Shown here one piece after another: positions 1 to 64,000 of a DNA stretch of 64,000 bases. Under the pieces are notes generated by a model, which did no database searches, was not told the origin of the DNA, and saw only the letters and a program-made list of their open reading frames with translations. The stretch spans positions 310,001-374,000 of the forward strand of contig MKSR01000029.1 in NCBI GenBank assembly GCA_001898145.1, given 5' to 3'. Origin of the DNA: Dyadobacter sp. 50-39 (GTDB taxonomy: Bacteria; Bacteroidota; Bacteroidia; Cytophagales; Spirosomataceae). The first letter of the stretch is position 1, and each line of letters begins with the position of its first letter. The position numbers and the translations under genes are program-made.

Positions 1-570
1 GTTCAGGGCAGCGATGGCACCATCCAGGCGTGTCAGCAACGATTTGTAGATGCTTTCCTGGGTGTCGTAAACCGGTAAGGTAATGCCCGATTTCGCCTGC
101 AAAGCCTGGGTGTAAGGGATATCACCGTAAATGTCGGTGATAGTCGCCAGCGCCTGTACCTGCATGATGATTGCGATGTTTGTCAGGTTTACCAGGTTGG
201 GCTTATCCTTTGTCAACTGCTCCATTTCATAGGCAAGGCTTGCTGCGCGGTAACCTGTGTTCCATGAGCTGGCCAGATAGGAGTTCGTGTTGCTCGAAAT
301 CACATATTTGTCCGCATTGGAATAATAGTTGGCCGCACCCGAAGTAGTGGAAGACAGAATCTGCACCCACATGCTTTGGAACAGGATCGACCCGTTATAA
401 CCTGCTGTCGCATTAGCATGGTTGAACTGAACGCTCGGCAATAACAGGTTCGGATCGAAAGTTTCTCCCGAAGCCTTGGTAGGGTCGGTATTCAGTTCAT
501 CGAATTTGTCCGTACAAGCCAAAGGAAGCAGGCCTGCGAGGACGATCATATTGATTAGTCTCTTTTTCAT
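1..570 (-). CDS. SusD/RagB-like nutrient-binding lipoprotein (3' end outside window)
   Basis: This is the N-terminal 190 residues of a SusD-like surface lipoprotein; the gene runs off the left edge. SusD proteins cap the SusC channel on the cell surface and bind the imported glycan or oligomer. The ATG at 568-570 is followed by a short hydrophobic signal and a lipobox with Cys19 (LPLAC-TDKFDELN). The later segments DIYGDIPYTQAL and YDTQESIYKSLL are typical of the SusD-like_2 type (family knowledge). It starts 8 bases after the stop of the SusC gene at 579-3677, so the two are almost certainly co-transcribed. The paralogue at 7407-8957 starts in the same way (SCTDNFDEINT). The substrate cannot be told from the sequence. 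Confidence 0.9.
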   Translation of the reverse strand, partial: MKKRLINMIVLAGLLPLACTDKFDELNTDPTKASGETFDPNLLLPSVQFNHANATAGYNGSILFQSMWVQILSSTTSGAANYYSNADKYVISSNTNSYLASSWNTGYRAASLAYEMEQLTKDKPNLVNLTNIAIIMQVQALATITDIYGDIPYTQALQAKSGITLPVYDTQESIYKSLLTRLDGAIAALN

Positions 571-578
571 ATTTATGC

Positions 579-3500
579 TCATTTGAACTTGAAGGCTACG
601 TTAACCCCGTAATTACGTGTTGCGGGCAAGCTGGTACCTTCGATACCCGAATATCTCAGGTTGGCACCGAAAGTAGCTTCCGGATCGATGTTATTGGTTT
701 TCTTCATAAAGTAGAACAGGTTCCGTGAAACCAGCGAGATGTTCACAGCGCGGATCAAAGGCCATTTCGCCAGCATTTTGGCAGGCAGGTTATAACCCAA
801 TGTGATCTGGCGCAGTTTGATGAAGTCGCCATCCAGCACGCTGATAGCCGTTACGTTATTAGCCAACGCCGTGTAGTAATCCTGTGCAGTTGCGGTAACT
901 GTGTTAGCTGCACCGCTCTCTGTTACACCGGTAGTAATGCCGCCTTCGCGACCCACCAGGGTTTCCTTCGCCAAACCACGACGGTATGCGTAGTTTTCGG
1001 TGGCAGAAAGGATCTTGTTACCGAAGTTGTAATCAACCAGGAACGACAGGTTCACATCACCGAAGCGAAGGTCGTTGTTCAAACCACCGTAAAGTGTTGG
1101 CAATACAGTACCGTAGTTTTTCAGATCACCACGAACCGGCAGACCTGATGCATCCACCACGATCTGGCCATTCGACGCATATTTATAGTCGTAAGCGCGG
1201 ATCTGCGGACCAGCTTCACCCACAACAAATGCAGTGATCGCATTACCGAGCGTCGCACGGTTTGAACCGAGTGTAATCGGGTTGTTGTCGGCGTCTGTTT
1301 CGAGGATTTTGTTTTTAACCGATGTGAGGTTGAAAGACGCATTCCATTCGAATTTTGAAGTTCTGACAGGCGTACCGGTCAGCATCAATTCCAAACCGCG
1401 GTTTTGAACAGAACCAGTACCTACCACCCCGCTCACATAACCGGTTGCGCTGCTGTAAGTTGCCGGCATGATCTCGTTTTTGGTTTTCTGGGTGTAGTAA
1501 GATGCATCCAAACCAAGACGGTTTCCGAAGAACTTCAATTCCAAACCAACCTCTACTTCATCCTTTGTAAATGGTTTCAGGAAGAGGTTCGGCAATGCAT
1601 CGCTGAAATTACCGGTTGCAACGCCATTAAATGCGTTCCCAACACCATAGTAAATAGCTGTTCCATAGGCAGTTGTCGGCTCTCCGCTCGTTTTAGCGTA
1701 CGAAGCACGAACTTTACCAAAGCTAAGGCTCGAAACATCCAGGAGGTCAGTGAAGATGAATGCACCCGTTACCGAAGGCGTAAAAATGCTTCTATTTACG
1801 CTTGGGAGCGTAGAATACACATCGTAACGGCCGGTAGTGCTCAGGTTCAGAATTCCCTTGTAACCCAAGTCAACACTGTAATAGGCTGACTGCACCTCGG
1901 TATTTGCAACTTCGTAGTTACGGTTGAAGTTCACCACGTTGTTCCAGCTGTACAGGTAAGGCAATACGAACGGACCACCGCCGATGCTTACTTTCTCATA
2001 CTGGTTCTTACGAATGTTCCCCCCTACGATCGCGTCCACAGACAAGTCGTTGAAAGTTTTATTGAAACCGATCAAACCATCGAAGTTCAACTCTGTACGC
2101 TGTGCGTTGGAGAGTTCATCCAAACCACCTTTTGCACCATTCGAATACGCTGTTCCCCAAGGCGTAACCTTGAAAATGCGGTCGTTGGAATTGTCATAAC
2201 CGACGCGTGCCTGAGCGTAAATCCAGTCGGCGAACTGATATTTTGTGGCAAGGGCCGAAATCAATCGCTTACGGTCCACGTCGTTTACAAACTGGCTGGT
2301 TACGAAATATGGGTTGGTCACGTACTCGTCATCCGAGAAAACGATCTCTTTACCTGTAACCGGGTCATAGCCAGGTGCAAGAATGCGCTGATCGATATTG
2401 GTTGCGAGGAACATACCGTTGTTCGCGTTCATCGGGCCGTCGCTTAGAATTGGCTTACCCGAGATTTTCTCATTGATGTAGTTGGCCATCACATTCACGC
2501 TCAATCTTTTCGTGATGTTCTGGTCGGCCGTCAGGTTAAAAGTCCTTCTTTTCAGACCGCTGTTTTCGATAATCGCCTTGTTGTCGAGGTTGGCAAATGA
2601 CAACCTGAACGAACCGTTATCTCCACCTTTGGTTACCGACACACTGTTGGTGAAGTTACTTCCATTGCGATAGAAATGCTTCACATTGTCTTTCTGGGCA
2701 GAATACTTGTAAGTTTTACCATCGAATTGGACCATGTCGGAGCCGTCCAGCTTCGCGCCCCAGCTCATACGCCCTGTTTGTTGCGCCAAAGCAATTGTCG
2801 TCGGTTTCTGACCGCCCGTACCCTGTCCGTATTCGTATTGAAAGTCGGTCATATCGCGGGGCGCGTCCAGCGAGTAGTTCAGGTTGTAATCCACTGAAAA
2901 ATCGCCTTTCTTTCCTGCTTTGGTCTTCACGAGAATAACGCCGTTGGAAGCACGCGCACCATAAAGACCTGATGCAGCCTGGCCTTTCAGAACGGTCATC
3001 GACTCGATATCGTCCGGGTTGAGGTTACCCAAACCGTCGCCGCCATCGGCACCACCCCATTCACCGGCGCTACCACGCTGGGTGTTATCCATAGGCACAC
3101 CGTTGATTACGATCAGCGGCGAACCACCCGAGTTCATACTGGGCATACCACGCATGAGGATCTTCGCGGTACCACCCGGGCCGCCGCTTGTTCCTTTTAC
3201 GTTCAAACCAGCCACACGACCGGCCAGTGAGTTCCCTACGTTGGTTTCTCTTGCTTTGGTCATCAGTTCACCGCCAATGGTGCTTACTGCATAACCCAGC
3301 TTACGAGCCTCCTTGGAAATACCAAGGGCTGTTACGACCACTTCTTCGAGATTGGCCACATCCGGAACCATTTTAACGTCAACAGTACTCCGGTTTCCAA
3401 CACTCGCCTCCTGTTTCAAATAGCCGATCGAGCTAAACACCAGGATGTCGGCGTCTTTCACCCCAGCCAACGAGAAGTTACCCTCAGCATCCGCGTTGGT

Positions 3501-3677
3501 ACCCCGCGTCGTTCCTTTCACCGTTACTGAGACACCAGGCAGCCCCTGGTCTTTTTCATCGATGACCTTACCAGTAACAGTCCGTTCCTGAGCAAAGGAG
3601 GTCAACGATGCAAAAAGCAGAAACAGCCCCAGGGGGAGAATCCCTTTCCCCAGGACTATGCGTAGCTTTTCTTTCAT
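579..3677 (-). CDS. SusC/RagA-family TonB-linked outer membrane transporter
   Basis: This is a TonB-dependent outer-membrane importer of 1032 residues, the usual SusC size. The order is a signal peptide ending near FASLTSFAQ, a carboxypeptidase-regulatory-like beta-sandwich (about 30-115, starting VTGKVIDEKDQGLPGVSV), the linker motif EEVVVTALG, a plug domain (about 120-245 with NPDDIESMTVLKG and LYGARASNGVILV), and a long beta-barrel. It sits 8 bases upstream of the SusD-like gene. It is closest to the SusC at 8978-12070, with which it shares the VVVTALGISKE junction instead of VTGYG. One oddity is that it ends in FKFK, so the last residue is Lys rather than the terminal Phe of the other four SusC proteins here. 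The substrate is unknown. Confidence 0.96.
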   Translation of the reverse strand: MKEKLRIVLGKGILPLGLFLLFASLTSFAQERTVTGKVIDEKDQGLPGVSVTVKGTTRGTNADAEGNFSLAGVKDADILVFSSIGYLKQEASVGNRSTVDVKMVPDVANLEEVVVTALGISKEARKLGYAVSTIGGELMTKARETNVGNSLAGRVAGLNVKGTSGGPGGTAKILMRGMPSMNSGGSPLIVINGVPMDNTQRGSAGEWGGADGGDGLGNLNPDDIESMTVLKGQAASGLYGARASNGVILVKTKAGKKGDFSVDYNLNYSLDAPRDMTDFQYEYGQGTGGQKPTTIALAQQTGRMSWGAKLDGSDMVQFDGKTYKYSAQKDNVKHFYRNGSNFTNSVSVTKGGDNGSFRLSFANLDNKAIIENSGLKRRTFNLTADQNITKRLSVNVMANYINEKISGKPILSDGPMNANNGMFLATNIDQRILAPGYDPVTGKEIVFSDDEYVTNPYFVTSQFVNDVDRKRLISALATKYQFADWIYAQARVGYDNSNDRIFKVTPWGTAYSNGAKGGLDELSNAQRTELNFDGLIGFNKTFNDLSVDAIVGGNIRKNQYEKVSIGGGPFVLPYLYSWNNVVNFNRNYEVANTEVQSAYYSVDLGYKGILNLSTTGRYDVYSTLPSVNRSIFTPSVTGAFIFTDLLDVSSLSFGKVRASYAKTSGEPTTAYGTAIYYGVGNAFNGVATGNFSDALPNLFLKPFTKDEVEVGLELKFFGNRLGLDASYYTQKTKNEIMPATYSSATGYVSGVVGTGSVQNRGLELMLTGTPVRTSKFEWNASFNLTSVKNKILETDADNNPITLGSNRATLGNAITAFVVGEAGPQIRAYDYKYASNGQIVVDASGLPVRGDLKNYGTVLPTLYGGLNNDLRFGDVNLSFLVDYNFGNKILSATENYAYRRGLAKETLVGREGGITTGVTESGAANTVTATAQDYYTALANNVTAISVLDGDFIKLRQITLGYNLPAKMLAKWPLIRAVNISLVSRNLFYFMKKTNNIDPEATFGANLRYSGIEGTSLPATRNYGVNVAFKFK

Positions 3678-3946
3678 AGGTAGATAAATTAGTAAATTTT
3701 AAATAGGTTAAATTTGGTAAAGACCGAATTTTAACAAGGCTAAAACCGGCTCATGGCAAATATCATAAAATAAATTATAATTAAATAATTTTAAAAAGGA
3801 ATTGTGTTTAGTTGATTTTTTTAATATTTCTTTAATAAGTTACAAAAAGCATTTTATAAAAGCCTGAATGGCATACGGTTAGGCCTCCACGCCCACAGGT
3901 GCCTCGAATTAGTGCAATTTGACCTTTCATCCTTCACAAAAAGGCA
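3678..3946. other. AT-rich intergenic stretch (upstream region of susC)
   Basis: This gap of about 270 bases between the SusC start and the terminator of the FG-GAP gene is strongly AT-rich for its first 170 bases, as expected for a promoter. I see no convincing full TTG-N19-TAnnTTTG promoter. The nearest box on the minus strand is GATATTTG near 3757-3764. No RNA gene or short ORF can be supported. Confidence 0.5.
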
Positions 3947-3985
3947 CAAAAAAGCCCGGAAAGCCTGTTTTGTGGCTTTCCGGGC
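3947..3985 (-). terminator. Intrinsic terminator of the FG-GAP lipoprotein gene
   Basis: A perfect 12-bp stem (GCCCGGAAAGCC / GGCTTTCCGGGC) has an 8-base loop and, on the minus strand, is followed by TTTTTT. It lies 23 bases past the stop codon at 4009 and separates this locus from the next SusCD operon. Confidence 0.9.
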
Positions 3986-4008
3986 GACCGGCAGTTTTTA
4001 ATTGAAAA

Positions 4009-7000
4009 TTAATTTTTTACGCGTTTGGCGCGGTAGCTAACCAGTGCCCCATTATTAATTGCTCCCACAAGATATTGTACATCTCCAACTTTGACGACAG
4101 CCAGCCCCCGCACATCCCCATGCACGTAGAGGCCACTATTTTGCTGTGGTAAATAGTTGAATTTCAAAGCTCCCCTATTCAGAAAGACCTGCAATAGGCT
4201 GGCATCGTTCTTACCCATCCTCACCCTTGTTTGCCCGGTGTTACCACCCAGGATGGCGTCAAGTTTGCCGTCGCCGTCGACGTCATGCAGCGCAATGGCG
4301 TGTACGGGTGCAAACTGCGCTTGCGCAGGCAACGCGTGAAACACCAGCTTACCATTCACATTTTCCAGAATGCCGGTCCGGTATTCATTGACTGTAAACT
4401 TCTTAGCCTGTTTCAGCTTGTCATCGGGCAGCATTTCGGACAGCAGGGCCTTCGAATAGCTGACATAATCGGTATACTTCTTTTTTAATGAGGGTATCTG
4501 ATCCAGCAATTCATCGCGGCTGGCGTAGGGATATTGCTTGCCTTGCTCGGTTACCGCCACCACGGGCACAATGCGATTAAGTTTATCGAAGTCAGCGGCA
4601 TATAGCGCCAGGCTATCGGGCGACGTGATATTCCACTGCCAATTCCTGCCCATATTACCCACCACAAAATCGACGTCACCATCGCCATCGAGGTCGGCAG
4701 GTTGCAATGCATTCCAGCAGCCGCGCAGCTCAGCTGTACCCCATTTACGGCTGGCATTGGTCAATTTTCCATTGATGTTGCTAAAAATTTGCACCGGCAT
4801 CCAGTCGGCCGTCAGAATCAGCTCCGGAAAACCGTCTTTTTCCAGATCCTGGAACGTCGCATCCGTAATCATACCCGCATTAAGCAGGTCCGGGACGAGT
4901 TGGGCGGTTTGATCCGCAAATCCGGCTTTACCATTATTAACCATCACTATCCCTCCCGGGCTTTCCGGAAACCGGCCGGGTGTTACGCGGGAACCCAGGA
5001 ATACGTCCAGATCTCCGTCCTTGTCAATGTCAGCCACCGCAAGGGATGATACGTTGGTACCCACAGCCTGGAACGGCGCCTTTTTAAAGGTCCCTTTCTC
5101 ATTCAGGTATAGCCGCGGCAGCAACAACGGGTCACCCGCATTGAGCTCATAACCGGCGCTGGCCACCAGCAGGTCCTGATCCCCGTCGCCATCCGCATCG
5201 AAAAATTCGGCATCGGCATCTTCAAATGCCGCATCGGCTTCGAACGCGGGCTGCGACGACTTGACGAATGTTCCCTTGCTGCTCAAAAACAACGCGCCCG
5301 ACTGCCCCCTCGCACCTGCAATGTAAATGTCATCGGCACCGTCGCCATTAATATCCTTTTGTGCCAGATGCGGCCCCTGGTAAGTCAGCATGGCCGGTAG
5401 CAGCGTCTGAATCCGAAAATCGTTGCGCGCGTCTTCCACGTGTGTGAAGTCAATGAGCGCCGCCGGCTCCCACACCGGCACCACGGCTGTCGGGGTTCCG
5501 GTTTCCTTACGGGCATCGGCATACCGAAGCGTTACCTCCCTGCCGGCAACAGCTTTCACAACCTGGCGGCTGCCGTCCGCCCAGGTTACGGCCAGCGAAT
5601 CGATACGCGTATAGGTGCCTAATCCAAAATGCAGCGCATCCCACTGTGCCGACTGGAACCCGCGGACGGGAATGAAGTTCTGGGTTTGGGTAAGAGAGTC
5701 GCTGTACAGGACCACCTTCGCGCCTGCCAGGTACGCATATCTGGGCGCCGACAGTTTCACGCGCAGGGAAGCATTGCCTTGCAGCATTTCGCCGGCATTG
5801 TTGCGGTAAACAAATGCCTTCTGGCTTACATTGTTGGTTACCAGGTCGAGGTCGCCGTCATTATCCAGGTCCGCATAAATAGCCCCATTGGATTGGTTAT
5901 TCTTCTCAAAACCCCACTCTTTGATCTTTTTGGCAAATGTGAGGTTCTTCTGGTTCTGGAAAATATAATCCGGCTCGTTGATCGGCGGCATTTGGGCGAT
6001 AATCTCCATTTGCTTGGGCGCATTGCCCCCCTGGTTGCCCTGCACCTGCTTGTCGGCCGAGTATTTCAGAAATTCCATGTTGGTATAATCCCGCGCGTAG
6101 CCATTGGATATGAAAATATCTTTCCAGCCGTCGTTGTCGAAGTCCGCCAGGAGCGCTGCCCAGCTCCAATCGGTATTTGAGATACCTGCCAGCTGGCCTA
6201 TTTCACTGAAAACAGGTACACCGTTCTGATTGGTGCCGCTGTTGAGTTGCAGCATATTCCGCATGCTCTGGTCATGAAAACCAGCGCGGAGCAACTGCTG
6301 GTATTTATCATAATTATCGTCACCCGATGTCAGTTTAATGCGTTCGTTGCCGGCGGGCAGCATATCGAGCGTGAGCACATCCATCAGGCCATCGTTGTTG
6401 ATATCGGCCGCATCGGTACCCATCGAGAATAGCGACACGTGCCCCATCGATTCGCGGATCACCTCCCTGAACTTGCCGTTTTGCTCATTCAGATAGAGGT
6501 AGTCGTTCTCGTTGTAGTCATTTGCAATGTAAAGGTCCTGCCAGCCGTCGTTATTGAAATCATTGACATTGACCCCCAGACCGAAGCTCAGCACATTGGA
6601 CACGATTCCCGCTGAATCCGTCACATTCACAAACTTGCCACTGTCGTTCCGGAGCAGCTTGTTACCATAAGACTCATTCCGTTGCTCGCGGTAGCTGGCG
6701 AGCAGATTACTAAACCCGGCGTACTCCTGCAATGAATGGTTGAGCAAGAAGCAATCAGTATCGCCATCCCTGTCGTAATCGAAGAATACGGCCTGGGTGG
6801 TGTAGGAAGCATCATTCAATCCGTATTCGGCTGCCTTTTCCGTAAAAGTGGGGATGCCGTCGGCTGTTTTGCCATTATTAATGTAAAGCAGCTTCGTGCG
6901 CAGCCGCGGGTCCTGCGCGCCGGCGCGGCTTACAAAAATATCCACCCAGCCGTCGTCATTGATATCGACCAGCGACACACCCGTTTTCCAGCCCTCATTC

Positions 7001-7302
7001 AGTCCTGTCCCCGACTTTTCGGAAACGTCCTCGAATTTCATATCGCCCCGGTTGAGGTACATTTTATTAGCCACCATATTCCCGGTGAAATAGAGGTCGA
7101 TCAGCCCGTCGTTGTTGAAATCGGCTGCTGCCACTCCCCCGCCATTATAGAAGTAGCCGTAACGAAGCACATTATTTTCCTCATCCTCATCAATATAGTT
7201 ATTAAAATCGATGCCCGTTTTGCCTGCGTCGAGCAGCGTAAACAGGGTATCGTCTTGCTTGCAGCCGGAGATAAGCAGGGCCAGAAGTAGCATTTTTCGC
7301 AT
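4009..7302 (-). CDS. Large FG-GAP/VCBS-repeat lipoprotein with ASPIC/UnbV domain (CRTAC1-like)
   Basis: This is a predicted surface lipoprotein of about 1097 residues built of FG-GAP (integrin-alpha/VCBS-like) beta-propeller repeats. Many calcium-loop motifs of the form DxNxDGxxD are visible (DFNNDGLIDLYF, DINDDGWVDIFV, DLDGDGDVDFVV, DVDGDGKLDAIL). An ASPIC/UnbV segment lies about midway (ALHFGLGTY...VTWADGSRQ). I place the start at ATG 7300-7302, giving MRKMLLLALLISGC with lipobox Cys14. An in-frame codon at 7341 would add 13 residues, but it lies next to the hairpin at 7343-7374 and would spoil the signal peptide. The gene follows SusD 7407-8957. A paralogue of 1183 residues sits in the same position after another SusD (39648-43199). 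The likely role is a SusCD-associated surface binding or scaffold protein, which is inference. Confidence 0.9.
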   Translation of the reverse strand: MRKMLLLALLISGCKQDDTLFTLLDAGKTGIDFNNYIDEDEENNVLRYGYFYNGGGVAAADFNNDGLIDLYFTGNMVANKMYLNRGDMKFEDVSEKSGTGLNEGWKTGVSLVDINDDGWVDIFVSRAGAQDPRLRTKLLYINNGKTADGIPTFTEKAAEYGLNDASYTTQAVFFDYDRDGDTDCFLLNHSLQEYAGFSNLLASYREQRNESYGNKLLRNDSGKFVNVTDSAGIVSNVLSFGLGVNVNDFNNDGWQDLYIANDYNENDYLYLNEQNGKFREVIRESMGHVSLFSMGTDAADINNDGLMDVLTLDMLPAGNERIKLTSGDDNYDKYQQLLRAGFHDQSMRNMLQLNSGTNQNGVPVFSEIGQLAGISNTDWSWAALLADFDNDGWKDIFISNGYARDYTNMEFLKYSADKQVQGNQGGNAPKQMEIIAQMPPINEPDYIFQNQKNLTFAKKIKEWGFEKNNQSNGAIYADLDNDGDLDLVTNNVSQKAFVYRNNAGEMLQGNASLRVKLSAPRYAYLAGAKVVLYSDSLTQTQNFIPVRGFQSAQWDALHFGLGTYTRIDSLAVTWADGSRQVVKAVAGREVTLRYADARKETGTPTAVVPVWEPAALIDFTHVEDARNDFRIQTLLPAMLTYQGPHLAQKDINGDGADDIYIAGARGQSGALFLSSKGTFVKSSQPAFEADAAFEDADAEFFDADGDGDQDLLVASAGYELNAGDPLLLPRLYLNEKGTFKKAPFQAVGTNVSSLAVADIDKDGDLDVFLGSRVTPGRFPESPGGIVMVNNGKAGFADQTAQLVPDLLNAGMITDATFQDLEKDGFPELILTADWMPVQIFSNINGKLTNASRKWGTAELRGCWNALQPADLDGDGDVDFVVGNMGRNWQWNITSPDSLALYAADFDKLNRIVPVVAVTEQGKQYPYASRDELLDQIPSLKKKYTDYVSYSKALLSEMLPDDKLKQAKKFTVNEYRTGILENVNGKLVFHALPAQAQFAPVHAIALHDVDGDGKLDAILGGNTGQTRVRMGKNDASLLQVFLNRGALKFNYLPQQNSGLYVHGDVRGLAVVKVGDVQYLVGAINNGALVSYRAKRVKN

Positions 7303-7342
7303 AGACCGGATGTATTTCCTTGAAAAGATGAATTGTGACATT

Positions 7343-7374
7343 GCAAAAAGGCAGACGCTGGGCCTGCCTTTTGC
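7343..7374 (-). terminator. Terminator-like hairpin between susD and the FG-GAP gene
   Basis: On the minus strand the stem GCAAAAGGCAG / CTGCCTTTTTGC closes a 9-base loop and its descending arm carries a run of five T. It lies 33 bases past the SusD stop and 40 bases before the preferred FG-GAP start, so it would end or attenuate transcription between the two genes. The FG-GAP/SusD pair at 39648-45042 has a hairpin in the same place. Confidence 0.7.
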
Positions 7375-7406
7375 ATTTGATAATATTTATTTCAAATCAT
7401 ACGGGG

Positions 7407-8957
7407 TCACGGCTTATCCCACCACAAGCGCGTGCTCGATTTATCCTCGCCGCCGAGCTTGCTAATGGCCGCATTAGCCGCAGCCGCATTGGCCTGGAAT
7501 TCGCCGATGACGAACGGCGTCCTTCTGACAACCGCATCCTTGGGGGAATCAGGGTTATCGGAGTTGATCCGGGCATAGAGTTTTGGATAACCTGTACGAC
7601 GGTACTCGGCCCAGGCTTCATGGCCGTTGGGATAGTTCGCCAGCCATTTCTGCGTGATGATCTGCTCCAACTGCTTGGCGGGATCAGTGGAGAACTTAAC
7701 CGGAATATCCGACAAAGCCGGCGTTTTGACCATGTCATTCAATGCGATCGGCGCGGTGGTACCATTGGTATAAGCGGCAATCACCGCCGCATCAGCGATA
7801 CCCCACTGCTTGAATGCGGTTTCAATCCCCTTTTCGTAGTATTCCTTGGCGGTACCGCCACCCATGTTCCATCCTTTCAATGCACCTTCCGCACGCAGGA
7901 AATACGCCTCCGAAGCATACATGATCGCAAACGGGTTAGTTGCCTGTACGGCGGGCAGGAACTGGTCGGCCACATTGGAAGTGGCATTGGCATTGTTTTC
8001 AGGCGCTCCCAGTTCACCCTGGGTATAGCCGTTTCTGAGCCCTTTGAAAGTGCTTACCGTTCCTGGCACCGGTGCATAATACTTGCCAATGCGCGGGTCG
8101 GCATAACCTTTCAGCACACTTTCCATGGCTGCACTCATACGGAACTCGTTCCATGCGGTGGCCTGGTTCATCGGGTTGAATGAGTTGGCCGTCACTTTCA
8201 GGAACGCGTCATCGGCGTTGGTCGATAATACACCGCCTGCCACCGCAGCTTCCGCTTCGGTTTTGGCCAATGCGGGTTCCACTTTCGACATACGCATGGC
8301 TATGCGCAGGCGAAGGGTATTTCCAAACAGAATCCATTTGTCAACGCTCCCAGCGTAAATCTGATCATTATTGCCGAACACATTGGTTCCTTTCACCGCT
8401 TGCAGCGAAGCTGTGGACGCAGCCAGGGTTTTGACAAAATCCTTGTAAATGGCTTCCTGCGTATCGTACTCTACGCTCGCTTCGCCGTTTCCAACCTGGC
8501 TGTAAGGGATCGGGCCCCAGTAGTCGGTACGGGGAAGGTACATATACACTTTCCAGATACTGGCGATAGCGTACATGGCCGCATTTTCATTAGGACCGCC
8601 GGGCTTGGTGTTGTCCAGCACCCCGAGCAATGGCGGAATCGCAGTTCCATAGAACCCGTTCCAGGCGCCATTGAGCCAGTTACCTACCATTACGTTGCGG
8701 TCGGAAGAGAAGTTCTGGGCGATGTTGGCAAAATACTGCCCCTGCAAGTCGGCAAACAAGCTCTGGAATGTCTGCCAGCTTGCTTGAATGGACCGGTATT
8801 GCGCCGCTGCGAATGCATTCCCGATGGCGGAACCATCCAGGGCCGTCAGCTTGGTTTTGTTGGTATTGATCTCGTCGAAATTATCCGTACAGGAGTAAGT
8901 ACTTCCTGCCAGTGCGGTGATCAGAGCCAGCGATAATATTTTATATCTCCGTTTCAT
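7407..8957 (-). CDS. SusD/RagB-like nutrient-binding lipoprotein
   Basis: This is a SusD-like surface lipoprotein of 516 residues, the substrate-binding partner of the SusC directly upstream (20-base gap). The signal peptide ends in a lipobox with Cys23 (STYSC-TDNFDEINT). PYSQVGN and VEYDTQEAIYKDFV match the SusD-like_2 family, and the helical repeat region continues through ATAWNEFRMSAAMESVL. The C-terminus (STRLWWDKP) looks complete. It is paralogous to the partial SusD at the left edge, which suggests duplication of the whole locus. The glycan or peptide ligand cannot be inferred. Confidence 0.95.
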   Translation of the reverse strand: MKRRYKILSLALITALAGSTYSCTDNFDEINTNKTKLTALDGSAIGNAFAAAQYRSIQASWQTFQSLFADLQGQYFANIAQNFSSDRNVMVGNWLNGAWNGFYGTAIPPLLGVLDNTKPGGPNENAAMYAIASIWKVYMYLPRTDYWGPIPYSQVGNGEASVEYDTQEAIYKDFVKTLAASTASLQAVKGTNVFGNNDQIYAGSVDKWILFGNTLRLRIAMRMSKVEPALAKTEAEAAVAGGVLSTNADDAFLKVTANSFNPMNQATAWNEFRMSAAMESVLKGYADPRIGKYYAPVPGTVSTFKGLRNGYTQGELGAPENNANATSNVADQFLPAVQATNPFAIMYASEAYFLRAEGALKGWNMGGGTAKEYYEKGIETAFKQWGIADAAVIAAYTNGTTAPIALNDMVKTPALSDIPVKFSTDPAKQLEQIITQKWLANYPNGHEAWAEYRRTGYPKLYARINSDNPDSPKDAVVRRTPFVIGEFQANAAAANAAISKLGGEDKSSTRLWWDKP

Positions 8958-8977
8958 TTGTATCAGAATTTTAGCAA

Positions 8978-11900
8978 TTAGAATGTCAAGTTAAGATTCA
9001 AACCCAGCGAACGTGTAGGCGGCATCGAAAACGATTCCAGACCGACAGTGGTGTTCGCCGAACCGGCAACCAGCTCAGGATCAAAACCTTTTGCCTTATT
9101 CATAATAAAGAACAGGTTACGTCCGACCAGTGACAACGCTACATTCTGGAACGGAGACTTTCCGATCAGCGATTGCGGCAGGCTGTAACCCAAAGTCAGC
9201 TCACGCAGCCTGATATTGGAAGCGCTGTAAGTAAACACCTCTCCGATGGGTGTATTCCGGCCTCCCACGAACTTCCAGTAAGCTTCAGCGGTGGTCGACA
9301 CCGTGTTTTTGGTGCCGTCAGCCTGTACTCCATCCACCACCATTCCGTCGCGCCCTGCCAGCGTTTCTTCCGTCACACCATCGGCGTAGATTACCGCATT
9401 CGTAAACGAAGTCACCACACCGCCAATGCGTCCGCTTACTAGGAAGCTCAGGTTAATGCCTTTGTAAGAAAAACGGTTGGTCACACCGCCGGTCCAGGTT
9501 GGACGGGAGGTGCCCAGGTTCACGGTTGTTCCCGAAGTCACGAGCGGAAGTCCGTTTGTACCGACTTTGATGCGACCCTGGTCGTCCCGCTGATAACCGC
9601 GGCTGTAAATCTGGCCAAGCGACCTGCCTTCCTCAGCGCGCACAAAGTTCATGAAGTCGCTCGTCAGTGTATACGATTTCAGCGTTTCGGAGAGCTCGAT
9701 TACCTTATTGATATTTCTTGCATAGTTCAGGTCGATATTCCAGGAAAAATCCCCCGTTTTCACCGGTACAAGATTCAGCATAAACTCGATACCCTTGTTC
9801 CGGACATTTCCCGCATTGATGTACTGAAAGCTCCATCCGGAAGCAGGTGGAATAGCAACCCTGAACAGCTGGTTTTTGGAATTACTGTTATACAATGTCA
9901 GGTCGAAACCGATGCGGTTCTGAAGGAATTTCGCTTCCAAACCTATTTCCTGTGCATTGGTCAGCTCGGGCTTAAGATCGGGGAACGGCTTGGTATCGTC
10001 TCGGATAATGTAGCCGTTGGCACCACCGGCAATGTAGGAATAGGTCTGCGCCAACAGGTAAGGCGATGCGTCGTTACCGGTTTGCGCCAGGCTACCACGA
10101 ATTTTCATGAATGAAATGGCCTGCGGCATGCTGAAAAGACTCGAAAGCACTGCGGATGCGCCCACCGACGGGAAGAAGTACGATTGGTTTGCCTTGGGCA
10201 GAGTAGAAGACCAGTCGTTACGCGCTGATGCGGAAACCGTCAATGCGTCCTTCCAGATGAAGTCGGCCTGGGCGAATACGCCTTGCTTGCGGGTCTGGGT
10301 TACCGTGCGGTTGGTGACCGAGTTCCTGGCATTGGTGGTTACGAAAAGGTTATCCCGGTTCAGACCGTTGTTCAATGTCTGATGGTTGAGATAATCGCGT
10401 TTCAGCACGTTACCGCCGACAGTCGCATCAATTTTGAAATCCGTGCCGATTTCCTTGCTGATCAATGCGAACAAGTCGAGGTTGAGCTCACTGTTATCAC
10501 GCCAGTTAGTCTGGTAATCCCCGAAGTCGGCGATGGTGTAGGTATTGGTGTACCATTTACCTTCAAACTTGTCGATGTACTTATCATACCCGGCGCGTCC
10601 CATGACGGTAAGCCACGGAAGGAATTTATAGCTCAATGAAGTAAACCCATAAATACGGTCACGGGTATCGTCGGCCAGCACACGGTTTTTGATCCAGTAC
10701 GGGTTCTGTCCCCCATTCGAGCCTGGGTTCCAGTAATTTTGCAGCAACCGGCCCGACGATGGGTCTATATATTCGTAATCCTGTGCCTGTTCGAGGGAAA
10801 TGCTTCTGGGCAGACGCAGAATATGGCGTTGCAGGTTGGCAAATGCCTCCCCGGTTTGCTGGCGGTTCTCGATGTTTTCATTTAAATAGGTAATCTTCCC
10901 ATCGAAATTCAGCTTGCTGGTAACCTGGCTGGAAAGTCGCAGGTTAAAATTGTGACGGTCGAGCTTATTGTTGGATACGATCCCTTTTGCGTGGGTATTG
11001 GTGTAGGAAAAGTAGGTCTGCACCTTTTCGTTACCCGCCGTGAGCGAAACCGAGTTGGCGAGCGATGTACCCGTCGAGTAGAAATCCTTGTAGGAATCCG
11101 GATTGGGTGAATAAGCGAAGGTTTTGCCCTTATTTGCCGGATCCGGCCCCCAGGCGGCTACCTGCTGGCCGTCCATTTTCGGCCCCCAGCTGAATTCGCT
11201 GTTCGGGAAGAACTTTCCTTCAACGCCCTGACCATATACGTTCTGGAAATTTTGGAGCTCCATCGCTTTCTCCACCTGGAAAGTGCTGTTGATATTAACA
11301 CCGATCCCTTTCCTCACGGCACCCTTCCTGGTGGTGATCAGCAAGGCGCCGTTCGCGGCGCGGCTACCGTACAATGCCGTGGCCGACGCCCCTCTCAGTA
11401 CGTTGATCGACTCGATATCGTCGGGGTTAATGCTCGAAAGCCCGTCACTAGCATCACGGCCGCCGTTTGCGTTACCGGGACTGAAGTTGGAGTTATCGAT
11501 TGGCACGCCGTCGACTACTATAAGCGCCTGGTTATTACCGGTGATAGACCGGTCACCGCGCAGCACCACCCGGCTGGAACCACCCACCCCGGACGACGAC
11601 CGCACAATGTCAAGCCCGGCGACACGGCCGGAAAGCGAGTTGGCCACATTCAGCTCCCGGGCTTTGGCAAAATTGTCGGTGTTGATCATCTGGGTCGCAT
11701 AGCTCAGCGTTTTTTGCTCCTTACTGATACCCAGGGCAGTTACGACCACTTCACCCAAATTACGCACATCGGGATCCATCGATATCGTGACGCTTGTCAT
11801 GCTGCCCGATACAGCCACTTCCTTGGACGTGTACCCTACCGAGGAGATAATGAGCGTGGCAGCTCCATTGATACTCAAACTGAAATTTCCTTCCGCATCC

Positions 11901-12070
11901 GTATTCGTTCCCCTCGTAGTCCCTTTCACCAGGACGTTGGCACCGGGAAGACCGGCCCCGTTCTCATCACTGACTTTCCCCGTGACCTCCCGGTCCTGGG
12001 CTTGTGATGTGTTAATAAATAGTACTACCGACATAAATGCCAGTAGCACAAACTGTAAAGTTTTGCGCAT
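8978..12070 (-). CDS. SusC/RagA-family TonB-linked outer membrane transporter
   Basis: This SusC-type importer of 1030 residues heads the operon with SusD 7407-8957. It has a signal peptide (VVLFINTSQAQ), a carboxypeptidase-regulatory-like domain (VTGKVSDENGAGLPGANVLV), the junction GEVVVTALGISKE, a plug (NPDDIESINVLRGASATALYGSRAANG) and a barrel ending in LNLNLTF with the C-terminal Phe expected for BAM recognition. It is the closest relative in the window of the SusC at 579-3677. No Shine-Dalgarno-like sequence precedes the ATG, which is common in Bacteroidota. Confidence 0.97.
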   Translation of the reverse strand: MRKTLQFVLLAFMSVVLFINTSQAQDREVTGKVSDENGAGLPGANVLVKGTTRGTNTDAEGNFSLSINGAATLIISSVGYTSKEVAVSGSMTSVTISMDPDVRNLGEVVVTALGISKEQKTLSYATQMINTDNFAKARELNVANSLSGRVAGLDIVRSSSGVGGSSRVVLRGDRSITGNNQALIVVDGVPIDNSNFSPGNANGGRDASDGLSSINPDDIESINVLRGASATALYGSRAANGALLITTRKGAVRKGIGVNINSTFQVEKAMELQNFQNVYGQGVEGKFFPNSEFSWGPKMDGQQVAAWGPDPANKGKTFAYSPNPDSYKDFYSTGTSLANSVSLTAGNEKVQTYFSYTNTHAKGIVSNNKLDRHNFNLRLSSQVTSKLNFDGKITYLNENIENRQQTGEAFANLQRHILRLPRSISLEQAQDYEYIDPSSGRLLQNYWNPGSNGGQNPYWIKNRVLADDTRDRIYGFTSLSYKFLPWLTVMGRAGYDKYIDKFEGKWYTNTYTIADFGDYQTNWRDNSELNLDLFALISKEIGTDFKIDATVGGNVLKRDYLNHQTLNNGLNRDNLFVTTNARNSVTNRTVTQTRKQGVFAQADFIWKDALTVSASARNDWSSTLPKANQSYFFPSVGASAVLSSLFSMPQAISFMKIRGSLAQTGNDASPYLLAQTYSYIAGGANGYIIRDDTKPFPDLKPELTNAQEIGLEAKFLQNRIGFDLTLYNSNSKNQLFRVAIPPASGWSFQYINAGNVRNKGIEFMLNLVPVKTGDFSWNIDLNYARNINKVIELSETLKSYTLTSDFMNFVRAEEGRSLGQIYSRGYQRDDQGRIKVGTNGLPLVTSGTTVNLGTSRPTWTGGVTNRFSYKGINLSFLVSGRIGGVVTSFTNAVIYADGVTEETLAGRDGMVVDGVQADGTKNTVSTTAEAYWKFVGGRNTPIGEVFTYSASNIRLRELTLGYSLPQSLIGKSPFQNVALSLVGRNLFFIMNKAKGFDPELVAGSANTTVGLESFSMPPTRSLGLNLNLTF

Positions 12071-12437
12071 AGGTACGTTGGGTTTATTTGGAATTTCTAG
12101 AAATTTAAATCTATTGACTCAAATAAGCAACTTATTTGCCCATTTTTAATTGCACTAAACTAATATTTTGGATAAATGGCATTTAAAAGCAGATAAAATG
12201 CATAAAAACCGAGTTTTTGAAATATTATTTGTCCAAAGTACATTTATTTTCCGGTGGACATTTTGCTTGCGTGCTCGAAACACCGCCGAGTATTCGGCGT
12301 TTTCAAACTTTGACGGATAATGCGGTCCACACTTTTGTTTACAAGCAACCAAGTGAATTAAGACGACAAAAAAGTACTACGCAGCAACGGTATCACCACG
12401 CGTCAACTAGTATAAAAGCAAGATTGAGAAAGGATGA
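12071..12437. other. Intergenic region between susC and the DUF1761 gene
   Basis: This gap of 367 bases has an AT-rich half next to susC, presumed to be its promoter, although no clean TAnnTTTG box is visible. At 12284-12304 the plus strand carries a hairpin (CGCCGA/TCGGCG) followed by TTTTT, but there is no plus-strand gene to terminate. At 12368-12403 the minus strand has a weak ACGC/GCGT stem containing GGT/ACC and followed by six T, which is a possible terminator for the DUF1761 gene. No ORF can be supported. Confidence 0.4.
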
Positions 12438-12851
12438 CTATTCGTATTTGCGCCACGCGCCCAGGATAGCGCCCGTGAGTGCGTACACGATCACGCTCAC
12501 GCCTGCGTTAATGAGCGAGAGCGTCAACGGCCGCATGGAAAACATGTCTTTCACGATCGTCTCGAACAAAACAAAGACAATGCCGAACAGCAGCCCGATG
12601 AGAAAACCTGTGGTAAGCGACTTGACGGGGACTTTGGTGAATACCCAGGCCATGGTGTAGGCCATAAAGGAAGTGGATACAATACTGGCAAGATAAGGGA
12701 CCGGACTTGTGGCTGACTTGATCTGCTCCATGGTGAAGCCATTCAAAGCCATCCATTGTTCTGAAAATGCGCCATACCACAACGCTGGTATAATCTGACC
12801 TATCACTACACATACTAGCACGGCCCAAAGATTGACAGATTGTTTTCTCAT
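12438..12851 (-). CDS. Small four-helix membrane protein, DUF1761-like
   Basis: This membrane protein of 137 residues has about four hydrophobic helices (about 8-27, 46-70, 78-100, 112-132). The early segment WYGAFSEQWMALNGFTMEQI and the overall spacing fit the DUF1761 family, whose function is not established. It lies 77 bases downstream of queG on the same strand and may be co-transcribed with it, though queuosine synthesis does not obviously need it. The assignment to DUF1761 is from recall of the family pattern and should be checked by profile search. Confidence 0.8.
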   Translation of the reverse strand: MRKQSVNLWAVLVCVVIGQIIPALWYGAFSEQWMALNGFTMEQIKSATSPVPYLASIVSTSFMAYTMAWVFTKVPVKSLTTGFLIGLLFGIVFVLFETIVKDMFSMRPLTLSLINAGVSVIVYALTGAILGAWRKYE

Positions 12852-12928
12852 TGTATTGAGTGTTTTATTCAGTCATCGAAAGGTACTCCCGGCCCAAATA
12901 TAAGAGGTTTCAGATATAATTGTGCTTT

Positions 12929-13876
12929 TTATTCAACGGTTGTAACAAATTCAATATTCCGCTTCAAACCGGCATATTTGGCCCTTTTTACGGGTGATCT
13001 GCGGAATATTTCGCGAAATACTTCCTCTGTAATTTCCCGCCAGTCACCATTCGAAAAGCCTTTGAGCTCTGCCGGCAAATTGAATTCCGGGCTCGTGTGC
13101 GGGCGGGCAAACCGGTTCCAGGGACAGACGTCCTGGCAGATATCGCACCCGAAAATCCAGTTGTCGAACTTCCCTCTCACCTCCTCGGGAATCGCGTCCT
13201 TCAACTCGATCGTGTAATAGCTGATGCATTTGCTGCCATCGACTACAAATGGCCCGGTAATCGCGTCTGTCGGGCAGGCATCTATGCATTTGGTGCAGGT
13301 ACCGCAGTAGTCGCCGGTGGCGCTGTCGGGAGCGAGTTCGAGGTCGCAGATGATTTCACCAATGAAGAAAAAGCTGCCCATTTCGCGGTTCAGCAGATTG
13401 GAATGCTTCCCTACCCATCCCAAACCGCTTTTGGCTGCCCACACTTTGTCCATGACCGGCGCCGAATCCACAAAAATGCGGCCATTCACCTCACCTATCT
13501 CCTGCTGAATGGCTGTGAGCAATGTACCGAGCTTTTCCTTCAATATATAATGGTAGTCGGTACCGTAGGCATACTTGGAAAGTTTGAGGTCGCTGTCGCC
13601 CTCGGGGAGGCGCTCCTCGGGATAGTAATTTAATAATACGGAAATAACGCTTTTCACACCTTCCACCAGTTTGGTAGGGTCGAGGCGCTTGTCGAAGTGG
13701 TTGGCCATATAGGCCATGGCGCCGTGGTGGTTGAGCGACAGCCACTTTTCGAGCCTGGGGGCTTCGCTTTCCAGGAATTCCGCTTTGGAGATACCGCAAA
13801 AATCAAAGCCGCTTTCAATGGCTTTTGCCTTGATAAACCTGCTCCGCTCCTGCCGTACGATATCTGCTGCCGTCAT
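12929..13876 (-). CDS. queG: Epoxyqueuosine reductase QueG
   Basis: QueG reduces epoxyqueuosine to queuosine at position 34 of tRNAs with GUN anticodons, using cobalamin and two [4Fe-4S] clusters in the cytoplasm (known for the family). The 315-residue protein shows the N-terminal cobalamin-binding region with [10 protein letters not shown] and VDSAPVMDK, then two ferredoxin-type cysteine clusters, [12 protein letters not shown] and [11 protein letters not shown]. It lacks the C-terminal HEAT-repeat extension of longer QueG proteins, as is common. Its start codon is preceded by a TAnnTTTG box only four bases away (13881-13888), so the mRNA may be leaderless. It is divergent from grpE. Confidence 0.96.
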
Positions 13877-13880
13877 GCTG

Positions 13881-13888
13881 CAAAGTTA
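13881..13888 (-). promoter_or_regulatory. Bacteroidota -7 box abutting the queG start
   Basis: The minus strand reads TAACTTTG-CAGC-ATG. TAACTTTG is an exact match to TAnnTTTG, and the four-base gap to ATG would place transcription start at or very near the start codon. No clear TTG is seen 19-21 bases upstream. tsaE shows the same arrangement. Confidence 0.45.
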
Positions 13889-13896
13889 CAAATTGA

Positions 13897-13926
13897 TTGT
13901 AAAATGCCATCTTGTCAGTAATTTAG
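13897..13926 (+). promoter_or_regulatory. Probable grpE-dnaJ promoter
   Basis: TTG at 13897-13899, a 19-base spacer, then TAATTTAG at 13919-13926, which matches the TAnnTTTG consensus at all but one position. It would give a leader of roughly 55 bases before the grpE ATG. A second AGTAATTTAG copy follows at about 13936. No CIRCE-type element was seen. Confidence 0.4.
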
Positions 13927-13988
13927 CCGTGGCAAAGTAATTTAGGGGTGAAATGGCTGTTACAAAAGTCACGTAATTGCGAAGAACC

Positions 13989-14609
13989 ATGCCGGAAAAT
14001 ACAGAATTCAACATAGATCAAGACAAAAATTACGAAATGAACGAGGATAAAGCTTCTTTGGAAACTGACAATCTGGTAAACGAAGAAAATTCCGAAATTT
14101 CCAATAATGTACCGTTGGATAATGCTGGGCAAGAGATTACAGGCGAAGCACCAACTGCCGACCCGCTCACCGCGGCCAAGGCCGAAATCGCCGAGCTGAA
14201 AGACAAATACCTGCGTCTTTATGCTGATTTTGAAAACTTCCGCCGCCGCACTGCCAAGGAAAAACTGGAAATGATCTCCGGAGCAAGTGCTGATACGGTG
14301 AAACTGATCCTGCCGATTGTCGACGATTTCGAACGCGCCAAGGTTTCTTTTGATTCTTCTACCGATATCGAGGCCCTCAAAGAAGGTGTGGACCTGATCT
14401 ATACCAAACTTTATAAAGCCCTTGAATCCAAAGGCCTGAAAGCCATGCAATCCAAAGGTGCTGACTTCGACGCCGAAATCCACGAATCCATCGCGCAGTT
14501 CCCCGCACCGTCGGAGGACCTGAAAGGAAAGGTGATCGATGAAATTGAAAAAGGATATTACCTGAACGACAAGGTCATTCGTTACGCCAAAGTAATCGTA
14601 GGCGCTTAA
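13989..14609 (+). CDS. grpE: Nucleotide exchange factor GrpE
   Basis: GrpE exchanges ADP for ATP on DnaK in the cytoplasmic Hsp70 cycle. The 206-residue protein begins with an acidic, flexible N-terminal part (about 1-65). A long coiled-coil helix follows (AAKAEIAELKDKYLRLYADFENFRRRTAKEK, about 60-95), then the conserved C-terminal head (MQSKGADFDAEIHESIA, GYYLNDKVIRYAKVIV). I use the ATG at 13989; an in-frame TTG four codons earlier is unlikely. It is 40 bases upstream of dnaJ in the usual grpE-dnaJ order. dnaK is not in the window. Confidence 0.97.
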   Translation: MPENTEFNIDQDKNYEMNEDKASLETDNLVNEENSEISNNVPLDNAGQEITGEAPTADPLTAAKAEIAELKDKYLRLYADFENFRRRTAKEKLEMISGASADTVKLILPIVDDFERAKVSFDSSTDIEALKEGVDLIYTKLYKALESKGLKAMQSKGADFDAEIHESIAQFPAPSEDLKGKVIDEIEKGYYLNDKVIRYAKVIVGA

Positions 14610-14649
14610 TGCTCTCAACCTTCCTAACGGGATACATCAGTAATTAAAA

Positions 14650-15810
14650 ATGGCAAAGAAAAGAGATTATTACGAAGTCCTTGGCGTGGATCGCGGCGCC
14701 TCCGCGGATGAAATCAAGAAATCATACCGCAAGCTCGCGATCAAGTTTCACCCGGATAAGAATCCTGACGATCCTACTGCGGAAGACAAATTTAAGGAAG
14801 CTGCCGAGGCGTACAGTATTCTGAGCGACGAAAACAAGCGTCAGCGTTACGACCAATTCGGGCACGCCGGTGTAGGCGGTGCTTCGGGCGGCGGTGCAGG
14901 CGGCTTCGGCGGCGGCTTCTCCATGGACGATATTTTCTCGCAATTCGGGGATATTTTCGGAGATAGCAGTCCGTTCGGTGATATTTTCGGTCGCCAGGGC
15001 GGAAATGGCCGTCGCGTCCGCAAAGGTTCCGACCTTCGGATCAAACTGAAACTGAACCTGGAAGAGGTCGCGAATGGCGTTGAAAAGAAAATTAAGGTCA
15101 AAAGACACGTTACCTGTAACACCTGCGGCGGCAACGGAGCCAAAAACGGCACCTCACTGACCAATTGTAACGGCTGTAACGGTACCGGCCAGGTGCGCAA
15201 AGTAGTGAGCACCATGCTCGGCCAGATGGTTTCGACCACTACCTGCCCGACCTGTAATGGTGACGGCAAGATCATCAGCGAGCGCTGCGACTCCTGTGCA
15301 GGAGAAGGACGCCTGCTGCAAGACGACCTGATCACACTCAACATTCCGGGCGGTGTGGCAGAAGGCATGCAGCTCTCGATGTCGGGCAAAGGGAATGTTC
15401 CTGCACGCGGAGGCGTAGCGGGCGACCTGCTGATCGTCATCGAAGAAGAAGAGGATGCATTGCTCAAAAGAGATGGCAACAATGTCGTGTTCGATATGCA
15501 CCTGAGCTTTATCGACGCTGCGCTGGGTACGTCGGTCGAAATACCGACTATTGACGGCAAGGCCCGCATTAACATCGAATCAGGCACGCAGGCAGGTAAG
15601 ATTTTGCGTCTGAAAGGCAAGGGTATCAAAGACCTGAATGGCTACGGAAAAGGCGATCAGCTTGTACATATTAATGTATGGACTCCGCAGCAGCTGACCT
15701 CCGACGAGCGCGCAACCCTCGAATCGCTCCGTCACTCGCCGAACTTCCAGCCGAAGCCAGGCAAGAACGAGAAAGGCTTCTTTGATAAAATGAAAGATTT
15801 CTTCCATTGA
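14650..15810 (+). CDS. dnaJ: Chaperone protein DnaJ
   Basis: This is a type I Hsp40 co-chaperone of 386 residues that delivers substrates to DnaK and stimulates its ATPase. The J domain holds the HPD motif at 34-36, followed by a Gly/Phe-rich linker (about 75-115). The zinc-binding domain has four CxxCxGxG repeats (CNTCGGNG starting at Cys156, [24 protein letters not shown]), and two C-terminal substrate-binding domains end near 350. All catalytic and zinc residues are present. It forms an operon with grpE and is closed by the terminator at 15835-15869. Confidence 0.98.
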
Positions 15811-15834
15811 TCATGCCGGTTCAATAAATATTCC

Positions 15835-15869
15835 AAAAGAGCTGCTCCATCGCCGGAGCGGCTCTTTTT
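15835..15869 (+). terminator. Terminator of grpE-dnaJ
   Basis: The stem AAAAGAGCTGCTCC / GGAGCGGCTCTTTT has one T-G wobble, a 6-base loop and a T-rich end, 25 bases past the dnaJ stop. Confidence 0.85.
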
Positions 15870-15938
15870 GCTTGACACCAAAAGCGGATAGTCCGCCACC
15901 CATCATCGATCGTTTCACAACCAAAAAACATTATCCAA

Positions 15939-17123
15939 ATGAAATCTCTGTTGCTTTCCGGCGCATTGCTTTGCCCGGGGCTGCTTACGGCTCAAACCGC
16001 GGCCACCAATCCTTCCACGGTCACGTTCGCCACGTACAATGTGAGTATGGAGGCCGAAAATTACATCCCGCGCGGCACGCCGGGTAATTCGGAGAAGGTG
16101 CTGATCAAAGAGCTCGCTTCCGGCTCCAACCAGCAGATCAGAAACATTGCACAGATCATCAAAACCGTTCGCCCGGACGTGATTCTGCTCAATGAGTTCG
16201 ACTATGTCAAAAATCCTGCGGAAGGCGTCGGCCAGTTTATCAAGGGCTATCTTCAAGAGGATTCGAATGGCGCCAAAGGCATCGACTATCCTTATTACTA
16301 CTATTCGACGGTCAACACAGGCCAGCCCACTCCTTACGATTTGGACCGGAACGGTAAAAAGGAACAATTCGGCTCCGATGCCTGGGGATTCGGGAATTAT
16401 CCGGGTCAGTACGGAATGGTACTGCTATCCCGCTTCCCGATCGATACCAAGGCTATACGGACTTTCCAGTATTTCAAATGGAAGGACATGCCCGCTGCTT
16501 TAAAAACCACCACCGAGGACGGCTCGGATTGGTACGCGCTCGAAGCCTGGGCACAGTTCCCGCTTTCCTCCAAATCGCATTGGGATATTCCGGTGAAAGT
16601 CGGCAACAGAACCATCCATGTACTGGCTAGCCATCCTACCCCGCCCTCATTCGATGGTAAAGAAGACCGCAACGGCAAGCGCAACCATGACGAGATCCGG
16701 TTTTGGAACGATTACATCACGCAGGGCAAAGGCAACTACATTTATGATGACCAAGGCAAAAAAGGCGGCCTGGCGGCCAACACTTCCTTCGTGATCCTCG
16801 GCGACCAGAATGCCTCCCCCGACGAGGGCAATGCCATTCCGGACGGCATCCGCCAGCTGATTACCAACCCAGCGGTGAACGGCAGCACTGCGCCCGCCAG
16901 CAAAGGCGGCGCCGAGCATTCACCGTCGAATACTTTTGCCAAAAACCACACGGCGTTCTGGCGCATGCGTGCCGATTACGTGCTACCGTCCCGCAAAGGC
17001 CTCCAAATCCTCGACAGCGGCGTTTTCTGGCCAGCCAAGGGCGAACCCATGGCCGAACTCGTCGAGAAGCGCGAGTCCAGCTCGGATCACCGGCTGGTTT
17101 GGGTGAAGTTGAAGGTGGAGTAA
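15939..17123 (+). CDS. Secreted endonuclease/exonuclease/phosphatase-family protein
   Basis: This exported protein of 394 residues belongs to the EEP (DNase I-like) fold, whose members cut phosphodiester bonds in nucleic acids, sphingolipids or inositol phosphates. A signal peptide (about 1-19, ending LLTAQT) is followed by the usual metal and catalytic motifs: TYNVSMEAEN near the start, LLNEFDY (metal-binding Glu), ASHPTPP, FVILGDQNASPD (DxN) and SSSDHRLVW (catalytic Asp-His). The substrate cannot be told from sequence. It is a single gene between two strong terminators, with no obvious partner. A phosphodiesterase or phytase-like activity is as possible as a nuclease. Confidence 0.9.
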   Translation: MKSLLLSGALLCPGLLTAQTAATNPSTVTFATYNVSMEAENYIPRGTPGNSEKVLIKELASGSNQQIRNIAQIIKTVRPDVILLNEFDYVKNPAEGVGQFIKGYLQEDSNGAKGIDYPYYYYSTVNTGQPTPYDLDRNGKKEQFGSDAWGFGNYPGQYGMVLLSRFPIDTKAIRTFQYFKWKDMPAALKTTTEDGSDWYALEAWAQFPLSSKSHWDIPVKVGNRTIHVLASHPTPPSFDGKEDRNGKRNHDEIRFWNDYITQGKGNYIYDDQGKKGGLAANTSFVILGDQNASPDEGNAIPDGIRQLITNPAVNGSTAPASKGGAEHSPSNTFAKNHTAFWRMRADYVLPSRKGLQILDSGVFWPAKGEPMAELVEKRESSSDHRLVWVKLKVE

Positions 17124-17140
17124 GCCTATTAATACAACCC

Positions 17141-17185
17141 AAAGCAAAAGCGGTCCGGGAGAGTTTCCCGGACCGCTTTTGCTTT
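17141..17185. terminator. Bidirectional terminator between convergent genes
   Basis: A perfect 20-bp stem (17141-17160 with 17166-17185) closes a 5-base loop, with A-rich and T-rich flanks so that it works in either direction. It separates the EEP gene (+) from the DUF2723 gene (-), lying 17-18 bases beyond each stop. Confidence 0.93.
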
Positions 17186-17202
17186 AACCTAATATGTATT
17201 TT

Positions 17203-20178
17203 CTACTGCCCTCCCCCGTACATATTGAATGCGGCCAGATGCTTCTGGAACAATGCTTCGTACTTTTTCGCAGCGGCTTCCTGTTTGGCATCGCGGCATT
17301 CCTGCACGATCACCTGCATGATGTACAGATACACGTTACTGTCGCGGCGGCGGGTGGTTGGATTATTCTTCGCCCAGGTAAGTACTTCGTCGGCCCGGGT
17401 AGCCATTGTTTCGGCTATTTCAAGGGCTTTCTTGTTTTCGCCGAGGTCGAACAACGGCCCAATGAAGTTGGCCGAGAACTGGTCGTACGGAATGCTCTTG
17501 TCCGGCATGGTGGTGAGGGAGCGTTCGATGGCCTTCTTGGCTTCGTCTTTGCGGCCATCGGCGATCAGCTGGCCGGTGAGGCGCAGGAATGCAATGCGTG
17601 CCGTAGCCACCGGTGAGCCAAGGTAAGTGTTGTCATAATAGGTGTTCGGATTGTCGAGCTCGCGCCAGAACATCTTCGTCATCATATTGTTGTACATCAC
17701 GTCGGCATTTACATAACCATCGCTTGCACCAGGGACTTTCACAGGCAACAAACGGTAGGCATAACCTTCCAGCTGCATGTATTCTTTCAAATTCAGGTAG
17801 CTGGAACCGCCCAGGGTCGACGAGAAATAAATAGGACGTTTCCAGTCGTTGGACGCGATGATATCGAGCATAATCAGGTCTGATTTGTACAAATCGCCTT
17901 TGCCGATCGTCCAGCTGATAGAGTCGCTGACAAATGGAACGAGGTCGCTTTTGATAATATTCATCTTCTTCACAGCCTCCGCATCCACCGGCAGGAACAA
18001 TACCGATGAGGGCAGGATCGAAGTCATATCTCCGCTGGTCAATGGCACCTGGATCGCCTTGTTTTCCTGTTTGACCAATCCGAGGTATTCTTTCAGGTTG
18101 ATACCCGCTTTCACGCTTGGGATTTCATAGAAAGGCACGATGTCGTTCTTTCCGAAGGCGTAGTTATTCTTATCGAGCGAGATCGGCAATGCTTCCGACA
18201 GGTATGTCTTCCGCTTCATCTGGTCGATATACCAGTCGGTACCGAGCAAGCTCAGGTTACACACGCGTACATCGGTTCGGAAACCTTCCACTTCCTGAAC
18301 GTACCACAGTGGGAATGTATCGTTATCACCGCCAGTGAACAGGATGGCATTCGGCGCGCAGGAGTTCAGGAGGTTTTTGGCAAAGTCCACCGAGTGGTAA
18401 CGGTGATCGCGGTTGTGGTTATCCCAACCTTTGGACCCCATAATTACCGGAGCAACCAGACCAAGCGCGGTAGCAACACCGGCGCGGGCTGTGCCGCCCT
18501 TCACAAACTTGCCAATGGCATCTGCAATGGCGATAACGCCGTAGCCGATCCAGATACAGAAAATATAGAACGACCCTACATAAATATAATCACGTTCGCG
18601 GGGCTCGGTGGGCGGTGAGTTGAGGTAAACGACCAATGCTACGCCGGTGAGGATAAATAGCAGGCCCAAAACGAGCAGGTCGCGTTTCTGGCGGAAATAG
18701 CAGATCACAATACCGAACAGCCCGAGCAGGAACGGGATCATGAAGTAATTGTCGTGTGCCTTATTCTTTGCAATGGGCTCAGGATACTTGGTAGAAACAT
18801 CCCAGGGAGTCATGTTACCTGCACCCTCTTCATCGCTTTCACGCCCTACAAAGTTCCACAGGAAATAGCGCCAGTACATATGGCCTATCTGGTATTTGAA
18901 CATGAAAGAAAGGTTATGGCCCATCGTCGGTTTCTGACCTTCGGCCAGACCGGTCATTTGCATATACAATTGCGGGTGGCCCGGCTGCGTGCTGTACATA
19001 CGCGGGAGCAGCATATTCGCGCCCGGTTCATATTCGTACTCCGGACGATAATCGTAAATCACATATTTGCCGTTCTGCTTGCGGTACATCGGCGCGCCAC
19101 GTTTCTGGCTTACCGGACGCGACACAAAAGAGGGCCCGTACAGCAAAGGACGGCTGCCGTATTGCTCGCGTTTCAGGTAGGAAACGAAGCTCAGTACATC
19201 GTTGGGGTTGTTTTCGTTGATCGGCGGGTTGTATTCGGCACGAACCAGTACCATCAGATAGCTTGCATAGCCGATCAATACGAACGCAAGCGAGAGCAAA
19301 CTGGTATTGACCAGCACATTGCCCTTTTTCTGTGAAAAACGGATTCCCCAGATCAGCGCGCCGATGAACAATATAATGAAGAAGATCACCCCGGATTTGT
19401 AAGGCAATCCCAAAGTATTAACGAAGAAGATCTCAAATTTACCCGCAATGCTCGGCAAGCCCGGAATGATACCCGAGTTGATGACCCCCAGAACCACCAA
19501 GCCGCCCACAAATGCCATAATCCCGCCAAACACACTGGTTTTCGGGTATTTCTTGAAATAATAAACCAATGCAAGTGCCGGAATCGTCACAAGATTCAAC
19601 AAGTGAACACCGATAGAAAGCCCGACCAGGTAGGCAATCAGGATCAGCCAGCGGTTTTCAGCCGCAGGGTCCTGGATACGCTCCCATTTAAACACCGCCC
19701 AGATCACAATGGCCGTAAAAAAAGACGACAACCCGTACACCTCCGCTTCAACGGCCGAAAACCAGAACGAATCGGACCAGGTGTAAGCCAATGCACCGAC
19801 GATCCCGGCTCCCATCACAAGCAAAGTATCAGCCTGTGTGAGCTCTTCATCATTTTTGGCCACCAGTTTACGAACCAGCAGAGTGATCGTCCAGAAAAGG
19901 AACAGGATGGTAAATGCACTGCTCAGTACGGATACCATGTTGATCCAGTAAGCCACTTGCAGGAGATCGCCTAATGCGAAAAGGGAGAAAATGCGACCGA
20001 TCAGAAGGAAGAATGGGGCGCCTGGGGGGTGTGGAACCTGCAATTTGAATGCACAGGCTATGAATTCCCCGCAATCCCAGAAACTGGCAGTACGTTCGAC
20101 TGTAAGGGCGTAGGTGATGAATGCAATAGCAAAGACAATCCAACCCGTAAGGTTGTTTGTACGGCTGAAACGGGTCAT
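17203..20178 (-). CDS. DUF2723 multi-pass membrane protein (GT-C glycosyltransferase-like)
   Basis: This integral inner-membrane protein of 991 residues has about 12 or more transmembrane helices in the N-terminal 590 residues and a soluble C-terminal part with helical repeats. The conserved first-loop acidic motif FWDCGEF (Asp35, Glu38) and HPPGAPFFLLIGR identify DUF2723, a GT-C-type family resembling protein O-mannosyltransferases and common in Bacteroidota. The likely job is transfer of a lipid-linked sugar to exported proteins or glycans on the periplasmic face. That is inference from the fold, as no substrate is visible. It stands alone between a bidirectional terminator and the ABC exporter genes. 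Confidence 0.92.
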   Translation of the reverse strand: MTRFSRTNNLTGWIVFAIAFITYALTVERTASFWDCGEFIACAFKLQVPHPPGAPFFLLIGRIFSLFALGDLLQVAYWINMVSVLSSAFTILFLFWTITLLVRKLVAKNDEELTQADTLLVMGAGIVGALAYTWSDSFWFSAVEAEVYGLSSFFTAIVIWAVFKWERIQDPAAENRWLILIAYLVGLSIGVHLLNLVTIPALALVYYFKKYPKTSVFGGIMAFVGGLVVLGVINSGIIPGLPSIAGKFEIFFVNTLGLPYKSGVIFFIILFIGALIWGIRFSQKKGNVLVNTSLLSLAFVLIGYASYLMVLVRAEYNPPINENNPNDVLSFVSYLKREQYGSRPLLYGPSFVSRPVSQKRGAPMYRKQNGKYVIYDYRPEYEYEPGANMLLPRMYSTQPGHPQLYMQMTGLAEGQKPTMGHNLSFMFKYQIGHMYWRYFLWNFVGRESDEEGAGNMTPWDVSTKYPEPIAKNKAHDNYFMIPFLLGLFGIVICYFRQKRDLLVLGLLFILTGVALVVYLNSPPTEPRERDYIYVGSFYIFCIWIGYGVIAIADAIGKFVKGGTARAGVATALGLVAPVIMGSKGWDNHNRDHRYHSVDFAKNLLNSCAPNAILFTGGDNDTFPLWYVQEVEGFRTDVRVCNLSLLGTDWYIDQMKRKTYLSEALPISLDKNNYAFGKNDIVPFYEIPSVKAGINLKEYLGLVKQENKAIQVPLTSGDMTSILPSSVLFLPVDAEAVKKMNIIKSDLVPFVSDSISWTIGKGDLYKSDLIMLDIIASNDWKRPIYFSSTLGGSSYLNLKEYMQLEGYAYRLLPVKVPGASDGYVNADVMYNNMMTKMFWRELDNPNTYYDNTYLGSPVATARIAFLRLTGQLIADGRKDEAKKAIERSLTTMPDKSIPYDQFSANFIGPLFDLGENKKALEIAETMATRADEVLTWAKNNPTTRRRDSNVYLYIMQVIVQECRDAKQEAAAKKYEALFQKHLAAFNMYGGGQ

Positions 20179-20334
20179 CTGAAAGACGGTAAATTTGAAA
20201 AAGTTATATGCACAATGCGCAAAGATGGCGACTCTTTTTGAGCAGTTCTATCATTGATCGGCCAAAATTAGCAAAATAACCACAACGGTAGGGAATTGGG
20301 AATCTTAAAAAACGTTAAAGTATGACTTCTGCAG

Positions 20335-21654
20335 TCATTTATAAAATATCCACTTCACCAGTTCCTTGTAACTGACCTTTTTCCCATACATCAAAATTCC
20401 CACGCGGTAAATACGGGCGGCAATCCAGGTGGTGCCCATGAAGCCGAGTACCAGCAACACCATCGACAATACCAACTCCCAGGCGGGCACTCCGAACGGA
20501 ATGCGGACCATCATGATGATCGGCGAGGTGAATGGAATAATGGATGTCCAGAACGCCAGCGTGCCGTCGGGGTCGCGGAGTACGAACTGGGCAAATACGA
20601 AGGAGAAAATGATGGGTAAAGTAATAGGAAGCATAAACTGCTGCGTATCCGCGTCGTTGTCCACGGCCGCTCCGACCGCTCCGAACAATGCACTGTAAAG
20701 CAGGTAGCCGCCCAGGTAATAGAATAGAAAACATCCGATAATCAGCGGGATGTTGAGGCTGGCTACGGCACCGAGTACTTCTGCGACCGGATTGTCGACA
20801 TGCCCACCGGGCACTCCCTGGTTAGGGATCTGGGCTTTCTGCATTTCCTTTGCCACGGCAGCAGATTCTTTTGAAATGCCGTTGCTCAATACTGCCGACG
20901 TCGCGCTTGTGAACGCGGTGGTGAGCAGGATCCAGAGAATGAATTGGGTTAAACCAACCAACGCCACGCCGATGATTTTACCCAGCATCAATTGAAACGG
21001 CTTGACGGACGAAATGATCACTTCCACAATCCTGCTGGTTTTCTCCTCGGTGATCCCCCGCATGACCTGCGTGCCGTAAATGAACACCGACATGTAGATC
21101 AGGAATGCACAAATGCCTCCGATAACCGTGGCAGCGCCCGAACTGCTCGTTTTTTCTCCCTCCGGGCTGAGACTGATCGTTTCGGAACTGACGTTCACAC
21201 GGGAATCTTCCAGAATCTTGTGCGTAATCCCCGCCTCTGCAAGTTTGATATCTTCAATTTCTTTCTCAATAACTTTCTCTATATCCGATTTCAGGTCGAG
21301 ACTCACATTCTTGGCCGCGTAAATGCGAACGCTCTTGGGCGCCTTGATCACATTGGAAGGAATATATACCAACGCATTGGCATCACTGGTTGGGAATGCG
21401 GCTTTGGCCGAGTCGATGCTTTTATCGATGAAGTTAAATTTCAATGTTTCCGAATCTTTGAACTTGTTGCGGAACAGGCCGCTTTCATCGAGCACCTGCA
21501 CGGTTTTCGTATCCACAGAGCCCATCGCTACCCAGAAAACGGTCGCATAAAAGGCCACAAAAAGCAGCGGACCCAGCACCGTCATCACCAGAAACGACTT
21601 CTTTTTAACCCTTACCAGGTATTCTCTTCTAATAACCAGAAATATATTTCGCAT
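20335..21654 (-). CDS. ABC-2 type exporter permease (NatB-like)
   Basis: This is an ABC transporter membrane subunit of 439 residues. One N-terminal helix (about 22-46) is followed by a long extracytoplasmic domain (about 48-175) and a cluster of five or six helices from about 180 to 425. This is the ABC2_membrane_3 arrangement of NatB-like permeases, which export ions, drugs or lipophilic compounds. It lies 38 bases downstream of its ATPase (21693-22607) and is clearly its partner. The exported compound is not predictable. Confidence 0.93.
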   Translation of the reverse strand: MRNIFLVIRREYLVRVKKKSFLVMTVLGPLLFVAFYATVFWVAMGSVDTKTVQVLDESGLFRNKFKDSETLKFNFIDKSIDSAKAAFPTSDANALVYIPSNVIKAPKSVRIYAAKNVSLDLKSDIEKVIEKEIEDIKLAEAGITHKILEDSRVNVSSETISLSPEGEKTSSSGAATVIGGICAFLIYMSVFIYGTQVMRGITEEKTSRIVEVIISSVKPFQLMLGKIIGVALVGLTQFILWILLTTAFTSATSAVLSNGISKESAAVAKEMQKAQIPNQGVPGGHVDNPVAEVLGAVASLNIPLIIGCFLFYYLGGYLLYSALFGAVGAAVDNDADTQQFMLPITLPIIFSFVFAQFVLRDPDGTLAFWTSIIPFTSPIIMMVRIPFGVPAWELVLSMVLLVLGFMGTTWIAARIYRVGILMYGKKVSYKELVKWIFYK

Positions 21655-21692
21655 AGGGTATCGGATTAATAACTGTGAATGGAAGCGCCCGG

Positions 21693-22607
21693 TTACGCCT
21701 CGGGCACTTCATTGACCGCCTTCATAAAAATATCGCTCATACTGGGTATGTTTTCCCCGAAAGCACGGATCTCCACTTTCGAGACCAGGTTGAGCAGCAA
21801 TGCATTGGAAGTGGCATCGCCGTCCAGGTGAATATTGGACCGGAGGTAACCATCTTCCAGGATCTTCTGATCCAGGATTTGATAGATCGGATCGAGTTCT
21901 TCGAGATGGCCTTTGTATTCGACGAAATAGGTATGTGTTTTGAATTGTTCCTTGATGTCCCTTTTCGGACCATCCAGCACCTTCCGCGATTTGTGTATGA
22001 GTGCAATGTGGTCGCAAAGCTCTTCTACGGTTTCCATGCGGTGGGTCGAGAAAATGATGGTGCTGCCCTTTTGCTTCAATTCGAGGATTTCGTCGCGGAT
22101 CAGGTTAGCGTTGATCGGGTCGAAGCCGGAGAATGGCTCGTCGAGAATGATGAGGTCGGGCTCATGCAGTACGGTCGAAACGAATTGTACCTTCTGCTGC
22201 ATTCCTTTGGAAAGGTCGCCGATGGTCTTGTCCCACCAGGTTTTAATATCAAACTTGATAAACCAGCTTTTCAGCTTCTCCATCGCCTCCTTTTGCGACA
22301 GTCCTTTGAGCTGTGCGAGGTAAAGCAGCTGCTCGCCTACTTTCATCTTCTTGTATAGTCCGCGCTCCTCCGGCAAATACCCGATCCGGGAAATATGATT
22401 GGGATTGAGCGGCACGCCGTCGAACAGGATTTCGCCGCTATCGGGGCCGGTGATCTGGTTGATGATCCGGATCAGCGAGGTCTTTCCAGCTCCATTGGGC
22501 CCCAGCAACCCGAAAATACAGCCTTTGGGAATGGATATACTGACGTTGTCCAGGGCGGTGTGACTGGAATATTCCTTCGTTACGTTCCTTACCTCTATGA
22601 TGTTCAT
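21693..22607 (-). CDS. ABC exporter ATP-binding protein
   Basis: This cytoplasmic ATPase subunit of about 304 residues has Walker A GPNGAGKTS (36-44), signature LSKGMQQKVQ, Walker B LIILDEPFSGFDP and H-loop FSTHRME. After the core comes a C-terminal DUF4162-like extension of about 85 residues, typical of NatA-like exporters. I start at ATG 22607 (MNIIEVRNVTKEY); an in-frame codon at 22631 would add eight residues (MRLHCFEL) that do not fit the family. The operon order is ATPase then permease. Confidence 0.95.
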   Translation of the reverse strand: MNIIEVRNVTKEYSSHTALDNVSISIPKGCIFGLLGPNGAGKTSLIRIINQITGPDSGEILFDGVPLNPNHISRIGYLPEERGLYKKMKVGEQLLYLAQLKGLSQKEAMEKLKSWFIKFDIKTWWDKTIGDLSKGMQQKVQFVSTVLHEPDLIILDEPFSGFDPINANLIRDEILELKQKGSTIIFSTHRMETVEELCDHIALIHKSRKVLDGPKRDIKEQFKTHTYFVEYKGHLEELDPIYQILDQKILEDGYLRSNIHLDGDATSNALLLNLVSKVEIRAFGENIPSMSDIFMKAVNEVPEA

Positions 22608-22700
22608 AAGCTCAAAACAGTGTAGCCGCAAATATGCGAAGTAATTTGCTGGTTCATAGCAGGCCCCGGATACAAAAGCCCTAATCGGCTGACCAACGGC

Positions 22701-22738
22701 AAAAATAAAAAGCGGACGGAATAACTCCGTCCGCTTTC
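22701..22738 (-). terminator. Terminator of the small membrane protein gene
   Basis: The stem AGCGGACGGA / TCCGTCCGCT has a 5-base loop and reads on the minus strand into TTTTTATTTTTG. It lies 23 bases past the stop at 22761 and insulates the ABC operon. Confidence 0.88.
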
Positions 22739-22760
22739 CAGGGTACGATACCGGCCGATA

Positions 22761-23195
22761 TCAGGCGTATTTCTCGCGGATCTGGAAAAGGACCCAGAAC
22801 CCGATGACGCCGCTGATAATGAAGCCAATAATAAGCAGTTGAATGAGGTTGCTGATCAAGCCAAGCAGCAAAGCGTAGTATAACAGGTTCCAGCCGGCTC
22901 TTTTACGTGCTTTCAGCGGTGAAAAAGCCATCAGGTACATCACCAGCGTGACGATCCCCAGCGCTATCCCCACGTAAGCATTGAATGCAATGCCCGCTGA
23001 AACGCCCCCCATTCCCAACACCGCACCACCCAGGCCCAGCGCCGTGAGCAAGCCCAGCACCCCAAGCACAGAAAGCACCAGGATAATGTAAGGGCCATAC
23101 TGGACGAGAAACTCTTTTACGCTCTCTGAGAATGGCGGGAATTTTTGAAGGAAAATCGGTTCAAGTTCCTTTTCAAGAAGTAGTTTAGATTCCAT
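22761..23195 (-). CDS. Hypothetical small membrane protein (four helices)
   Basis: I do not recognise a named family with certainty. The 144-residue protein has a charged N-terminal amphipathic stretch (1-30), then four hydrophobic segments (about 33-55, 58-74, 75-90 and 105-138). The second is very Gly-rich (LGLGGAVLGMGGVSAGIAF). The C-terminus is basic (QIREKYA). It is monocistronic, with its own terminator and a possible -7 box TAGTTTTG on the minus strand at 23235-23242. Similar proteins occur in other Cytophagales as far as I recall, without known function. Confidence 0.8.
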   Translation of the reverse strand: MESKLLLEKELEPIFLQKFPPFSESVKEFLVQYGPYIILVLSVLGVLGLLTALGLGGAVLGMGGVSAGIAFNAYVGIALGIVTLVMYLMAFSPLKARKRAGWNLLYYALLLGLISNLIQLLIIGFIISGVIGFWVLFQIREKYA

Positions 23196-23336
23196 AGACG
23201 GGGGATTTATAACTGAATTTCAAACAATTAATTCCAAAACTAAAAGAAAATCCAGGAACCCGATCCCCACGACCTATTAAGCGTTCCAACTGTTTATTTA
23301 GCGGCCTCGTACAACTTTCCCACCGACATACGGTTG

Positions 23337-23741
23337 CTAATCTTCGGGATAAGGCACATATACGAACCCGGAAAACTCGCCGATCAGGGCAAACAGACAG
23401 CAGAATTCTTCCGGATTCTTGTAGTTTTCCGTAAAGAGCAGCACCGACTCCTCCCCGATCAGTTTACGCTCGACAAATTCCTGCATGTACGACGCTTTGT
23501 AAACATATCGGTTGGCCAGTTCCGTCGCATCGATGAGCAGCACGCCCAGATCGACTTCATTATTGGTTACCGCAAAAATCGGGTATTCAGAGAAACCGCG
23601 CTTGCGGATCTGGTAAGAGGCTTCTTTTAACTGGTCGGCCACCTTTACAAAATCCTCGGATATATTTCCCATCAATTTCTGATTCAAATCCGGAGAATTT
23701 GCATCGTCCATCAGGGCATTCTCATTGCTGTTGTTGATCAT
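23337..23741 (-). CDS. Conserved hypothetical cytoplasmic protein
   Basis: This soluble protein of about 134 residues has no signal peptide or membrane segment and no catalytic motif that I recognise. The readable core is an acidic N-terminus followed by EDFVKVADQLKEASYQIRKR, an alternating beta region (YPIFAVTNNEVDLGVLLID) and a helix with ELANRYVYKASYMQEFVERK. An in-frame ATG at 23771 would add ten residues (MAYSLKHITT), but those are encoded by the palindromic repeat at 23753-23853, so the start at 23741 (MINNSNENAL) is preferred. It lies downstream of ald and tsaE on the same strand. Confidence 0.75.
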   Translation of the reverse strand: MINNSNENALMDDANSPDLNQKLMGNISEDFVKVADQLKEASYQIRKRGFSEYPIFAVTNNEVDLGVLLIDATELANRYVYKASYMQEFVERKLIGEESVLLFTENYKNPEEFCCLFALIGEFSGFVYVPYPED

Positions 23742-23752
23742 TGTTGTAATAT

Positions 23753-23853
23753 GCTTTAAGCTGTAAGCCATAGGCTATAAGCTGATTGCGCGCTAGCACA
23801 GGTGTTCAATTGTTATATAAAAAGCTTACAGCCTAAGGCTTAAAGCTTACAGC
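23753..23853. repeat. Intergenic palindromic repeat (GCTTTAAGC / GCTGTAAGC units)
   Basis: Two arms, 23753-23784 and 23823-23853, are made of alternating GCTTTAAGC, GCTGTAAGC and CCTTAGGC-like units in opposite orientation, with about 38 bases between them. Together they form a dyad in the gap between ald and the hypothetical gene. One arm runs into the apparent 5' end of the hypothetical ORF. It resembles the short intergenic palindromes scattered in many Bacteroidota genomes (inference); no second copy is in this window. Confidence 0.6.
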
Positions 23854-23857
23854 CCCC

Positions 23858-25084
23858 TCACATCCTCGCCGCCAGCAGTAATGTAAGGTCTTTATACCTC
23901 ATATTAAAACTGCGGGCGATATGGGAATTGGTTAGCGTGCCTTTGTGGCAGTACACTCCCTTCATAAACCAACGATTGGCATAAATCATTTCTTCAATCC
24001 CGCCTATCGTGCCTGTTTGGAGCAAAAACGGCAAAAATACATTACTCAACGCCGTACTGGCAGTGTGCGCCACACGCGAGGGAATGTTGGGCACGCAATA
24101 ATGGATCACGTCACTGTATTTAAATGTCGGGTTCTTGTGCGTGGTCATCCGTGAAGTCTCGAACGACCCGCCCTGATCGATGCTGACGTCGATGATCACC
24201 GAGCCCGGTTTCATTTGCGACACCATTTCGCGGGTTACCACCATCGGGCTCAACCCATTCTCGGCCCGCATGGTACCTATCACCACATCCGCCCGTCCAA
24301 TGGCCTCTGCCAGCGTTTCAGAATCGATAATGGAGGTATACAGGTTTTGCCCGATTGAGTATTTCAGCCTCTGAAGGCGGTAAATATGCTTATCGAACAC
24401 CTTCACGTCCGCGCCCAGGCTCAGGGCTGCGCGTGTCGCGAATTCTGCCACCGTGCCTGCACCCAGGATCACGATTTTCGTCGGCGGTACCCCCGTGATG
24501 CCACCCAGGATAACGCCCCGGCCACCATTCGGCGTCGATAAATATTCCGCGGCGATGAGCAGTACGGTACTGCCGGCGATCTCGCCCATAGCACGGATGA
24601 TCGGCTTCCCGCCGACCTTGTCTTCGATCAGTTCGTATCCGATACCGGTGATTTTCAGCTCATTCAGCTTTTCAAAATAATGCTTTTCCAGCGCAGGGAG
24701 ATTGAGCGCCGAAATCAGCGTCGTGCCCGCTTTCACAAAACGAAATTCCTCCTCCACCAGCGGCTCCACTTTCAGGATTACATTGGCCTGGTATACTTCC
24801 TCAGGGCTATGGACGATCTTGGCACCCGCCTCGCTGTATTCATGGTCCGACAGATTGGCCCCTTTGCCGGCATCTTTTTCTACCCATACTTCGTGCCCGT
24901 TTCTAACCAGGATCCCCACCGCGTCGGGTGTGAGCGCAATGCGGTTCTCCTGTAACGAAACCTCCCTTGGCAAGCCTATATGCAGTGAATTCTGATCCTT
25001 TTTTACGGCCATTAACGACTCCTGTGGATATAGCACCGACTGCTTGGCGAGCTCTTCAAAACCGGTAATCTGAGGTTGTGGCAT
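23858..25084 (-). CDS. ald: Alanine dehydrogenase
   Basis: Alanine dehydrogenase interconverts L-alanine and pyruvate plus ammonia with NAD+ in the cytoplasm. The 408-residue protein shows the N-terminal signature IGLPREVSLQENRIALTPDA, the NAD-binding loop VILGAGTVAEFATRAAL and the catalytic-region signature VIIDVSIDQGG, followed by the conserved C-terminal NIPSRVAHTAS. It is about 30 residues longer than classical Ald because of an N-terminal extension (MPQPQITGFEELAKQ), which other Bacteroidota versions also have as far as I recall. tsaE lies 47 bases upstream on the same strand. A distant proton-translocating transhydrogenase is excluded by the single-chain length and lack of membrane helices. 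Confidence 0.93.
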   Translation of the reverse strand: MPQPQITGFEELAKQSVLYPQESLMAVKKDQNSLHIGLPREVSLQENRIALTPDAVGILVRNGHEVWVEKDAGKGANLSDHEYSEAGAKIVHSPEEVYQANVILKVEPLVEEEFRFVKAGTTLISALNLPALEKHYFEKLNELKITGIGYELIEDKVGGKPIIRAMGEIAGSTVLLIAAEYLSTPNGGRGVILGGITGVPPTKIVILGAGTVAEFATRAALSLGADVKVFDKHIYRLQRLKYSIGQNLYTSIIDSETLAEAIGRADVVIGTMRAENGLSPMVVTREMVSQMKPGSVIIDVSIDQGGSFETSRMTTHKNPTFKYSDVIHYCVPNIPSRVAHTASTALSNVFLPFLLQTGTIGGIEEMIYANRWFMKGVYCHKGTLTNSHIARSFNMRYKDLTLLLAARM

Positions 25085-25131
25085 TGACTGGGAAAATGAA
25101 GTGTGAAAATGAACTGACTGATTGTGACCTC

Positions 25132-25563
25132 TTATACCCTGGTGACTTCCAATATTCTCATGCCGCTTTCATCCGCCTCCAGATGCAGCCGCATGTAGCT
25201 CAGCGGCCAAAGGTTTTCGACCTTTCCCGGCCACTCGACAAAGCAGAAATCCCCCGAATCGAAATACTCTTCCACGCCCATGTCCAGGGCTTCTGTTTCG
25301 TCCTTAATCCTGTAAAAATCAAAATGGTAGATTGTTCTGCCCCCCGCATCATATTCATTCACCAGCGAGAAAGTGGGGCTCTGCACATGGGTTGTAACGC
25401 CGAGATGGCTGCACAATGCCTTGATGAGCGTCGTTTTACCGGCTCCCATCTGGCCTTCGAAGAGCCAGACGGGCGTTTCCGCACCAAGTCTCAAAAGAGC
25501 TTCGGAAACATTTCCAAGCTCGTCAAGTTCTTTAAAACGAATAACCGTGGGCTGTCCAATCAT
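25132..25563 (-). CDS. tsaE: tRNA threonylcarbamoyladenosine biosynthesis ATPase TsaE
   Basis: TsaE is the ATPase that works with TsaB and TsaD to place t6A at position 37 of ANN-decoding tRNAs. The 143-residue protein carries Walker A EGQMGAGKTT (36-45), the following SPTFSLVNEY, IYHFDFYRIKD and CFVEWPGKVE segments that define the family. I start at ATG 25563 (MIGQPTV), because the in-frame codon at 25578 would put its start upstream of the -7 box at 25568-25575. It is followed on the same strand by ald. Confidence 0.96.
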   Translation of the reverse strand: MIGQPTVIRFKELDELGNVSEALLRLGAETPVWLFEGQMGAGKTTLIKALCSHLGVTTHVQSPTFSLVNEYDAGGRTIYHFDFYRIKDETEALDMGVEEYFDSGDFCFVEWPGKVENLWPLSYMRLHLEADESGMRILEVTRV

Positions 25564-25567
25564 GCTA

Positions 25568-25575
25568 CAAAAATA
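25568..25575 (-). promoter_or_regulatory. Bacteroidota -7 box abutting the tsaE start
   Basis: The minus strand reads TATTTTTG-TAGC-ATG. TATTTTTG fits TAnnTTTG exactly and lies four bases before the ATG, as at queG, so a leaderless or near-leaderless transcript is possible. A TTG lies 22 bases upstream, slightly further than ideal. Confidence 0.45.
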
Positions 25576-25619
25576 CACAATTTGGAAAAACCCGTTACAA
25601 TTTTATGCCGTTCCGGGGG

Positions 25620-26906
25620 TCATACTTTCCATTCTTTCCGCATCGGGCGCCCCAGCAGTTCATTGGCCTTTTTATCGCCTGCAAATTGCTCCTTCACCGG
25701 GTCCCATTTCAGCGAACGCCCCAAACCGTACGCGATGTTCCCAATGTTGCACACCGACGCCGTCCGGTGGCCGGTTTCGACATCACAGATAGGCGGTTTC
25801 CGCGTGCGGATGGCATTCAGGAAGTCCTTATAATGACTGGTACTCACGTAAACACCGGCGTCGCCCGCATTGAAAACTTTATCTTTCAATGGCTCCGGCG
25901 TTGTTTTCAACTCACCCCGGGCCACAAACACTTCGCCGTCGGTACCTACGAAATGACAATGCTGCTTGCCTTCCATGGGCCGATGCACCACCTCCGCGCC
26001 ATTAGCATACCTATAAACCAAATCCTTCCCTGGCTCTGAATAAACTAGTTCGACAGGTCCGCTGGCGTCCATATTCAAACCCCACTGCGCAATGTCGAAC
26101 ATATGCGCGCCCCAGTCGGTCATTCCGCCCCCGCCAAATTCCACGTAGTCGCGCCATTTGGGCCAGAACTTGGCATCCATAGCAGGCGCCAGTTCATTAT
26201 TATAAGGCCTTTCGATGGTGTTGGGTCCCATCCAGAGCTCCCAGTCGAGGCCGTCGGGTTTGGTTTCCCCTTGCAAATCCCACACTTTCGGAGGGCCTCC
26301 CACATTGACATATACTTTTCTAATGGTTCCAATAGCTCCGCTTCGCACCAGCTGCACGGCCTTCGTAAACTCCGGTGCCGAGCGCTGCATGCTGCCTGTC
26401 TGGAACACGCGGTTATGCTTCCGGGCGGCGTTTACCATAGCCCTGCCCTCTTTCACCGTCAACGACAGCGGTTTTTCACAATAAATATCTTTCCCGGCCT
26501 CAGCAGCGCGCACCGACATGGCTGCATGCCAATGGTCCGGCGCGGCGATCACCACGGCATCAATATCTTTCCTGGAAAGCAGTTCCCGGAAATCTTTGAT
26601 GCCGGAAGCGGCCTTATAGGTACCTTGACCAAGCTTTTCGGAATACCACTTGTTAGCCGCACTCACAAATGCATCCTGCTTTACCGCATATACGTCCGAA
26701 GCCGCGATAATGCGCGTCTCCTGGGTGTCCAGGAATCGGTTGCGCAGTCCGCCGCTCTGGCGCCCGCAGCCGATAAACCCCAGCGCGATCATATCGCTCG
26801 GTGCTTTGTAACCGCGCCCCAGCACGTGACGGGGAACGATCATGAAGGAGGAAATAACGGCACCTGCTTTCAGGAAATCACGACGGTTCAGACTTTCAGT
26901 ATTCAT
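25620..26906 (-). CDS. Exported Gfo/Idh/MocA-family oxidoreductase
   Basis: This NAD(P)-dependent sugar oxidoreductase-like protein has 428 residues. It carries a twin-arginine-type leader (RRDFLK at 8-13 followed by a hydrophobic stretch), so it is probably exported folded with its cofactor. The Rossmann segment ALGFIGCGRQSGG (about 41-53) and the family motif CEKP (143-146) are clear. GGGGMTDWGAHMFDIAQWG provides the conserved His region. Related Tat-exported members in Bacteroidota oxidise sugars or glycosides, some at C3 (family knowledge). It is divergent from the TIM-barrel and PQQ dehydrogenase genes at 27069-30131, which suggests a joint role in periplasmic sugar oxidation. The substrate is unknown. 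Confidence 0.92.
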   Translation of the reverse strand: MNTESLNRRDFLKAGAVISSFMIVPRHVLGRGYKAPSDMIALGFIGCGRQSGGLRNRFLDTQETRIIAASDVYAVKQDAFVSAANKWYSEKLGQGTYKAASGIKDFRELLSRKDIDAVVIAAPDHWHAAMSVRAAEAGKDIYCEKPLSLTVKEGRAMVNAARKHNRVFQTGSMQRSAPEFTKAVQLVRSGAIGTIRKVYVNVGGPPKVWDLQGETKPDGLDWELWMGPNTIERPYNNELAPAMDAKFWPKWRDYVEFGGGGMTDWGAHMFDIAQWGLNMDASGPVELVYSEPGKDLVYRYANGAEVVHRPMEGKQHCHFVGTDGEVFVARGELKTTPEPLKDKVFNAGDAGVYVSTSHYKDFLNAIRTRKPPICDVETGHRTASVCNIGNIAYGLGRSLKWDPVKEQFAGDKKANELLGRPMRKEWKV

Positions 26907-27068
26907 ATTTTTTCAGCAATTTGTACTAATTGGATTTAATTTAAAGGCCGAAGTCAGTGATTCTACTGGGTAATGGAGTCTTATATTCGACCTGGTGACT
27001 CATCCGAATAACACCTTAAAAGCCAAGAATAAACATCTTTTCATATCACTAAATCCTGAACAAACCGC

Positions 27069-28019
27069 ATGAACTTATCCCGCAGAGATTTTCTCATTAA
27101 CAGCGCCCTCGCCGGCAGCATTATCCCATCGTTAGCGCAGGAGTCGATAGCAACGCCTGCAGGCAGGGCTGCTGACGAGCTGAAAGTCAATATTTTTTCC
27201 AAACATCTGCAATTCCTGAACTACCAGGACATGGCCGAAGTAGCCAAGGAACTCGGATTCGACGGCATCGACCTCACCGTGCGGCCCAAAGGCCATGTGT
27301 TGCCCGAAAAAGTAGAAACAGACTTGCCGCTTGCCGTAGAAGCGATGAAAAAGGCTGGCCTAGCCCCACAAATGTTTTGTACCGCCGTTGAGGACGCAGC
27401 CAATCCGGTCGACAAAAAGTTGCTCGAAACGGCAGCCAAACTGGGGTTTAAATACTACCGCATGAACTGGTACCGGTACAATGAACAGAAAGCGATTCCG
27501 GAACAACTGGGTGAATTCAGTAACAAAATGGCCGGTTTAAGCCAGCTAAATGATAAGCTGGGTATTCAAGGGTGCTACCAAAACCATTCGGGCAGGATGG
27601 TGGGCGCATCGATGTTCGAGATCTGGCAGATCCTTCAAAAAGCCAATCCCAAAACCATGGGTACGCAATACGATATCCGGCACGCCACAGTCGAGGGGGG
27701 ACTTTCGTGGCAAACCGGCTTTAACCTGATCCGGCCGCATATCAAGACGATTGTCATCAAGGATTTTTACTGGGACAAAAACAGCAGTGGCAAATGGGCT
27801 GTAAAGAGTGTTCCGCTGGGCGAAGGGATGGTGGATTTCAAAACCTATTTCAAACTGCTGAAAGACCTGAAAGTGGACGTACCGATCTGTCTGCACCTGG
27901 AATATCCGCTAGGTGGTGCCGATCAGGGTGCCTATCAGATTACGGTAGATAAAAAAGTAGTTTTCGACGCGATGAAACGAGATCTGCAAAAATTGAAAGA
28001 ACTCTGGGCCGCCGCTTAA
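27069..28019 (+). CDS. Exported sugar phosphate isomerase/epimerase-like TIM-barrel protein
   Basis: This is an AP-endonuclease-2-like TIM barrel of 316 residues, of the xylose isomerase-like type, with an N-terminal twin-arginine-type leader (SRRDFLINSALAGSIIP). Visible landmarks are AEVAKELGFDGIDLTV near the first strand, GIQGCYQNHSG (metal-ligand region), GTQYDIRHAT and CLHLEYPLGG. Members isomerise, epimerise or cleave sugars and keto-sugars. It lies 15 bases upstream of the PQQ dehydrogenase and opposite a Tat-exported Gfo/Idh/MocA protein, consistent with a shared periplasmic pathway (inference). Confidence 0.9.
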   Translation: MNLSRRDFLINSALAGSIIPSLAQESIATPAGRAADELKVNIFSKHLQFLNYQDMAEVAKELGFDGIDLTVRPKGHVLPEKVETDLPLAVEAMKKAGLAPQMFCTAVEDAANPVDKKLLETAAKLGFKYYRMNWYRYNEQKAIPEQLGEFSNKMAGLSQLNDKLGIQGCYQNHSGRMVGASMFEIWQILQKANPKTMGTQYDIRHATVEGGLSWQTGFNLIRPHIKTIVIKDFYWDKNSSGKWAVKSVPLGEGMVDFKTYFKLLKDLKVDVPICLHLEYPLGGADQGAYQITVDKKVVFDAMKRDLQKLKELWAAA

Positions 28020-28034
28020 ATCCTGCCAAACTGC

Positions 28035-30131
28035 ATGAAAATTACACCCATCCTTCTCTCGGCCTCATTGGCCGTACTATGCGGTTTTATGGTCAGCACG
28101 CATTCTTCCGACGAAAACTGGCCGGAATACAACGGCAATGGCGCACGCAGCCACTATTCGGCCCTGGGCCAGATTACGAAGGAAAATGTAGCACAGCTCA
28201 AGGTTGCCTGGACCTATGCATCCGGCGGCGCGGATACAGCACGCAACCGCACACAAATGCAATGCAACCCGATCGTGATCGACGGTATTTTGTACGGCGT
28301 GTCGGCAGGCATACAAGCATTTGCGCTAAATGCTGCAACCGGCAATGAAATTTGGAAAACGAATTTGAAAGACAATGCAGGCACACTAAGCCGCGGCGTT
28401 ACACATTGGTCGGATGGCAGGGACAAGCGCATTTTCTTTGGAGCCGGAAGATACATTTATGCATTGAATGCGACCGACGGTTCGCTCATTTCAACCTTTG
28501 GAGAAAACGGGCGCATTGATTTGCGAAAGGGCCTGGAACGTCCCGGCGCGGACGATTACATTACTTCCAACACCCCAAATACGATCTACAAAAACCTGCT
28601 GATCACCGGTGCGCGCGTCAACGAAAACGAAACTGCACTTCTTGGGGACGTGCGTGCTTATGAGGTGCGTACGGGCAAACTCGCTTGGACCTTTCGTACC
28701 ATTCCCGCCAAGGGTGAATTCGGGGCAGAAACCTGGCCCGCCAATGCGCGGGAACATTTCGGTGGGGCCAATGCCTGGGCCGGTATGGCCATCGATCGCG
28801 AGCGCGGCATCGTTTACATTCCGACCGGCTCGGCGGCTTACGATTTTTACGGCGGTAACCGGCCGGGCAACAACCTGTTTGCCAACTGCCTCATCGCCCT
28901 CGACGCCGCCACCGGTAAGCGCCTGTGGCATTACCAGCTCGTGCACCACGACATCTGGGACCGCGACCCGCCCTGCCCGCCAAACCTCGTGACTGTCACA
29001 CACAAGGGCAGGAAAGTGGACGCCGTCGTGCAGGTGACCAAGCAGGGCTATGTTTTCGTCCTTGACCGTGTCACGGGCAAACCACTCTTTCCCATTAAGG
29101 AAACTGCATTCAATTTCGCGGCCATCGATGGAGAAAAAGCGAGTGCCACACAGCCCATTCCCGCATTACCACTGCCATTTACCCGGCAGACATTTCGTGC
29201 GGGCGATTTCAATGCATTCGTTGCGGACCGCGATTCGCTGGTGGACCTCCTTTCCAAAGCGAAAACCGGCAGCGCTTACATTCCGATCACTTCCAGCATG
29301 ACCATTTTCTACCCCGGCACCGATGGCGGTGCTCAATGGGGTGGCGCAGCAACCGATCCGGGTGGAATTATGTACGTTCCCGCCAAAGAAATACCGGTTT
29401 ATACTTCGCTCATAAAAAAAGAAATCCCTAAAAGCACCGCCGGCGTAACCGGCGCGCAGCTCTACCAAATGAACTGCGCCGCCTGCCACGGTGCCGACAA
29501 GATGGGCAACCACGATGGCTCCTACCCTTCCCTTGCCAATCTTGAAAAGCGCCTGAAACCCACGCAGATTGAAGCTATATTACAAAACGGCAAGGGTATG
29601 ATGCCGTCCTTCACCCACATTTCCGAAGCCGAACGAAAATCCATCATTGCCTATCTCAGCAATCAGGGAAGTCAGGAGAGCATTAGTATTCATTCCAAAA
29701 CCGACGTTCCCTATCAGCACACGGGCTATAACCGCTGGTACGACCGCAACGGCTATCCGGTAAGTCAGCCGCCGTGGGGCACATTAACCGCCATCGATCT
29801 GAACAGCGGGCAAAGGAAATGGCAGGTACCGCTCGGCGAATACAAGGAACTCACCGCCAAAGGCATCCCACCAACCGGAACCGACAACTACGGAGGCCCA
29901 CTCGTCACTGGTAGCGGCCTCATCTTCATCGCTGCCAGCCGTGACGAGCAATTTCGGGCATTTGATAAGGAAACCGGAAAGATTTTATGGCAGGCGGCAT
30001 TACCTGCCGCTGGGTATGCCTCTGCAAGCACCTATTCGGTGAATGGGAAGCAATATGTGGTCATAGCCTGCGGTGGCGGGAAGTTGAATACGAAGTCAGG
30101 GGATCGGTATGTGGCGTTTGCATTGCCCTAG
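28035..30131 (+). CDS. PQQ-dependent dehydrogenase with inserted cytochrome c domain
   Basis: This exported quinoprotein of 698 residues has a signal peptide (about 1-22) and an eight-bladed PQQ propeller. Characteristic blade segments are WTYASGGAD, VTHWSDG near the early blades, WHYQLVHHDIWDRDPP and GGPLVTGSGLIFIAASRDEQFRAFD. Between late blades lies a cytochrome c domain of about 80 residues with CAACH (Cys481, Cys484, His485) and a distal GMMPSF Met candidate. The dehydrogenase would oxidise an alcohol or sugar and pass electrons to its own haem, then to the respiratory chain. The family is close to membrane-bound glucose/quinate dehydrogenases but lacks their N-terminal helices. It is co-transcribed with the TIM-barrel gene. 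The substrate and PQQ source are not visible here. Confidence 0.9.
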   Translation: MKITPILLSASLAVLCGFMVSTHSSDENWPEYNGNGARSHYSALGQITKENVAQLKVAWTYASGGADTARNRTQMQCNPIVIDGILYGVSAGIQAFALNAATGNEIWKTNLKDNAGTLSRGVTHWSDGRDKRIFFGAGRYIYALNATDGSLISTFGENGRIDLRKGLERPGADDYITSNTPNTIYKNLLITGARVNENETALLGDVRAYEVRTGKLAWTFRTIPAKGEFGAETWPANAREHFGGANAWAGMAIDRERGIVYIPTGSAAYDFYGGNRPGNNLFANCLIALDAATGKRLWHYQLVHHDIWDRDPPCPPNLVTVTHKGRKVDAVVQVTKQGYVFVLDRVTGKPLFPIKETAFNFAAIDGEKASATQPIPALPLPFTRQTFRAGDFNAFVADRDSLVDLLSKAKTGSAYIPITSSMTIFYPGTDGGAQWGGAATDPGGIMYVPAKEIPVYTSLIKKEIPKSTAGVTGAQLYQMNCAACHGADKMGNHDGSYPSLANLEKRLKPTQIEAILQNGKGMMPSFTHISEAERKSIIAYLSNQGSQESISIHSKTDVPYQHTGYNRWYDRNGYPVSQPPWGTLTAIDLNSGQRKWQVPLGEYKELTAKGIPPTGTDNYGGPLVTGSGLIFIAASRDEQFRAFDKETGKILWQAALPAAGYASASTYSVNGKQYVVIACGGGKLNTKSGDRYVAFALP

Positions 30132-30252
30132 TGAATATATTGCTACCAACTTTTCTTTTTCATCCTTGTCATGGCAAACCGCATTGATGCTAGTCAAATA
30201 TAATGTAGTGTATTAAATCTCCTGTCAATCCTAAACATCCTGCACCAGTGCC

Positions 30253-30282
30253 TTGCTCAGCTTTCGGGGAAGGTTACCTTTG
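30253..30282 (+). promoter_or_regulatory. Promoter of the second Gfo/Idh/MocA gene
   Basis: TTG at 30253-30255, a spacer of exactly 19 bases and TACCTTTG at 30275-30282 give a full match to the Bacteroidota consensus. The predicted leader is about 15-17 bases, which also rules out the longer in-frame start at 30248. Confidence 0.65.
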
Positions 30283-30304
30283 TGCCAAAGCAAAATCTAA
30301 AACT

Positions 30305-31339
30305 ATGCCTTCAAAAATTCTCAATGTCGGTTTAATAGGTTTCGGCCTGTCCGGACGGTATTTTCATTCGCCGTTCCTGAGCACCAACCCGAATTTCAAG
30401 ATCAAAACGGTGGTCGAAAGGACCAAAAACGAGGCGCAGGAATTTGACCCGACGATCGGCAACGCGCGGTCGGTGGAAGAACTGCTCAGCGACGAGGAAA
30501 TCGACCTGGTTTTCATATGCACGCCCAATGACACGCATTTCGAGTACGCCATGGATGCCCTGCAAAACGGCAAGCACGTCGTGATCGAAAAGCCGTTTTC
30601 GGCTACCGAAGAAGAGGCGCGTGAACTGGTGAAAGTAGCTAGAGAAAAAGGACTGGTACTGACCGCCTATCAAAACCGCCGCTGGGATTCCGATTTCCTA
30701 ACCATTCAAAAACTGCTGGAAGAAGGAAAACTGGGCGATATTATCGAGTATGAATGCCGCTACGACCGCTACCGCGAGGCGGTGGCCGGTTCATGGAAAG
30801 AACGCGCAGTGCCTGTGGGTGGTAATGTGTACAACCTCGGCCCGCATTTGATCGACCAGGCGCTGGTATTGTTCGGCGAACCGCAAACGGTCACCGCAGA
30901 CATCCGCATCGTTCGCCCGAACAGCGAAATCGATGACTATTTCGACATCCGCCTAGGCTATGCCGACAAGTCGGTGATCGTAAAATCAAGCCTGATGGTC
31001 TATGAAAACCACTTACGCTACGTTTTGCACGGCACCAAAGGTTCGTTTATCAAAGGCGGTCTGGACCCGCAGGAAGAAACGCTCCGCAAGAATGTGCTGC
31101 CCACGGAAAAACCCTGGGGCAAGGAACCGGAAGACCGCTGGGGCAAGCTGTACAGCGCTGCGTTCACGGGCATTGTGGAAAGTGAAGCTGGCGACTATAT
31201 GCCGTTTTACCAGAATGTGTATGACGCCATTGTGGATGGTGCGGAACTCGCAGTGAAGCCGGAAGAGGTTTTGCGTACCTGCCGCGTCATCGACCTCGCA
31301 TTTCAGAGCAGCAACGAAAAGAAAGTAATGGCTTATTAA
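30305..31339 (+). CDS. Cytoplasmic Gfo/Idh/MocA-family oxidoreductase
   Basis: This NAD(P)-dependent oxidoreductase of 344 residues has no export signal. The N-terminal Rossmann motif is VGLIGFGLSGRYFH (8-21) and the catalytic-region motif is EKP (95-97); the His of NLGPHLIDQA is conserved. It resembles the YdgJ-type members that act on inositol or sugar derivatives. I start at ATG 30305, just after the promoter; the 19 extra in-frame codons upstream contain that promoter. It is monocistronic with a terminator at 31358-31392. A link to the adjacent PQQ locus is possible but not shown. Confidence 0.93.
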   Translation: MPSKILNVGLIGFGLSGRYFHSPFLSTNPNFKIKTVVERTKNEAQEFDPTIGNARSVEELLSDEEIDLVFICTPNDTHFEYAMDALQNGKHVVIEKPFSATEEEARELVKVAREKGLVLTAYQNRRWDSDFLTIQKLLEEGKLGDIIEYECRYDRYREAVAGSWKERAVPVGGNVYNLGPHLIDQALVLFGEPQTVTADIRIVRPNSEIDDYFDIRLGYADKSVIVKSSLMVYENHLRYVLHGTKGSFIKGGLDPQEETLRKNVLPTEKPWGKEPEDRWGKLYSAAFTGIVESEAGDYMPFYQNVYDAIVDGAELAVKPEEVLRTCRVIDLAFQSSNEKKVMAY

Positions 31340-31357
31340 CAGCCGCTTTCCAATAGC

Positions 31358-31392
31358 AAAAGGCAGCCCGAAATATCCGGACTGCCTTTTTT
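31358..31392. terminator. Bidirectional terminator between convergent genes
   Basis: AAAAGGCAG / CTGCCTTTTTT form a stem extended by CCG/CGG across one mismatch, with a T-run on the plus strand and an A-run giving T on the minus strand. It lies between stops at 31339 and 31414. Confidence 0.85.
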
Positions 31393-31413
31393 CATGCCCG
31401 TAAAGGGCTTTGA

Positions 31414-31779
31414 TTATTTGATAACTGCTGTTACCTGACGTTTTGTTTCAGTCGAGATCGCGAATGGCTTTGTAGAGATTTCGCTGCCATTGTTGATGAT
31501 GAAGCTGTAATTTCCGTCAGCCAGGTTCGACAGGTCGAAGATCTTAGTGTAGTTCTCAGACTTAGGGATCGATGTGCTGTAAACGATTGTTCCTGTGTAG
31601 TCTTTGATAACCAGTGAAGATCTTTCTTTCACGTTTTCAAGAGACAATTTGAATTTCAATTCTGCACCTGAAACGAGCTCGATAGAAGCGTTGTTTTCTT
31701 TTACTTTGTCAGCAGCGATTGAAAGATTTGCAGTTGATACTCCCACCAAAACTGCGATTGCCAAGATAGTTTTTTTCAT
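31414..31779 (-). CDS. Small secreted protein with sorting-domain-like beta fold
   Basis: This exported protein of 121 residues begins at ATG 31779 (MKKTILAIAVLVGV) with a signal peptide ending near NLSIAADK. The rest is predominantly beta: FKLSLENVKERSSLVIKDYTG, IFDLSNLADGNYSFIINNG and the final KRQVTAVIK. This resembles the C-terminal sorting-domain-like or DUF3244-type modules common in Bacteroidota, but here it is a stand-alone protein. An in-frame codon at 31836 is disfavoured because it lengthens the leader. A good promoter lies at 31896-31927. The function is unknown. Confidence 0.8.
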   Translation of the reverse strand: MKKTILAIAVLVGVSTANLSIAADKVKENNASIELVSGAELKFKLSLENVKERSSLVIKDYTGTIVYSTSIPKSENYTKIFDLSNLADGNYSFIINNGSEISTKPFAISTETKRQVTAVIK

Positions 31780-31895
31780 TTTATTCTTAATGTTTAATGT
31801 CTGATTCAATGTTACCAATTTGTACTTTTCAGGCATTTACCTGTTCAAGTTCTCTGAGCGTCTTCACGTTTCCGTCTTTTGCTCTTTGGACAATA

Positions 31896-31927
31896 CAAAG
31901 ATACCCAACATTGTGATTAAAAGTCAA
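31896..31927 (-). promoter_or_regulatory. Promoter of the small secreted protein gene
   Basis: The minus strand carries TTGAC (31923-31927), a 21-base spacer from the TTG, and TATCTTTG (31896-31903), an exact TAnnTTTG match. The predicted leader is about 110 bases. Confidence 0.6.
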
Positions 31928-32034
31928 TAAGGGCAGTTTTGAATAGCAAAAGTTCCTATTTGCGTGGTGTATAAATATTGGAATAATACAACGTTTATAA
32001 AAAAAGTACAGCAACTCGTTTGAAATCTGCCAGT

Positions 32035-32102
32035 TCTATTAGAATAGTACAATACACTGTATTTGTACTTTTTGAATAATTTTAACTAGTATACCCAGTT
32101 AA
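32035..32102 (+). promoter_or_regulatory. Cluster of operator-like dyads upstream of the ECF sigma gene
   Basis: Three dyads lie side by side: TTCTATTAGAA (32035-32045), the 24-base AGTACAA..TACACTGTA..TTGTACT (32046-32069) and TTAACT...AGTTAA (32082-32102). They sit in the AT-rich divergent region (about 500 bases without a gene between 31780 and 32282) and could bind dimeric regulators. No exact TAnnTTTG box is seen for the sigma gene; the closest is TGTATTTG at 32058-32065, inside the second dyad. Confidence 0.5.
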
Positions 32103-32124
32103 TGGATTTTGCCAGGAAGACACC

Positions 32125-32195
32125 GCCGCAGCAACGGACCCTGAATAAACACGAAGACCATTGACTTCGTGGATATTCACGGTCCGCCGCTGCGG
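32125..32195. repeat. Long imperfect inverted repeat (hairpin) before the sigma gene
   Basis: The left arm 32125-32156 (GCCGCAGC..CGGACC.TGAATA..CACGAAG) pairs with the right arm 32165-32195 (CTTCGTG..TATTCA.GGTCCG..GCTGCGG). The arms are about 31 bp with a few mismatches and an 8-base loop. There is no T-run after it, so it is not a standard terminator. It would fold in the leader of the sigma mRNA. Confidence 0.7.
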
Positions 32196-32282
32196 TTTCT
32201 TCGTGGCAAAAAAATCTCGATAAACTTTAAAGTATTTCCAAAGTCCATCCGTCCGCTCATTTATAATAGCTTAAAAGTCCGT

Positions 32283-32831
32283 TTGTCGCAGAAAAAGCCA
32301 AATATCATCCAAACCGTCGCCTCCTATGGTAAACAGCTGCTCGGGTTCATCCGGCAGCGCGTGAATACCGACGAGGATGCGGAGGATATTTTACAGGACG
32401 TTTGGTACCAACTGAGCACCGTGCCGGAGATCGAGGCAATTGAGCAAATGAGCAGCTGGCTGTACCGGGTAGCCCGCAACCGGATCATCGATAAGTACCG
32501 CAAACAAAAGCCCGAATCGCTGGAAGATTTTGGCTACGAAGACGAGGATGGCGAGTTCCATTTCAAGGATATCCTGCTTGCCGACGACAATACGCCCGAA
32601 ACAGCTTATTTGAAAGACCTTTTTTGGGAACAATTGAACATCGCCCTGGACGAACTTCCGGAAAACCAGCGACAAGTTTTTATCTGGAACGAACTGGAAG
32701 ACCAGACGTTCCAGCAGATTGCCGATCGCACCGGAGAGAATATCAAAACTTTAATTTCCCGCAAACGCTATGCCGTCCGTCATCTTCGTGAGCGGCTCGA
32801 AAGCGTGTACCGGGAGTTTGTAAATTATTAA
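32283..32831 (+). CDS. ECF-type RNA polymerase sigma factor
   Basis: This sigma-70-family ECF factor has about 183 residues from the TTG at 32283 (SQKKPNIIQTVASYG). Region 2 is DEDAEDILQDVWYQL plus SWLYRVARNRIIDKYRKQ. Region 4 is LDELPENQRQVFIWNELEDQTFQQIADRTGENIKTLISRKRYAVRHLRERL. The linker between them is long and acidic (LEDFGYEDEDGEFHF). The start is uncertain: the reading frame is open upstream to GTG 32169, but that codon lies inside the hairpin and no ATG exists in between. The neighbour 12 bases downstream is a small two-helix membrane protein, not a recognisable FecR-type or zinc anti-sigma factor. This suggests a different control mode (inference). Confidence 0.88.
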   Translation: MSQKKPNIIQTVASYGKQLLGFIRQRVNTDEDAEDILQDVWYQLSTVPEIEAIEQMSSWLYRVARNRIIDKYRKQKPESLEDFGYEDEDGEFHFKDILLADDNTPETAYLKDLFWEQLNIALDELPENQRQVFIWNELEDQTFQQIADRTGENIKTLISRKRYAVRHLRERLESVYREFVNY

Positions 32832-32842
32832 ATTTGTTGACC

Positions 32843-33223
32843 ATGATGAACCCGCAAAACAGAGGTAGGAGATTTCGGCTTGCGCTACCGGTTTTTATCC
32901 TGATCGCAGCCTTCGGTCTCGGAGCAGTTGTACAATGGCTCTGGAACGCCATTCTGCCTGCTACCGCCAACTTTAATCCCATCAGCTACTGGCAGGCAGT
33001 AGGCTTGTTCGTCCTTTGCAAAATATTGTTCGGAGGCTTCCGTGGGCCGGGAAATCACCGGCATCATAACAAATGGCAGCGGTTCAACCGGCGCTTCGGG
33101 CGCGGAGGACGGGAAGAAATGCTCGCCTGGAAAAATAAATGGATGCAAATGACCGACGAGGAACGGCGGCGCTTCCGGCAGGAAATGCGTAACCGGTGGC
33201 GGAAACCGCCCGAGCACATGTAG
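32843..33223 (+). CDS. Small two-helix membrane protein with R/H-rich cytoplasmic tail
   Basis: I do not recognise the family. The 126-residue protein has a basic N-terminus (NPQNRGRRFR), one hydrophobic helix (about 11-31, LALPVFILIAAFGLGAVVQWLW), a second (about 47-63, YWQAVGLFVLCKILFGGF), then a tail very rich in Arg, His, Trp and Gly (GPGNHRHHNKWQRF, NRRFGRGGRE). It ends with a helical MTDEERRRFRQEMRNRWRKPP segment reminiscent of LTDEER helices in CpxP/Spy-like proteins. It starts 12 bases after the sigma factor stop, so it could be its membrane-bound partner or anti-sigma factor. Closed by the terminator at 33232-33263. Confidence 0.8.
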   Translation: MMNPQNRGRRFRLALPVFILIAAFGLGAVVQWLWNAILPATANFNPISYWQAVGLFVLCKILFGGFRGPGNHRHHNKWQRFNRRFGRGGREEMLAWKNKWMQMTDEERRRFRQEMRNRWRKPPEHM

Positions 33224-33231
33224 TGTATACC

Positions 33232-33263
33232 AAACCCGGCCCGGCAGCCGGGTTTTATTTTTT
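33232..33263 (+). terminator. Terminator after the sigma factor/membrane protein pair
   Basis: AAACCCGGC / GCCGGGTTT with a 6-base loop is followed by TATTTTTT, just past the stop at 33223. Confidence 0.85.
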
Positions 33264-33354
33264 GAACCAGGTTAAAGTATTTTCCAGGATCACACGTCTG
33301 CTAATATGAAGGCGCACTAAGGCTTCTCTTATTCATCATTAACCAAACAAAATC

Positions 33355-33615
33355 ATGTTCATCGTCATTCTGAAATCCATTGGAGCTGCGGTATTGGCAG
33401 GCCTGTTCCTGTTCGCGCTCCCGTTCCTGATATTCAAAGCCATATTCTTTTTCCTTTTCCTCGGACTGATTTTCAGGCTCTTTGCCGGAAGAAGACGCTA
33501 CCGCAGGTGGAGGCATTATCATTCGGGATATTACGGCTATCCTGAGGCCGGTTTTCATGGCCCGCAGCGCGAATACCTCGCCGATCCGCTGGGACCGATG
33601 CCCCAGAAAGTTTAA
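33355..33615 (+). CDS. Very small membrane protein with R/H/Y-rich tail ending in GPQREY region
   Basis: I do not recognise the family. The 86-residue protein has one long or two tightly packed hydrophobic segments (about 3-44, rich in Phe and Leu). A strongly basic, aromatic tail follows (GRRRYRRWRHYHSGYYGYPEAG), then HGPQREYLADP (GPQREY at 69-74). The Hsp20 encoded 32 bases downstream carries GPQREF in its N-terminal arm, preceded by a similar R/H/G-rich stretch. The shared motif suggests the two proteins bind each other or a common partner (inference). ATG 33355 follows an A-rich leader. Confidence 0.78.
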   Translation: MFIVILKSIGAAVLAGLFLFALPFLIFKAIFFFLFLGLIFRLFAGRRRYRRWRHYHSGYYGYPEAGFHGPQREYLADPLGPMPQKV

Positions 33616-33647
33616 TCCAATTATTCATCAATAAACAATCAAATACC

Positions 33648-34052
33648 ATGTGTGATAACAGATTCGGACGTCGCGGCTTCGGAATGCGCCACGATCATTA
33701 CGGCAGGCATTTCGGCCCGCAACGCGAGTTCCGCGTACCCGTGAATATTGTCAAAAACGGCAACAGCTACGAAATGCTCGTCTTCGCGCCAGACCGAAAC
33801 AAGGAAGATTTCAAAATCAATGTGCAAGGACTGGAACTTACCATCTCTTATGAGCTGAAAGACACCCTGAGCGAAAAACGCAACTGGATACGGCAGGAAT
33901 TCAGCAAAAGCTCGTTTCAGCGTACATTTATGATCGACAATGCCGTCGATACAGAAAATATCAGTGCGCAATACAACAACGGCATCCTGCAACTGACACT
34001 ACCGATCGTGCCCGGTTCTGAGAAGCCTGCACAGGAGATCAATGTAAGTTAA
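33648..34052 (+). CDS. Hsp20/alpha-crystallin small heat-shock protein
   Basis: This is an ATP-independent holdase of 134 residues that keeps unfolding proteins soluble. The alpha-crystallin domain spans about 28-125 (FRVPVNIVKNGNSYEMLVFAPDRNKEDF, LTISYE, FQRTFMIDNAVDTENISAQYNNGILQLTLP) and the C-terminus carries an IxV oligomerisation motif (Ile131-Val133). The N-terminal arm is unusual: CDNRFGRRGFGMRHDHYGRHFGPQREF is rich in Arg, His and Gly and shares GPQRE[FY] with the membrane protein just upstream. The two genes are probably one operon. Recruitment to the inner membrane is a reasonable guess. Confidence 0.92.
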   Translation: MCDNRFGRRGFGMRHDHYGRHFGPQREFRVPVNIVKNGNSYEMLVFAPDRNKEDFKINVQGLELTISYELKDTLSEKRNWIRQEFSKSSFQRTFMIDNAVDTENISAQYNNGILQLTLPIVPGSEKPAQEINVS

Positions 34053-34078
34053 TTACTTCAAAACCTTCATCAACTAAG

Positions 34079-34107
34079 AAAGCCCCCGCGATATCGTGGG
34101 GGCTTTT
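34079..34107. terminator. Bidirectional terminator between hsp20 and susD
   Basis: AAAGCCCCCG / TGGGGGCTTT with the palindromic core CGATATCG and TTTT on the plus strand, between convergent stops at 34052 and 34152. Confidence 0.82.
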
Positions 34108-34151
34108 CTGATTACAAACGCTTAACAAATACTGGTTTTAACTAACCAAAA

Positions 34152-35930
34152 TCATTTATACGCAGGGTCTTGTGTGAGCGTAGCTGCTCCCGCCTTGTAC
34201 GACCGGTCGATCGCCTCCTGCGGAATCGGGAAAAACTCGTTTTTACCTTTGGTAAACACTGCACCCTTTTTGTAAACTCTTTTATTGGCTTCTACGGCCA
34301 CATAGGCATTCAGCACTTCCGAGGCGATGCCCCAGCGCTGGAGGTCGAAGAAGCGGTGGCCTTCCATGGCGAATTCGAGGCGAGTTTCAAAGCGTACCGC
34401 TTTACGGGCGGTAGCAGCATCCGTCCACGCCTGATCGTAAGTTTTGATGACGTAATTCGCCGCCGGCTCATTCACCACGGTATAATCATCCCTCGACTTG
34501 GATCCCTGGACCGCTTTTTTCACAAAACCAGCCGGGTTCGCAGCGCGGGTACGAATCTGATTGACAAGCTTCCTTGCGTTCTCAAGGTTGCCCAATTCCA
34601 CTTCGCATTCGGCCAGCCAGAGGAGCACCATCCCGTAGCGCATGATGCGGTAGTTGTTGCTCGAAAGGTTACCCCATCCGTTGATACCAAAACCCGCCTT
34701 TTCGGAAATGTGCTTCTTGGGCGAATAAGGGCCTGCATAAGTCTGGTCACGGATAAAGTCGCTGCCGTGAATTTTGAAATCCTTGAAAAGAATACCTCTG
34801 CGGCCAACGGTCTGATCCAGACGGGGATCCAGTGTGCCCGTGTAAGGCTCGAAAGGATCGCTGTATTTCAAGCCCTGGTCGTTTTTCACGTCGCTGTCAT
34901 TGAAATTATCCAGCATCGGCAAGCCTGTCGCGGTGGTTTTAAATGCATTTACGAGGTTTTGGGAAGGCTGGTAGAAACCGCAGCAGCCCCAGGGGTCGAT
35001 ATAAGGGTGAGCCAAACCAACACCTGCATCCGCCGCATCGCCCGACGCACTGGAAACCGCGTACTGGATTTCAAAGATCGATTCGGCATTGTTGCGGGTC
35101 GCGATCAGGAAGTTGTCTTCGAACTTCGGAGCCAGCGAAAACTTGCCGGATGCAACGATCTGTTCCAGAATAGGCTTCGCTTTTTGCAAAACAGCCACAT
35201 TGGCGGCACCGGTGGTGACGTTCCAGCCCTGGTACATGTATGCTTTGGCCAGAAAAGCGAGCGCAGCCCATTTGGTCGGGCGGCCCACCTGCGATTGTGC
35301 TTCGGGAAGCCCTTCCGACGCCGCTTTGAAGTCGGCTTCGATCATCGGCCATACATCCTTGTCGTTAGGCACCTTCGTACTTTCGAGATCGTCCAGTTTG
35401 TAAATGCTCTCATCAATGTAAGGGATCGTTTTCCACATTTTCTTGGCTTCAAAGTGGAACAATCCGCGAAGGAAACGTGCTTCGGCGATGATCTGCTTTC
35501 TGCGTGCGTCTGCCACTTCCGGCACTTCCGCCAGGGTGTTGATCACGTCGTTGGTACGGGCAATGCCTTTATACAATCCGCGCCATTTGTTTTTGATGTG
35601 GTTGTTGGTAGGCTGGAAATCCCATTTCTCGATAAACGATTGCTCGGGCTGGTCACCAGCGTCGGTACCCTTATAGGAATCGTCGGAAGCAAGCCCCCCG
35701 AAAACCCAGCTCTGGATGTCATTGTTCCACGAATCCTGGCCGTCGAGGCCCTGGCCATCGATCATCGCGTAGGCACCTATCAGCAAGCCTTCCACGCCCG
35801 AAGGTGTTTTGAGGGCCGTCGGGCTGTATTGTCCTTGCGGGTCACGGCTCAGGAATGAGTCTTTACAAGCCGAGACAGCCCCGATTGCCAGACCCACCGA
35901 TAGCATGTATTTTATAAGTCTTGAATTCAT
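34152..35930 (-). CDS. SusD/RagB-family nutrient uptake lipoprotein
   Basis: This is a surface glycan-binding lipoprotein of 592 residues, partner of the SusC 38 bases upstream. The lipobox Cys22 is in IGAVSAC-KDSFLSRDPQG. The TPR-like region contains RWRG..GIARTNDVIN-type sequence (WRGLYKGIARTND), ARFLRGLFHFEAKKMW and LAFLAKAYMYQGW. The C-terminal RFETRLEFAMEGHRFFDLQRWG and NEFFPIPQEAIDRS are classic SusD signatures. Vicinal cysteines occur at 316-317 (GCCGFYQPS), as in the SusD at 43303-45042 (NCCGFFQPS). The ligand is unknown. Confidence 0.96.
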   Translation of the reverse strand: MNSRLIKYMLSVGLAIGAVSACKDSFLSRDPQGQYSPTALKTPSGVEGLLIGAYAMIDGQGLDGQDSWNNDIQSWVFGGLASDDSYKGTDAGDQPEQSFIEKWDFQPTNNHIKNKWRGLYKGIARTNDVINTLAEVPEVADARRKQIIAEARFLRGLFHFEAKKMWKTIPYIDESIYKLDDLESTKVPNDKDVWPMIEADFKAASEGLPEAQSQVGRPTKWAALAFLAKAYMYQGWNVTTGAANVAVLQKAKPILEQIVASGKFSLAPKFEDNFLIATRNNAESIFEIQYAVSSASGDAADAGVGLAHPYIDPWGCCGFYQPSQNLVNAFKTTATGLPMLDNFNDSDVKNDQGLKYSDPFEPYTGTLDPRLDQTVGRRGILFKDFKIHGSDFIRDQTYAGPYSPKKHISEKAGFGINGWGNLSSNNYRIMRYGMVLLWLAECEVELGNLENARKLVNQIRTRAANPAGFVKKAVQGSKSRDDYTVVNEPAANYVIKTYDQAWTDAATARKAVRFETRLEFAMEGHRFFDLQRWGIASEVLNAYVAVEANKRVYKKGAVFTKGKNEFFPIPQEAIDRSYKAGAATLTQDPAYK

Positions 35931-35968
35931 ATATGTCGAATTTTTAAGATCAGAAGAATAACCGGTTA

Positions 35969-38900
35969 TCAGAATGACACGTTGAGGCCGACCAGGAATG
36001 TCCGTGAAACGGGCATGTAACCGCCGTCAAAGCCGAGGGTACGGTCTTCGCCCGTCTGGATTTCGGGGTTCAAACCGGTGTATTTCGTAACCGTGAAAAT
36101 GTTTTGTCCCTGCACATAGATCTGCGCGTTGCTGAAACCGATTTTCGCAGCGGCTGCTTTGGGCAAAGAGTACGTGAGCTGCACGTTTTTCAGGCGGAAA
36201 TAAGTACCTTTTTCAACGAAATAGCTCGAAGGACGGCTACTGATCTGGTCATCCGCATCCATAATAGGCACAGTACCTTGCTTGTGATCGGGCTGCCATG
36301 CATCGTACAATGCACGTTTGGCGCGGTTACCCTGGAAGGTATTGAAATCCGTGAAGTAGCGCAGGTAGCTGAATATTTCATTGCCCACCACACCATTACC
36401 GAACACAGTCAGATCGAATGCTTTATAACCGACATTCACGCTCATACCATACACAAAATCGGGGTGCGGGTTACCGATAACGGTCCGGTCGTCGTCCGTG
36501 ATCTTACCATCGCCATTGACATCCGCAATTTTGAATTTACCCGCCTTGTTGTAAGAGCCATAAGGCGCCCAGGCTTTCGCTTCTTCGTCAGACTGGAAGA
36601 TACCCAGCACCTTATAGCCGTAATAGGACGAAATCGGCAGTCCCGCCTGTGTGAGTGTAACCGCTGGCACGCGTGAACCGGCACCGAAGTACTTGGTATT
36701 GGCGCTTTCGTCGAGTTTGTCAACCGTGTTGCGGTACATCGAGTAGTTGAACGAAGCTCCGTAGCGCAGATCGCCTTTCATTGCCGTATTACGATATGAA
36801 AGCCCGAGGTCGATACCTTTGTTCGTCATCTGGCCTACGTTGAATGAAGGCGCATTTGCATCACCTGCCGTAAATGTAATCGGCGTCGAGAAAAGCATAT
36901 CGGTTGTTTTCCTGTTCCAGAAATCGAGTTCGAGGGTTAATGCGTCGTTCAGGAATGTCGCATCGAGACCGATGTTGTTCGAAGTAGTCGTTTCCCATTT
37001 CGCATTCGGGTTACCGAACGAAGACGCGTCATACCCAATTGTCGGCTGACTTCCCGAACCGTCGATCGGGTAACCTGCGTGGAAAATATCGGCCCGGTAT
37101 GTGGTGTAGGCATTGTAGTCCCCGATCTTCTGGTTACCGGTTTTACCCCAGCCATAGCGAAGTTTCATGTCATTGATAAAGCTCACCGATTTCATGAAGC
37201 TTTCATCCGACAAGCGCCAACCCACGCTGAACGCCGGGAATACCGCACTTCTGGAAGCTTGCTGGAAGCGGGAAGACGCATCGTTACGCAGGATGAATTG
37301 GAACAGGTATTTGTCCGCAAATGCATAGTTAACCTTTCCGAATTGCGAGTAGAGGCTGTAATCGCGGTTCACACCACCATAGTTGGTCGCTTTTGTCGCG
37401 TCGCCAAGGTTCAGGTAATTGATAATCGATGGAATTTCAAATGCGTAACCCGAACGCGCAGCGCCGAATTCTTCGGCAAACTCACGAATCGCTTCAATCC
37501 CCACGTACGCATCCACTTTGTGGTTAGTACCGAAATTATGGGAGTAGCTTAAAGTGTTCGTCCATACCCATTGGTAAGAATATTTGCTGGTTGCATTCGA
37601 ACCGTTGTTGAAGCTACCTTCTACGTATTCAGGGTTGGCACGGCCGATATAGCGGCCCCGTTCGCTTACGCCGTCGATACCAAGGCTTGTTTTTACCGTC
37701 AGGTTGGGGATAATGTCGAATTCGCCGTAGATGTTACCGAATGCACGCAAGCGGTAAGTCCGGTTATCTTTTTGGCGATACAACGTCGCATAAGGGTTGG
37801 AGTTGTTACCAAGGTTCAAACCGCGCGAACCGGCGAAATTGCCTTTGATATCATAAATAGGCAGCAAAGGGTGGTGCTTGAAACTACCTGAGACAGCATT
37901 CTGCTCGTCGTTGTTTCCGAAACCGCCTTTTCTGTTATCGAACGAAACCGCCAGGTTCTCACCTACCCGGAAACGCTTGTTGGCAGTAGAGAATTCGGTG
38001 TTGGCGCGAACAGTATAGCGGTCGTACCCGATGAATTTCACAACACCGTCCTGGCTGAAATAACCCACAGACAATGCATAACGGCTGTTTTCAGTACCGC
38101 CTGTGGCCGATAGCTGATAATTTTGAATGGGTGCTGTACCGGTGACTTCTTTCCACCAGTTAGTATCTGATGCTTTGGTAATCGCGTAAATGTTACCCGG
38201 CACGAGCGAATACTTGGCAGGATCTACGTCCGGCGTACCTTCTTTGCCTTTGCTTGGGAAAACGTAATCCGGGATAGTCACTTCACCGTTTGGCCCGTAA
38301 GTATACTGGCCGTGAGAAGGAGTTTTACCCGCATACTTGTCTGCCAGGTAGAGGTATTGACCCAACTCTTTGGCATTCAAGGCCTCCACATCGTTGTAAG
38401 CCTTCTGTGTCCCATAATAGGCATTGAAGGAAATTACAGGCTTACCGACCTTACCACGTTTGGTGGTGATGATCACGACCCCATTCGCCGCGCGTGAGCC
38501 GTAAATGGAGGCCGAAGACGCATCTTTCAGGATCTGGATCGTCTCGATGTCGTTGGGGTTGAGGTTACCCTGGTTCTCGGTCGGCACGCCGTCGATGATG
38601 AACAGCGGGTCGTTGTTACCGATTGTACCGAACCCCCGTATACGTACCGTAGCATTACCGCCCGGCGTTGCGTCGTTCACGATGTTCAGACCCGACGCGC
38701 GACCTTGCAATTGCTGTGCAAAAGTGGTGGCTGGAACGGATTGCAGGTCCTTTGCATTCACGGTCGTTACCGAGCCGGTAATGTCACGCCGCGACTGCGA
38801 GCCATACCCCGTCACAATCACTTCTTCCAGCGCGCTCACGTCGCTGGTCATCGTAACGTTTATCACATTCCGATTGCCTATCGCCACGTCCTTGGCCGAA

Positions 38901-39157
38901 TAACCAATAAAAGAAAAAACAAGAACCTGGGCGCTGGCGGGCACTTTAATCGAATAATTGCCGTCCGCGTCCGTCGTGACGCCAATGGTCGTCGAACCTT
39001 TTAGTGTGACCGAAGCTCCCGGCAGGCTTGAACCAGATTGATCATCCACTACCTTTCCGGTAATGGTGATGTCCTGCGAGAAAGCTGTCAGTGAGGTGAG
39101 GAAAAGGAGCACGCAAAAAACCAGCCTGCTTCCCAGGTGAAGGTAGTTGTGTTTCAT
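35969..39157 (-). CDS. SusC/RagA-family TonB-linked outer membrane transporter
   Basis: This SusC importer of 1062 residues has a signal peptide (LTSLTAFSQ), a carboxypeptidase-regulatory-like domain (ITGKVVDDQSGSSLPGASVTL), the standard junction EEVIVTGYGSQSRRDITGSV, a plug (QQLQGRASG, NPNDIETIQILKDASSASIYGSRAANG) and a barrel ending in VGLNVSF. It is followed by its SusD. It is the intact counterpart of the broken SusC at 45094-48327, with which it shares QQLQGRxxG and the VTG junction. The start codon is preceded by ACCTGACTAA, a sequence that also precedes two other susC genes here. Confidence 0.97.
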   Translation of the reverse strand: MKHNYLHLGSRLVFCVLLFLTSLTAFSQDITITGKVVDDQSGSSLPGASVTLKGSTTIGVTTDADGNYSIKVPASAQVLVFSFIGYSAKDVAIGNRNVINVTMTSDVSALEEVIVTGYGSQSRRDITGSVTTVNAKDLQSVPATTFAQQLQGRASGLNIVNDATPGGNATVRIRGFGTIGNNDPLFIIDGVPTENQGNLNPNDIETIQILKDASSASIYGSRAANGVVIITTKRGKVGKPVISFNAYYGTQKAYNDVEALNAKELGQYLYLADKYAGKTPSHGQYTYGPNGEVTIPDYVFPSKGKEGTPDVDPAKYSLVPGNIYAITKASDTNWWKEVTGTAPIQNYQLSATGGTENSRYALSVGYFSQDGVVKFIGYDRYTVRANTEFSTANKRFRVGENLAVSFDNRKGGFGNNDEQNAVSGSFKHHPLLPIYDIKGNFAGSRGLNLGNNSNPYATLYRQKDNRTYRLRAFGNIYGEFDIIPNLTVKTSLGIDGVSERGRYIGRANPEYVEGSFNNGSNATSKYSYQWVWTNTLSYSHNFGTNHKVDAYVGIEAIREFAEEFGAARSGYAFEIPSIINYLNLGDATKATNYGGVNRDYSLYSQFGKVNYAFADKYLFQFILRNDASSRFQQASRSAVFPAFSVGWRLSDESFMKSVSFINDMKLRYGWGKTGNQKIGDYNAYTTYRADIFHAGYPIDGSGSQPTIGYDASSFGNPNAKWETTTSNNIGLDATFLNDALTLELDFWNRKTTDMLFSTPITFTAGDANAPSFNVGQMTNKGIDLGLSYRNTAMKGDLRYGASFNYSMYRNTVDKLDESANTKYFGAGSRVPAVTLTQAGLPISSYYGYKVLGIFQSDEEAKAWAPYGSYNKAGKFKIADVNGDGKITDDDRTVIGNPHPDFVYGMSVNVGYKAFDLTVFGNGVVGNEIFSYLRYFTDFNTFQGNRAKRALYDAWQPDHKQGTVPIMDADDQISSRPSSYFVEKGTYFRLKNVQLTYSLPKAAAAKIGFSNAQIYVQGQNIFTVTKYTGLNPEIQTGEDRTLGFDGGYMPVSRTFLVGLNVSF

Positions 39158-39576
39158 CGTATTTAGTCAGGTTAATATAGATACTGTGCCCAAAAATATT
39201 CATTTGCAATCATTAAATAATCTAATAAATCCAAAATATATTCAATCAAATATCAAATTGTATTATTCCATTATAATAAGCGTAAATGCATTGATCTTTT
39301 CCAAGAAATAAACGATGATTAAAATATATTTTAATCCAATTTTAATTTCGTTTCAAATAAGTGTCATGTTTACAAATAACACAAAATCAGCTATTTATAG
39401 TAAAAAATAAGTTACAAAATCACGATACAAGCCCTCAGCCTGAAAGGATAAAATATCTATCTGCGGTCGTCGCATTGTTTTTAGGCAGTGTTGAATAAAT
39501 TTATATAATTAACTTAAATATTCACATTTCATACTTTACCGATTTTACCCACACATTGGAAAATTCATATTTCAAC
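39158..39576. other. AT-rich intergenic region upstream of susC
   Basis: These 419 bases are very AT-rich. Next to susC lie the leader motif ACCTGACTAA and a -7 box (39191-39198). Beyond that I see no ORF, RNA gene or strong hairpin up to the terminator of the FG-GAP gene at 39577. Confidence 0.5.
39191..39198 (-). promoter_or_regulatory. -7 box of susC
   Basis: The minus strand has TATTTTTG, an exact TAnnTTTG match, 33 bases before the susC start codon. No good TTG is present 19-21 bases upstream. The broken susC at 48327 has a TAGATTTG box at nearly the same distance. Confidence 0.38.
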
Positions 39577-39604
39577 AAAAAAGCCGCTGTGGATCACAGC
39601 GGCT
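39577..39604 (-). terminator. Terminator of the second FG-GAP lipoprotein gene
   Basis: The stem AGCCGCTGTG / CACAGCGGCT with a GAT loop is followed on the minus strand by TTTTTT, 43 bases past the stop at 39648. Confidence 0.88.
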
Positions 39605-39647
39605 GTATTACGATCATGCGCACCCGAGGTGCGTGAAAGCATATTAC

Positions 39648-42600
39648 CTATTTCAATTCCCTTTTATTCCCTTTCGAATCCGTCACGGTTACCTTCGAAA
39701 CATACTCCGGAAGGAACAGCGAATGGCTCGACTGCGAAAGGAACGATGAACCATACCCGGGTTCTTCCCGCCTCGACTTTCCATTCTTCAAATGCAGCAA
39801 TGCGGATGTTTCTCCCAGGCCCAGGCCGATTTTTCGCGTCGGTTTGGTGGCACGGTGGAAGCGCAGCAGCTCACGGTTCTGCGAGGTGACTGACAGCCAG
39901 TTCCCGTCCGATGATGCCACGCGCACGAGGCCCTTCATATTCCCTCCGGCCATATAGCCACTTTCCGAAATACCGAGCGGGCGAAACCCTCCCTTACCGT
40001 CACCTTTAAGGATCAGGCCATACAATGCATCGTACCGCCCTACCGACACCTCTGAGCCATAATCATTCCCCGAAAGCATCACATCCAGGTTTCCGTCCTG
40101 ATCAAAGTCGTCGGCAATCATACCAAACAATGGAGCGAACTGCGCTTGAACGGGCAATTCCCGCAATGCAAACTTTCCGCCGCCCTGGTTCTCGATATAA
40201 CTGCTCTTCATCCAGGTAGCCGTCAAATGCAATGCGTCTTTCAACTCCTCCTGTTTCAGAATGTTGTCCAAACCCGACTCCGCAAACTTGCCATATTCCT
40301 GAAACCGCTGGCGGACCTGGATCACCTGCTTACCCATATCGTCACGCGTGTTGTATGGGAATTCTTTATAGGTATCGTCCTGTGCCCGGTAAAACACGGT
40401 GGGAATGGCGTCAAAGTATCCGTCGTTGTTAAAATCCTTCGCGTAAACGCTCACCGGGCGGCTTTCCGAAGCCCTGCAAAGCGTATTCATTCCCAGGTTG
40501 CCGCCTATGTAATCCATATCGCCGTCGTTATCGAAATCGCCGGCCACGAGACTTCCCCACCAGCCTTTCTTCCCTTCGAGTCCGGTTGTAATCTTTTTAA
40601 ATTTACCTTTATCATTTTTCAGGAAGGTCAATGGCATCCATTCACCGGCCAGCAGAAGATCGGCCCAGCCATCGTTGTCGTAATCGGTCCAGAGCGCGTC
40701 ACACACTAGCCCAATACTCGCGAGCTCAGGCGCTAAGGCATTCGTTACGTTGGAAAACCGCACCGTGCCTCCGTTGGAATCGTTGCGCAACAGATAGCTC
40801 GAAACCGGCTTGGGATATTTCCCCGACTCCACCCTTCCGCCGACAAATAAGTCGAGATCGCCATCGCGGTCAAAATCCACTGCTTTCACGCAGGAACCAT
40901 TCACCAGGAATGCAGGCAATGCCGCACTGTCGCGTGTAAAATGCCCCTTCCCGTCATTGAGATACAATGCATGCTTTAATGCATCCGAGCCGTCCTGGAT
41001 TTCGTAGCTCCCGCTCACGATGTACAGATCCAGATCCTGATCGCGGTCGGCATCGAAAAGCAGTACACCCATATCCTCCGAAGTTTTCTCGAACCCCTCA
41101 GGCCCCGGAAGCAAGTCCGATACGGTGAATTTGCCATCGGGGCGTTGGAGCAAAAACCGTCCCTTGTGGAGGTATGCCCCACCCACGAACAAGTCTTCCA
41201 GCCCATCGCCATTCACATCTCCGGCCGCAAGCGCCGGCCCATATTGGGACATTTTGTGCGGCAAAAGCTTCTGCACATTAAAATCGATAATATCCGTCTC
41301 CTCATGGCGATAGGATACGCTCAAATCCGCCGTTATATCCGAAAACAGCGGTGCTGCCGGCGCTGCGTCAGGCGTGGGAAGCAACACAGCATCTTTCTCG
41401 TTCACTACCAGCACCTGGTTCGCGTTTACATTTTTCAGCACCTGGCTTTTTCCGCCTGGCCATGTAACTTTCACTTGCTGCACCGCCTTTTCCTTGCCCA
41501 ACCCGAAATGCAGCACCGGTTCCACGGTCGACAAATATCCCCGGTAAGGAGAATTCTCCGCAACCTGCCTCTTGCCGCTTGCATCGGTGATTTCTGCAAT
41601 GGCGCCAATTCCCGCCCCATTGTAACGATCACCTCTAAACGCAATGCGTAAATAGTTGCTTTCGGCCGGTTTGAGTTGAATGCTGTTGTTGCGATAGACC
41701 ATCGCCGAATCATTGATATTGTTGACGATGTAGTCCAGGTCGCCGTCGTTGTCCAGGTCAGCATAAGCGGCTCCGTTCGAAAATCCGGGTGTTTCGATGC
41801 CCCAGTCACTGGTTACGTCGTCGAAAGCGAGATTGCCTTTATTCTTGAATGCAAAGTTCCTGATCCTGACGCTCGGAATATAGTCAAGCATCATCATAGG
41901 CGCCATAATACTGGAAACTTCATTGCGGTAGGCGATAAAATCGAGATCGGTAATGTCTCTCGGGAAGCCGTTTGTGATGATAATATCACGAAGCCCGTCA
42001 TTATCGAAGTCCGTAACCATCGGAGTCCAGCTCCAATCCGTTTCGGCAATGCCGGTAAGCAAGCCTATTTCACTAAAAACAGGCGACTTACCATCGCGTG
42101 CAGGACTTCCCATATTCAGCTGGAAAGTATTCCTGGCGACCTGGTATTGGTAGCCAAACAGGTCGTTGTTCTGATACGTCACGTAGCTGTTCGCGGGCGT
42201 CATCATCTTTTTCCGACGGTTCGTCGCCGGCATCATATCTACCGCCACCACATCTACAAGCCCATCGTTGTTGAGGTCGGCCACGTCATTGCCCATCGCC
42301 GAATGCGATGTATGTTTGAAATAAGTGGCAGCCTGGTCGGTGAAAGTCCCGTTGCCGTTGTTGATGTAGAGAAGGTCATTGGTGAGGTAATCGTTGGTAA
42401 TGTACACGTCCTTCCAGCCGTCCTGGTTCACATCCGTTACATTGAGGCCCAGGCTGAAACCCTCGATCAGAATCCCTGCTTCTTTGGATACATTGGTAAA
42501 AACGGGATGGTTGAGTTTGGCGTCCCAGTCGTTGCGGTACAGCCTGTCGGTGCGGCGCGACGAGCCGTCGACGATCTTCTTATGGTATTTGTTGGGAAAA

Positions 42601-43199
42601 TTATTGTCATCCATTTCATTGACGATCATGAACAGATCCAGGTCGCCGTCATTGTCATAATCAAAAAATGCGGCGTTAGTGGTATGTGTCGTATCGGCGA
42701 TACCATATTCCTTACCCATTTCCTTGAATACCGGCACATTATCCTTCCCAACTCCCTGGTTCACATAGAGCAGATTCTCGCGCTGCTGCGCCACCTCACG
42801 CACCGATGCGCACACGTAGATGTCCAATAGTTTGTCATTGTTGATGTCTACCAATGCCACGCCCGTCGACCATTTATTTTCAGGTGCAACCCCGGCCTTG
42901 GAGGTCACGTCCTCAAATTTGAAGTCTCCCTTGTTCAGATAGAGTTTGTTCGGAACCGTGTTACCGGTAAAATACACATCCGGCAGACTGTCGTTATTAA
43001 AATCACCCAGCGCCACACCTCCTCCATTGTACACGTACTCGAATGCGAGGATGTTCATGGTGTCATTTTCGGCAATCCGGTTCGCGAACCGGATACCTGT
43101 TGCACCGGCAGGCAGTTCGGTGAAAGTTTTCAGCTCCTTTTTACAGGAAACAAGCAGGACAGAGCCCACCAAAAGAGGAAGAAAGCGCTTAACGAACAT
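39648..43199 (-). CDS. Large FG-GAP/VCBS-repeat lipoprotein with ASPIC/UnbV domain (CRTAC1-like)
   Basis: This predicted surface lipoprotein of 1183 residues has lipobox Cys19 (VGSVLLVSC-KKELKTF). FG-GAP repeats with calcium loops occur throughout (DFNNDSLPDVYF, DINNDKLLDIYV, DLDNDGDLDYIV, DFDQDGNLDVML). An ASPIC/UnbV segment lies in the middle (LHFGLGKEKAV...VTWPGGKSQ). It begins like its paralogue at 4009-7302 (GVALGDFNNDSLPDVYFTGN versus GVAAADFNNDGLIDLYFTGN) and has the same place after a susD gene. A role as surface-exposed binding partner of the SusCD complex is inferred. A terminator-like hairpin at 43247-43276 separates it from susD, and its SusC is interrupted. Confidence 0.93.
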   Translation of the reverse strand: MFVKRFLPLLVGSVLLVSCKKELKTFTELPAGATGIRFANRIAENDTMNILAFEYVYNGGGVALGDFNNDSLPDVYFTGNTVPNKLYLNKGDFKFEDVTSKAGVAPENKWSTGVALVDINNDKLLDIYVCASVREVAQQRENLLYVNQGVGKDNVPVFKEMGKEYGIADTTHTTNAAFFDYDNDGDLDLFMIVNEMDDNNFPNKYHKKIVDGSSRRTDRLYRNDWDAKLNHPVFTNVSKEAGILIEGFSLGLNVTDVNQDGWKDVYITNDYLTNDLLYINNGNGTFTDQAATYFKHTSHSAMGNDVADLNNDGLVDVVAVDMMPATNRRKKMMTPANSYVTYQNNDLFGYQYQVARNTFQLNMGSPARDGKSPVFSEIGLLTGIAETDWSWTPMVTDFDNDGLRDIIITNGFPRDITDLDFIAYRNEVSSIMAPMMMLDYIPSVRIRNFAFKNKGNLAFDDVTSDWGIETPGFSNGAAYADLDNDGDLDYIVNNINDSAMVYRNNSIQLKPAESNYLRIAFRGDRYNGAGIGAIAEITDASGKRQVAENSPYRGYLSTVEPVLHFGLGKEKAVQQVKVTWPGGKSQVLKNVNANQVLVVNEKDAVLLPTPDAAPAAPLFSDITADLSVSYRHEETDIIDFNVQKLLPHKMSQYGPALAAGDVNGDGLEDLFVGGAYLHKGRFLLQRPDGKFTVSDLLPGPEGFEKTSEDMGVLLFDADRDQDLDLYIVSGSYEIQDGSDALKHALYLNDGKGHFTRDSAALPAFLVNGSCVKAVDFDRDGDLDLFVGGRVESGKYPKPVSSYLLRNDSNGGTVRFSNVTNALAPELASIGLVCDALWTDYDNDGWADLLLAGEWMPLTFLKNDKGKFKKITTGLEGKKGWWGSLVAGDFDNDGDMDYIGGNLGMNTLCRASESRPVSVYAKDFNNDGYFDAIPTVFYRAQDDTYKEFPYNTRDDMGKQVIQVRQRFQEYGKFAESGLDNILKQEELKDALHLTATWMKSSYIENQGGGKFALRELPVQAQFAPLFGMIADDFDQDGNLDVMLSGNDYGSEVSVGRYDALYGLILKGDGKGGFRPLGISESGYMAGGNMKGLVRVASSDGNWLSVTSQNRELLRFHRATKPTRKIGLGLGETSALLHLKNGKSRREEPGYGSSFLSQSSHSLFLPEYVSKVTVTDSKGNKRELK

Positions 43200-43246
43200 C
43201 AGGCAGGTGCAATAAATTAACAGAATCAGGATACTTCGAAAGTAAG

Positions 43247-43276
43247 AAAAGGAGATGGTAAATACATACCATCTCC
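43247..43276 (-). terminator. Terminator-like hairpin between susD and the FG-GAP gene
   Basis: GGAGATGGTA / TACCATCTCC with loop AATACA reads on the minus strand into TTTTCTTACTTT. It lies about 30 bases past the susD stop and about 50 bases before the FG-GAP start, so it should attenuate read-through. A copy of ACCTGACTAA precedes it. Confidence 0.72.
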
Positions 43277-43302
43277 CATAAATTAGTCAGGTTTGAAAAT
43301 GC

Positions 43303-45042
43303 TTAGAAACCAGGGTTCTGTTTCAGAACATCAGTTCCCTGAAGGTCAATCTGTCCTTGTGGTATCGGCAACAATTCATATTTGGTCGCAAACTTGGCAT
43401 TACCCAATGCACCGGTCAGCTTTTTGGACTCGTAAGTGAGGTATGCATTGAGCTCTTTGTCAGCAACTCCCCAGCGCACCAAGTCGTAGAACCGGTGTCC
43501 TTCCAGGTTGAGTTCGAGCTTCCTTTCAAACCTTACAGCAGCGCGGGCCGCTTCTTTATCTGTCCAGGCAGTTTTGTAAGTACCGATCACATATTTCGCC
43601 GCCGGCGCACCGCTTTTCATTACAAAACCATCCGGATTTGCAGCGCGGGCACGCACCATGTTTACATATTCACGTGCTTTTTCCAGTGTACCTGCTTCAA
43701 TTTCAGCTTCCGCCGCCATGAGAAGTACATCGGCAAAACGGATCACCGTGTAATTGATGGCGGTATAGCCGGGTGTCCATGAGCTGTTATCCTGCAAAGA
43801 ACCCACGTCTGTTTTATAATAAGCGAACTTTTTGGGGCTATACGGCCCCCCGTTTGCCTGGTTACGGATCCAGTCTGCGCCCGGGTGATCGATCCAGTCA
43901 AGGAACGGGATACCGCGACGACCTACTGAATGGTCGAGGCGCGGATCCAGGTTACCGGCATCAGGGGTGAATTTGTCTTTGGAGAGCAAACCCATATCCG
44001 ACACCACTGCATTCTTGTCGGAATTGTACGAACCATCGAGCAGCGGCAAGCCGTTGGCGTCGGTGCGGTGCGAGTTTACCATTTCAAAGCTGGGCTGGAA
44101 GAAGCCGCAGCAGTTACCAGGGCCATTTGCACCGGTGTTGTAAGGCCAGTTAAGGTCAAACTCAGGGTTCGCATTGTTCACACTACCTGTATTGGCCGCA
44201 GCCTGCACTGCAAAAACAGATTCCGTATTGTTGTCATTCGAAGCACGGAACACGTCGGCATATTTAGGCACAAGCGCATATTTTTTACCATTGGTAGTCT
44301 GGCCGCTCGCGATGATCTGATCGAAGAGCGTTTTCGCTTCCTGGTATTTCTTTTGATAAAGATATGCTTTGGCCAGGTACGAAGCCGCCGCCCATTTGTT
44401 GGCACGTCCTACCGCATCCTGTGTTGCGGGCAGGTTATCGAAAGCGAATTTAAAATCCGCCTCGATTTTCGGCCAAAGGTCTGCATCGTTTTTCACTTTC
44501 TCTATGCCGGAGCCGTAGTCTACCGACTCGTCCACATATGGCGTATTACCGTATGTTTTTTTCAGCTCAAAATAATAGTGTCCGCGTAAAAAGCGCGCTT
44601 CCGCAGAGATCCGCGTCTTGGTGGCGTCTGTCACTTCGGCATCAGCTTTGGCGACGAGGCGCAGCACAGCATTCGCACGGGAAATCCCTTCATAGTTACC
44701 CTGCCATTTTTCGGCGATAACCCCCTGTGTGCTCAGGTATTCGTAGCGCTGGATCGGGTTAATGTCACTGTAATCGCCGGGGTCGGTACCTTTATTGGCA
44801 TCCCCGCCGCGGATACTTCCCCAAACCCAGTTGCTTGGGCTGGCCATCCTGCCCCCTGCGCCCTTGCCGTTGATCTGGCCATAAACGGCGATCAACGCAC
44901 CTTCAAGCCCTTTTGTGGAGGTAAGAAGCCCTTCACTCACCGCGCCAGTGGCCGGTTTTTCCAGAAAACTTTCTTTGCAGGAGAAAAACACCGTCATGAC
45001 GCCGGCGACAATCACCATACTATTAGTTAATATCTTTTTCAT
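43303..45042 (-). CDS. SusD/RagB-family nutrient uptake lipoprotein
   Basis: This SusD-type surface lipoprotein of 579 residues has lipobox Cys22 (GVMTVFFSC-KESFLEK). Typical segments are WQGNYEGISRANAVL, ARFLRGHYYFELKKTYG, AASYLAKAYLYQKKY and, near the C-terminus, RFERKLELNLEGHRFYDLVRWG and YELLPIPQGQIDLQG. Cys311-Cys312 lie in NCCGFFQPS, matching the SusD at 34152-35930. The gene is intact although the susC directly upstream (52-base gap) has a stop codon in its junction motif. Confidence 0.96.
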   Translation of the reverse strand: MKKILTNSMVIVAGVMTVFFSCKESFLEKPATGAVSEGLLTSTKGLEGALIAVYGQINGKGAGGRMASPSNWVWGSIRGGDANKGTDPGDYSDINPIQRYEYLSTQGVIAEKWQGNYEGISRANAVLRLVAKADAEVTDATKTRISAEARFLRGHYYFELKKTYGNTPYVDESVDYGSGIEKVKNDADLWPKIEADFKFAFDNLPATQDAVGRANKWAAASYLAKAYLYQKKYQEAKTLFDQIIASGQTTNGKKYALVPKYADVFRASNDNNTESVFAVQAAANTGSVNNANPEFDLNWPYNTGANGPGNCCGFFQPSFEMVNSHRTDANGLPLLDGSYNSDKNAVVSDMGLLSKDKFTPDAGNLDPRLDHSVGRRGIPFLDWIDHPGADWIRNQANGGPYSPKKFAYYKTDVGSLQDNSSWTPGYTAINYTVIRFADVLLMAAEAEIEAGTLEKAREYVNMVRARAANPDGFVMKSGAPAAKYVIGTYKTAWTDKEAARAAVRFERKLELNLEGHRFYDLVRWGVADKELNAYLTYESKKLTGALGNAKFATKYELLPIPQGQIDLQGTDVLKQNPGF

Positions 45043-45093
45043 CGATTCCGAATATTAATGATTCATTCAATGTAGAAACAGCCTGTTCAGAGA

Positions 45094-48000
45094 TTAGAAA
45101 CCAAGGTTTACACCGAAAACCCAGCTTCTTGTTACAGGATAGTTACCCACATCGATCCCGAATTGCGTGTCCGCGTTACCACCCACACCCGGGTCAAGGC
45201 CCTGGTATTTGGAGATTGTGAAAATGTTGTTCGCTGAGGCATAGAATCTCAGTTTCTGCATTTTCAGCTTGGCCAGCAACGTTTTGGGCAGGTTATAGCC
45301 CAGCGAAATATTCTGCATTCTTACATAGTTACCGTTCTCTACATAGAAAGAGTTGGCCTGTGTATTGGTACTGAAGTTCGAAGCGCTTTCAAAAATAGGG
45401 ATAGTAGCACCGGTGTTCGATGGCGACCAGGAATCTTTCACCCTCTCGCTGATAGCCGCACCTGCGAACGATGGATAGAAGTCCGTAAACCATTTAGACG
45501 CATTGAAAATCTTGTTACCAACCGAGGTATACATATAAGTTTCAATCTCGAAGTTCAGGTAAGTGAGTTTGAGGTTCAAACCGCCTGTGAATTTCGGAAC
45601 AGGGCTACCGAGATATTTACGGTCGTCGGCGTTGATCACATTGTCGCCATTCACGTCTTCGTAACGGAAGCGACCGATGCCTTTACCATCCTGTGCCGGT
45701 GCACGATCCACTTCTTCCTGCGTTTGGAACAGCCCTGTTACTCCATAGCCATAGAATGCGGAAAGCGAATAGCCCAGTTGGTTACGGATCGGCTGAAGAC
45801 CGCGATAGCCCGGGTTGATACCCGCGAGGTATTTGTCGCCACCCAGGTCACCAATTTCGTTTTTGAGCACGCTACCAGTCACATTCAGCTCGTAGCCCAG
45901 CTTGCTGCCGGCCTTTCCTTTGGTGATCACCTGGAAGTCGATACCCTTATTGGTAATCGTTCCCGCGTTCACGTACGGAGGCGTCGCACCCGAGCCTACC
46001 ACTGCCGGTACACCTTTCTGGAACAGCAGGTCTTTGGAATCTTTTTGCCAGAAGTCGAGGATTACATCCAGTTTGCCGTTCAGGAATGTCGCGTCAAAAC
46101 CGATGTTTTTCGTTACGCTGGTTTCCCATTTAGCATCGGCATTGCCCAGTTTGCTGCGATAGTATCCTTCGGCGGCGCTGGTGTTGGAACCTGTAATGTC
46201 GTAAGCTGATGTTCCGATACCCGCAGAGTAGAGGCTGTACTGGTTATCGGGACGCACCGCATTGGAGTTACCCATTGTACCATAACCTCCGCGGATTTTC
46301 AGGTCGCTCAGGAAAGTAACACCTTTCATGAAGTTTTCGGAAGTAACACGCCATGCTACCGATACCGCCGGGAATACCCCGTAACGGTTGGCGGCACCGA
46401 AGCGTGATGAACCGTCGCGACGCAGCACCCCGGAAACAATGTACCGGTCATTGAAGATGTAATTCAAACGACCGAAGAGTGAGTAGAATGTCACCCCGTT
46501 GTCGAGCTGGCTGTTGGTCACTTTCGACGATACGTTCGACATGTTCACATAGTTGATGTCATTCGAGAACGGGTTCAAACCAGAAGCCTGCAAATCGCGG
46601 CTCTTGCCGGTGTTCAATGCTTCCTGGCCTACCAAAACGTCCAGGTTGTGCAAGCCGAAAGTCTTCCGGTATTGCGCGGTGTTGGTAAACGTCCACGCAA
46701 AGCGATAGCCGGAACCTTCGCCATAACCTACGGCCGAGTTGTTTTCTGAGTTCTCGTACTGGCGGCGTGAGTAGTTCCAGTAAGTGTAGTTATTGTACTG
46801 ACCACCCAGGCTGGAACGCAATGTCAAGTTCTCGATCGGATCGAATTCCAGGTATACATTACCAAAGCCGTTGGCATTGAATGCATTGTTATTTTTCATA
46901 CCATCCCGGGTCGCCACTGGGTTTCTCGGGTTGTTGAAACCTTTTGCCGCTGTTCCCGCATAGCCGCCAAACTCATCGTAAACAGGGATGATGGAAGGCA
47001 TCCGGAATGCGCTGAGGATATCATTTTCATCGTTTGCAACACCCTGGCCGTTGTTGGCACCACCGATACCCAGCACCTGGCGGTAAGTACCCTGGATATT
47101 TTCTCCGAACCGAAGATTTTTAAGGATGTTGAATTCGGTATTTACACGGAAAGTGTAGCGTTTGAAGCTGTTGTTCAAAAGAATACCTTTCTGATCCTGC
47201 AAGCCAAGGCCTACGAAATAGCGCCCATTTTCACCACCGCCTGAGAAACCCAGCGAGTGGCGGGTCACGGGCGCTGTGCGGGTGATGGCATCGTACCAGT
47301 CAGTACCGGCCCGGTTGGCCCTCACCACCTGATAAACGGAACCCGCCGTAGGATCTACGTTGTATTTTTTACGTTCTGCTGCCAGATCGACATTGCCGGT
47401 CACGCCGTACGTTCCGCCCACCATCAGGTAGTCGGGAATGACAGGTGTTGCGCCGGTTCCAAACTGCGGGTGCGTCCAGTTCTGATCGCCTGGTTTCCAG
47501 CCTGAGTTGCGGAACGCATTCCAGGTCCAGTCTGCAAAATCAGTCGGGTTCATCATTTTCTGGCCACTGCCCGGAGTCGTAAAACCAACGAGCCCGTCAT
47601 AGGTCACGCTCAGCTTCCTGTTGCGGGTTCCTTTTTTGGTGGTATAAACGACCACACCCGCCGCTGCGCGTGCACCATAAATAGATGCTGCGGCTGCATC
47701 CTTAAGGACAGTGGTCTGGTCGATATCGTCCGGATTGAGGAAGTCCGTAGAACCTACGGGTACCCCGTCGACAATATACAATGGTTCATTAGCCTCGAAC
47801 GAACCGAAACCGCGTACACGGATCTGGCTGTTCGTACCGGGCTGACCATTCGTAATAACAGTCACCCCTGCAACACGTCCCTGCAACTGCTGCTCCACGT
47901 TTCCGGAAGGAACTGCTGTAAGGTCCTTTGCTTTAACGAGCGCTACCGACCCGGAAGTTTCGCGGCGTTTGTCGGTCGTTTAACCGGTTACAACCACTTC

Positions 48001-48327
48001 TTCCAATGCCGCTACGTCGTCCTCCATTTTCACATCGAGCACCGATTGGTTGCCCACAGTGACCTCTTTCGTTTTGTAGCCGACAAAGCTGATGACGAGC
48101 ACATCTTTGTCCGACCTGACATTAATTGCAAAACGACCCTCCGCATCGGTATTCGACCCGATCTGCGTACCCTTGATCAAAATGGTAGCTCCGGGAATTC
48201 CTGTACCCGCGGGATCTGACACTACGCCAGTCACCCTCCGATCCTGTGCAAAAGCCGAAAAAACGGTGAAGAAAATGAGGAGGAAAGTGAAGCAACCCCG
48301 GACGGGATCTTTGTAGATTATTTTCAT
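45094..48327 (-). pseudogene. SusC/RagA-family transporter interrupted by an in-frame TAA
   Basis: This is a full-length SusC frame of about 1078 codons with one internal stop. Codons from 48327 give the signal peptide, regulatory-like domain and EEVVVTG. The next codon, 47980-47982, is TAA, followed in the same frame by TTDKRRETSGSV, QQLQGRVAG, the plug and a complete barrel ending in FGVNLGF. The expected residue is Tyr (VTGY), so a single base change of TAC or TAT explains it. The apparent restart at GTG 47898 lacks a signal peptide and half of the junction and plug start, so a separate functional protein is unlikely. The downstream SusD and FG-GAP genes are intact. A sequencing error, recent mutation or read-through are all possible. 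Confidence 0.85.
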
Positions 48328-48675
48328 ACTCCTTAGTTAGGTTAATAATTTATTAGGCACATCAAATCTATCACTATTTAATCAAAATATTATACATAGA
48401 AAAGCCCAGTTTTTATTTTTTGACAGAATAGTACTAAAAATGGATAAAATAATGTCACATATATTCACCTTTGGTTACTTATTGGTTTCATCTCAAAAAA
48501 GCGCCTTAATCGTTTAAGGAGAGCATTTTTATACGATATTACCCTAACAAGTGCAAAAAATGGTTACAAAACAGGTACAGCACCCCCCATTGGAAGATGT
48601 GCCGTGGCAGGCACTCACAAAGTAGTGAGTGATATTCGAGAAGGTTACGGATATTAATATACGCAAAACGAAATG
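48328..48675. other. Intergenic region upstream of the interrupted susC
   Basis: This 348-base gap is AT-rich next to susC, with the leader ACCTAACTAA directly before AGGAG and the ATG. Near the other end, CACTCAC / GTGAGTG (48612-48631) forms a 7-bp stem with a 6-base loop but no T-run. No ORF or RNA gene is supported. Confidence 0.5.
48363..48370 (-). promoter_or_regulatory. -7 box of the interrupted susC
   Basis: TAGATTTG on the minus strand matches TAnnTTTG and lies 35 bases before the start codon, close to the 33 bases at the susC of 39157. No clear TTG lies at the right distance. Confidence 0.38.
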
Positions 48676-49815
48676 CTACTCGTCGCGTTTCCAGTCGGCT
48701 GGGAGGAGATTAGAGAAACGGTCGTTGCCGAGATCTCCGGCGATTTCGAAACCCATCGGCATCACTACCCAGCCTTGCGGCGTGATGACCATATATCCTT
48801 GGGGAAGCGTGATCTGAGTGTAGGCATAGGGCATATCGGCATAAGGAGACCTGCCATGCCGGTTCATATTGAAAACTTCGAGCTGCGTGAGCGACACTAC
48901 CAGCCGCTCCGTCGACAATTCTCCCGGCCGCACCAAGCGCATACCTCGCACCGGCTCGATGCGGTTGTGAATGTGGTTCGTGATGGCATTATAGCCATTG
49001 GTACTTCGCACCGATTTAAATATGCGGAGAGAATCGGGAATGGCCTGAAAAACCTTGAAGCCTTGTTCCTGCAAACTATCCGCCACCATGCTGGTCAGCA
49101 AATGCTTAAGTGAGCCTTTATAAGCCTCTTTCTGGTTGGCCCGCCAGAGCTTGCGCTGCGCGTCGTCTTTCGGCACCAGCAATTCAAAACGCGTGGCACC
49201 GCCGTAATAGACTTTTCCGTTGAAATAATCAAAATCATCCAGATCCTGGTGAATGCGGTACCCCAGCGCGTAGTTCTCTATAATGAGCGGCTTGGTGGTT
49301 TGCGCACCCAAATGCCCGTCGTCATCCTCGGAGATGCGCAGTGCTTCCGGATTGACCACTTTGCACAGCTTGCTGAATTTCCCACGTCCGAGCAGTTCCC
49401 GGATAATGATCTTCAAATGCTTCTCCCGCTTCTTATTCTTCTTGGCCACAATGGTCACGCCTTTCAACTCCTGCCCTTCCCGCAGTTTGAAAACGACGGT
49501 CTTCGTTCCAGGCTGTTCAAAACGCAGGGTTTGCTTCACAGTCTCATACCCAAGAAACGACACCACCAGTTCCAGATTCCCCACTGCCAGGTTCGGCAGC
49601 CGGTAGTTGCCGTTTTCATCCGAATTGGTCCCTATGGTGGAATTATTGATAAATACATTGGCGAATGGCAGCGGCTTTCCGGTCTTTTCGTCGGTAACCC
49701 TGCCTGTGAGGGTAACCGTGCCAGCCTGTTGTGCGTACGTGCAGGTACACCACAGGATAACGATCAATGTCAGTAAGCAACGGTGAAGGGATATGCGGTT
49801 CTGGATCGGGTGCAT
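48676..49815 (-). CDS. Exported carboxypeptidase-regulatory-like domain protein
   Basis: This protein of 379 residues has a signal peptide (ending CTCTYAQQA) and one carboxypeptidase-D-regulatory-like beta-sandwich (about 32-115: LTGRVTDEKTGKPLPFANVFI, NGNYRLPNLAVGN). A larger C-terminal region of the kind found alone in many Bacteroidota follows, without a TonB barrel. Motifs include IIENYALGYRIHQDLDDF and VYYGGATRFELL. The function of this family is not known; an outer-membrane or periplasmic role is assumed. The start is ATG 49815, with TTG just before it. It follows the SusCD-lipoprotein group but has its own -7 box at 49838-49845. Confidence 0.85.
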   Translation of the reverse strand: MHPIQNRISLHRCLLTLIVILWCTCTYAQQAGTVTLTGRVTDEKTGKPLPFANVFINNSTIGTNSDENGNYRLPNLAVGNLELVVSFLGYETVKQTLRFEQPGTKTVVFKLREGQELKGVTIVAKKNKKREKHLKIIIRELLGRGKFSKLCKVVNPEALRISEDDDGHLGAQTTKPLIIENYALGYRIHQDLDDFDYFNGKVYYGGATRFELLVPKDDAQRKLWRANQKEAYKGSLKHLLTSMVADSLQEQGFKVFQAIPDSLRIFKSVRSTNGYNAITNHIHNRIEPVRGMRLVRPGELSTERLVVSLTQLEVFNMNRHGRSPYADMPYAYTQITLPQGYMVITPQGWVVMPMGFEIAGDLGNDRFSNLLPADWKRDE

Positions 49816-49837
49816 CAATGTTCAAAGCTTTAAACCT

Positions 49838-49845
49838 CAAAGATA
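49838..49845 (-). promoter_or_regulatory. -7 box within an inverted repeat before the carboxypeptidase-like gene
   Basis: TATCTTTG (minus strand) fits TAnnTTTG and lies 22 bases before ATG 49815. It sits in the loop of an imperfect inverted repeat (TTCAAAG...CTTTGAA, about 49821-49869). No TTG is found at 19-21 bases. Confidence 0.4.
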
Positions 49846-49917
49846 AAAGAGGAGTTTGTAAACTTTGAACCGATACCCCAAATACTCTTCCGACGTTGCA
49901 TATCCCTTTCACCTATC

Positions 49918-50394
49918 CTACGGCTTGGTTTTCAATGTGGCTGTTTTCTGCGAAGAAGCCAGCGCATTCTCAGCAATTACCTCCGCAAAAATCGTGGAAG
50001 TAACATTCCGGCCCTTCGGCGCTGTGACAGGCACTTTCATGACGTAATTGCGAAGTTCTGTATCGTACTTCTGCGCACCCGCGGGCACCGTTGCGAGAAG
50101 TGTCTGCGTGCCGGAGGCCGTCGGTGCCGAGTATACCCTAAATTCTTTCACAGGCACTTCCGAAGTATATTCGATATTCACGTTCACTGTACTGAGGGAA
50201 TCGACGGTCGTAGTTGTTTGCAGCACGCCGGCTGCATTGTAAACTTTCGCATCGCCCAGCCACACCACCGCGATCTGCGCCACTTTCCCATTGCTTACCA
50301 GCAACTCTTCAAACAAATCGGGTTCTTCATAGCACCCTGTGAGCAACAGCGTGGATGCCAGACAGGCAAGGGTATATTTCAGGATATGTTTCAT
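49918..50394 (-). CDS. Small lipoprotein of a SusCD locus
   Basis: This lipoprotein of 158 residues has lipobox Cys21 (STLLLTGC-YEEPDLFEE). The body is beta-rich with an Ig-like pattern (VDSLSTVNVNIEYTSEVPVKEFRVYSAP, YVMKVPVTAPKGRNVTSTIFAEVIAENALASSQ). I do not recognise a named family. It starts 24 bases after the SusD stop, so it is part of the SusCD operon. By analogy with SusE/SusF-type accessory lipoproteins it may bind substrate at the surface, but no sequence similarity to those is visible. Confidence 0.8.
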   Translation of the reverse strand: MKHILKYTLACLASTLLLTGCYEEPDLFEELLVSNGKVAQIAVVWLGDAKVYNAAGVLQTTTTVDSLSTVNVNIEYTSEVPVKEFRVYSAPTASGTQTLLATVPAGAQKYDTELRNYVMKVPVTAPKGRNVTSTIFAEVIAENALASSQKTATLKTKP

Positions 50395-50418
50395 GATATG
50401 TCAGTTTGAAAAAAAGTC

Positions 50419-51837
50419 CTATTGGTTCATCAGCCACATGTTCACTTGCGGGTCTTTCTGGTTGGCCAGCACGGTTTTCGAGTTGCGGGTAATCTCCGAA
50501 TCAGGGTATTTCATGCGCTGAATGCGTTTGCCCTGCAAATCGGGATTGGGATTGGTCGGCATCGGGAAATCGAGGTAAGCGTATTTGCGGATATCGGTCC
50601 AGATGTCGCCGATCAGCAGCATGGATTTGAATTTCTCGGTGATGATTTGCTTCGCCGTCAGCTTAGCAGCACCGACGTCGATCCGCGGATCTTTCAGAAA
50701 ATTTGCGATGTCAGCGGTTTCGACACCTACCTTTTTCATATTGGCAGAAATCATTTCCTGATAAGCCGCATATCCGGCCGCCGAAGTACCTGCCCCCCCA
50801 TTCTGCACCAGCCTCGCCTCGGCTTCAATCGCTTTCAGCTCCGAATACGTCATCATCACCAGCGGCGAATTAATGGTCGAATGCCATGCTTTATTATTCA
50901 AATCGACCGTAGAGCCGCTCCCCGAGCCCGGCACAACGCCGGCATAAACGGTCTGATTGTTTTTCAGCCCTATCACTTTGGTCAAACGCGGATCTGCAAT
51001 GCCCTGGCCGGTTCCGTTAAAAAGATCGACGATCGTATTTGTGAATGTCACGGAGAGGTTTCCGGTTGTATTCGGGATAGCCACTTTGCTGTACCAGGGG
51101 CTCAGGTTTTTGGAATTGTATTGCAATTGAAAATCATCTTCATTGCCTTTCATTCCTTTTTCCAAAGCGGCCAATGCACTTTCCGCTGCCTGTTGAGGGT
51201 TCCGCAACGAGCCGTGCCAGGCATACCGGGCGCGCAAGGAATGGGCCAGACGCGTCCATTTGGCCAGATCGCCCTGGTAAATGAGATCGTCCTGGCCGGG
51301 TTTTGCCCCCGTATTGCCGCCCAGTTCCGTCACAGCCTCGTCCAGCAACTTGAAAATGGTGGCATACACCTGCTCCTGCGTGTCATAAGCGGGCGAAAAG
51401 TTCTTTTGGTCGGCCTGGCTGTAGGGTACATTCTCCCAGTTTACCGTCGCGATTCCGAGGTTATAAGCCGTCAACACCTTGGCAATGCCCACATAGGCCG
51501 GGGCCGATTCCTTCTGACCTTTGGCAATGATCGCATTGAGCTGCGGGAGCGCATAAAGATACAGATTCGACCAACCCAAGGTGTTATCCGTTTCTGCATA
51601 GGTGTCGATCCCGTTGGCACCCAGCGCACTGCCGAGTTGCTGCGCATACTGGCAAGCGACATAGGCCTGCTGAAAACTCGCTTCTGCGGTGTAAAACTGC
51701 GCGGTAGGAAGCAATTCCTGCATGGTAGCATTGCCCTTGAGCGTCTCGTCGCTGTTCACGTCCAGGAACTTGTCACAGGACGCCAGCAGCAGGCTCAGTA
51801 GCGGCAGTATTTTGAATATGGATCTGATATTTTTCAT
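50419..51837 (-). CDS. SusD/RagB-like nutrient-binding lipoprotein
   Basis: This SusD-like surface lipoprotein of 472 residues has lipobox Cys21 (LLSLLLASC-DKFLDVNSD). WENVPYSQADQ, YDTQEQVYATIFKLLDEAV, WTRLAHSLRARYAWHG and the C-terminal half place it in the SusD-like_2 type together with those at 1-570 and 7407-8957. It begins 6 bases after the SusC stop. The C-terminus (QVNMWLMNQ) is complete. Confidence 0.95.
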   Translation of the reverse strand: MKNIRSIFKILPLLSLLLASCDKFLDVNSDETLKGNATMQELLPTAQFYTAEASFQQAYVACQYAQQLGSALGANGIDTYAETDNTLGWSNLYLYALPQLNAIIAKGQKESAPAYVGIAKVLTAYNLGIATVNWENVPYSQADQKNFSPAYDTQEQVYATIFKLLDEAVTELGGNTGAKPGQDDLIYQGDLAKWTRLAHSLRARYAWHGSLRNPQQAAESALAALEKGMKGNEDDFQLQYNSKNLSPWYSKVAIPNTTGNLSVTFTNTIVDLFNGTGQGIADPRLTKVIGLKNNQTVYAGVVPGSGSGSTVDLNNKAWHSTINSPLVMMTYSELKAIEAEARLVQNGGAGTSAAGYAAYQEMISANMKKVGVETADIANFLKDPRIDVGAAKLTAKQIITEKFKSMLLIGDIWTDIRKYAYLDFPMPTNPNPDLQGKRIQRMKYPDSEITRNSKTVLANQKDPQVNMWLMNQ

Positions 51838-51843
51838 GTTTTT

Positions 51844-54800
51844 CTAAAAGTTGACATTGACTCCCAACTGAAAACTGCGCGTTGCCGGGTTGTTGCGCCC
51901 CACGAAACCAATGATATTGGTACCCGAACCAAATGTGAGGGCCTCTGGATCATACCCGCGGAAAGGTGTATTTAAAAACAGGTTTGTCCCCGTGAAATTA
52001 AATCGCACGCCGCCCTTGAAAACCGATTTGGCCAGTGCTGCTTTCGGGATCGAATAAGATAACCCGACGGTTCTGAGCCGGAACCACGATCCGTCCTGGA
52101 TATTGAATTGCGCCGAATTGCCCATGTAGCGTGCTGTTGACGGGTTGTAGAAAGCGTCGTCCAGCACAACCGATTTGGTATTAGGAACATAGGTGACCGA
52201 ATTGTCGGCCCCTTTTTGCGCCACTACCCCCTTGAACACGACCCGCTCGTAACGACGCCCGGTAATGTCGATTGACCCGGCGCGAAATGCATTGCGTTCG
52301 CCCAAATCGACTACGTCACCACCCTGCCGCCATTCGAGCAAAAATGAAAGGCTTAATCCGCGATAGTTAAAAGTGTTGGTAAGACCGGCTGTCCAATCAG
52401 GCAACGCATTGCCCCAGGGCACCGTCACCTGGCTGGTAAGCGGGAAGCCATTAGCCTGGATGAGCAACTGCCCGTCCGGCGCGCGCAGGTAGTCGAGCCC
52501 CCATAATTCACCCAGCTTACTGCCTTCCCGCACCTTCAATACGCCTCGGCTGCCGTTGTCGAAATAAGAAATCTCTTCCAGCTCGTCCGGCATCTCGATC
52601 ACTTTCCCCGACATTTTGGTAAAATTCAATGACATATCCCAGGTGAAACGTGCCGTGGTAACCGGCTTGAAAGTGGCAAGCAGCTCCACGCCCCTGTTGC
52701 GGATCAAACCAATGTTGGTATAATAGAAGGAATAGCCAGATACATTGGAAACCGGTGCGCGGACGATCTGATCTTTGCTGTCCATGGTGAAATAGGTTGC
52801 GTCCACCATGAGCCGGTTTTTGAAAAAGCGCAGCTCCGTACCGAATTCGATGGATGTAGTGCGTTCCGGTTTCAGGTTATCGGCCGCGGTGGTGGAGCGG
52901 CGTATGTAGCCCGGCACAGTGTTTCCGAACGGGAAGTTATCGGCCAACTCGTAGTACACGCCGATCACGTACGGGTCCGTACCCTTGCCCACCTGCGCCC
53001 AGGAGGCGCGCAGCTTTCCGTAACTGAGTATTCCGTTTTTGGGTAGGTTTTCTGTGAAGATATACCCTGCGCTGAATGACGGATAGAAGAAGGAGTTGTT
53101 GGCCTTGGGCAATGTAGAAACAATGTCGTTTCGGCCGGTCGCATTCAGGTAGAGCACATCTTTGTAACTCAACTTGGCATCCGCGAAAAAGCTCACGATC
53201 CGGTATTCCAATGGCGAATAAAAACGCTTTTGCTGGTTGCGGTAGCTGCTGATTTCGTCCGTAAACGGCGCCCTCCAACCTTCGCCGCGTTCATAATAGC
53301 TGTCGGGACGTTTACTGGCGACTACCGAATTGCCCACCATCAGAGAGCCATTCCAGTTTTCATTGAGCTGCTTCGTAGCCGTTACATATAAGTTGGAATT
53401 GATCTCACGGTAATTGATATGTTCTTTGATTAAAAAACCCTTCACCGCCGTGCCGACGTCAAAAGTACTGTCGACCTGCCGCTTCCGGCGCTCGTTGAAT
53501 GCGTCCATCGTGATCTGGTATTTGGCCGTAAGCCAGTCGGTCACGTTGTAATTCAAGGTCAGGTCTGCGATGTAGCGGTTTACAGCATCGATTCGCGGAC
53601 TCTTTTTGACGAGGTAAACAGGGTTGTCCGTAAAACCGGGAAGCAGGTTCTTATACGTTCCGTCGGGATTCAGGTAGTCGTTCACGTCGTAAGTATTCGG
53701 CCAGTAAGACAAGGCGCTGAATACCGATTTGTCACCTGCCGGCGGGCGCTTTCCGCCGGAACGGATGTAGTTGAATGAGCCTGATGCCGAAAAGCGCTTT
53801 GTCAAATTATAGGTGCCGGCTATTTTGGCAGAGGTCCTTTCGAAATGCGTCGCGGGGACGATGCCCTGCTGGTAGTTGTGCCCTACGGAAGCATAAATGT
53901 TTCCTTTTTCGCCCCCTTTCGTCAACGTCACATTATTGCTGGTGCGGAAGCCCGTTTGGTAAAAACCTCTGAAATTATCGTAAATGCGATCGGATGTGTT
54001 ACCGATGATCGACGGCCCGAACGACTGGTAAGGCGTCCGCTGGCGTACCTCGGTGGGTGAAATGAATTCTCCGAACCGGCCCTGGATGAACCGCTTTTGA
54101 ATATCGGGCGATTTACCCAGCACATCCACACCGCCGGAAAGTGCGACCGAAACGTTCAGCTTGCCCGATTTGCCTCGTTTCGTCGTGATGATAATGGCAC
54201 CATTGGATGCACGCAAACCGTAAAGAGCCGTGGCAGCGGGGCCTTTCAGCACCGAAATGCTTTCAATGTCGTCGGGGTTGATATCGGCTGCGCGGTTGGT
54301 ATTGGCAAACTGCTCGGCAGCATCCGGTGACGCCGATCCGGCGCTGGGCAGCGGACTTCCCGCAGTGGTGGCATTGCTGATGATAATGCCGTCGATCACA
54401 AACAGCGGCTGGTTATCGGCACTGCCGCTGAGCGAGGTAATGCCCCTCAGAATGATATTCACCCCTGCGCCCGGTGCACCGCCGGAACCAGTAATTACCG
54501 CGCCAGCAATTTTGCCTTGCAATGCCCCTACCATATTCGGGTTACCAGACTCCCGGATCTCGTCCGACCGAATCGATTGCACCGAATAGCCGATCGCCCG
54601 CTTCTCCTGCGTTTGGCCCAACGCCGTTACCACCACTTCATCCAGCATCGACACATCGGCTTCCATTTGCACATTCAGCACACTTTCGCTTCCGCGGGTC
54701 ACTTCCTTCTTTTTAAAACCGATAAAGCTGAAAACAAGCGCCGTGCCAGGCGGCACCTGAATCGAATACCTACCATTCTCGTCTGTCAAAGTCCCTTGCG

Positions 54801-54960
54801 AAGTCCCTTTGACACTCACGCTCACGCCTGGAATCTCAACTCCGTCCTTGTCCGTGACTTTTCCGGTCACCGATCCGTTTTGTCCCCGGGCGGCATTCCA
54901 GCAGCATGCCAGCAGGAGGGTGTGCAACAGCAAGTTGTTGCGAAGTAGTTTTTTCATCAT
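51844..54960 (-). CDS. SusC/RagA-family TonB-linked outer membrane transporter
   Basis: This SusC importer of 1038 residues has a signal peptide (ending CCWNAARGQ), a regulatory-like domain (VTGKVTDKDGVEIPGVSVSV), the junction DEVVVTALGQTQEKRAIGYSV, a plug (NPDDIESISVLKGPAATALYGLRASNG) and a barrel ending in LGVNVNF. It heads an operon with SusD (6-base gap), a small lipoprotein and perhaps the carboxypeptidase-like gene. The sequence ACCTGACTAATTC lies immediately before the start codon. It is divergent from the blaI-like gene. The substrate is unknown. Confidence 0.97.
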   Translation of the reverse strand: MMKKLLRNNLLLHTLLLACCWNAARGQNGSVTGKVTDKDGVEIPGVSVSVKGTSQGTLTDENGRYSIQVPPGTALVFSFIGFKKKEVTRGSESVLNVQMEADVSMLDEVVVTALGQTQEKRAIGYSVQSIRSDEIRESGNPNMVGALQGKIAGAVITGSGGAPGAGVNIILRGITSLSGSADNQPLFVIDGIIISNATTAGSPLPSAGSASPDAAEQFANTNRAADINPDDIESISVLKGPAATALYGLRASNGAIIITTKRGKSGKLNVSVALSGGVDVLGKSPDIQKRFIQGRFGEFISPTEVRQRTPYQSFGPSIIGNTSDRIYDNFRGFYQTGFRTSNNVTLTKGGEKGNIYASVGHNYQQGIVPATHFERTSAKIAGTYNLTKRFSASGSFNYIRSGGKRPPAGDKSVFSALSYWPNTYDVNDYLNPDGTYKNLLPGFTDNPVYLVKKSPRIDAVNRYIADLTLNYNVTDWLTAKYQITMDAFNERRKRQVDSTFDVGTAVKGFLIKEHINYREINSNLYVTATKQLNENWNGSLMVGNSVVASKRPDSYYERGEGWRAPFTDEISSYRNQQKRFYSPLEYRIVSFFADAKLSYKDVLYLNATGRNDIVSTLPKANNSFFYPSFSAGYIFTENLPKNGILSYGKLRASWAQVGKGTDPYVIGVYYELADNFPFGNTVPGYIRRSTTAADNLKPERTTSIEFGTELRFFKNRLMVDATYFTMDSKDQIVRAPVSNVSGYSFYYTNIGLIRNRGVELLATFKPVTTARFTWDMSLNFTKMSGKVIEMPDELEEISYFDNGSRGVLKVREGSKLGELWGLDYLRAPDGQLLIQANGFPLTSQVTVPWGNALPDWTAGLTNTFNYRGLSLSFLLEWRQGGDVVDLGERNAFRAGSIDITGRRYERVVFKGVVAQKGADNSVTYVPNTKSVVLDDAFYNPSTARYMGNSAQFNIQDGSWFRLRTVGLSYSIPKAALAKSVFKGGVRFNFTGTNLFLNTPFRGYDPEALTFGSGTNIIGFVGRNNPATRSFQLGVNVNF

Positions 54961-55132
54961 GAATTAGTCAGGTGTCGTTATATGATACCTGTAATTTACA
55001 ATCCTATCTTCAAAAAGTATCACCGCGAAGTTCATTAAGACAACAAAAGGTAACATATTGATTACCCAACGGCCCCCTGGACGATACCAGCTGCTCATTT
55101 CTTTTTTCAATTTTCACCAAAAAAATATTATT

Positions 55133-55166
55133 ACTATAAAAATAGTTCGTTAACTATAAAAATAGT
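55133..55166 (+). promoter_or_regulatory. Tandem dyad operators of the BlaI-like regulator
   Basis: Two identical 14-base dyads, ACTATAAAAATAGT, occupy 55133-55146 and 55153-55166, exactly 20 bases (two helical turns) apart. The second ends 14 bases before the blaI-like ATG. A -7-like CATATTTG follows at 55169-55176, four bases before the ATG. BlaI/MecI-type repressors bind such paired dyads as dimers, so autorepression is likely. Confidence 0.7.
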
Positions 55167-55180
55167 TTCATATTTGTCAT

Positions 55181-55549
55181 ATGGAACTTGAAAAGCTCAC
55201 CAACAAGGAAGAAGAAGTAATGCAGGTGCTATGGAAGCTGGGCGCTGCATTTGTGAAAGACATGCTTCCGCTGTTCACCGAACCAAAGCTGCATTACAAC
55301 ACCCTTTCGACCATTATCCGGAATCTGGAAGAAAAGGGGTATGTATCGCACCGGCAGTTCGGGAACACGTATGAATATTTCCCGGTCGTGAAGCAGGAGG
55401 ACTACCAGAACCATTTCGTGCTGGGCAAAGTCGTTGGAGGTTATTTCAACGATTCTTACAAAGACCTCGTCGCCTACTTCGCAAAGCAGGAAAAAGTAAC
55501 GCCGGACGATCTGCGCGAGATTATCCGGATGATCGAAGAAGGAAAATAG
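55181..55549 (+). CDS. BlaI/MecI/CopY-family transcriptional repressor
   Basis: This winged-helix repressor of 122 residues opens with LTNKEEEVMQVLWKLGAAFVKDMLPL. The recognition-helix region is LHYNTLSTIIRNLEEKGYVSHRQFGNTYEYFPVV, and the dimerisation helices lie in the last 45 residues. Family members repress a target until a membrane metalloprotease triggers their cleavage. The matching M56 protease is encoded 32 bases downstream. Two identical dyads lie in its promoter, which supports autoregulation. No beta-lactamase or copper ATPase gene is near, so the signal is probably not a drug. Confidence 0.95.
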   Translation: MELEKLTNKEEEVMQVLWKLGAAFVKDMLPLFTEPKLHYNTLSTIIRNLEEKGYVSHRQFGNTYEYFPVVKQEDYQNHFVLGKVVGGYFNDSYKDLVAYFAKQEKVTPDDLREIIRMIEEGK

Positions 55550-55581
55550 CTTATTGATGTATCACAATAATCGCCGACTTT

Positions 55582-57369
55582 ATGCTGATCCCTTACCTCA
55601 TGAAAGTCAGCCTGGTGCTGGCCCTGCTCACACTGGCCTACCGCTGGCTCATTCAATTTGAAACATTTTCGAAAATCAACCGCCTGCTGCTGTGGCTTAA
55701 TGTCGCTGTCGCATGGACCTTACCATTGATAAGCCTGCCCGCCTGGGGACCGGTAGAGGTACAAACCGGTTTTCACCACAGCATTCCCAAAATGGTCGGA
55801 AAACTGCCAATCCTCAGCGAGCCGATCGCCGCCATTCAAGGCCAGCAGACTATCACTGCTGCGCCAGCATTAGCGAGGGAACTGTCGACAGCTGATTGGA
55901 TCAACGCGATCTACCTTTCGGGCATGCTCGTGATGGCAGCCTACTTTCTTTTCCAGGTCGGACGCTTACTCCTCACGATTGCGAAAAGCCGAAGCGAGCA
56001 ACATCCCGACGGAACTTTCATCGTGCATTTGCCCGGTACTGCCCCTTTCTCCTTCTTTAAATGGATCGTGCTGGATTCATCGAAACATACCGACCATGAG
56101 CTGCACAACATTATCGCCCACGAGGCGGAACATGCCCGCCAATGGCATAGTGCCGACCTGCTTCTGGCTGAAATACAGAAAATGTGCCTCTGGTTCAATC
56201 CGTTCGCATGGCTGCACCAAAGGTTGGTTCAGGAAAACCTGGAATACCTGGCAGACCGTGCCGTGCTGGACAATGGTTTTGAGAAAAAACAATATCAGTA
56301 CAATTTACTCCACTCAGTACTGCAGACACGCGAGCTGCCACTGACCAGTTCATTTGCCCATTCACTTCTCAAAAAACGGATCAAAATGATGAATCGGAAG
56401 CCATCGCATTATATGGTTTGGAGCAAATACCTGGCCGTACTGGCATTGATCTACATTTCGTCCGCATTTGTAGCGCCGTATCGCGAACAGCTTGTTGAGC
56501 TCGCGCCGGCGGCCATAAGGCCTATCGTCAAACCATTGGTAGGGGAAGTGATTTTACCCGCAGAAACGAAGAAAGACGAAATGGTACCCCCTGCGGAAAA
56601 AGACAATGCTGAAATGAAGTCGGCGCCAGCAAACCTGCCAATGGATCCGGAACAAAAAGAGGAAGCAGCCATGGCGGACTCCGGCCAAGTGGTCGCTGAC
56701 AACGAGATCAAAACGAAAGGTATTTTGATCCTTAACCAAACCTTGTACTGGGCCATTACGCCGCTCACCACCTGGGAGGACATTAATAACATCAAGGCCG
56801 CGGTGCAGAAATTCGGTCAGGATTTTCAGGTTAATAAAATACAATTCGATCCTCTGCAACAGTATATCACCGCTATATCGGTCCGCATCAATTCCAAAGG
56901 AGGTTTTGGAACTGGGGAAGAACATGGAGACAATGAATTTGATCCGATGAAAGGCTACTCGGGGTATATAGCGAGACAGGAAAGCGGTATGGGACAACTT
57001 CCTCCCGATCCCCTCGCAAAAGAAATGGAGCAGGATTACCAACAAGCACTTGCTCTTGCCAGGAAAAATGAGGTGGCCTATTTCGTATACAAGCTCGGCC
57101 AGGGCCTGGGAGCGCACACTGCCCGCTCATTTCCACGACAGGTTCTGACAGGACCATCCGCCGAAAGTTCCTATAATAAGAACGGCTTCGGAAAATCTGC
57201 CGATAATACGTTACGCGTGTCGGAGTACCACAAAAACGCCACTTTCTACCTGAACACAACTCCTTCCACATTTACCGAGTTGAATAATGTTCCTTTTTCA
57301 AAGGTTGAAAAGGTGACTTTGCTTGAAGATAATGCCAGGCGAAAGTACATTGTGGTGTATGCAAAATGA
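55582..57369 (+). CDS. M56-family (BlaR1-like) membrane metallopeptidase
   Basis: This membrane metalloprotease of 595 residues has N-terminal helices (about 5-23, 35-52 and 110-133), then the zinc motif HEAEH (180-184) and the distal conserved ENLEYLADRAVLD (zinc ligand Glu). One further helix lies near 278-300. The long soluble C-terminus (about 300-595) has a Pro/Glu-rich linker and no penicillin-binding serine transpeptidase motif, so it does not look like a beta-lactam sensor. It presumably senses an envelope signal and inactivates the BlaI-like repressor encoded just upstream, as the two genes form an operon. Confidence 0.93.
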   Translation: MLIPYLMKVSLVLALLTLAYRWLIQFETFSKINRLLLWLNVAVAWTLPLISLPAWGPVEVQTGFHHSIPKMVGKLPILSEPIAAIQGQQTITAAPALARELSTADWINAIYLSGMLVMAAYFLFQVGRLLLTIAKSRSEQHPDGTFIVHLPGTAPFSFFKWIVLDSSKHTDHELHNIIAHEAEHARQWHSADLLLAEIQKMCLWFNPFAWLHQRLVQENLEYLADRAVLDNGFEKKQYQYNLLHSVLQTRELPLTSSFAHSLLKKRIKMMNRKPSHYMVWSKYLAVLALIYISSAFVAPYREQLVELAPAAIRPIVKPLVGEVILPAETKKDEMVPPAEKDNAEMKSAPANLPMDPEQKEEAAMADSGQVVADNEIKTKGILILNQTLYWAITPLTTWEDINNIKAAVQKFGQDFQVNKIQFDPLQQYITAISVRINSKGGFGTGEEHGDNEFDPMKGYSGYIARQESGMGQLPPDPLAKEMEQDYQQALALARKNEVAYFVYKLGQGLGAHTARSFPRQVLTGPSAESSYNKNGFGKSADNTLRVSEYHKNATFYLNTTPSTFTELNNVPFSKVEKVTLLEDNARRKYIVVYAK

Positions 57370-57370
57370 A

Positions 57371-57402
57371 AAAACGAAGGCGGTCCAAATGGGCCGCCTT
57401 CG
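57371..57402 (-). terminator. Terminator between the M56 gene and the phospho-sugar mutase gene
   Basis: CGAAGGCGGTCC / GGGCCGCCTTCG (one G-T wobble, AAAT loop). The minus strand continues into TTTTTTC, so it mainly serves the mutase gene; it can also act on the convergent M56 gene. Confidence 0.82.
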
Positions 57403-57427
57403 CATTTATTAACCTATCAGTAAGGTA

Positions 57428-59191
57428 TTATTTCAAATTCAGCTCTTCACCGATCGCCTTCACTTTCTCTTTCAGCGAAGCATAAACGCTGTCAAAATCT
57501 TCATTCTTTTCCAGTGCAGCACGTACGCCGACATAGAACTTGATCTTCGGCTCGGTACCGGATGGGCGGCAGGTGAACTTCGTACCATCTTCGGTAAAGA
57601 ATTGCAGCACATTCGAAGGTTCGATACCCATTTCACCCGATGGAATGGAAGCAGTGCTGCCTGACGTGAAATCCGTCGTGGTCAAAGCTTTGTAGTCGTC
57701 CATTCTTACCACCGGCGATCCTGCAAGTGTTTTGGGCGGGTTAGCGCGGAAATCGGCCATCATTTGCTGGATTTCGTCTGCACCCGACTTACCCTTTTTC
57801 GTGAGGGAGATCAGTCCTTCGTAGTAGAAACCAAACTGTTTGTAGATTTCCATCAGCATGTCGAAAAGGCTCAGGCCTTTGTCTTTCGCATATGCCGTCA
57901 GCTCGGCGATCATTGCGCAGGAGGCGATCGCATCTTTATCACGCACAGCATCTCCGATGAGGTAGCCGTAGCTTTCCTCGCCGCCCCCGATAAACTGCTC
58001 CTGGCCTTCCTTCTCGCGAATCACCTGCGCGATGTACTTGAAGCCGGTCAGGGTGTTATAGCATTTCACATCGTAAGCCGCCGCCATCTTGTCGATCAGG
58101 TCGGTGGTAACGATGGTTTTACATACAAACTGCGTCCCGGTGAGCTTGCCTGCATCTTTCCATGCATCCAGGAGATAATAAATGAGCACGCTGGCCGTCT
58201 GGTTTCCATTCAGCAGTTGAATTTCACCGTGGTGATTTTTCACTGCGATACCTACGCGGTCGGAGTCGGGGTCAGTGCCCATTACCAGATCGGCATCGAT
58301 TTCCTTTGCTTTTTCAACTGCCTTCGACATAGCCTCGCTTTCTTCCGGGTTCGGATAAACAACCGTCGGAAACTGGCCGTTGCCTTTCGGTTCCGCCTGC
58401 TCCTCGATCAGTGTTACTGCTTCGAAGCCCATTTTGGCGAGCAATTGCGGCACCAATGTTACACCGGTTCCGTGCAATGGCGTGTAAACGATTTTAAGGT
58501 CTTTCTGGCGCTCTAACGCACCTTTCGAAATCGAGAGCGAGAGGATGTGGTCGATGTATTTTTCATCTACCTCGGCACCTATCTTGGTAATTTTCGAGGC
58601 ATCACCGTCGAATTTTACCTGGTCAATCGAGGTAATGGCATTTACTTCGTTGATAATGTTGGTATCATGCGGCGCCACTACCTGCGAGCCGTCGGTCCAG
58701 TAGGCCTTGTAGCCATTGTATTCTTTGGGGTTGTGCGATGCGGTCACTACAACTCCGCTTTTGCAACCCAGCAAGCGAATCGCAAATGAAAGCTCCGGCG
58801 TCGGGCGAAGACCTTCGAAAAGGTATACCGATATGCCGTTGGCCGAGAAAATGTCTGCAATGATCTTGGCAAATTCATCCGACTTGATACGGCTGTCGTA
58901 CGCTACGGCTACGCTTTTTTCCTCGTTCGGGAACGCCTGGTTGAGGTAATTGGCCAATCCCTGGGTCGCCGTCCCCACAGTGTAGCGGTTCATACGGTTG
59001 GAACCGATGCCGATGAGTCCCCGGAGTCCTCCTGTGCCGAATTCCAGGTCTTTATAAAATGCGTCCGTCAGTTCAGTATCGTTGCCTTCATCAATCAGTT
59101 GTTGAATGGATTGTTTCGTATCAATATCATAATCACCGTTGAGCCAGCTGCTCACTTTGGTCATCACATTCGGTTCCAATTTTGCAGTCAT
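57428..59191 (-). CDS. Phospho-sugar mutase (phosphoglucomutase/phosphomannomutase family)
   Basis: This cytosolic alpha-D-phosphohexomutase of 587 residues interconverts sugar 1- and 6-phosphates. All four active-site loops are present: the phosphoserine loop TASHNP (Ser152), the metal loop DPDSDR (307-312), the sugar-binding GGGEESYGY and the phosphate-binding CRPSGTEPK. The length fits the longer phosphoglucomutase/phosphopentomutase type of Bacteroidota and Firmicutes. It is 51 bases downstream of the glucosidase gene, so glucose released by that enzyme could be routed through glucose-6-phosphate and glucose-1-phosphate (inference). Confidence 0.96.
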   Translation of the reverse strand: MTAKLEPNVMTKVSSWLNGDYDIDTKQSIQQLIDEGNDTELTDAFYKDLEFGTGGLRGLIGIGSNRMNRYTVGTATQGLANYLNQAFPNEEKSVAVAYDSRIKSDEFAKIIADIFSANGISVYLFEGLRPTPELSFAIRLLGCKSGVVVTASHNPKEYNGYKAYWTDGSQVVAPHDTNIINEVNAITSIDQVKFDGDASKITKIGAEVDEKYIDHILSLSISKGALERQKDLKIVYTPLHGTGVTLVPQLLAKMGFEAVTLIEEQAEPKGNGQFPTVVYPNPEESEAMSKAVEKAKEIDADLVMGTDPDSDRVGIAVKNHHGEIQLLNGNQTASVLIYYLLDAWKDAGKLTGTQFVCKTIVTTDLIDKMAAAYDVKCYNTLTGFKYIAQVIREKEGQEQFIGGGEESYGYLIGDAVRDKDAIASCAMIAELTAYAKDKGLSLFDMLMEIYKQFGFYYEGLISLTKKGKSGADEIQQMMADFRANPPKTLAGSPVVRMDDYKALTTTDFTSGSTASIPSGEMGIEPSNVLQFFTEDGTKFTCRPSGTEPKIKFYVGVRAALEKNEDFDSVYASLKEKVKAIGEELNLK

Positions 59192-59242
59192 AATCGAGTT
59201 AAATAGAATTAATTAAGAGAATTAAAAATGTATGTATCGTTC

Positions 59243-61933
59243 TTATTTACTGATCTCCACCGGCTCTTTCTCGATCGCCGAATACTGCTCTTTGGCAGTT
59301 TTGTGGATCAGCTCAGCTACGAGGCCTGTCCAGCCCGTCTGATGGCTCGCCCCGCATCCGCGGCCATTGTCGCCATGGAAATACTCATAAAACAGGACGT
59401 GGTCATTAAAATTAGGGTCTTTCTGCATTTTCTCATCGTGACCGTACACCGCGCGCTTTCCTTCCGAATCCTTCTTGAAAATGTCGATCAGGCGGCAAGC
59501 AATGGCTAATGCGGCATCCTTGATCGTGGTGAGGTTTCCCGAATTCGTCGGATACTCAATCATGAAATCCTCGCCGTAGTACGAGTGGAACTTCATCAGG
59601 GAGTCGAAAATCAGGTAATTGAGCGGAAACCAGATCGGCCCGCGCCAGTTGGAGTTACCGCCCATAATGTCGGTTAATGCCTCCGCCGGCGTATAATCGA
59701 CTTGCAGCACTTCTCCGTTGATATAAAACTTGTAGGGGTTCTCCTCGTGGTATTTGGACAATGCGCGCACGCCGTAATCAGACAGGAACTCGCTTTCGTC
59801 GAGCATCCGTTTCATGATCATCTTCATCCGGTGCCCGCGCAGGATAGACAGCAACCGGTTTTCTCCCTTACCTGATTCAAACCAGCGGGAAATCAGCCTG
59901 GCCAGGTCCGGCCGGTTGGCCAACACCCATTCTACCCGGCGTTTGAATACCGGCAGTTTGTCCAGGTTTTGCGGGTCAAGGATTTCCACGGCAAAAAGCG
60001 GTATCAATCCAACAATCGAACGGACTTTCAACAAAATGCTCTGGCCGTTCGGAATGTGGATCACATCGTAATAGAACTGATCCTCTTCGTCCCACAAACT
60101 GATGGACGAGCTTTTACCGCCAATCGACTCCATCGCGCCCGCGATGTGCAGGAAGTGCTCGAAGAATTTGGAAGCCATATCCTGGTACACACCATGCACC
60201 AGCGCCACTTCGACCGATATCCGAAGCATATTAAGCGTGTACATCGCCATCAACCCCGTCGCATCGGCCTGTTGCAGCTTGCCGCCGAACGGCATGGGTG
60301 TGGACCGGTCGAATACGCCGATGTTATCCAGCCCCAGGAAACCGCCGCTGAATATGTTATTGCCGGTATCGTCCTTCTGGTTGACCCACCAGGTGAAGTT
60401 CAGCAACAGTTTATGGAATATCTTTTCCAGAAATTCAATATCCCCTACTCCATTGTTCTGCTCGCGGTCAATTTCATATACTTTCCACGTCGCCCAGCCA
60501 TGTACCGGCGGGTTTACGTCGGAGAAGTTCCACTCGTACGCGGGTATCTGCCCGTTCGGGTGCATGTAATATTCACGCAGGAGGATTTCAAGCTGCCTTT
60601 TGGCAAAGCCGGCATCCACGCGGGCCAGCGGCACGCAATGGAAGGCTAAATCCCAGGCCGCAAACCATGGGTACTCCCATTTATCGGGCATGGAAATGAT
60701 ATTCGCCGCATACAAATGCTTCCAGCCGGAGTTCCGGCCCCATTTCCTGCCCTGGTTAGGCCCGGGCTGGGCGGGATCGCCTTTCAGCCATTCATACACA
60801 TTATAATAGTAGAACTGCTTGCTCCAAAGCATTCCGGCATATGATTGCCGTTGGATCGAGCGAAGATCGGCGTCTGCCACGTCGCGCTGCAAATCGTCAT
60901 AGAACTCATCGGCTTCCCGTATTCTCTTGGTAAAAAAGTCCTCGAAACCGCCGAATGGCTCCGAAATGGAATGATTGACAAAACGCAGGCGGAATGTAGC
61001 GCTTTCGCCGCCTTTGATAGTCTTGGTAAAGCGGGCAGCCGCTTTTGTACCGATATTGTTCGGATTGACCGTATTCGATTTCTGGCCGCTTACGATGTAA
61101 TCATTGATACCGTCCTTGGGATAGGCCGTGTTATTGGCAGTACCGTACAGCTTCTTGAAGTTGGTCTCATTCTCACAGAACAGCAGTTCGTCCGCGCCGT
61201 CGAGGTAAAGGTTATACTTCCCGTGTTTACGGTGCGTCACTTCGATCAGGCGGTTTGAAATACCGTTCATGATCGGCTTGTAGTTGAACGCCTCGTATCC
61301 CCACGACCACGTGTTCCGGAACATAATCTGCGGCAGCACGGTGATCGGCGCTTCGTTCGTCCCGCGGTTAAAAACCGTCACTTTCATGAGAATGTCCTCC
61401 TCGTCGGCCTTGGCATGCTCAATGAAAATGTCGAAATACTCGTCGTTATCGAACACACCTGTATCCATGATCTCGTACTCCGGGTCCTGTTTGCCCCGGC
61501 GCCCGTTTTCCTGACGCAGCTTGTCGTACGGAAACGGCTGCTGCGGGTATTTATAGAGCATTTTGGTGTATGAATGCGTCGGCGTGCTGTCGAGGTAGTA
61601 ATACATCTCCTTCACATCCTCACCATGATTCGACTCCCTGTTGGTGAGACCGAAAATCCGCTCTTTGAGTATCTTGTCTTTATGGTTCCAGAACCCGAAT
61701 GAAAGACATATATGCTGCTTGTTATCAGAAAAACCCCCGATTCCGTCTTCCCCCCAGCGATATGCTTTGGAAAGGGCCATTTCATGGGTTATATAGTTCC
61801 AGGCATCGCCGTTTCCACTATAATCCTCCCGTACCGTGCCCCATTGGCGCTCCGACAGGTAAGGTCCCCATTTCTTCCATCCCTTGTTTTCTTTTTGAAG
61901 ACTTAACCTTACTTTTTCAGCTCCTTGTGCCAT
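59243..61933 (-). CDS. Cytosolic glucosidase, MGH1/GH63-like glycoside hydrolase
   Basis: This (alpha/alpha)6-barrel glycoside hydrolase has about 896 residues and no signal peptide. Landmarks are the N-terminal HLSERQWGTVREDYS-type region (YLSERQWGTVREDYSGNGD), the active-site segments WAAWDLAFHCVPLARVD and EWNFSDVNPPVHGWA (candidate catalytic acid Asp), and the C-terminal GGNSNWRGPIWFPLNYL. These are typical of the MGH1-like/GH63 group, which includes glucosidases and mannosylglycerate hydrolases. I start at ATG 61933 (MAQGAEKVRL); 24 further in-frame codons upstream look non-homologous. It is co-directional with the phospho-sugar mutase. The exact bond cleaved is not predictable. Confidence 0.9.
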   Translation of the reverse strand: MAQGAEKVRLSLQKENKGWKKWGPYLSERQWGTVREDYSGNGDAWNYITHEMALSKAYRWGEDGIGGFSDNKQHICLSFGFWNHKDKILKERIFGLTNRESNHGEDVKEMYYYLDSTPTHSYTKMLYKYPQQPFPYDKLRQENGRRGKQDPEYEIMDTGVFDNDEYFDIFIEHAKADEEDILMKVTVFNRGTNEAPITVLPQIMFRNTWSWGYEAFNYKPIMNGISNRLIEVTHRKHGKYNLYLDGADELLFCENETNFKKLYGTANNTAYPKDGINDYIVSGQKSNTVNPNNIGTKAAARFTKTIKGGESATFRLRFVNHSISEPFGGFEDFFTKRIREADEFYDDLQRDVADADLRSIQRQSYAGMLWSKQFYYYNVYEWLKGDPAQPGPNQGRKWGRNSGWKHLYAANIISMPDKWEYPWFAAWDLAFHCVPLARVDAGFAKRQLEILLREYYMHPNGQIPAYEWNFSDVNPPVHGWATWKVYEIDREQNNGVGDIEFLEKIFHKLLLNFTWWVNQKDDTGNNIFSGGFLGLDNIGVFDRSTPMPFGGKLQQADATGLMAMYTLNMLRISVEVALVHGVYQDMASKFFEHFLHIAGAMESIGGKSSSISLWDEEDQFYYDVIHIPNGQSILLKVRSIVGLIPLFAVEILDPQNLDKLPVFKRRVEWVLANRPDLARLISRWFESGKGENRLLSILRGHRMKMIMKRMLDESEFLSDYGVRALSKYHEENPYKFYINGEVLQVDYTPAEALTDIMGGNSNWRGPIWFPLNYLIFDSLMKFHSYYGEDFMIEYPTNSGNLTTIKDAALAIACRLIDIFKKDSEGKRAVYGHDEKMQKDPNFNDHVLFYEYFHGDNGRGCGASHQTGWTGLVAELIHKTAKEQYSAIEKEPVEISK

Positions 61934-62120
61934 TAATCCGTCAATTTTACGAAAGGAATGAATTTCAATAATTACCCAATTTAGAAAACCGGCTTTCAAA
62001 AACACCAGAAACCGGTAGAAAATTGAAAAAATTTAACAATCGGGAATGTGGTTTAAAGCAGCCACAAAACGACCCTTAAATGACTCATAATGAGCCACAG
62101 AAGTCACCAGCGAATACTTA

Positions 62121-63824
62121 CTACAATGCGGAAGGATCGGCTGTCGGGCTGATGTCGTAGGAAACTTCGCCTGCGTAGAAACGGGTAAGCGCCACTGCTT
62201 TTTGCGAGGTTTCTACCAGTAACGGATCACGCCCGGCATGCAGCAATTCCTCCACGTCGGAAACATATTCCTTGAACATCAATGGATTGGGTAGTTGATA
62301 AAACTGGCCGTCGGAAGCTTTCAGTACCGGCACCGGCTTCACTTTGCCTCCTGCATTCAGCAGGCCGTAACGGCGCCGCGCCTCGATATAGGCCTCGTCG
62401 GTAGCGTCGAACACGATGTGCTCGACAGGCTTTTTGCTTGCTACACCCGCGGTAATGCGCTCGTCGAGCTTTGCGAGCAGCGCGCGCAGCGCCCACGTAT
62501 GCTTGCCCGTACGGATGCGCTCCCGCAACGACTGACGCACGAGGTAGGTCAATGCCTGGGTTACATTCAACCCGATTTCCGCCATTTGCTTGAAAATAAA
62601 GGAGGTAGGCGACATACCGGGAATGGTATTCGGGTCGTGGAGCAGAATGGTACCGTTTTCGGTGAGGAAACCGTCGATCCGCACACAGGCATTGATTCCC
62701 AGCTGCTGGAAAGTCGCTGCGATCATTTGCTGGATTTCCCGGTTCTTTTCGAGCGTGGTATCCACCGGTGTGCGCTTGCGGCTTGCGCCGGGTTTATATT
62801 TGGTATTGAAATCAAAGACCTGCACCAGTTTGATCACCTCGCTCGGCGGCAATGCCAGTGGCGAGCCGTCATCGAACTGGATGCAGCCGCAGGAAAACTC
62901 CTGCCCGCTTATAAATTCTTCGATCAGCACCTGATCTTCGGCATTGGCGCTGCTCAGCAATGCGTGGTCATTTCCTTCTGAAAAGTAGATTTCAAGCTCG
63001 CTGATCAGCGTCGTGGGATGATAGATCGTCTTGCCATCCAGAACCACCGGGAAACCGATCCCCTCGTCCAGGTTGGCGATTTTTTGTCCCCACGCCAGCT
63101 TTTCCGCTTCGTCGAGCTCCTTCCAGGTTTCGGAATCGAGTTCAATCTGGAAAAAGCACTGGTTTACGGCCGACACAAATTCTTCCAGCGAATCATCTTT
63201 CACAATGGCCACTCCTATCGAAGAACCCTGATGCGGGGCTTTGATAACGAGCGGCAGTCCCAGATGCTTTTTCAAAACCTGGAACAGTAGAGGGTAATCT
63301 TTTGGAACCCATTGGTTGTATTTAAGCGTCCAGCTTTTCTTCTCCTGCCCGTTCACGAGGGCAATCATTTCATTTTGCAATATCTTATCAATACCTACCG
63401 CCGAGCCCATCAAACCGGGACCGCTGTAAGGGATTTTATACCATTCCAACAGGCCCTGGATCGCGCCGTCTTCACAATCGGGACCGTGCATCGCGAGGAA
63501 CACAAAATCGAAATGCTCTTTGAATTCCGCCGGGCTGATTTCCCTTCCTGTCTCAGCGGGAATGCCGGCTGCCGCCAGTTCCGGGAAGGATTCAACGTAT
63601 GTTTTAAAGCCGTCTTTCTGAATCGCTGGTGCGGGGTAGAACTCCCGGATTTCTGACAAATACATTAACTCCTTTTGCAGCAGTATAAACCTGCCGAAGC
63701 TGTCAACAAAAACCGGTACCGGCTCAAAAAGTGACTTGTCGAGGTATTCAAATGCTGTTTTACCGCCTGCAAATGATATCTCCCGCTCGCGGGAAGGACC
63801 TCCGAAAAAAATTCCGATACGCAT
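62121..63824 (-). CDS. D-alanine-D-alanine ligase-like ATP-grasp protein with C-terminal extension
   Basis: This ATP-grasp ligase-like protein has 567 residues, about 200 more than normal Ddl. The N-terminal domain begins IGIFFGGPSREREISFAGG (the Ddl GGxSxE loop). ATP-grasp features follow: SAVGIDK, PLVIKAPHQGSSIGVAIV, LIEEFISGQEFSCG, ACVRIDGFL and LHDPNTIPGMSPTS. In the last, the metal-binding Glu of ExNTxPGM is replaced by Asp. After about residue 425 comes an extension of about 140 residues with no motif I know. A peptidoglycan role (Ddl) or a distinct peptide/depsipeptide ligase are both possible. It is monocistronic. Confidence 0.85.
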   Translation of the reverse strand: MRIGIFFGGPSREREISFAGGKTAFEYLDKSLFEPVPVFVDSFGRFILLQKELMYLSEIREFYPAPAIQKDGFKTYVESFPELAAAGIPAETGREISPAEFKEHFDFVFLAMHGPDCEDGAIQGLLEWYKIPYSGPGLMGSAVGIDKILQNEMIALVNGQEKKSWTLKYNQWVPKDYPLLFQVLKKHLGLPLVIKAPHQGSSIGVAIVKDDSLEEFVSAVNQCFFQIELDSETWKELDEAEKLAWGQKIANLDEGIGFPVVLDGKTIYHPTTLISELEIYFSEGNDHALLSSANAEDQVLIEEFISGQEFSCGCIQFDDGSPLALPPSEVIKLVQVFDFNTKYKPGASRKRTPVDTTLEKNREIQQMIAATFQQLGINACVRIDGFLTENGTILLHDPNTIPGMSPTSFIFKQMAEIGLNVTQALTYLVRQSLRERIRTGKHTWALRALLAKLDERITAGVASKKPVEHIVFDATDEAYIEARRRYGLLNAGGKVKPVPVLKASDGQFYQLPNPLMFKEYVSDVEELLHAGRDPLLVETSQKAVALTRFYAGEVSYDISPTADPSAL

Positions 63825-63924
63825 GTTTGATGTTCCTGATTAATGCATTCCAATGATGCCCGCAATATAACTGACTAATCGGGAGGAATCAATTTCTGGC
63901 TATTTACCGCACGGATTAAAACGC

Positions 63925-63957
63925 AAAAAGCAGTTTCCGAAACAGGAAACTGCTTTT
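63925..63957 (-). terminator. Terminator of a gene entering from the right edge
   Basis: AAAAGCAGTTTCC / GGAAACTGCTTTT (13 bp, 6-base loop) with TTTTT on the minus strand. It is not linked to the ligase gene, which reads away from it, so it probably ends a minus-strand gene whose body lies beyond 64000. Confidence 0.75.
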
Positions 63958-63986
63958 GAGCAATATTTGATATCAATTTTCCGCTA

Positions 63987-64000
63987 TCAGGCGAGCTCAG
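63987..64000 (-). CDS. Possible last codons of a minus-strand gene (..E-L-A-stop)
   Basis: Only GAG CTC GCC TGA can be read before the window ends. The call rests on the minus-strand terminator 30 bases further on. The gene itself cannot be identified. Confidence 0.3.

Follow-up and report, generated by a model that had tools for sequence, protein, structure and literature searches.

The susC gene described here lies on the reverse strand of a 64,000-nucleotide stretch of the Dyadobacter sp. 50-39 genome (the window, meaning the whole stretch that was analysed) and is interrupted by a single in-frame TAA at the junction between its N-terminal extension and its plug. We put the chance at roughly three in four that this is a very recent nonsense mutation, found in one genome, in an otherwise conserved Dyadobacter susC within an operon that is otherwise intact. 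The stop is absent from every relative examined, so that susC has most likely been switched off very recently, or a base has been misread; we infer that the TAA is real in the living strain, which we take to be a soil-type bacterium. Recoding at the stop and a selected free domain are not supported, and we regard the interrupted susC as an ordinary case. Its main value is that of a clean negative, in which a stop that catches the eye by lying at a domain boundary comes down to a single-genome stop in a gene constrained until now; it is also a small example of ongoing nutrient-transporter loss. In annotation the gene should be marked as interrupted, and a functional SusCD pair should not be predicted.

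The interrupted susC frame

The frame (Table 1) is that of a full-length SusC of 1077 codons with one TAA inside. After the stop it picks up as TTDKRRETSGSV in the same frame and is open to the SusC C-terminus. The first-pass annotation had described a full SusC frame with a single TAA after EEVVVTG and no frameshift, and sequence and translation bear this out: no frameshift is present at the junction within this frame. In Pfam searches, residues 32-113 of the 115-aa piece matched CarbopepD_reg_2 (PF13715, 1.1e-20), and the 961-aa piece opened with Plug (PF07715, 5.9e-21), with no barrel match at E<=0.001. Along its entire length the 961-aa piece shares 98% identity with SusC from five Dyadobacter genomes, in every one of which the frame is open and 1080-1084 aa long. 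Pfam therefore agrees with the earlier placement of the cut between a regulatory-like domain and the plug; since the 115 residues include the signal peptide and the TonB-box-like EEVVVTG, the position can be refined to just behind the TonB box. As 255 of 1049 susC codons (junction codon excluded) are one base away from a stop, a stop at the domain boundary is a post-hoc coincidence that carries modest weight.

Table 1. Features of the interrupted susC locus, and two other interrupted Dyadobacter SusC genes
Feature	Position	Strand	Evidence or remark
susC frame (TonB-dependent SusC-like transporter), 1 stop inside	45094..48327	-	translation, genus comparison, Pfam
Premature in-frame TAA at conserved Tyr position, behind TonB-box-like EEVVVTG	47980..47982	-	sequence, relatives
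115-aa remnant before TAA: signal peptide (by eye), N-terminal extension PF13715, TonB-box-like motif	47983..48327	-	ORF list, Pfam
Part after TAA: plug PF07715 and barrel, 961 codons, open	45097..47979	-	ORF list, genus comparison, Pfam
Partner susD (PF07980, PF14322), intact, 51 bp downstream of susC	43303..45042	-	Pfam, sister frames
FG-GAP / UnbV_ASPIC repeat protein, intact, 103 bp after susD	39648..43199	-	Pfam, sister frames
Second susC-susD cassette, intact (susC2 35969-39157, susD2 34152-35930)	34152..39157	-	Pfam, sister frames
Dyadobacter SusC with one in-frame stop (L085)	G030:C1:663243-666119		TAG 211 codons behind plug start
Dyadobacter SusC with one in-frame stop (L086)	G027:C30:509236-512115		TAG 513 codons behind plug start

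The locus has the arrangement of a SusC-like transporter, with a PF13715 extension followed by a PF07715 plug and a SusD partner downstream; the uninterrupted reading frame is missing. Translation would end after the N-terminal extension and the TonB box, before the plug, so that, barring read-through of the stop, the cell would make neither plug nor barrel; a SusCD pair lacking both should not transport. The partner susD and the FG-GAP gene, correctly called intact in the first pass according to both Pfam and the sister frames, would probably be partly silenced by polarity.

The junction codon in relatives

The genus comparison covered 48 genomes, and the 150 matches listed held 31 orthologues in addition to the window's own row. 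Among these matches a Tyr codon stands at the junction in all 31 orthologues from other genomes of the genus (69-98% aa identity), 29 of them (L005-L033) examined in one reading and two (G039, G025) in a motif search; Tyr had been named beforehand as the expected residue. The ten named-record orthologues at >=68% identity (L035-L044), six of which are already counted in the genus set and four of which are new (two Runella, one Arsenicibacter, one Siphonobacter), carry a Tyr codon as well. Three distant named records have no stop at this place, two of them (L045 and L046) reading VVVGYG and the third (L047) having a different motif. With one genome per species compared, the stop is thus private to one lineage while its relatives are intact, as in a pseudogene; a stop conserved in relatives together with the downstream frame, the pattern of read-through, was not found.

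Recurrence was searched with the pattern E-E-V-[VIM]-V-T-G followed by TAA, TAG, TGA or TGG in 222 genomes of the family, and, with TAA or TAG alone allowed after the motif, in an order sample of 390 genomes. The junction motif with a stop occurred in 1/222 and 1/390 genomes, in both cases the genome of the broken susC, and no other stop behind the exact motif was found in the 533 distinct genomes (79 common to both searches). The reversed control pattern gave one match in the family search, in G022. The motif followed by Tyr, counted in the genus, gave 55 matches in 41 of the 48 genomes, so recurrence within the genus would have been detectable. Single in-frame stops elsewhere in Dyadobacter SusCs were seen in 2 of the 150 rows among the matches listed (Table 1). 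These two genes resemble the present one in that a single in-frame stop breaks a frame of full length, as in recent nonsense pseudogenes, and differ from it in that their stops are TAG codons inside the gene, whereas the window's stop is a TAA at the junction.

Selection on susC and age of the stop

Substitutions were counted by branch for the window, five sisters and the outgroup L010, over the 88 codons that lead up to the junction and the 961 that follow it, with the stop masked; L012 was dropped (its barrel is two codons longer) and L011 served in the tree alone. On the window's own branch the polarised changes number 44 synonymous and 4 non-synonymous, the latter in 3 codons, and the sister branches hold 21:0, 28:3, 16:1, 43:5 and 26:8 (synonymous:non-synonymous; pooled 134:17). 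Under neutrality about 143 non-synonymous changes are expected on the own branch against the 4 observed, and loss of function can therefore cover at most about 3-7% of it, the neutral (non-functional) share being <=2.7%, or 6.5% when the background is ignored (95%; a rough count). Pairwise dN/dS against the five closest sisters is 0.055-0.097 for the N-terminal piece (90 codons) and 0.012-0.017 for plug and barrel, and susC, susD and the FG-GAP gene have similar values (0.018-0.027; window and two sisters).

By these counts susC evolved under strong purifying selection, and relaxed selection has as yet left no sign. Given the constraint on the own branch, the stop is very young, or unreal, or not obeyed, the last being the least likely. 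The low non-synonymous count by itself is equally expected from a sequence error or from efficient read-through. The first-pass annotation had offered three readings of the stop: a fresh inactivating mutation gains support from a stop in one genome only and a gene otherwise fully constrained, a sequencing error is the main rival, and regulated read-through or recoding with a free secreted domain fares badly, as set out below.

Alternative explanations

The main rival is a one-base consensus or assembly error, with susC intact in the living strain, which we consider unlikely though still worth serious attention. It predicts exactly what is seen in the rest of the gene, namely full constraint, and the genome is a 7.7-Mb draft in 48 contigs. 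The quality of the surrounding sequence speaks against it. Sister frames were mapped on the window, starting at ATG, of >=150 aa and kept at >=75% identity (those below were dropped), with 92-100% coverage; 28/29 frames of D. jiangsuensis and 24/26 of D. endophyticus were uninterrupted, a few of them probably antisense. The interrupted frames are the broken susC in both species and a second D. endophyticus frame, whose stops lie upstream of the start codon of the corresponding window gene, at 27069. Poor assembly is therefore unlikely, but one wrong base could still have gone in. The usual errors of draft assemblies are indels in homopolymers, which a lone substitution amid clean sequence does not resemble.

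That the TAA is read through, by a near-cognate tRNA-Tyr or a suppressor, to give mainly the free N-terminal domain and a small amount of complete SusC, we hold to be highly improbable. The intact and conserved frame behind the TAA would fit such regulated read-through or recoding, as would the fold around the stop, which is better than in shuffles of the window sequence (z -2.3; second run -1.93). The relatives, however, have no stop at this site, the TAA being common to no relative examined, and TAA does not usually count as a leaky stop codon. Among 36 tRNAs typed none has the anticodon TTA, CTA or TCA; as scoring took in the best 150 of the 301 candidates from the first look, and tRNA-Ile is absent from those typed, this set is not complete. 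Nor is the fold special, since the five closest sisters give z values of -0.72 to +0.69 at the same site, the small 5-bp stem predicted at the junction recurs in the predictions for L006-L009, all without the stop, and elsewhere the window's own susC has a stretch with z -2.73. Of the more distant relatives, L010, L012 and L013 lie at -0.30 to +0.46, and L011 (-4.22) and L016 (-2.01) are low, with different predicted structures. Across the 11 sequences folded there is no consistent recoding structure at the stop, and no conserved stimulatory structure. The hairpin at z -2.3 was accordingly rejected as a recoding signal, as the closest sisters do not bear it out. Re-initiation was also rejected: the first in-frame start after the TAA is GTG 47898, inside the plug and without a signal peptide.

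Loss of the transporter with selected retention of the free secreted N-terminal domain, the 115-aa product being functional, finds very little credence with us either. Secretion of the product is to be expected and its PF13715 domain is complete where it ends, and stand-alone PF13715 genes do occur, as a 125-aa gene on contig C41 of the same genome and as frames of 104-131 aa in three other Dyadobacter genomes. In the own genome, however, where the best 150 of 195 PF13715 candidates were scored, 148 matches lie in frames of >=381 aa and only 2 in frames <381 aa, these being the broken susC piece and the unrelated C41 gene. In neither the family nor the order search does a stop recur at the junction position, which, with the relatives lacking it, tells against the 115-residue secreted domain proposed in the first pass. 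We know of nothing that an isolated PF13715 domain does on its own.

Finally, we give next to no credence to a stop kept in the living species as a switch, yielding mostly free secreted extension with its TonB box and a trace of transporter through misreading of the TAA, in which case the free extension and TonB box might occupy TonB.

The C41 gene itself (L078:4784-5158 (-), identical with G000:C41:13283-13657) encodes a stand-alone PF13715 protein of 125 aa that has a hydrophobic stretch at its N-terminus and is not followed by a plug. At 1e-25 it has matches in 6/48 genus genomes, its own included; its relatives are three short frames (94, 74 and 64% identity; 131, 104 and 130 aa) and two in SusC-length frames. 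From its sequence it appears to be a natural free-standing extension domain.

Comparison with known systems and possible backup copies

The closest parallel considered is Bt1763 of the Bacteroides thetaiotaomicron levan locus, which, in the part of PMC7782687 available to us, is alike in its PF13715 extension, TonB box, plug, barrel and adjacent SusD, the TonB box being VDEVVV in Bt1763 and EEVVVTG in the Dyadobacter SusC. According to the same part of that paper, removal of either the N-terminal extension or the TonB box by itself is enough to prevent normal growth on levan, so that the domain matters within the transporter, a further point against a free function. The Dyadobacter SusC differs in that its frame ends right after the TonB box, so that it would lack the entire channel, and it would be expected to be inactive. 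The nonsense mutations reported in the available portion of PMC11501099 hit an anti-sigma gene. A literature search found no published stop at this SusC junction, a result of little weight.

Among the own-genome matches listed there is no close copy that would cover the loss of SusC; the best other match, among 18 of 113 own candidates scored, has 41% identity. Functional backup by the neighbouring susC2 was considered and rejected, as it shares only 36% identity with the broken SusC. A plasmid-borne close copy was sought by megablast in a plasmid collection, from which records of the own genome are possibly excluded, with no match.

Other features of the window

Two SusCD regions, each with a large FG-GAP/UnbV_ASPIC protein, are present in the window, at 4009-12070 and 34152-48327 (-), and our search found no literature on this combination. 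The frame at 59243-62005 was suspected to be another cut SusC and was rejected, its translation (by eye) not being that of a SusC. The window contains no tRNA genes and no Rfam match at gathering scores, and pattern scans for promoters and terminators, which were set aside, gave 20 and 24 sites where shuffles had 15.2 and 17.7. The gene directly upstream of the broken susC, at 48676-49818 (-), codes for a protein of 380 aa that carries PF13715 at its N-terminus and is intact by comparison with two sisters. The leader upstream of susC (48327-48450 (-)) is well conserved among nine aligned Dyadobacter sequences, which suggests that it may hold conserved promoter or leader elements.
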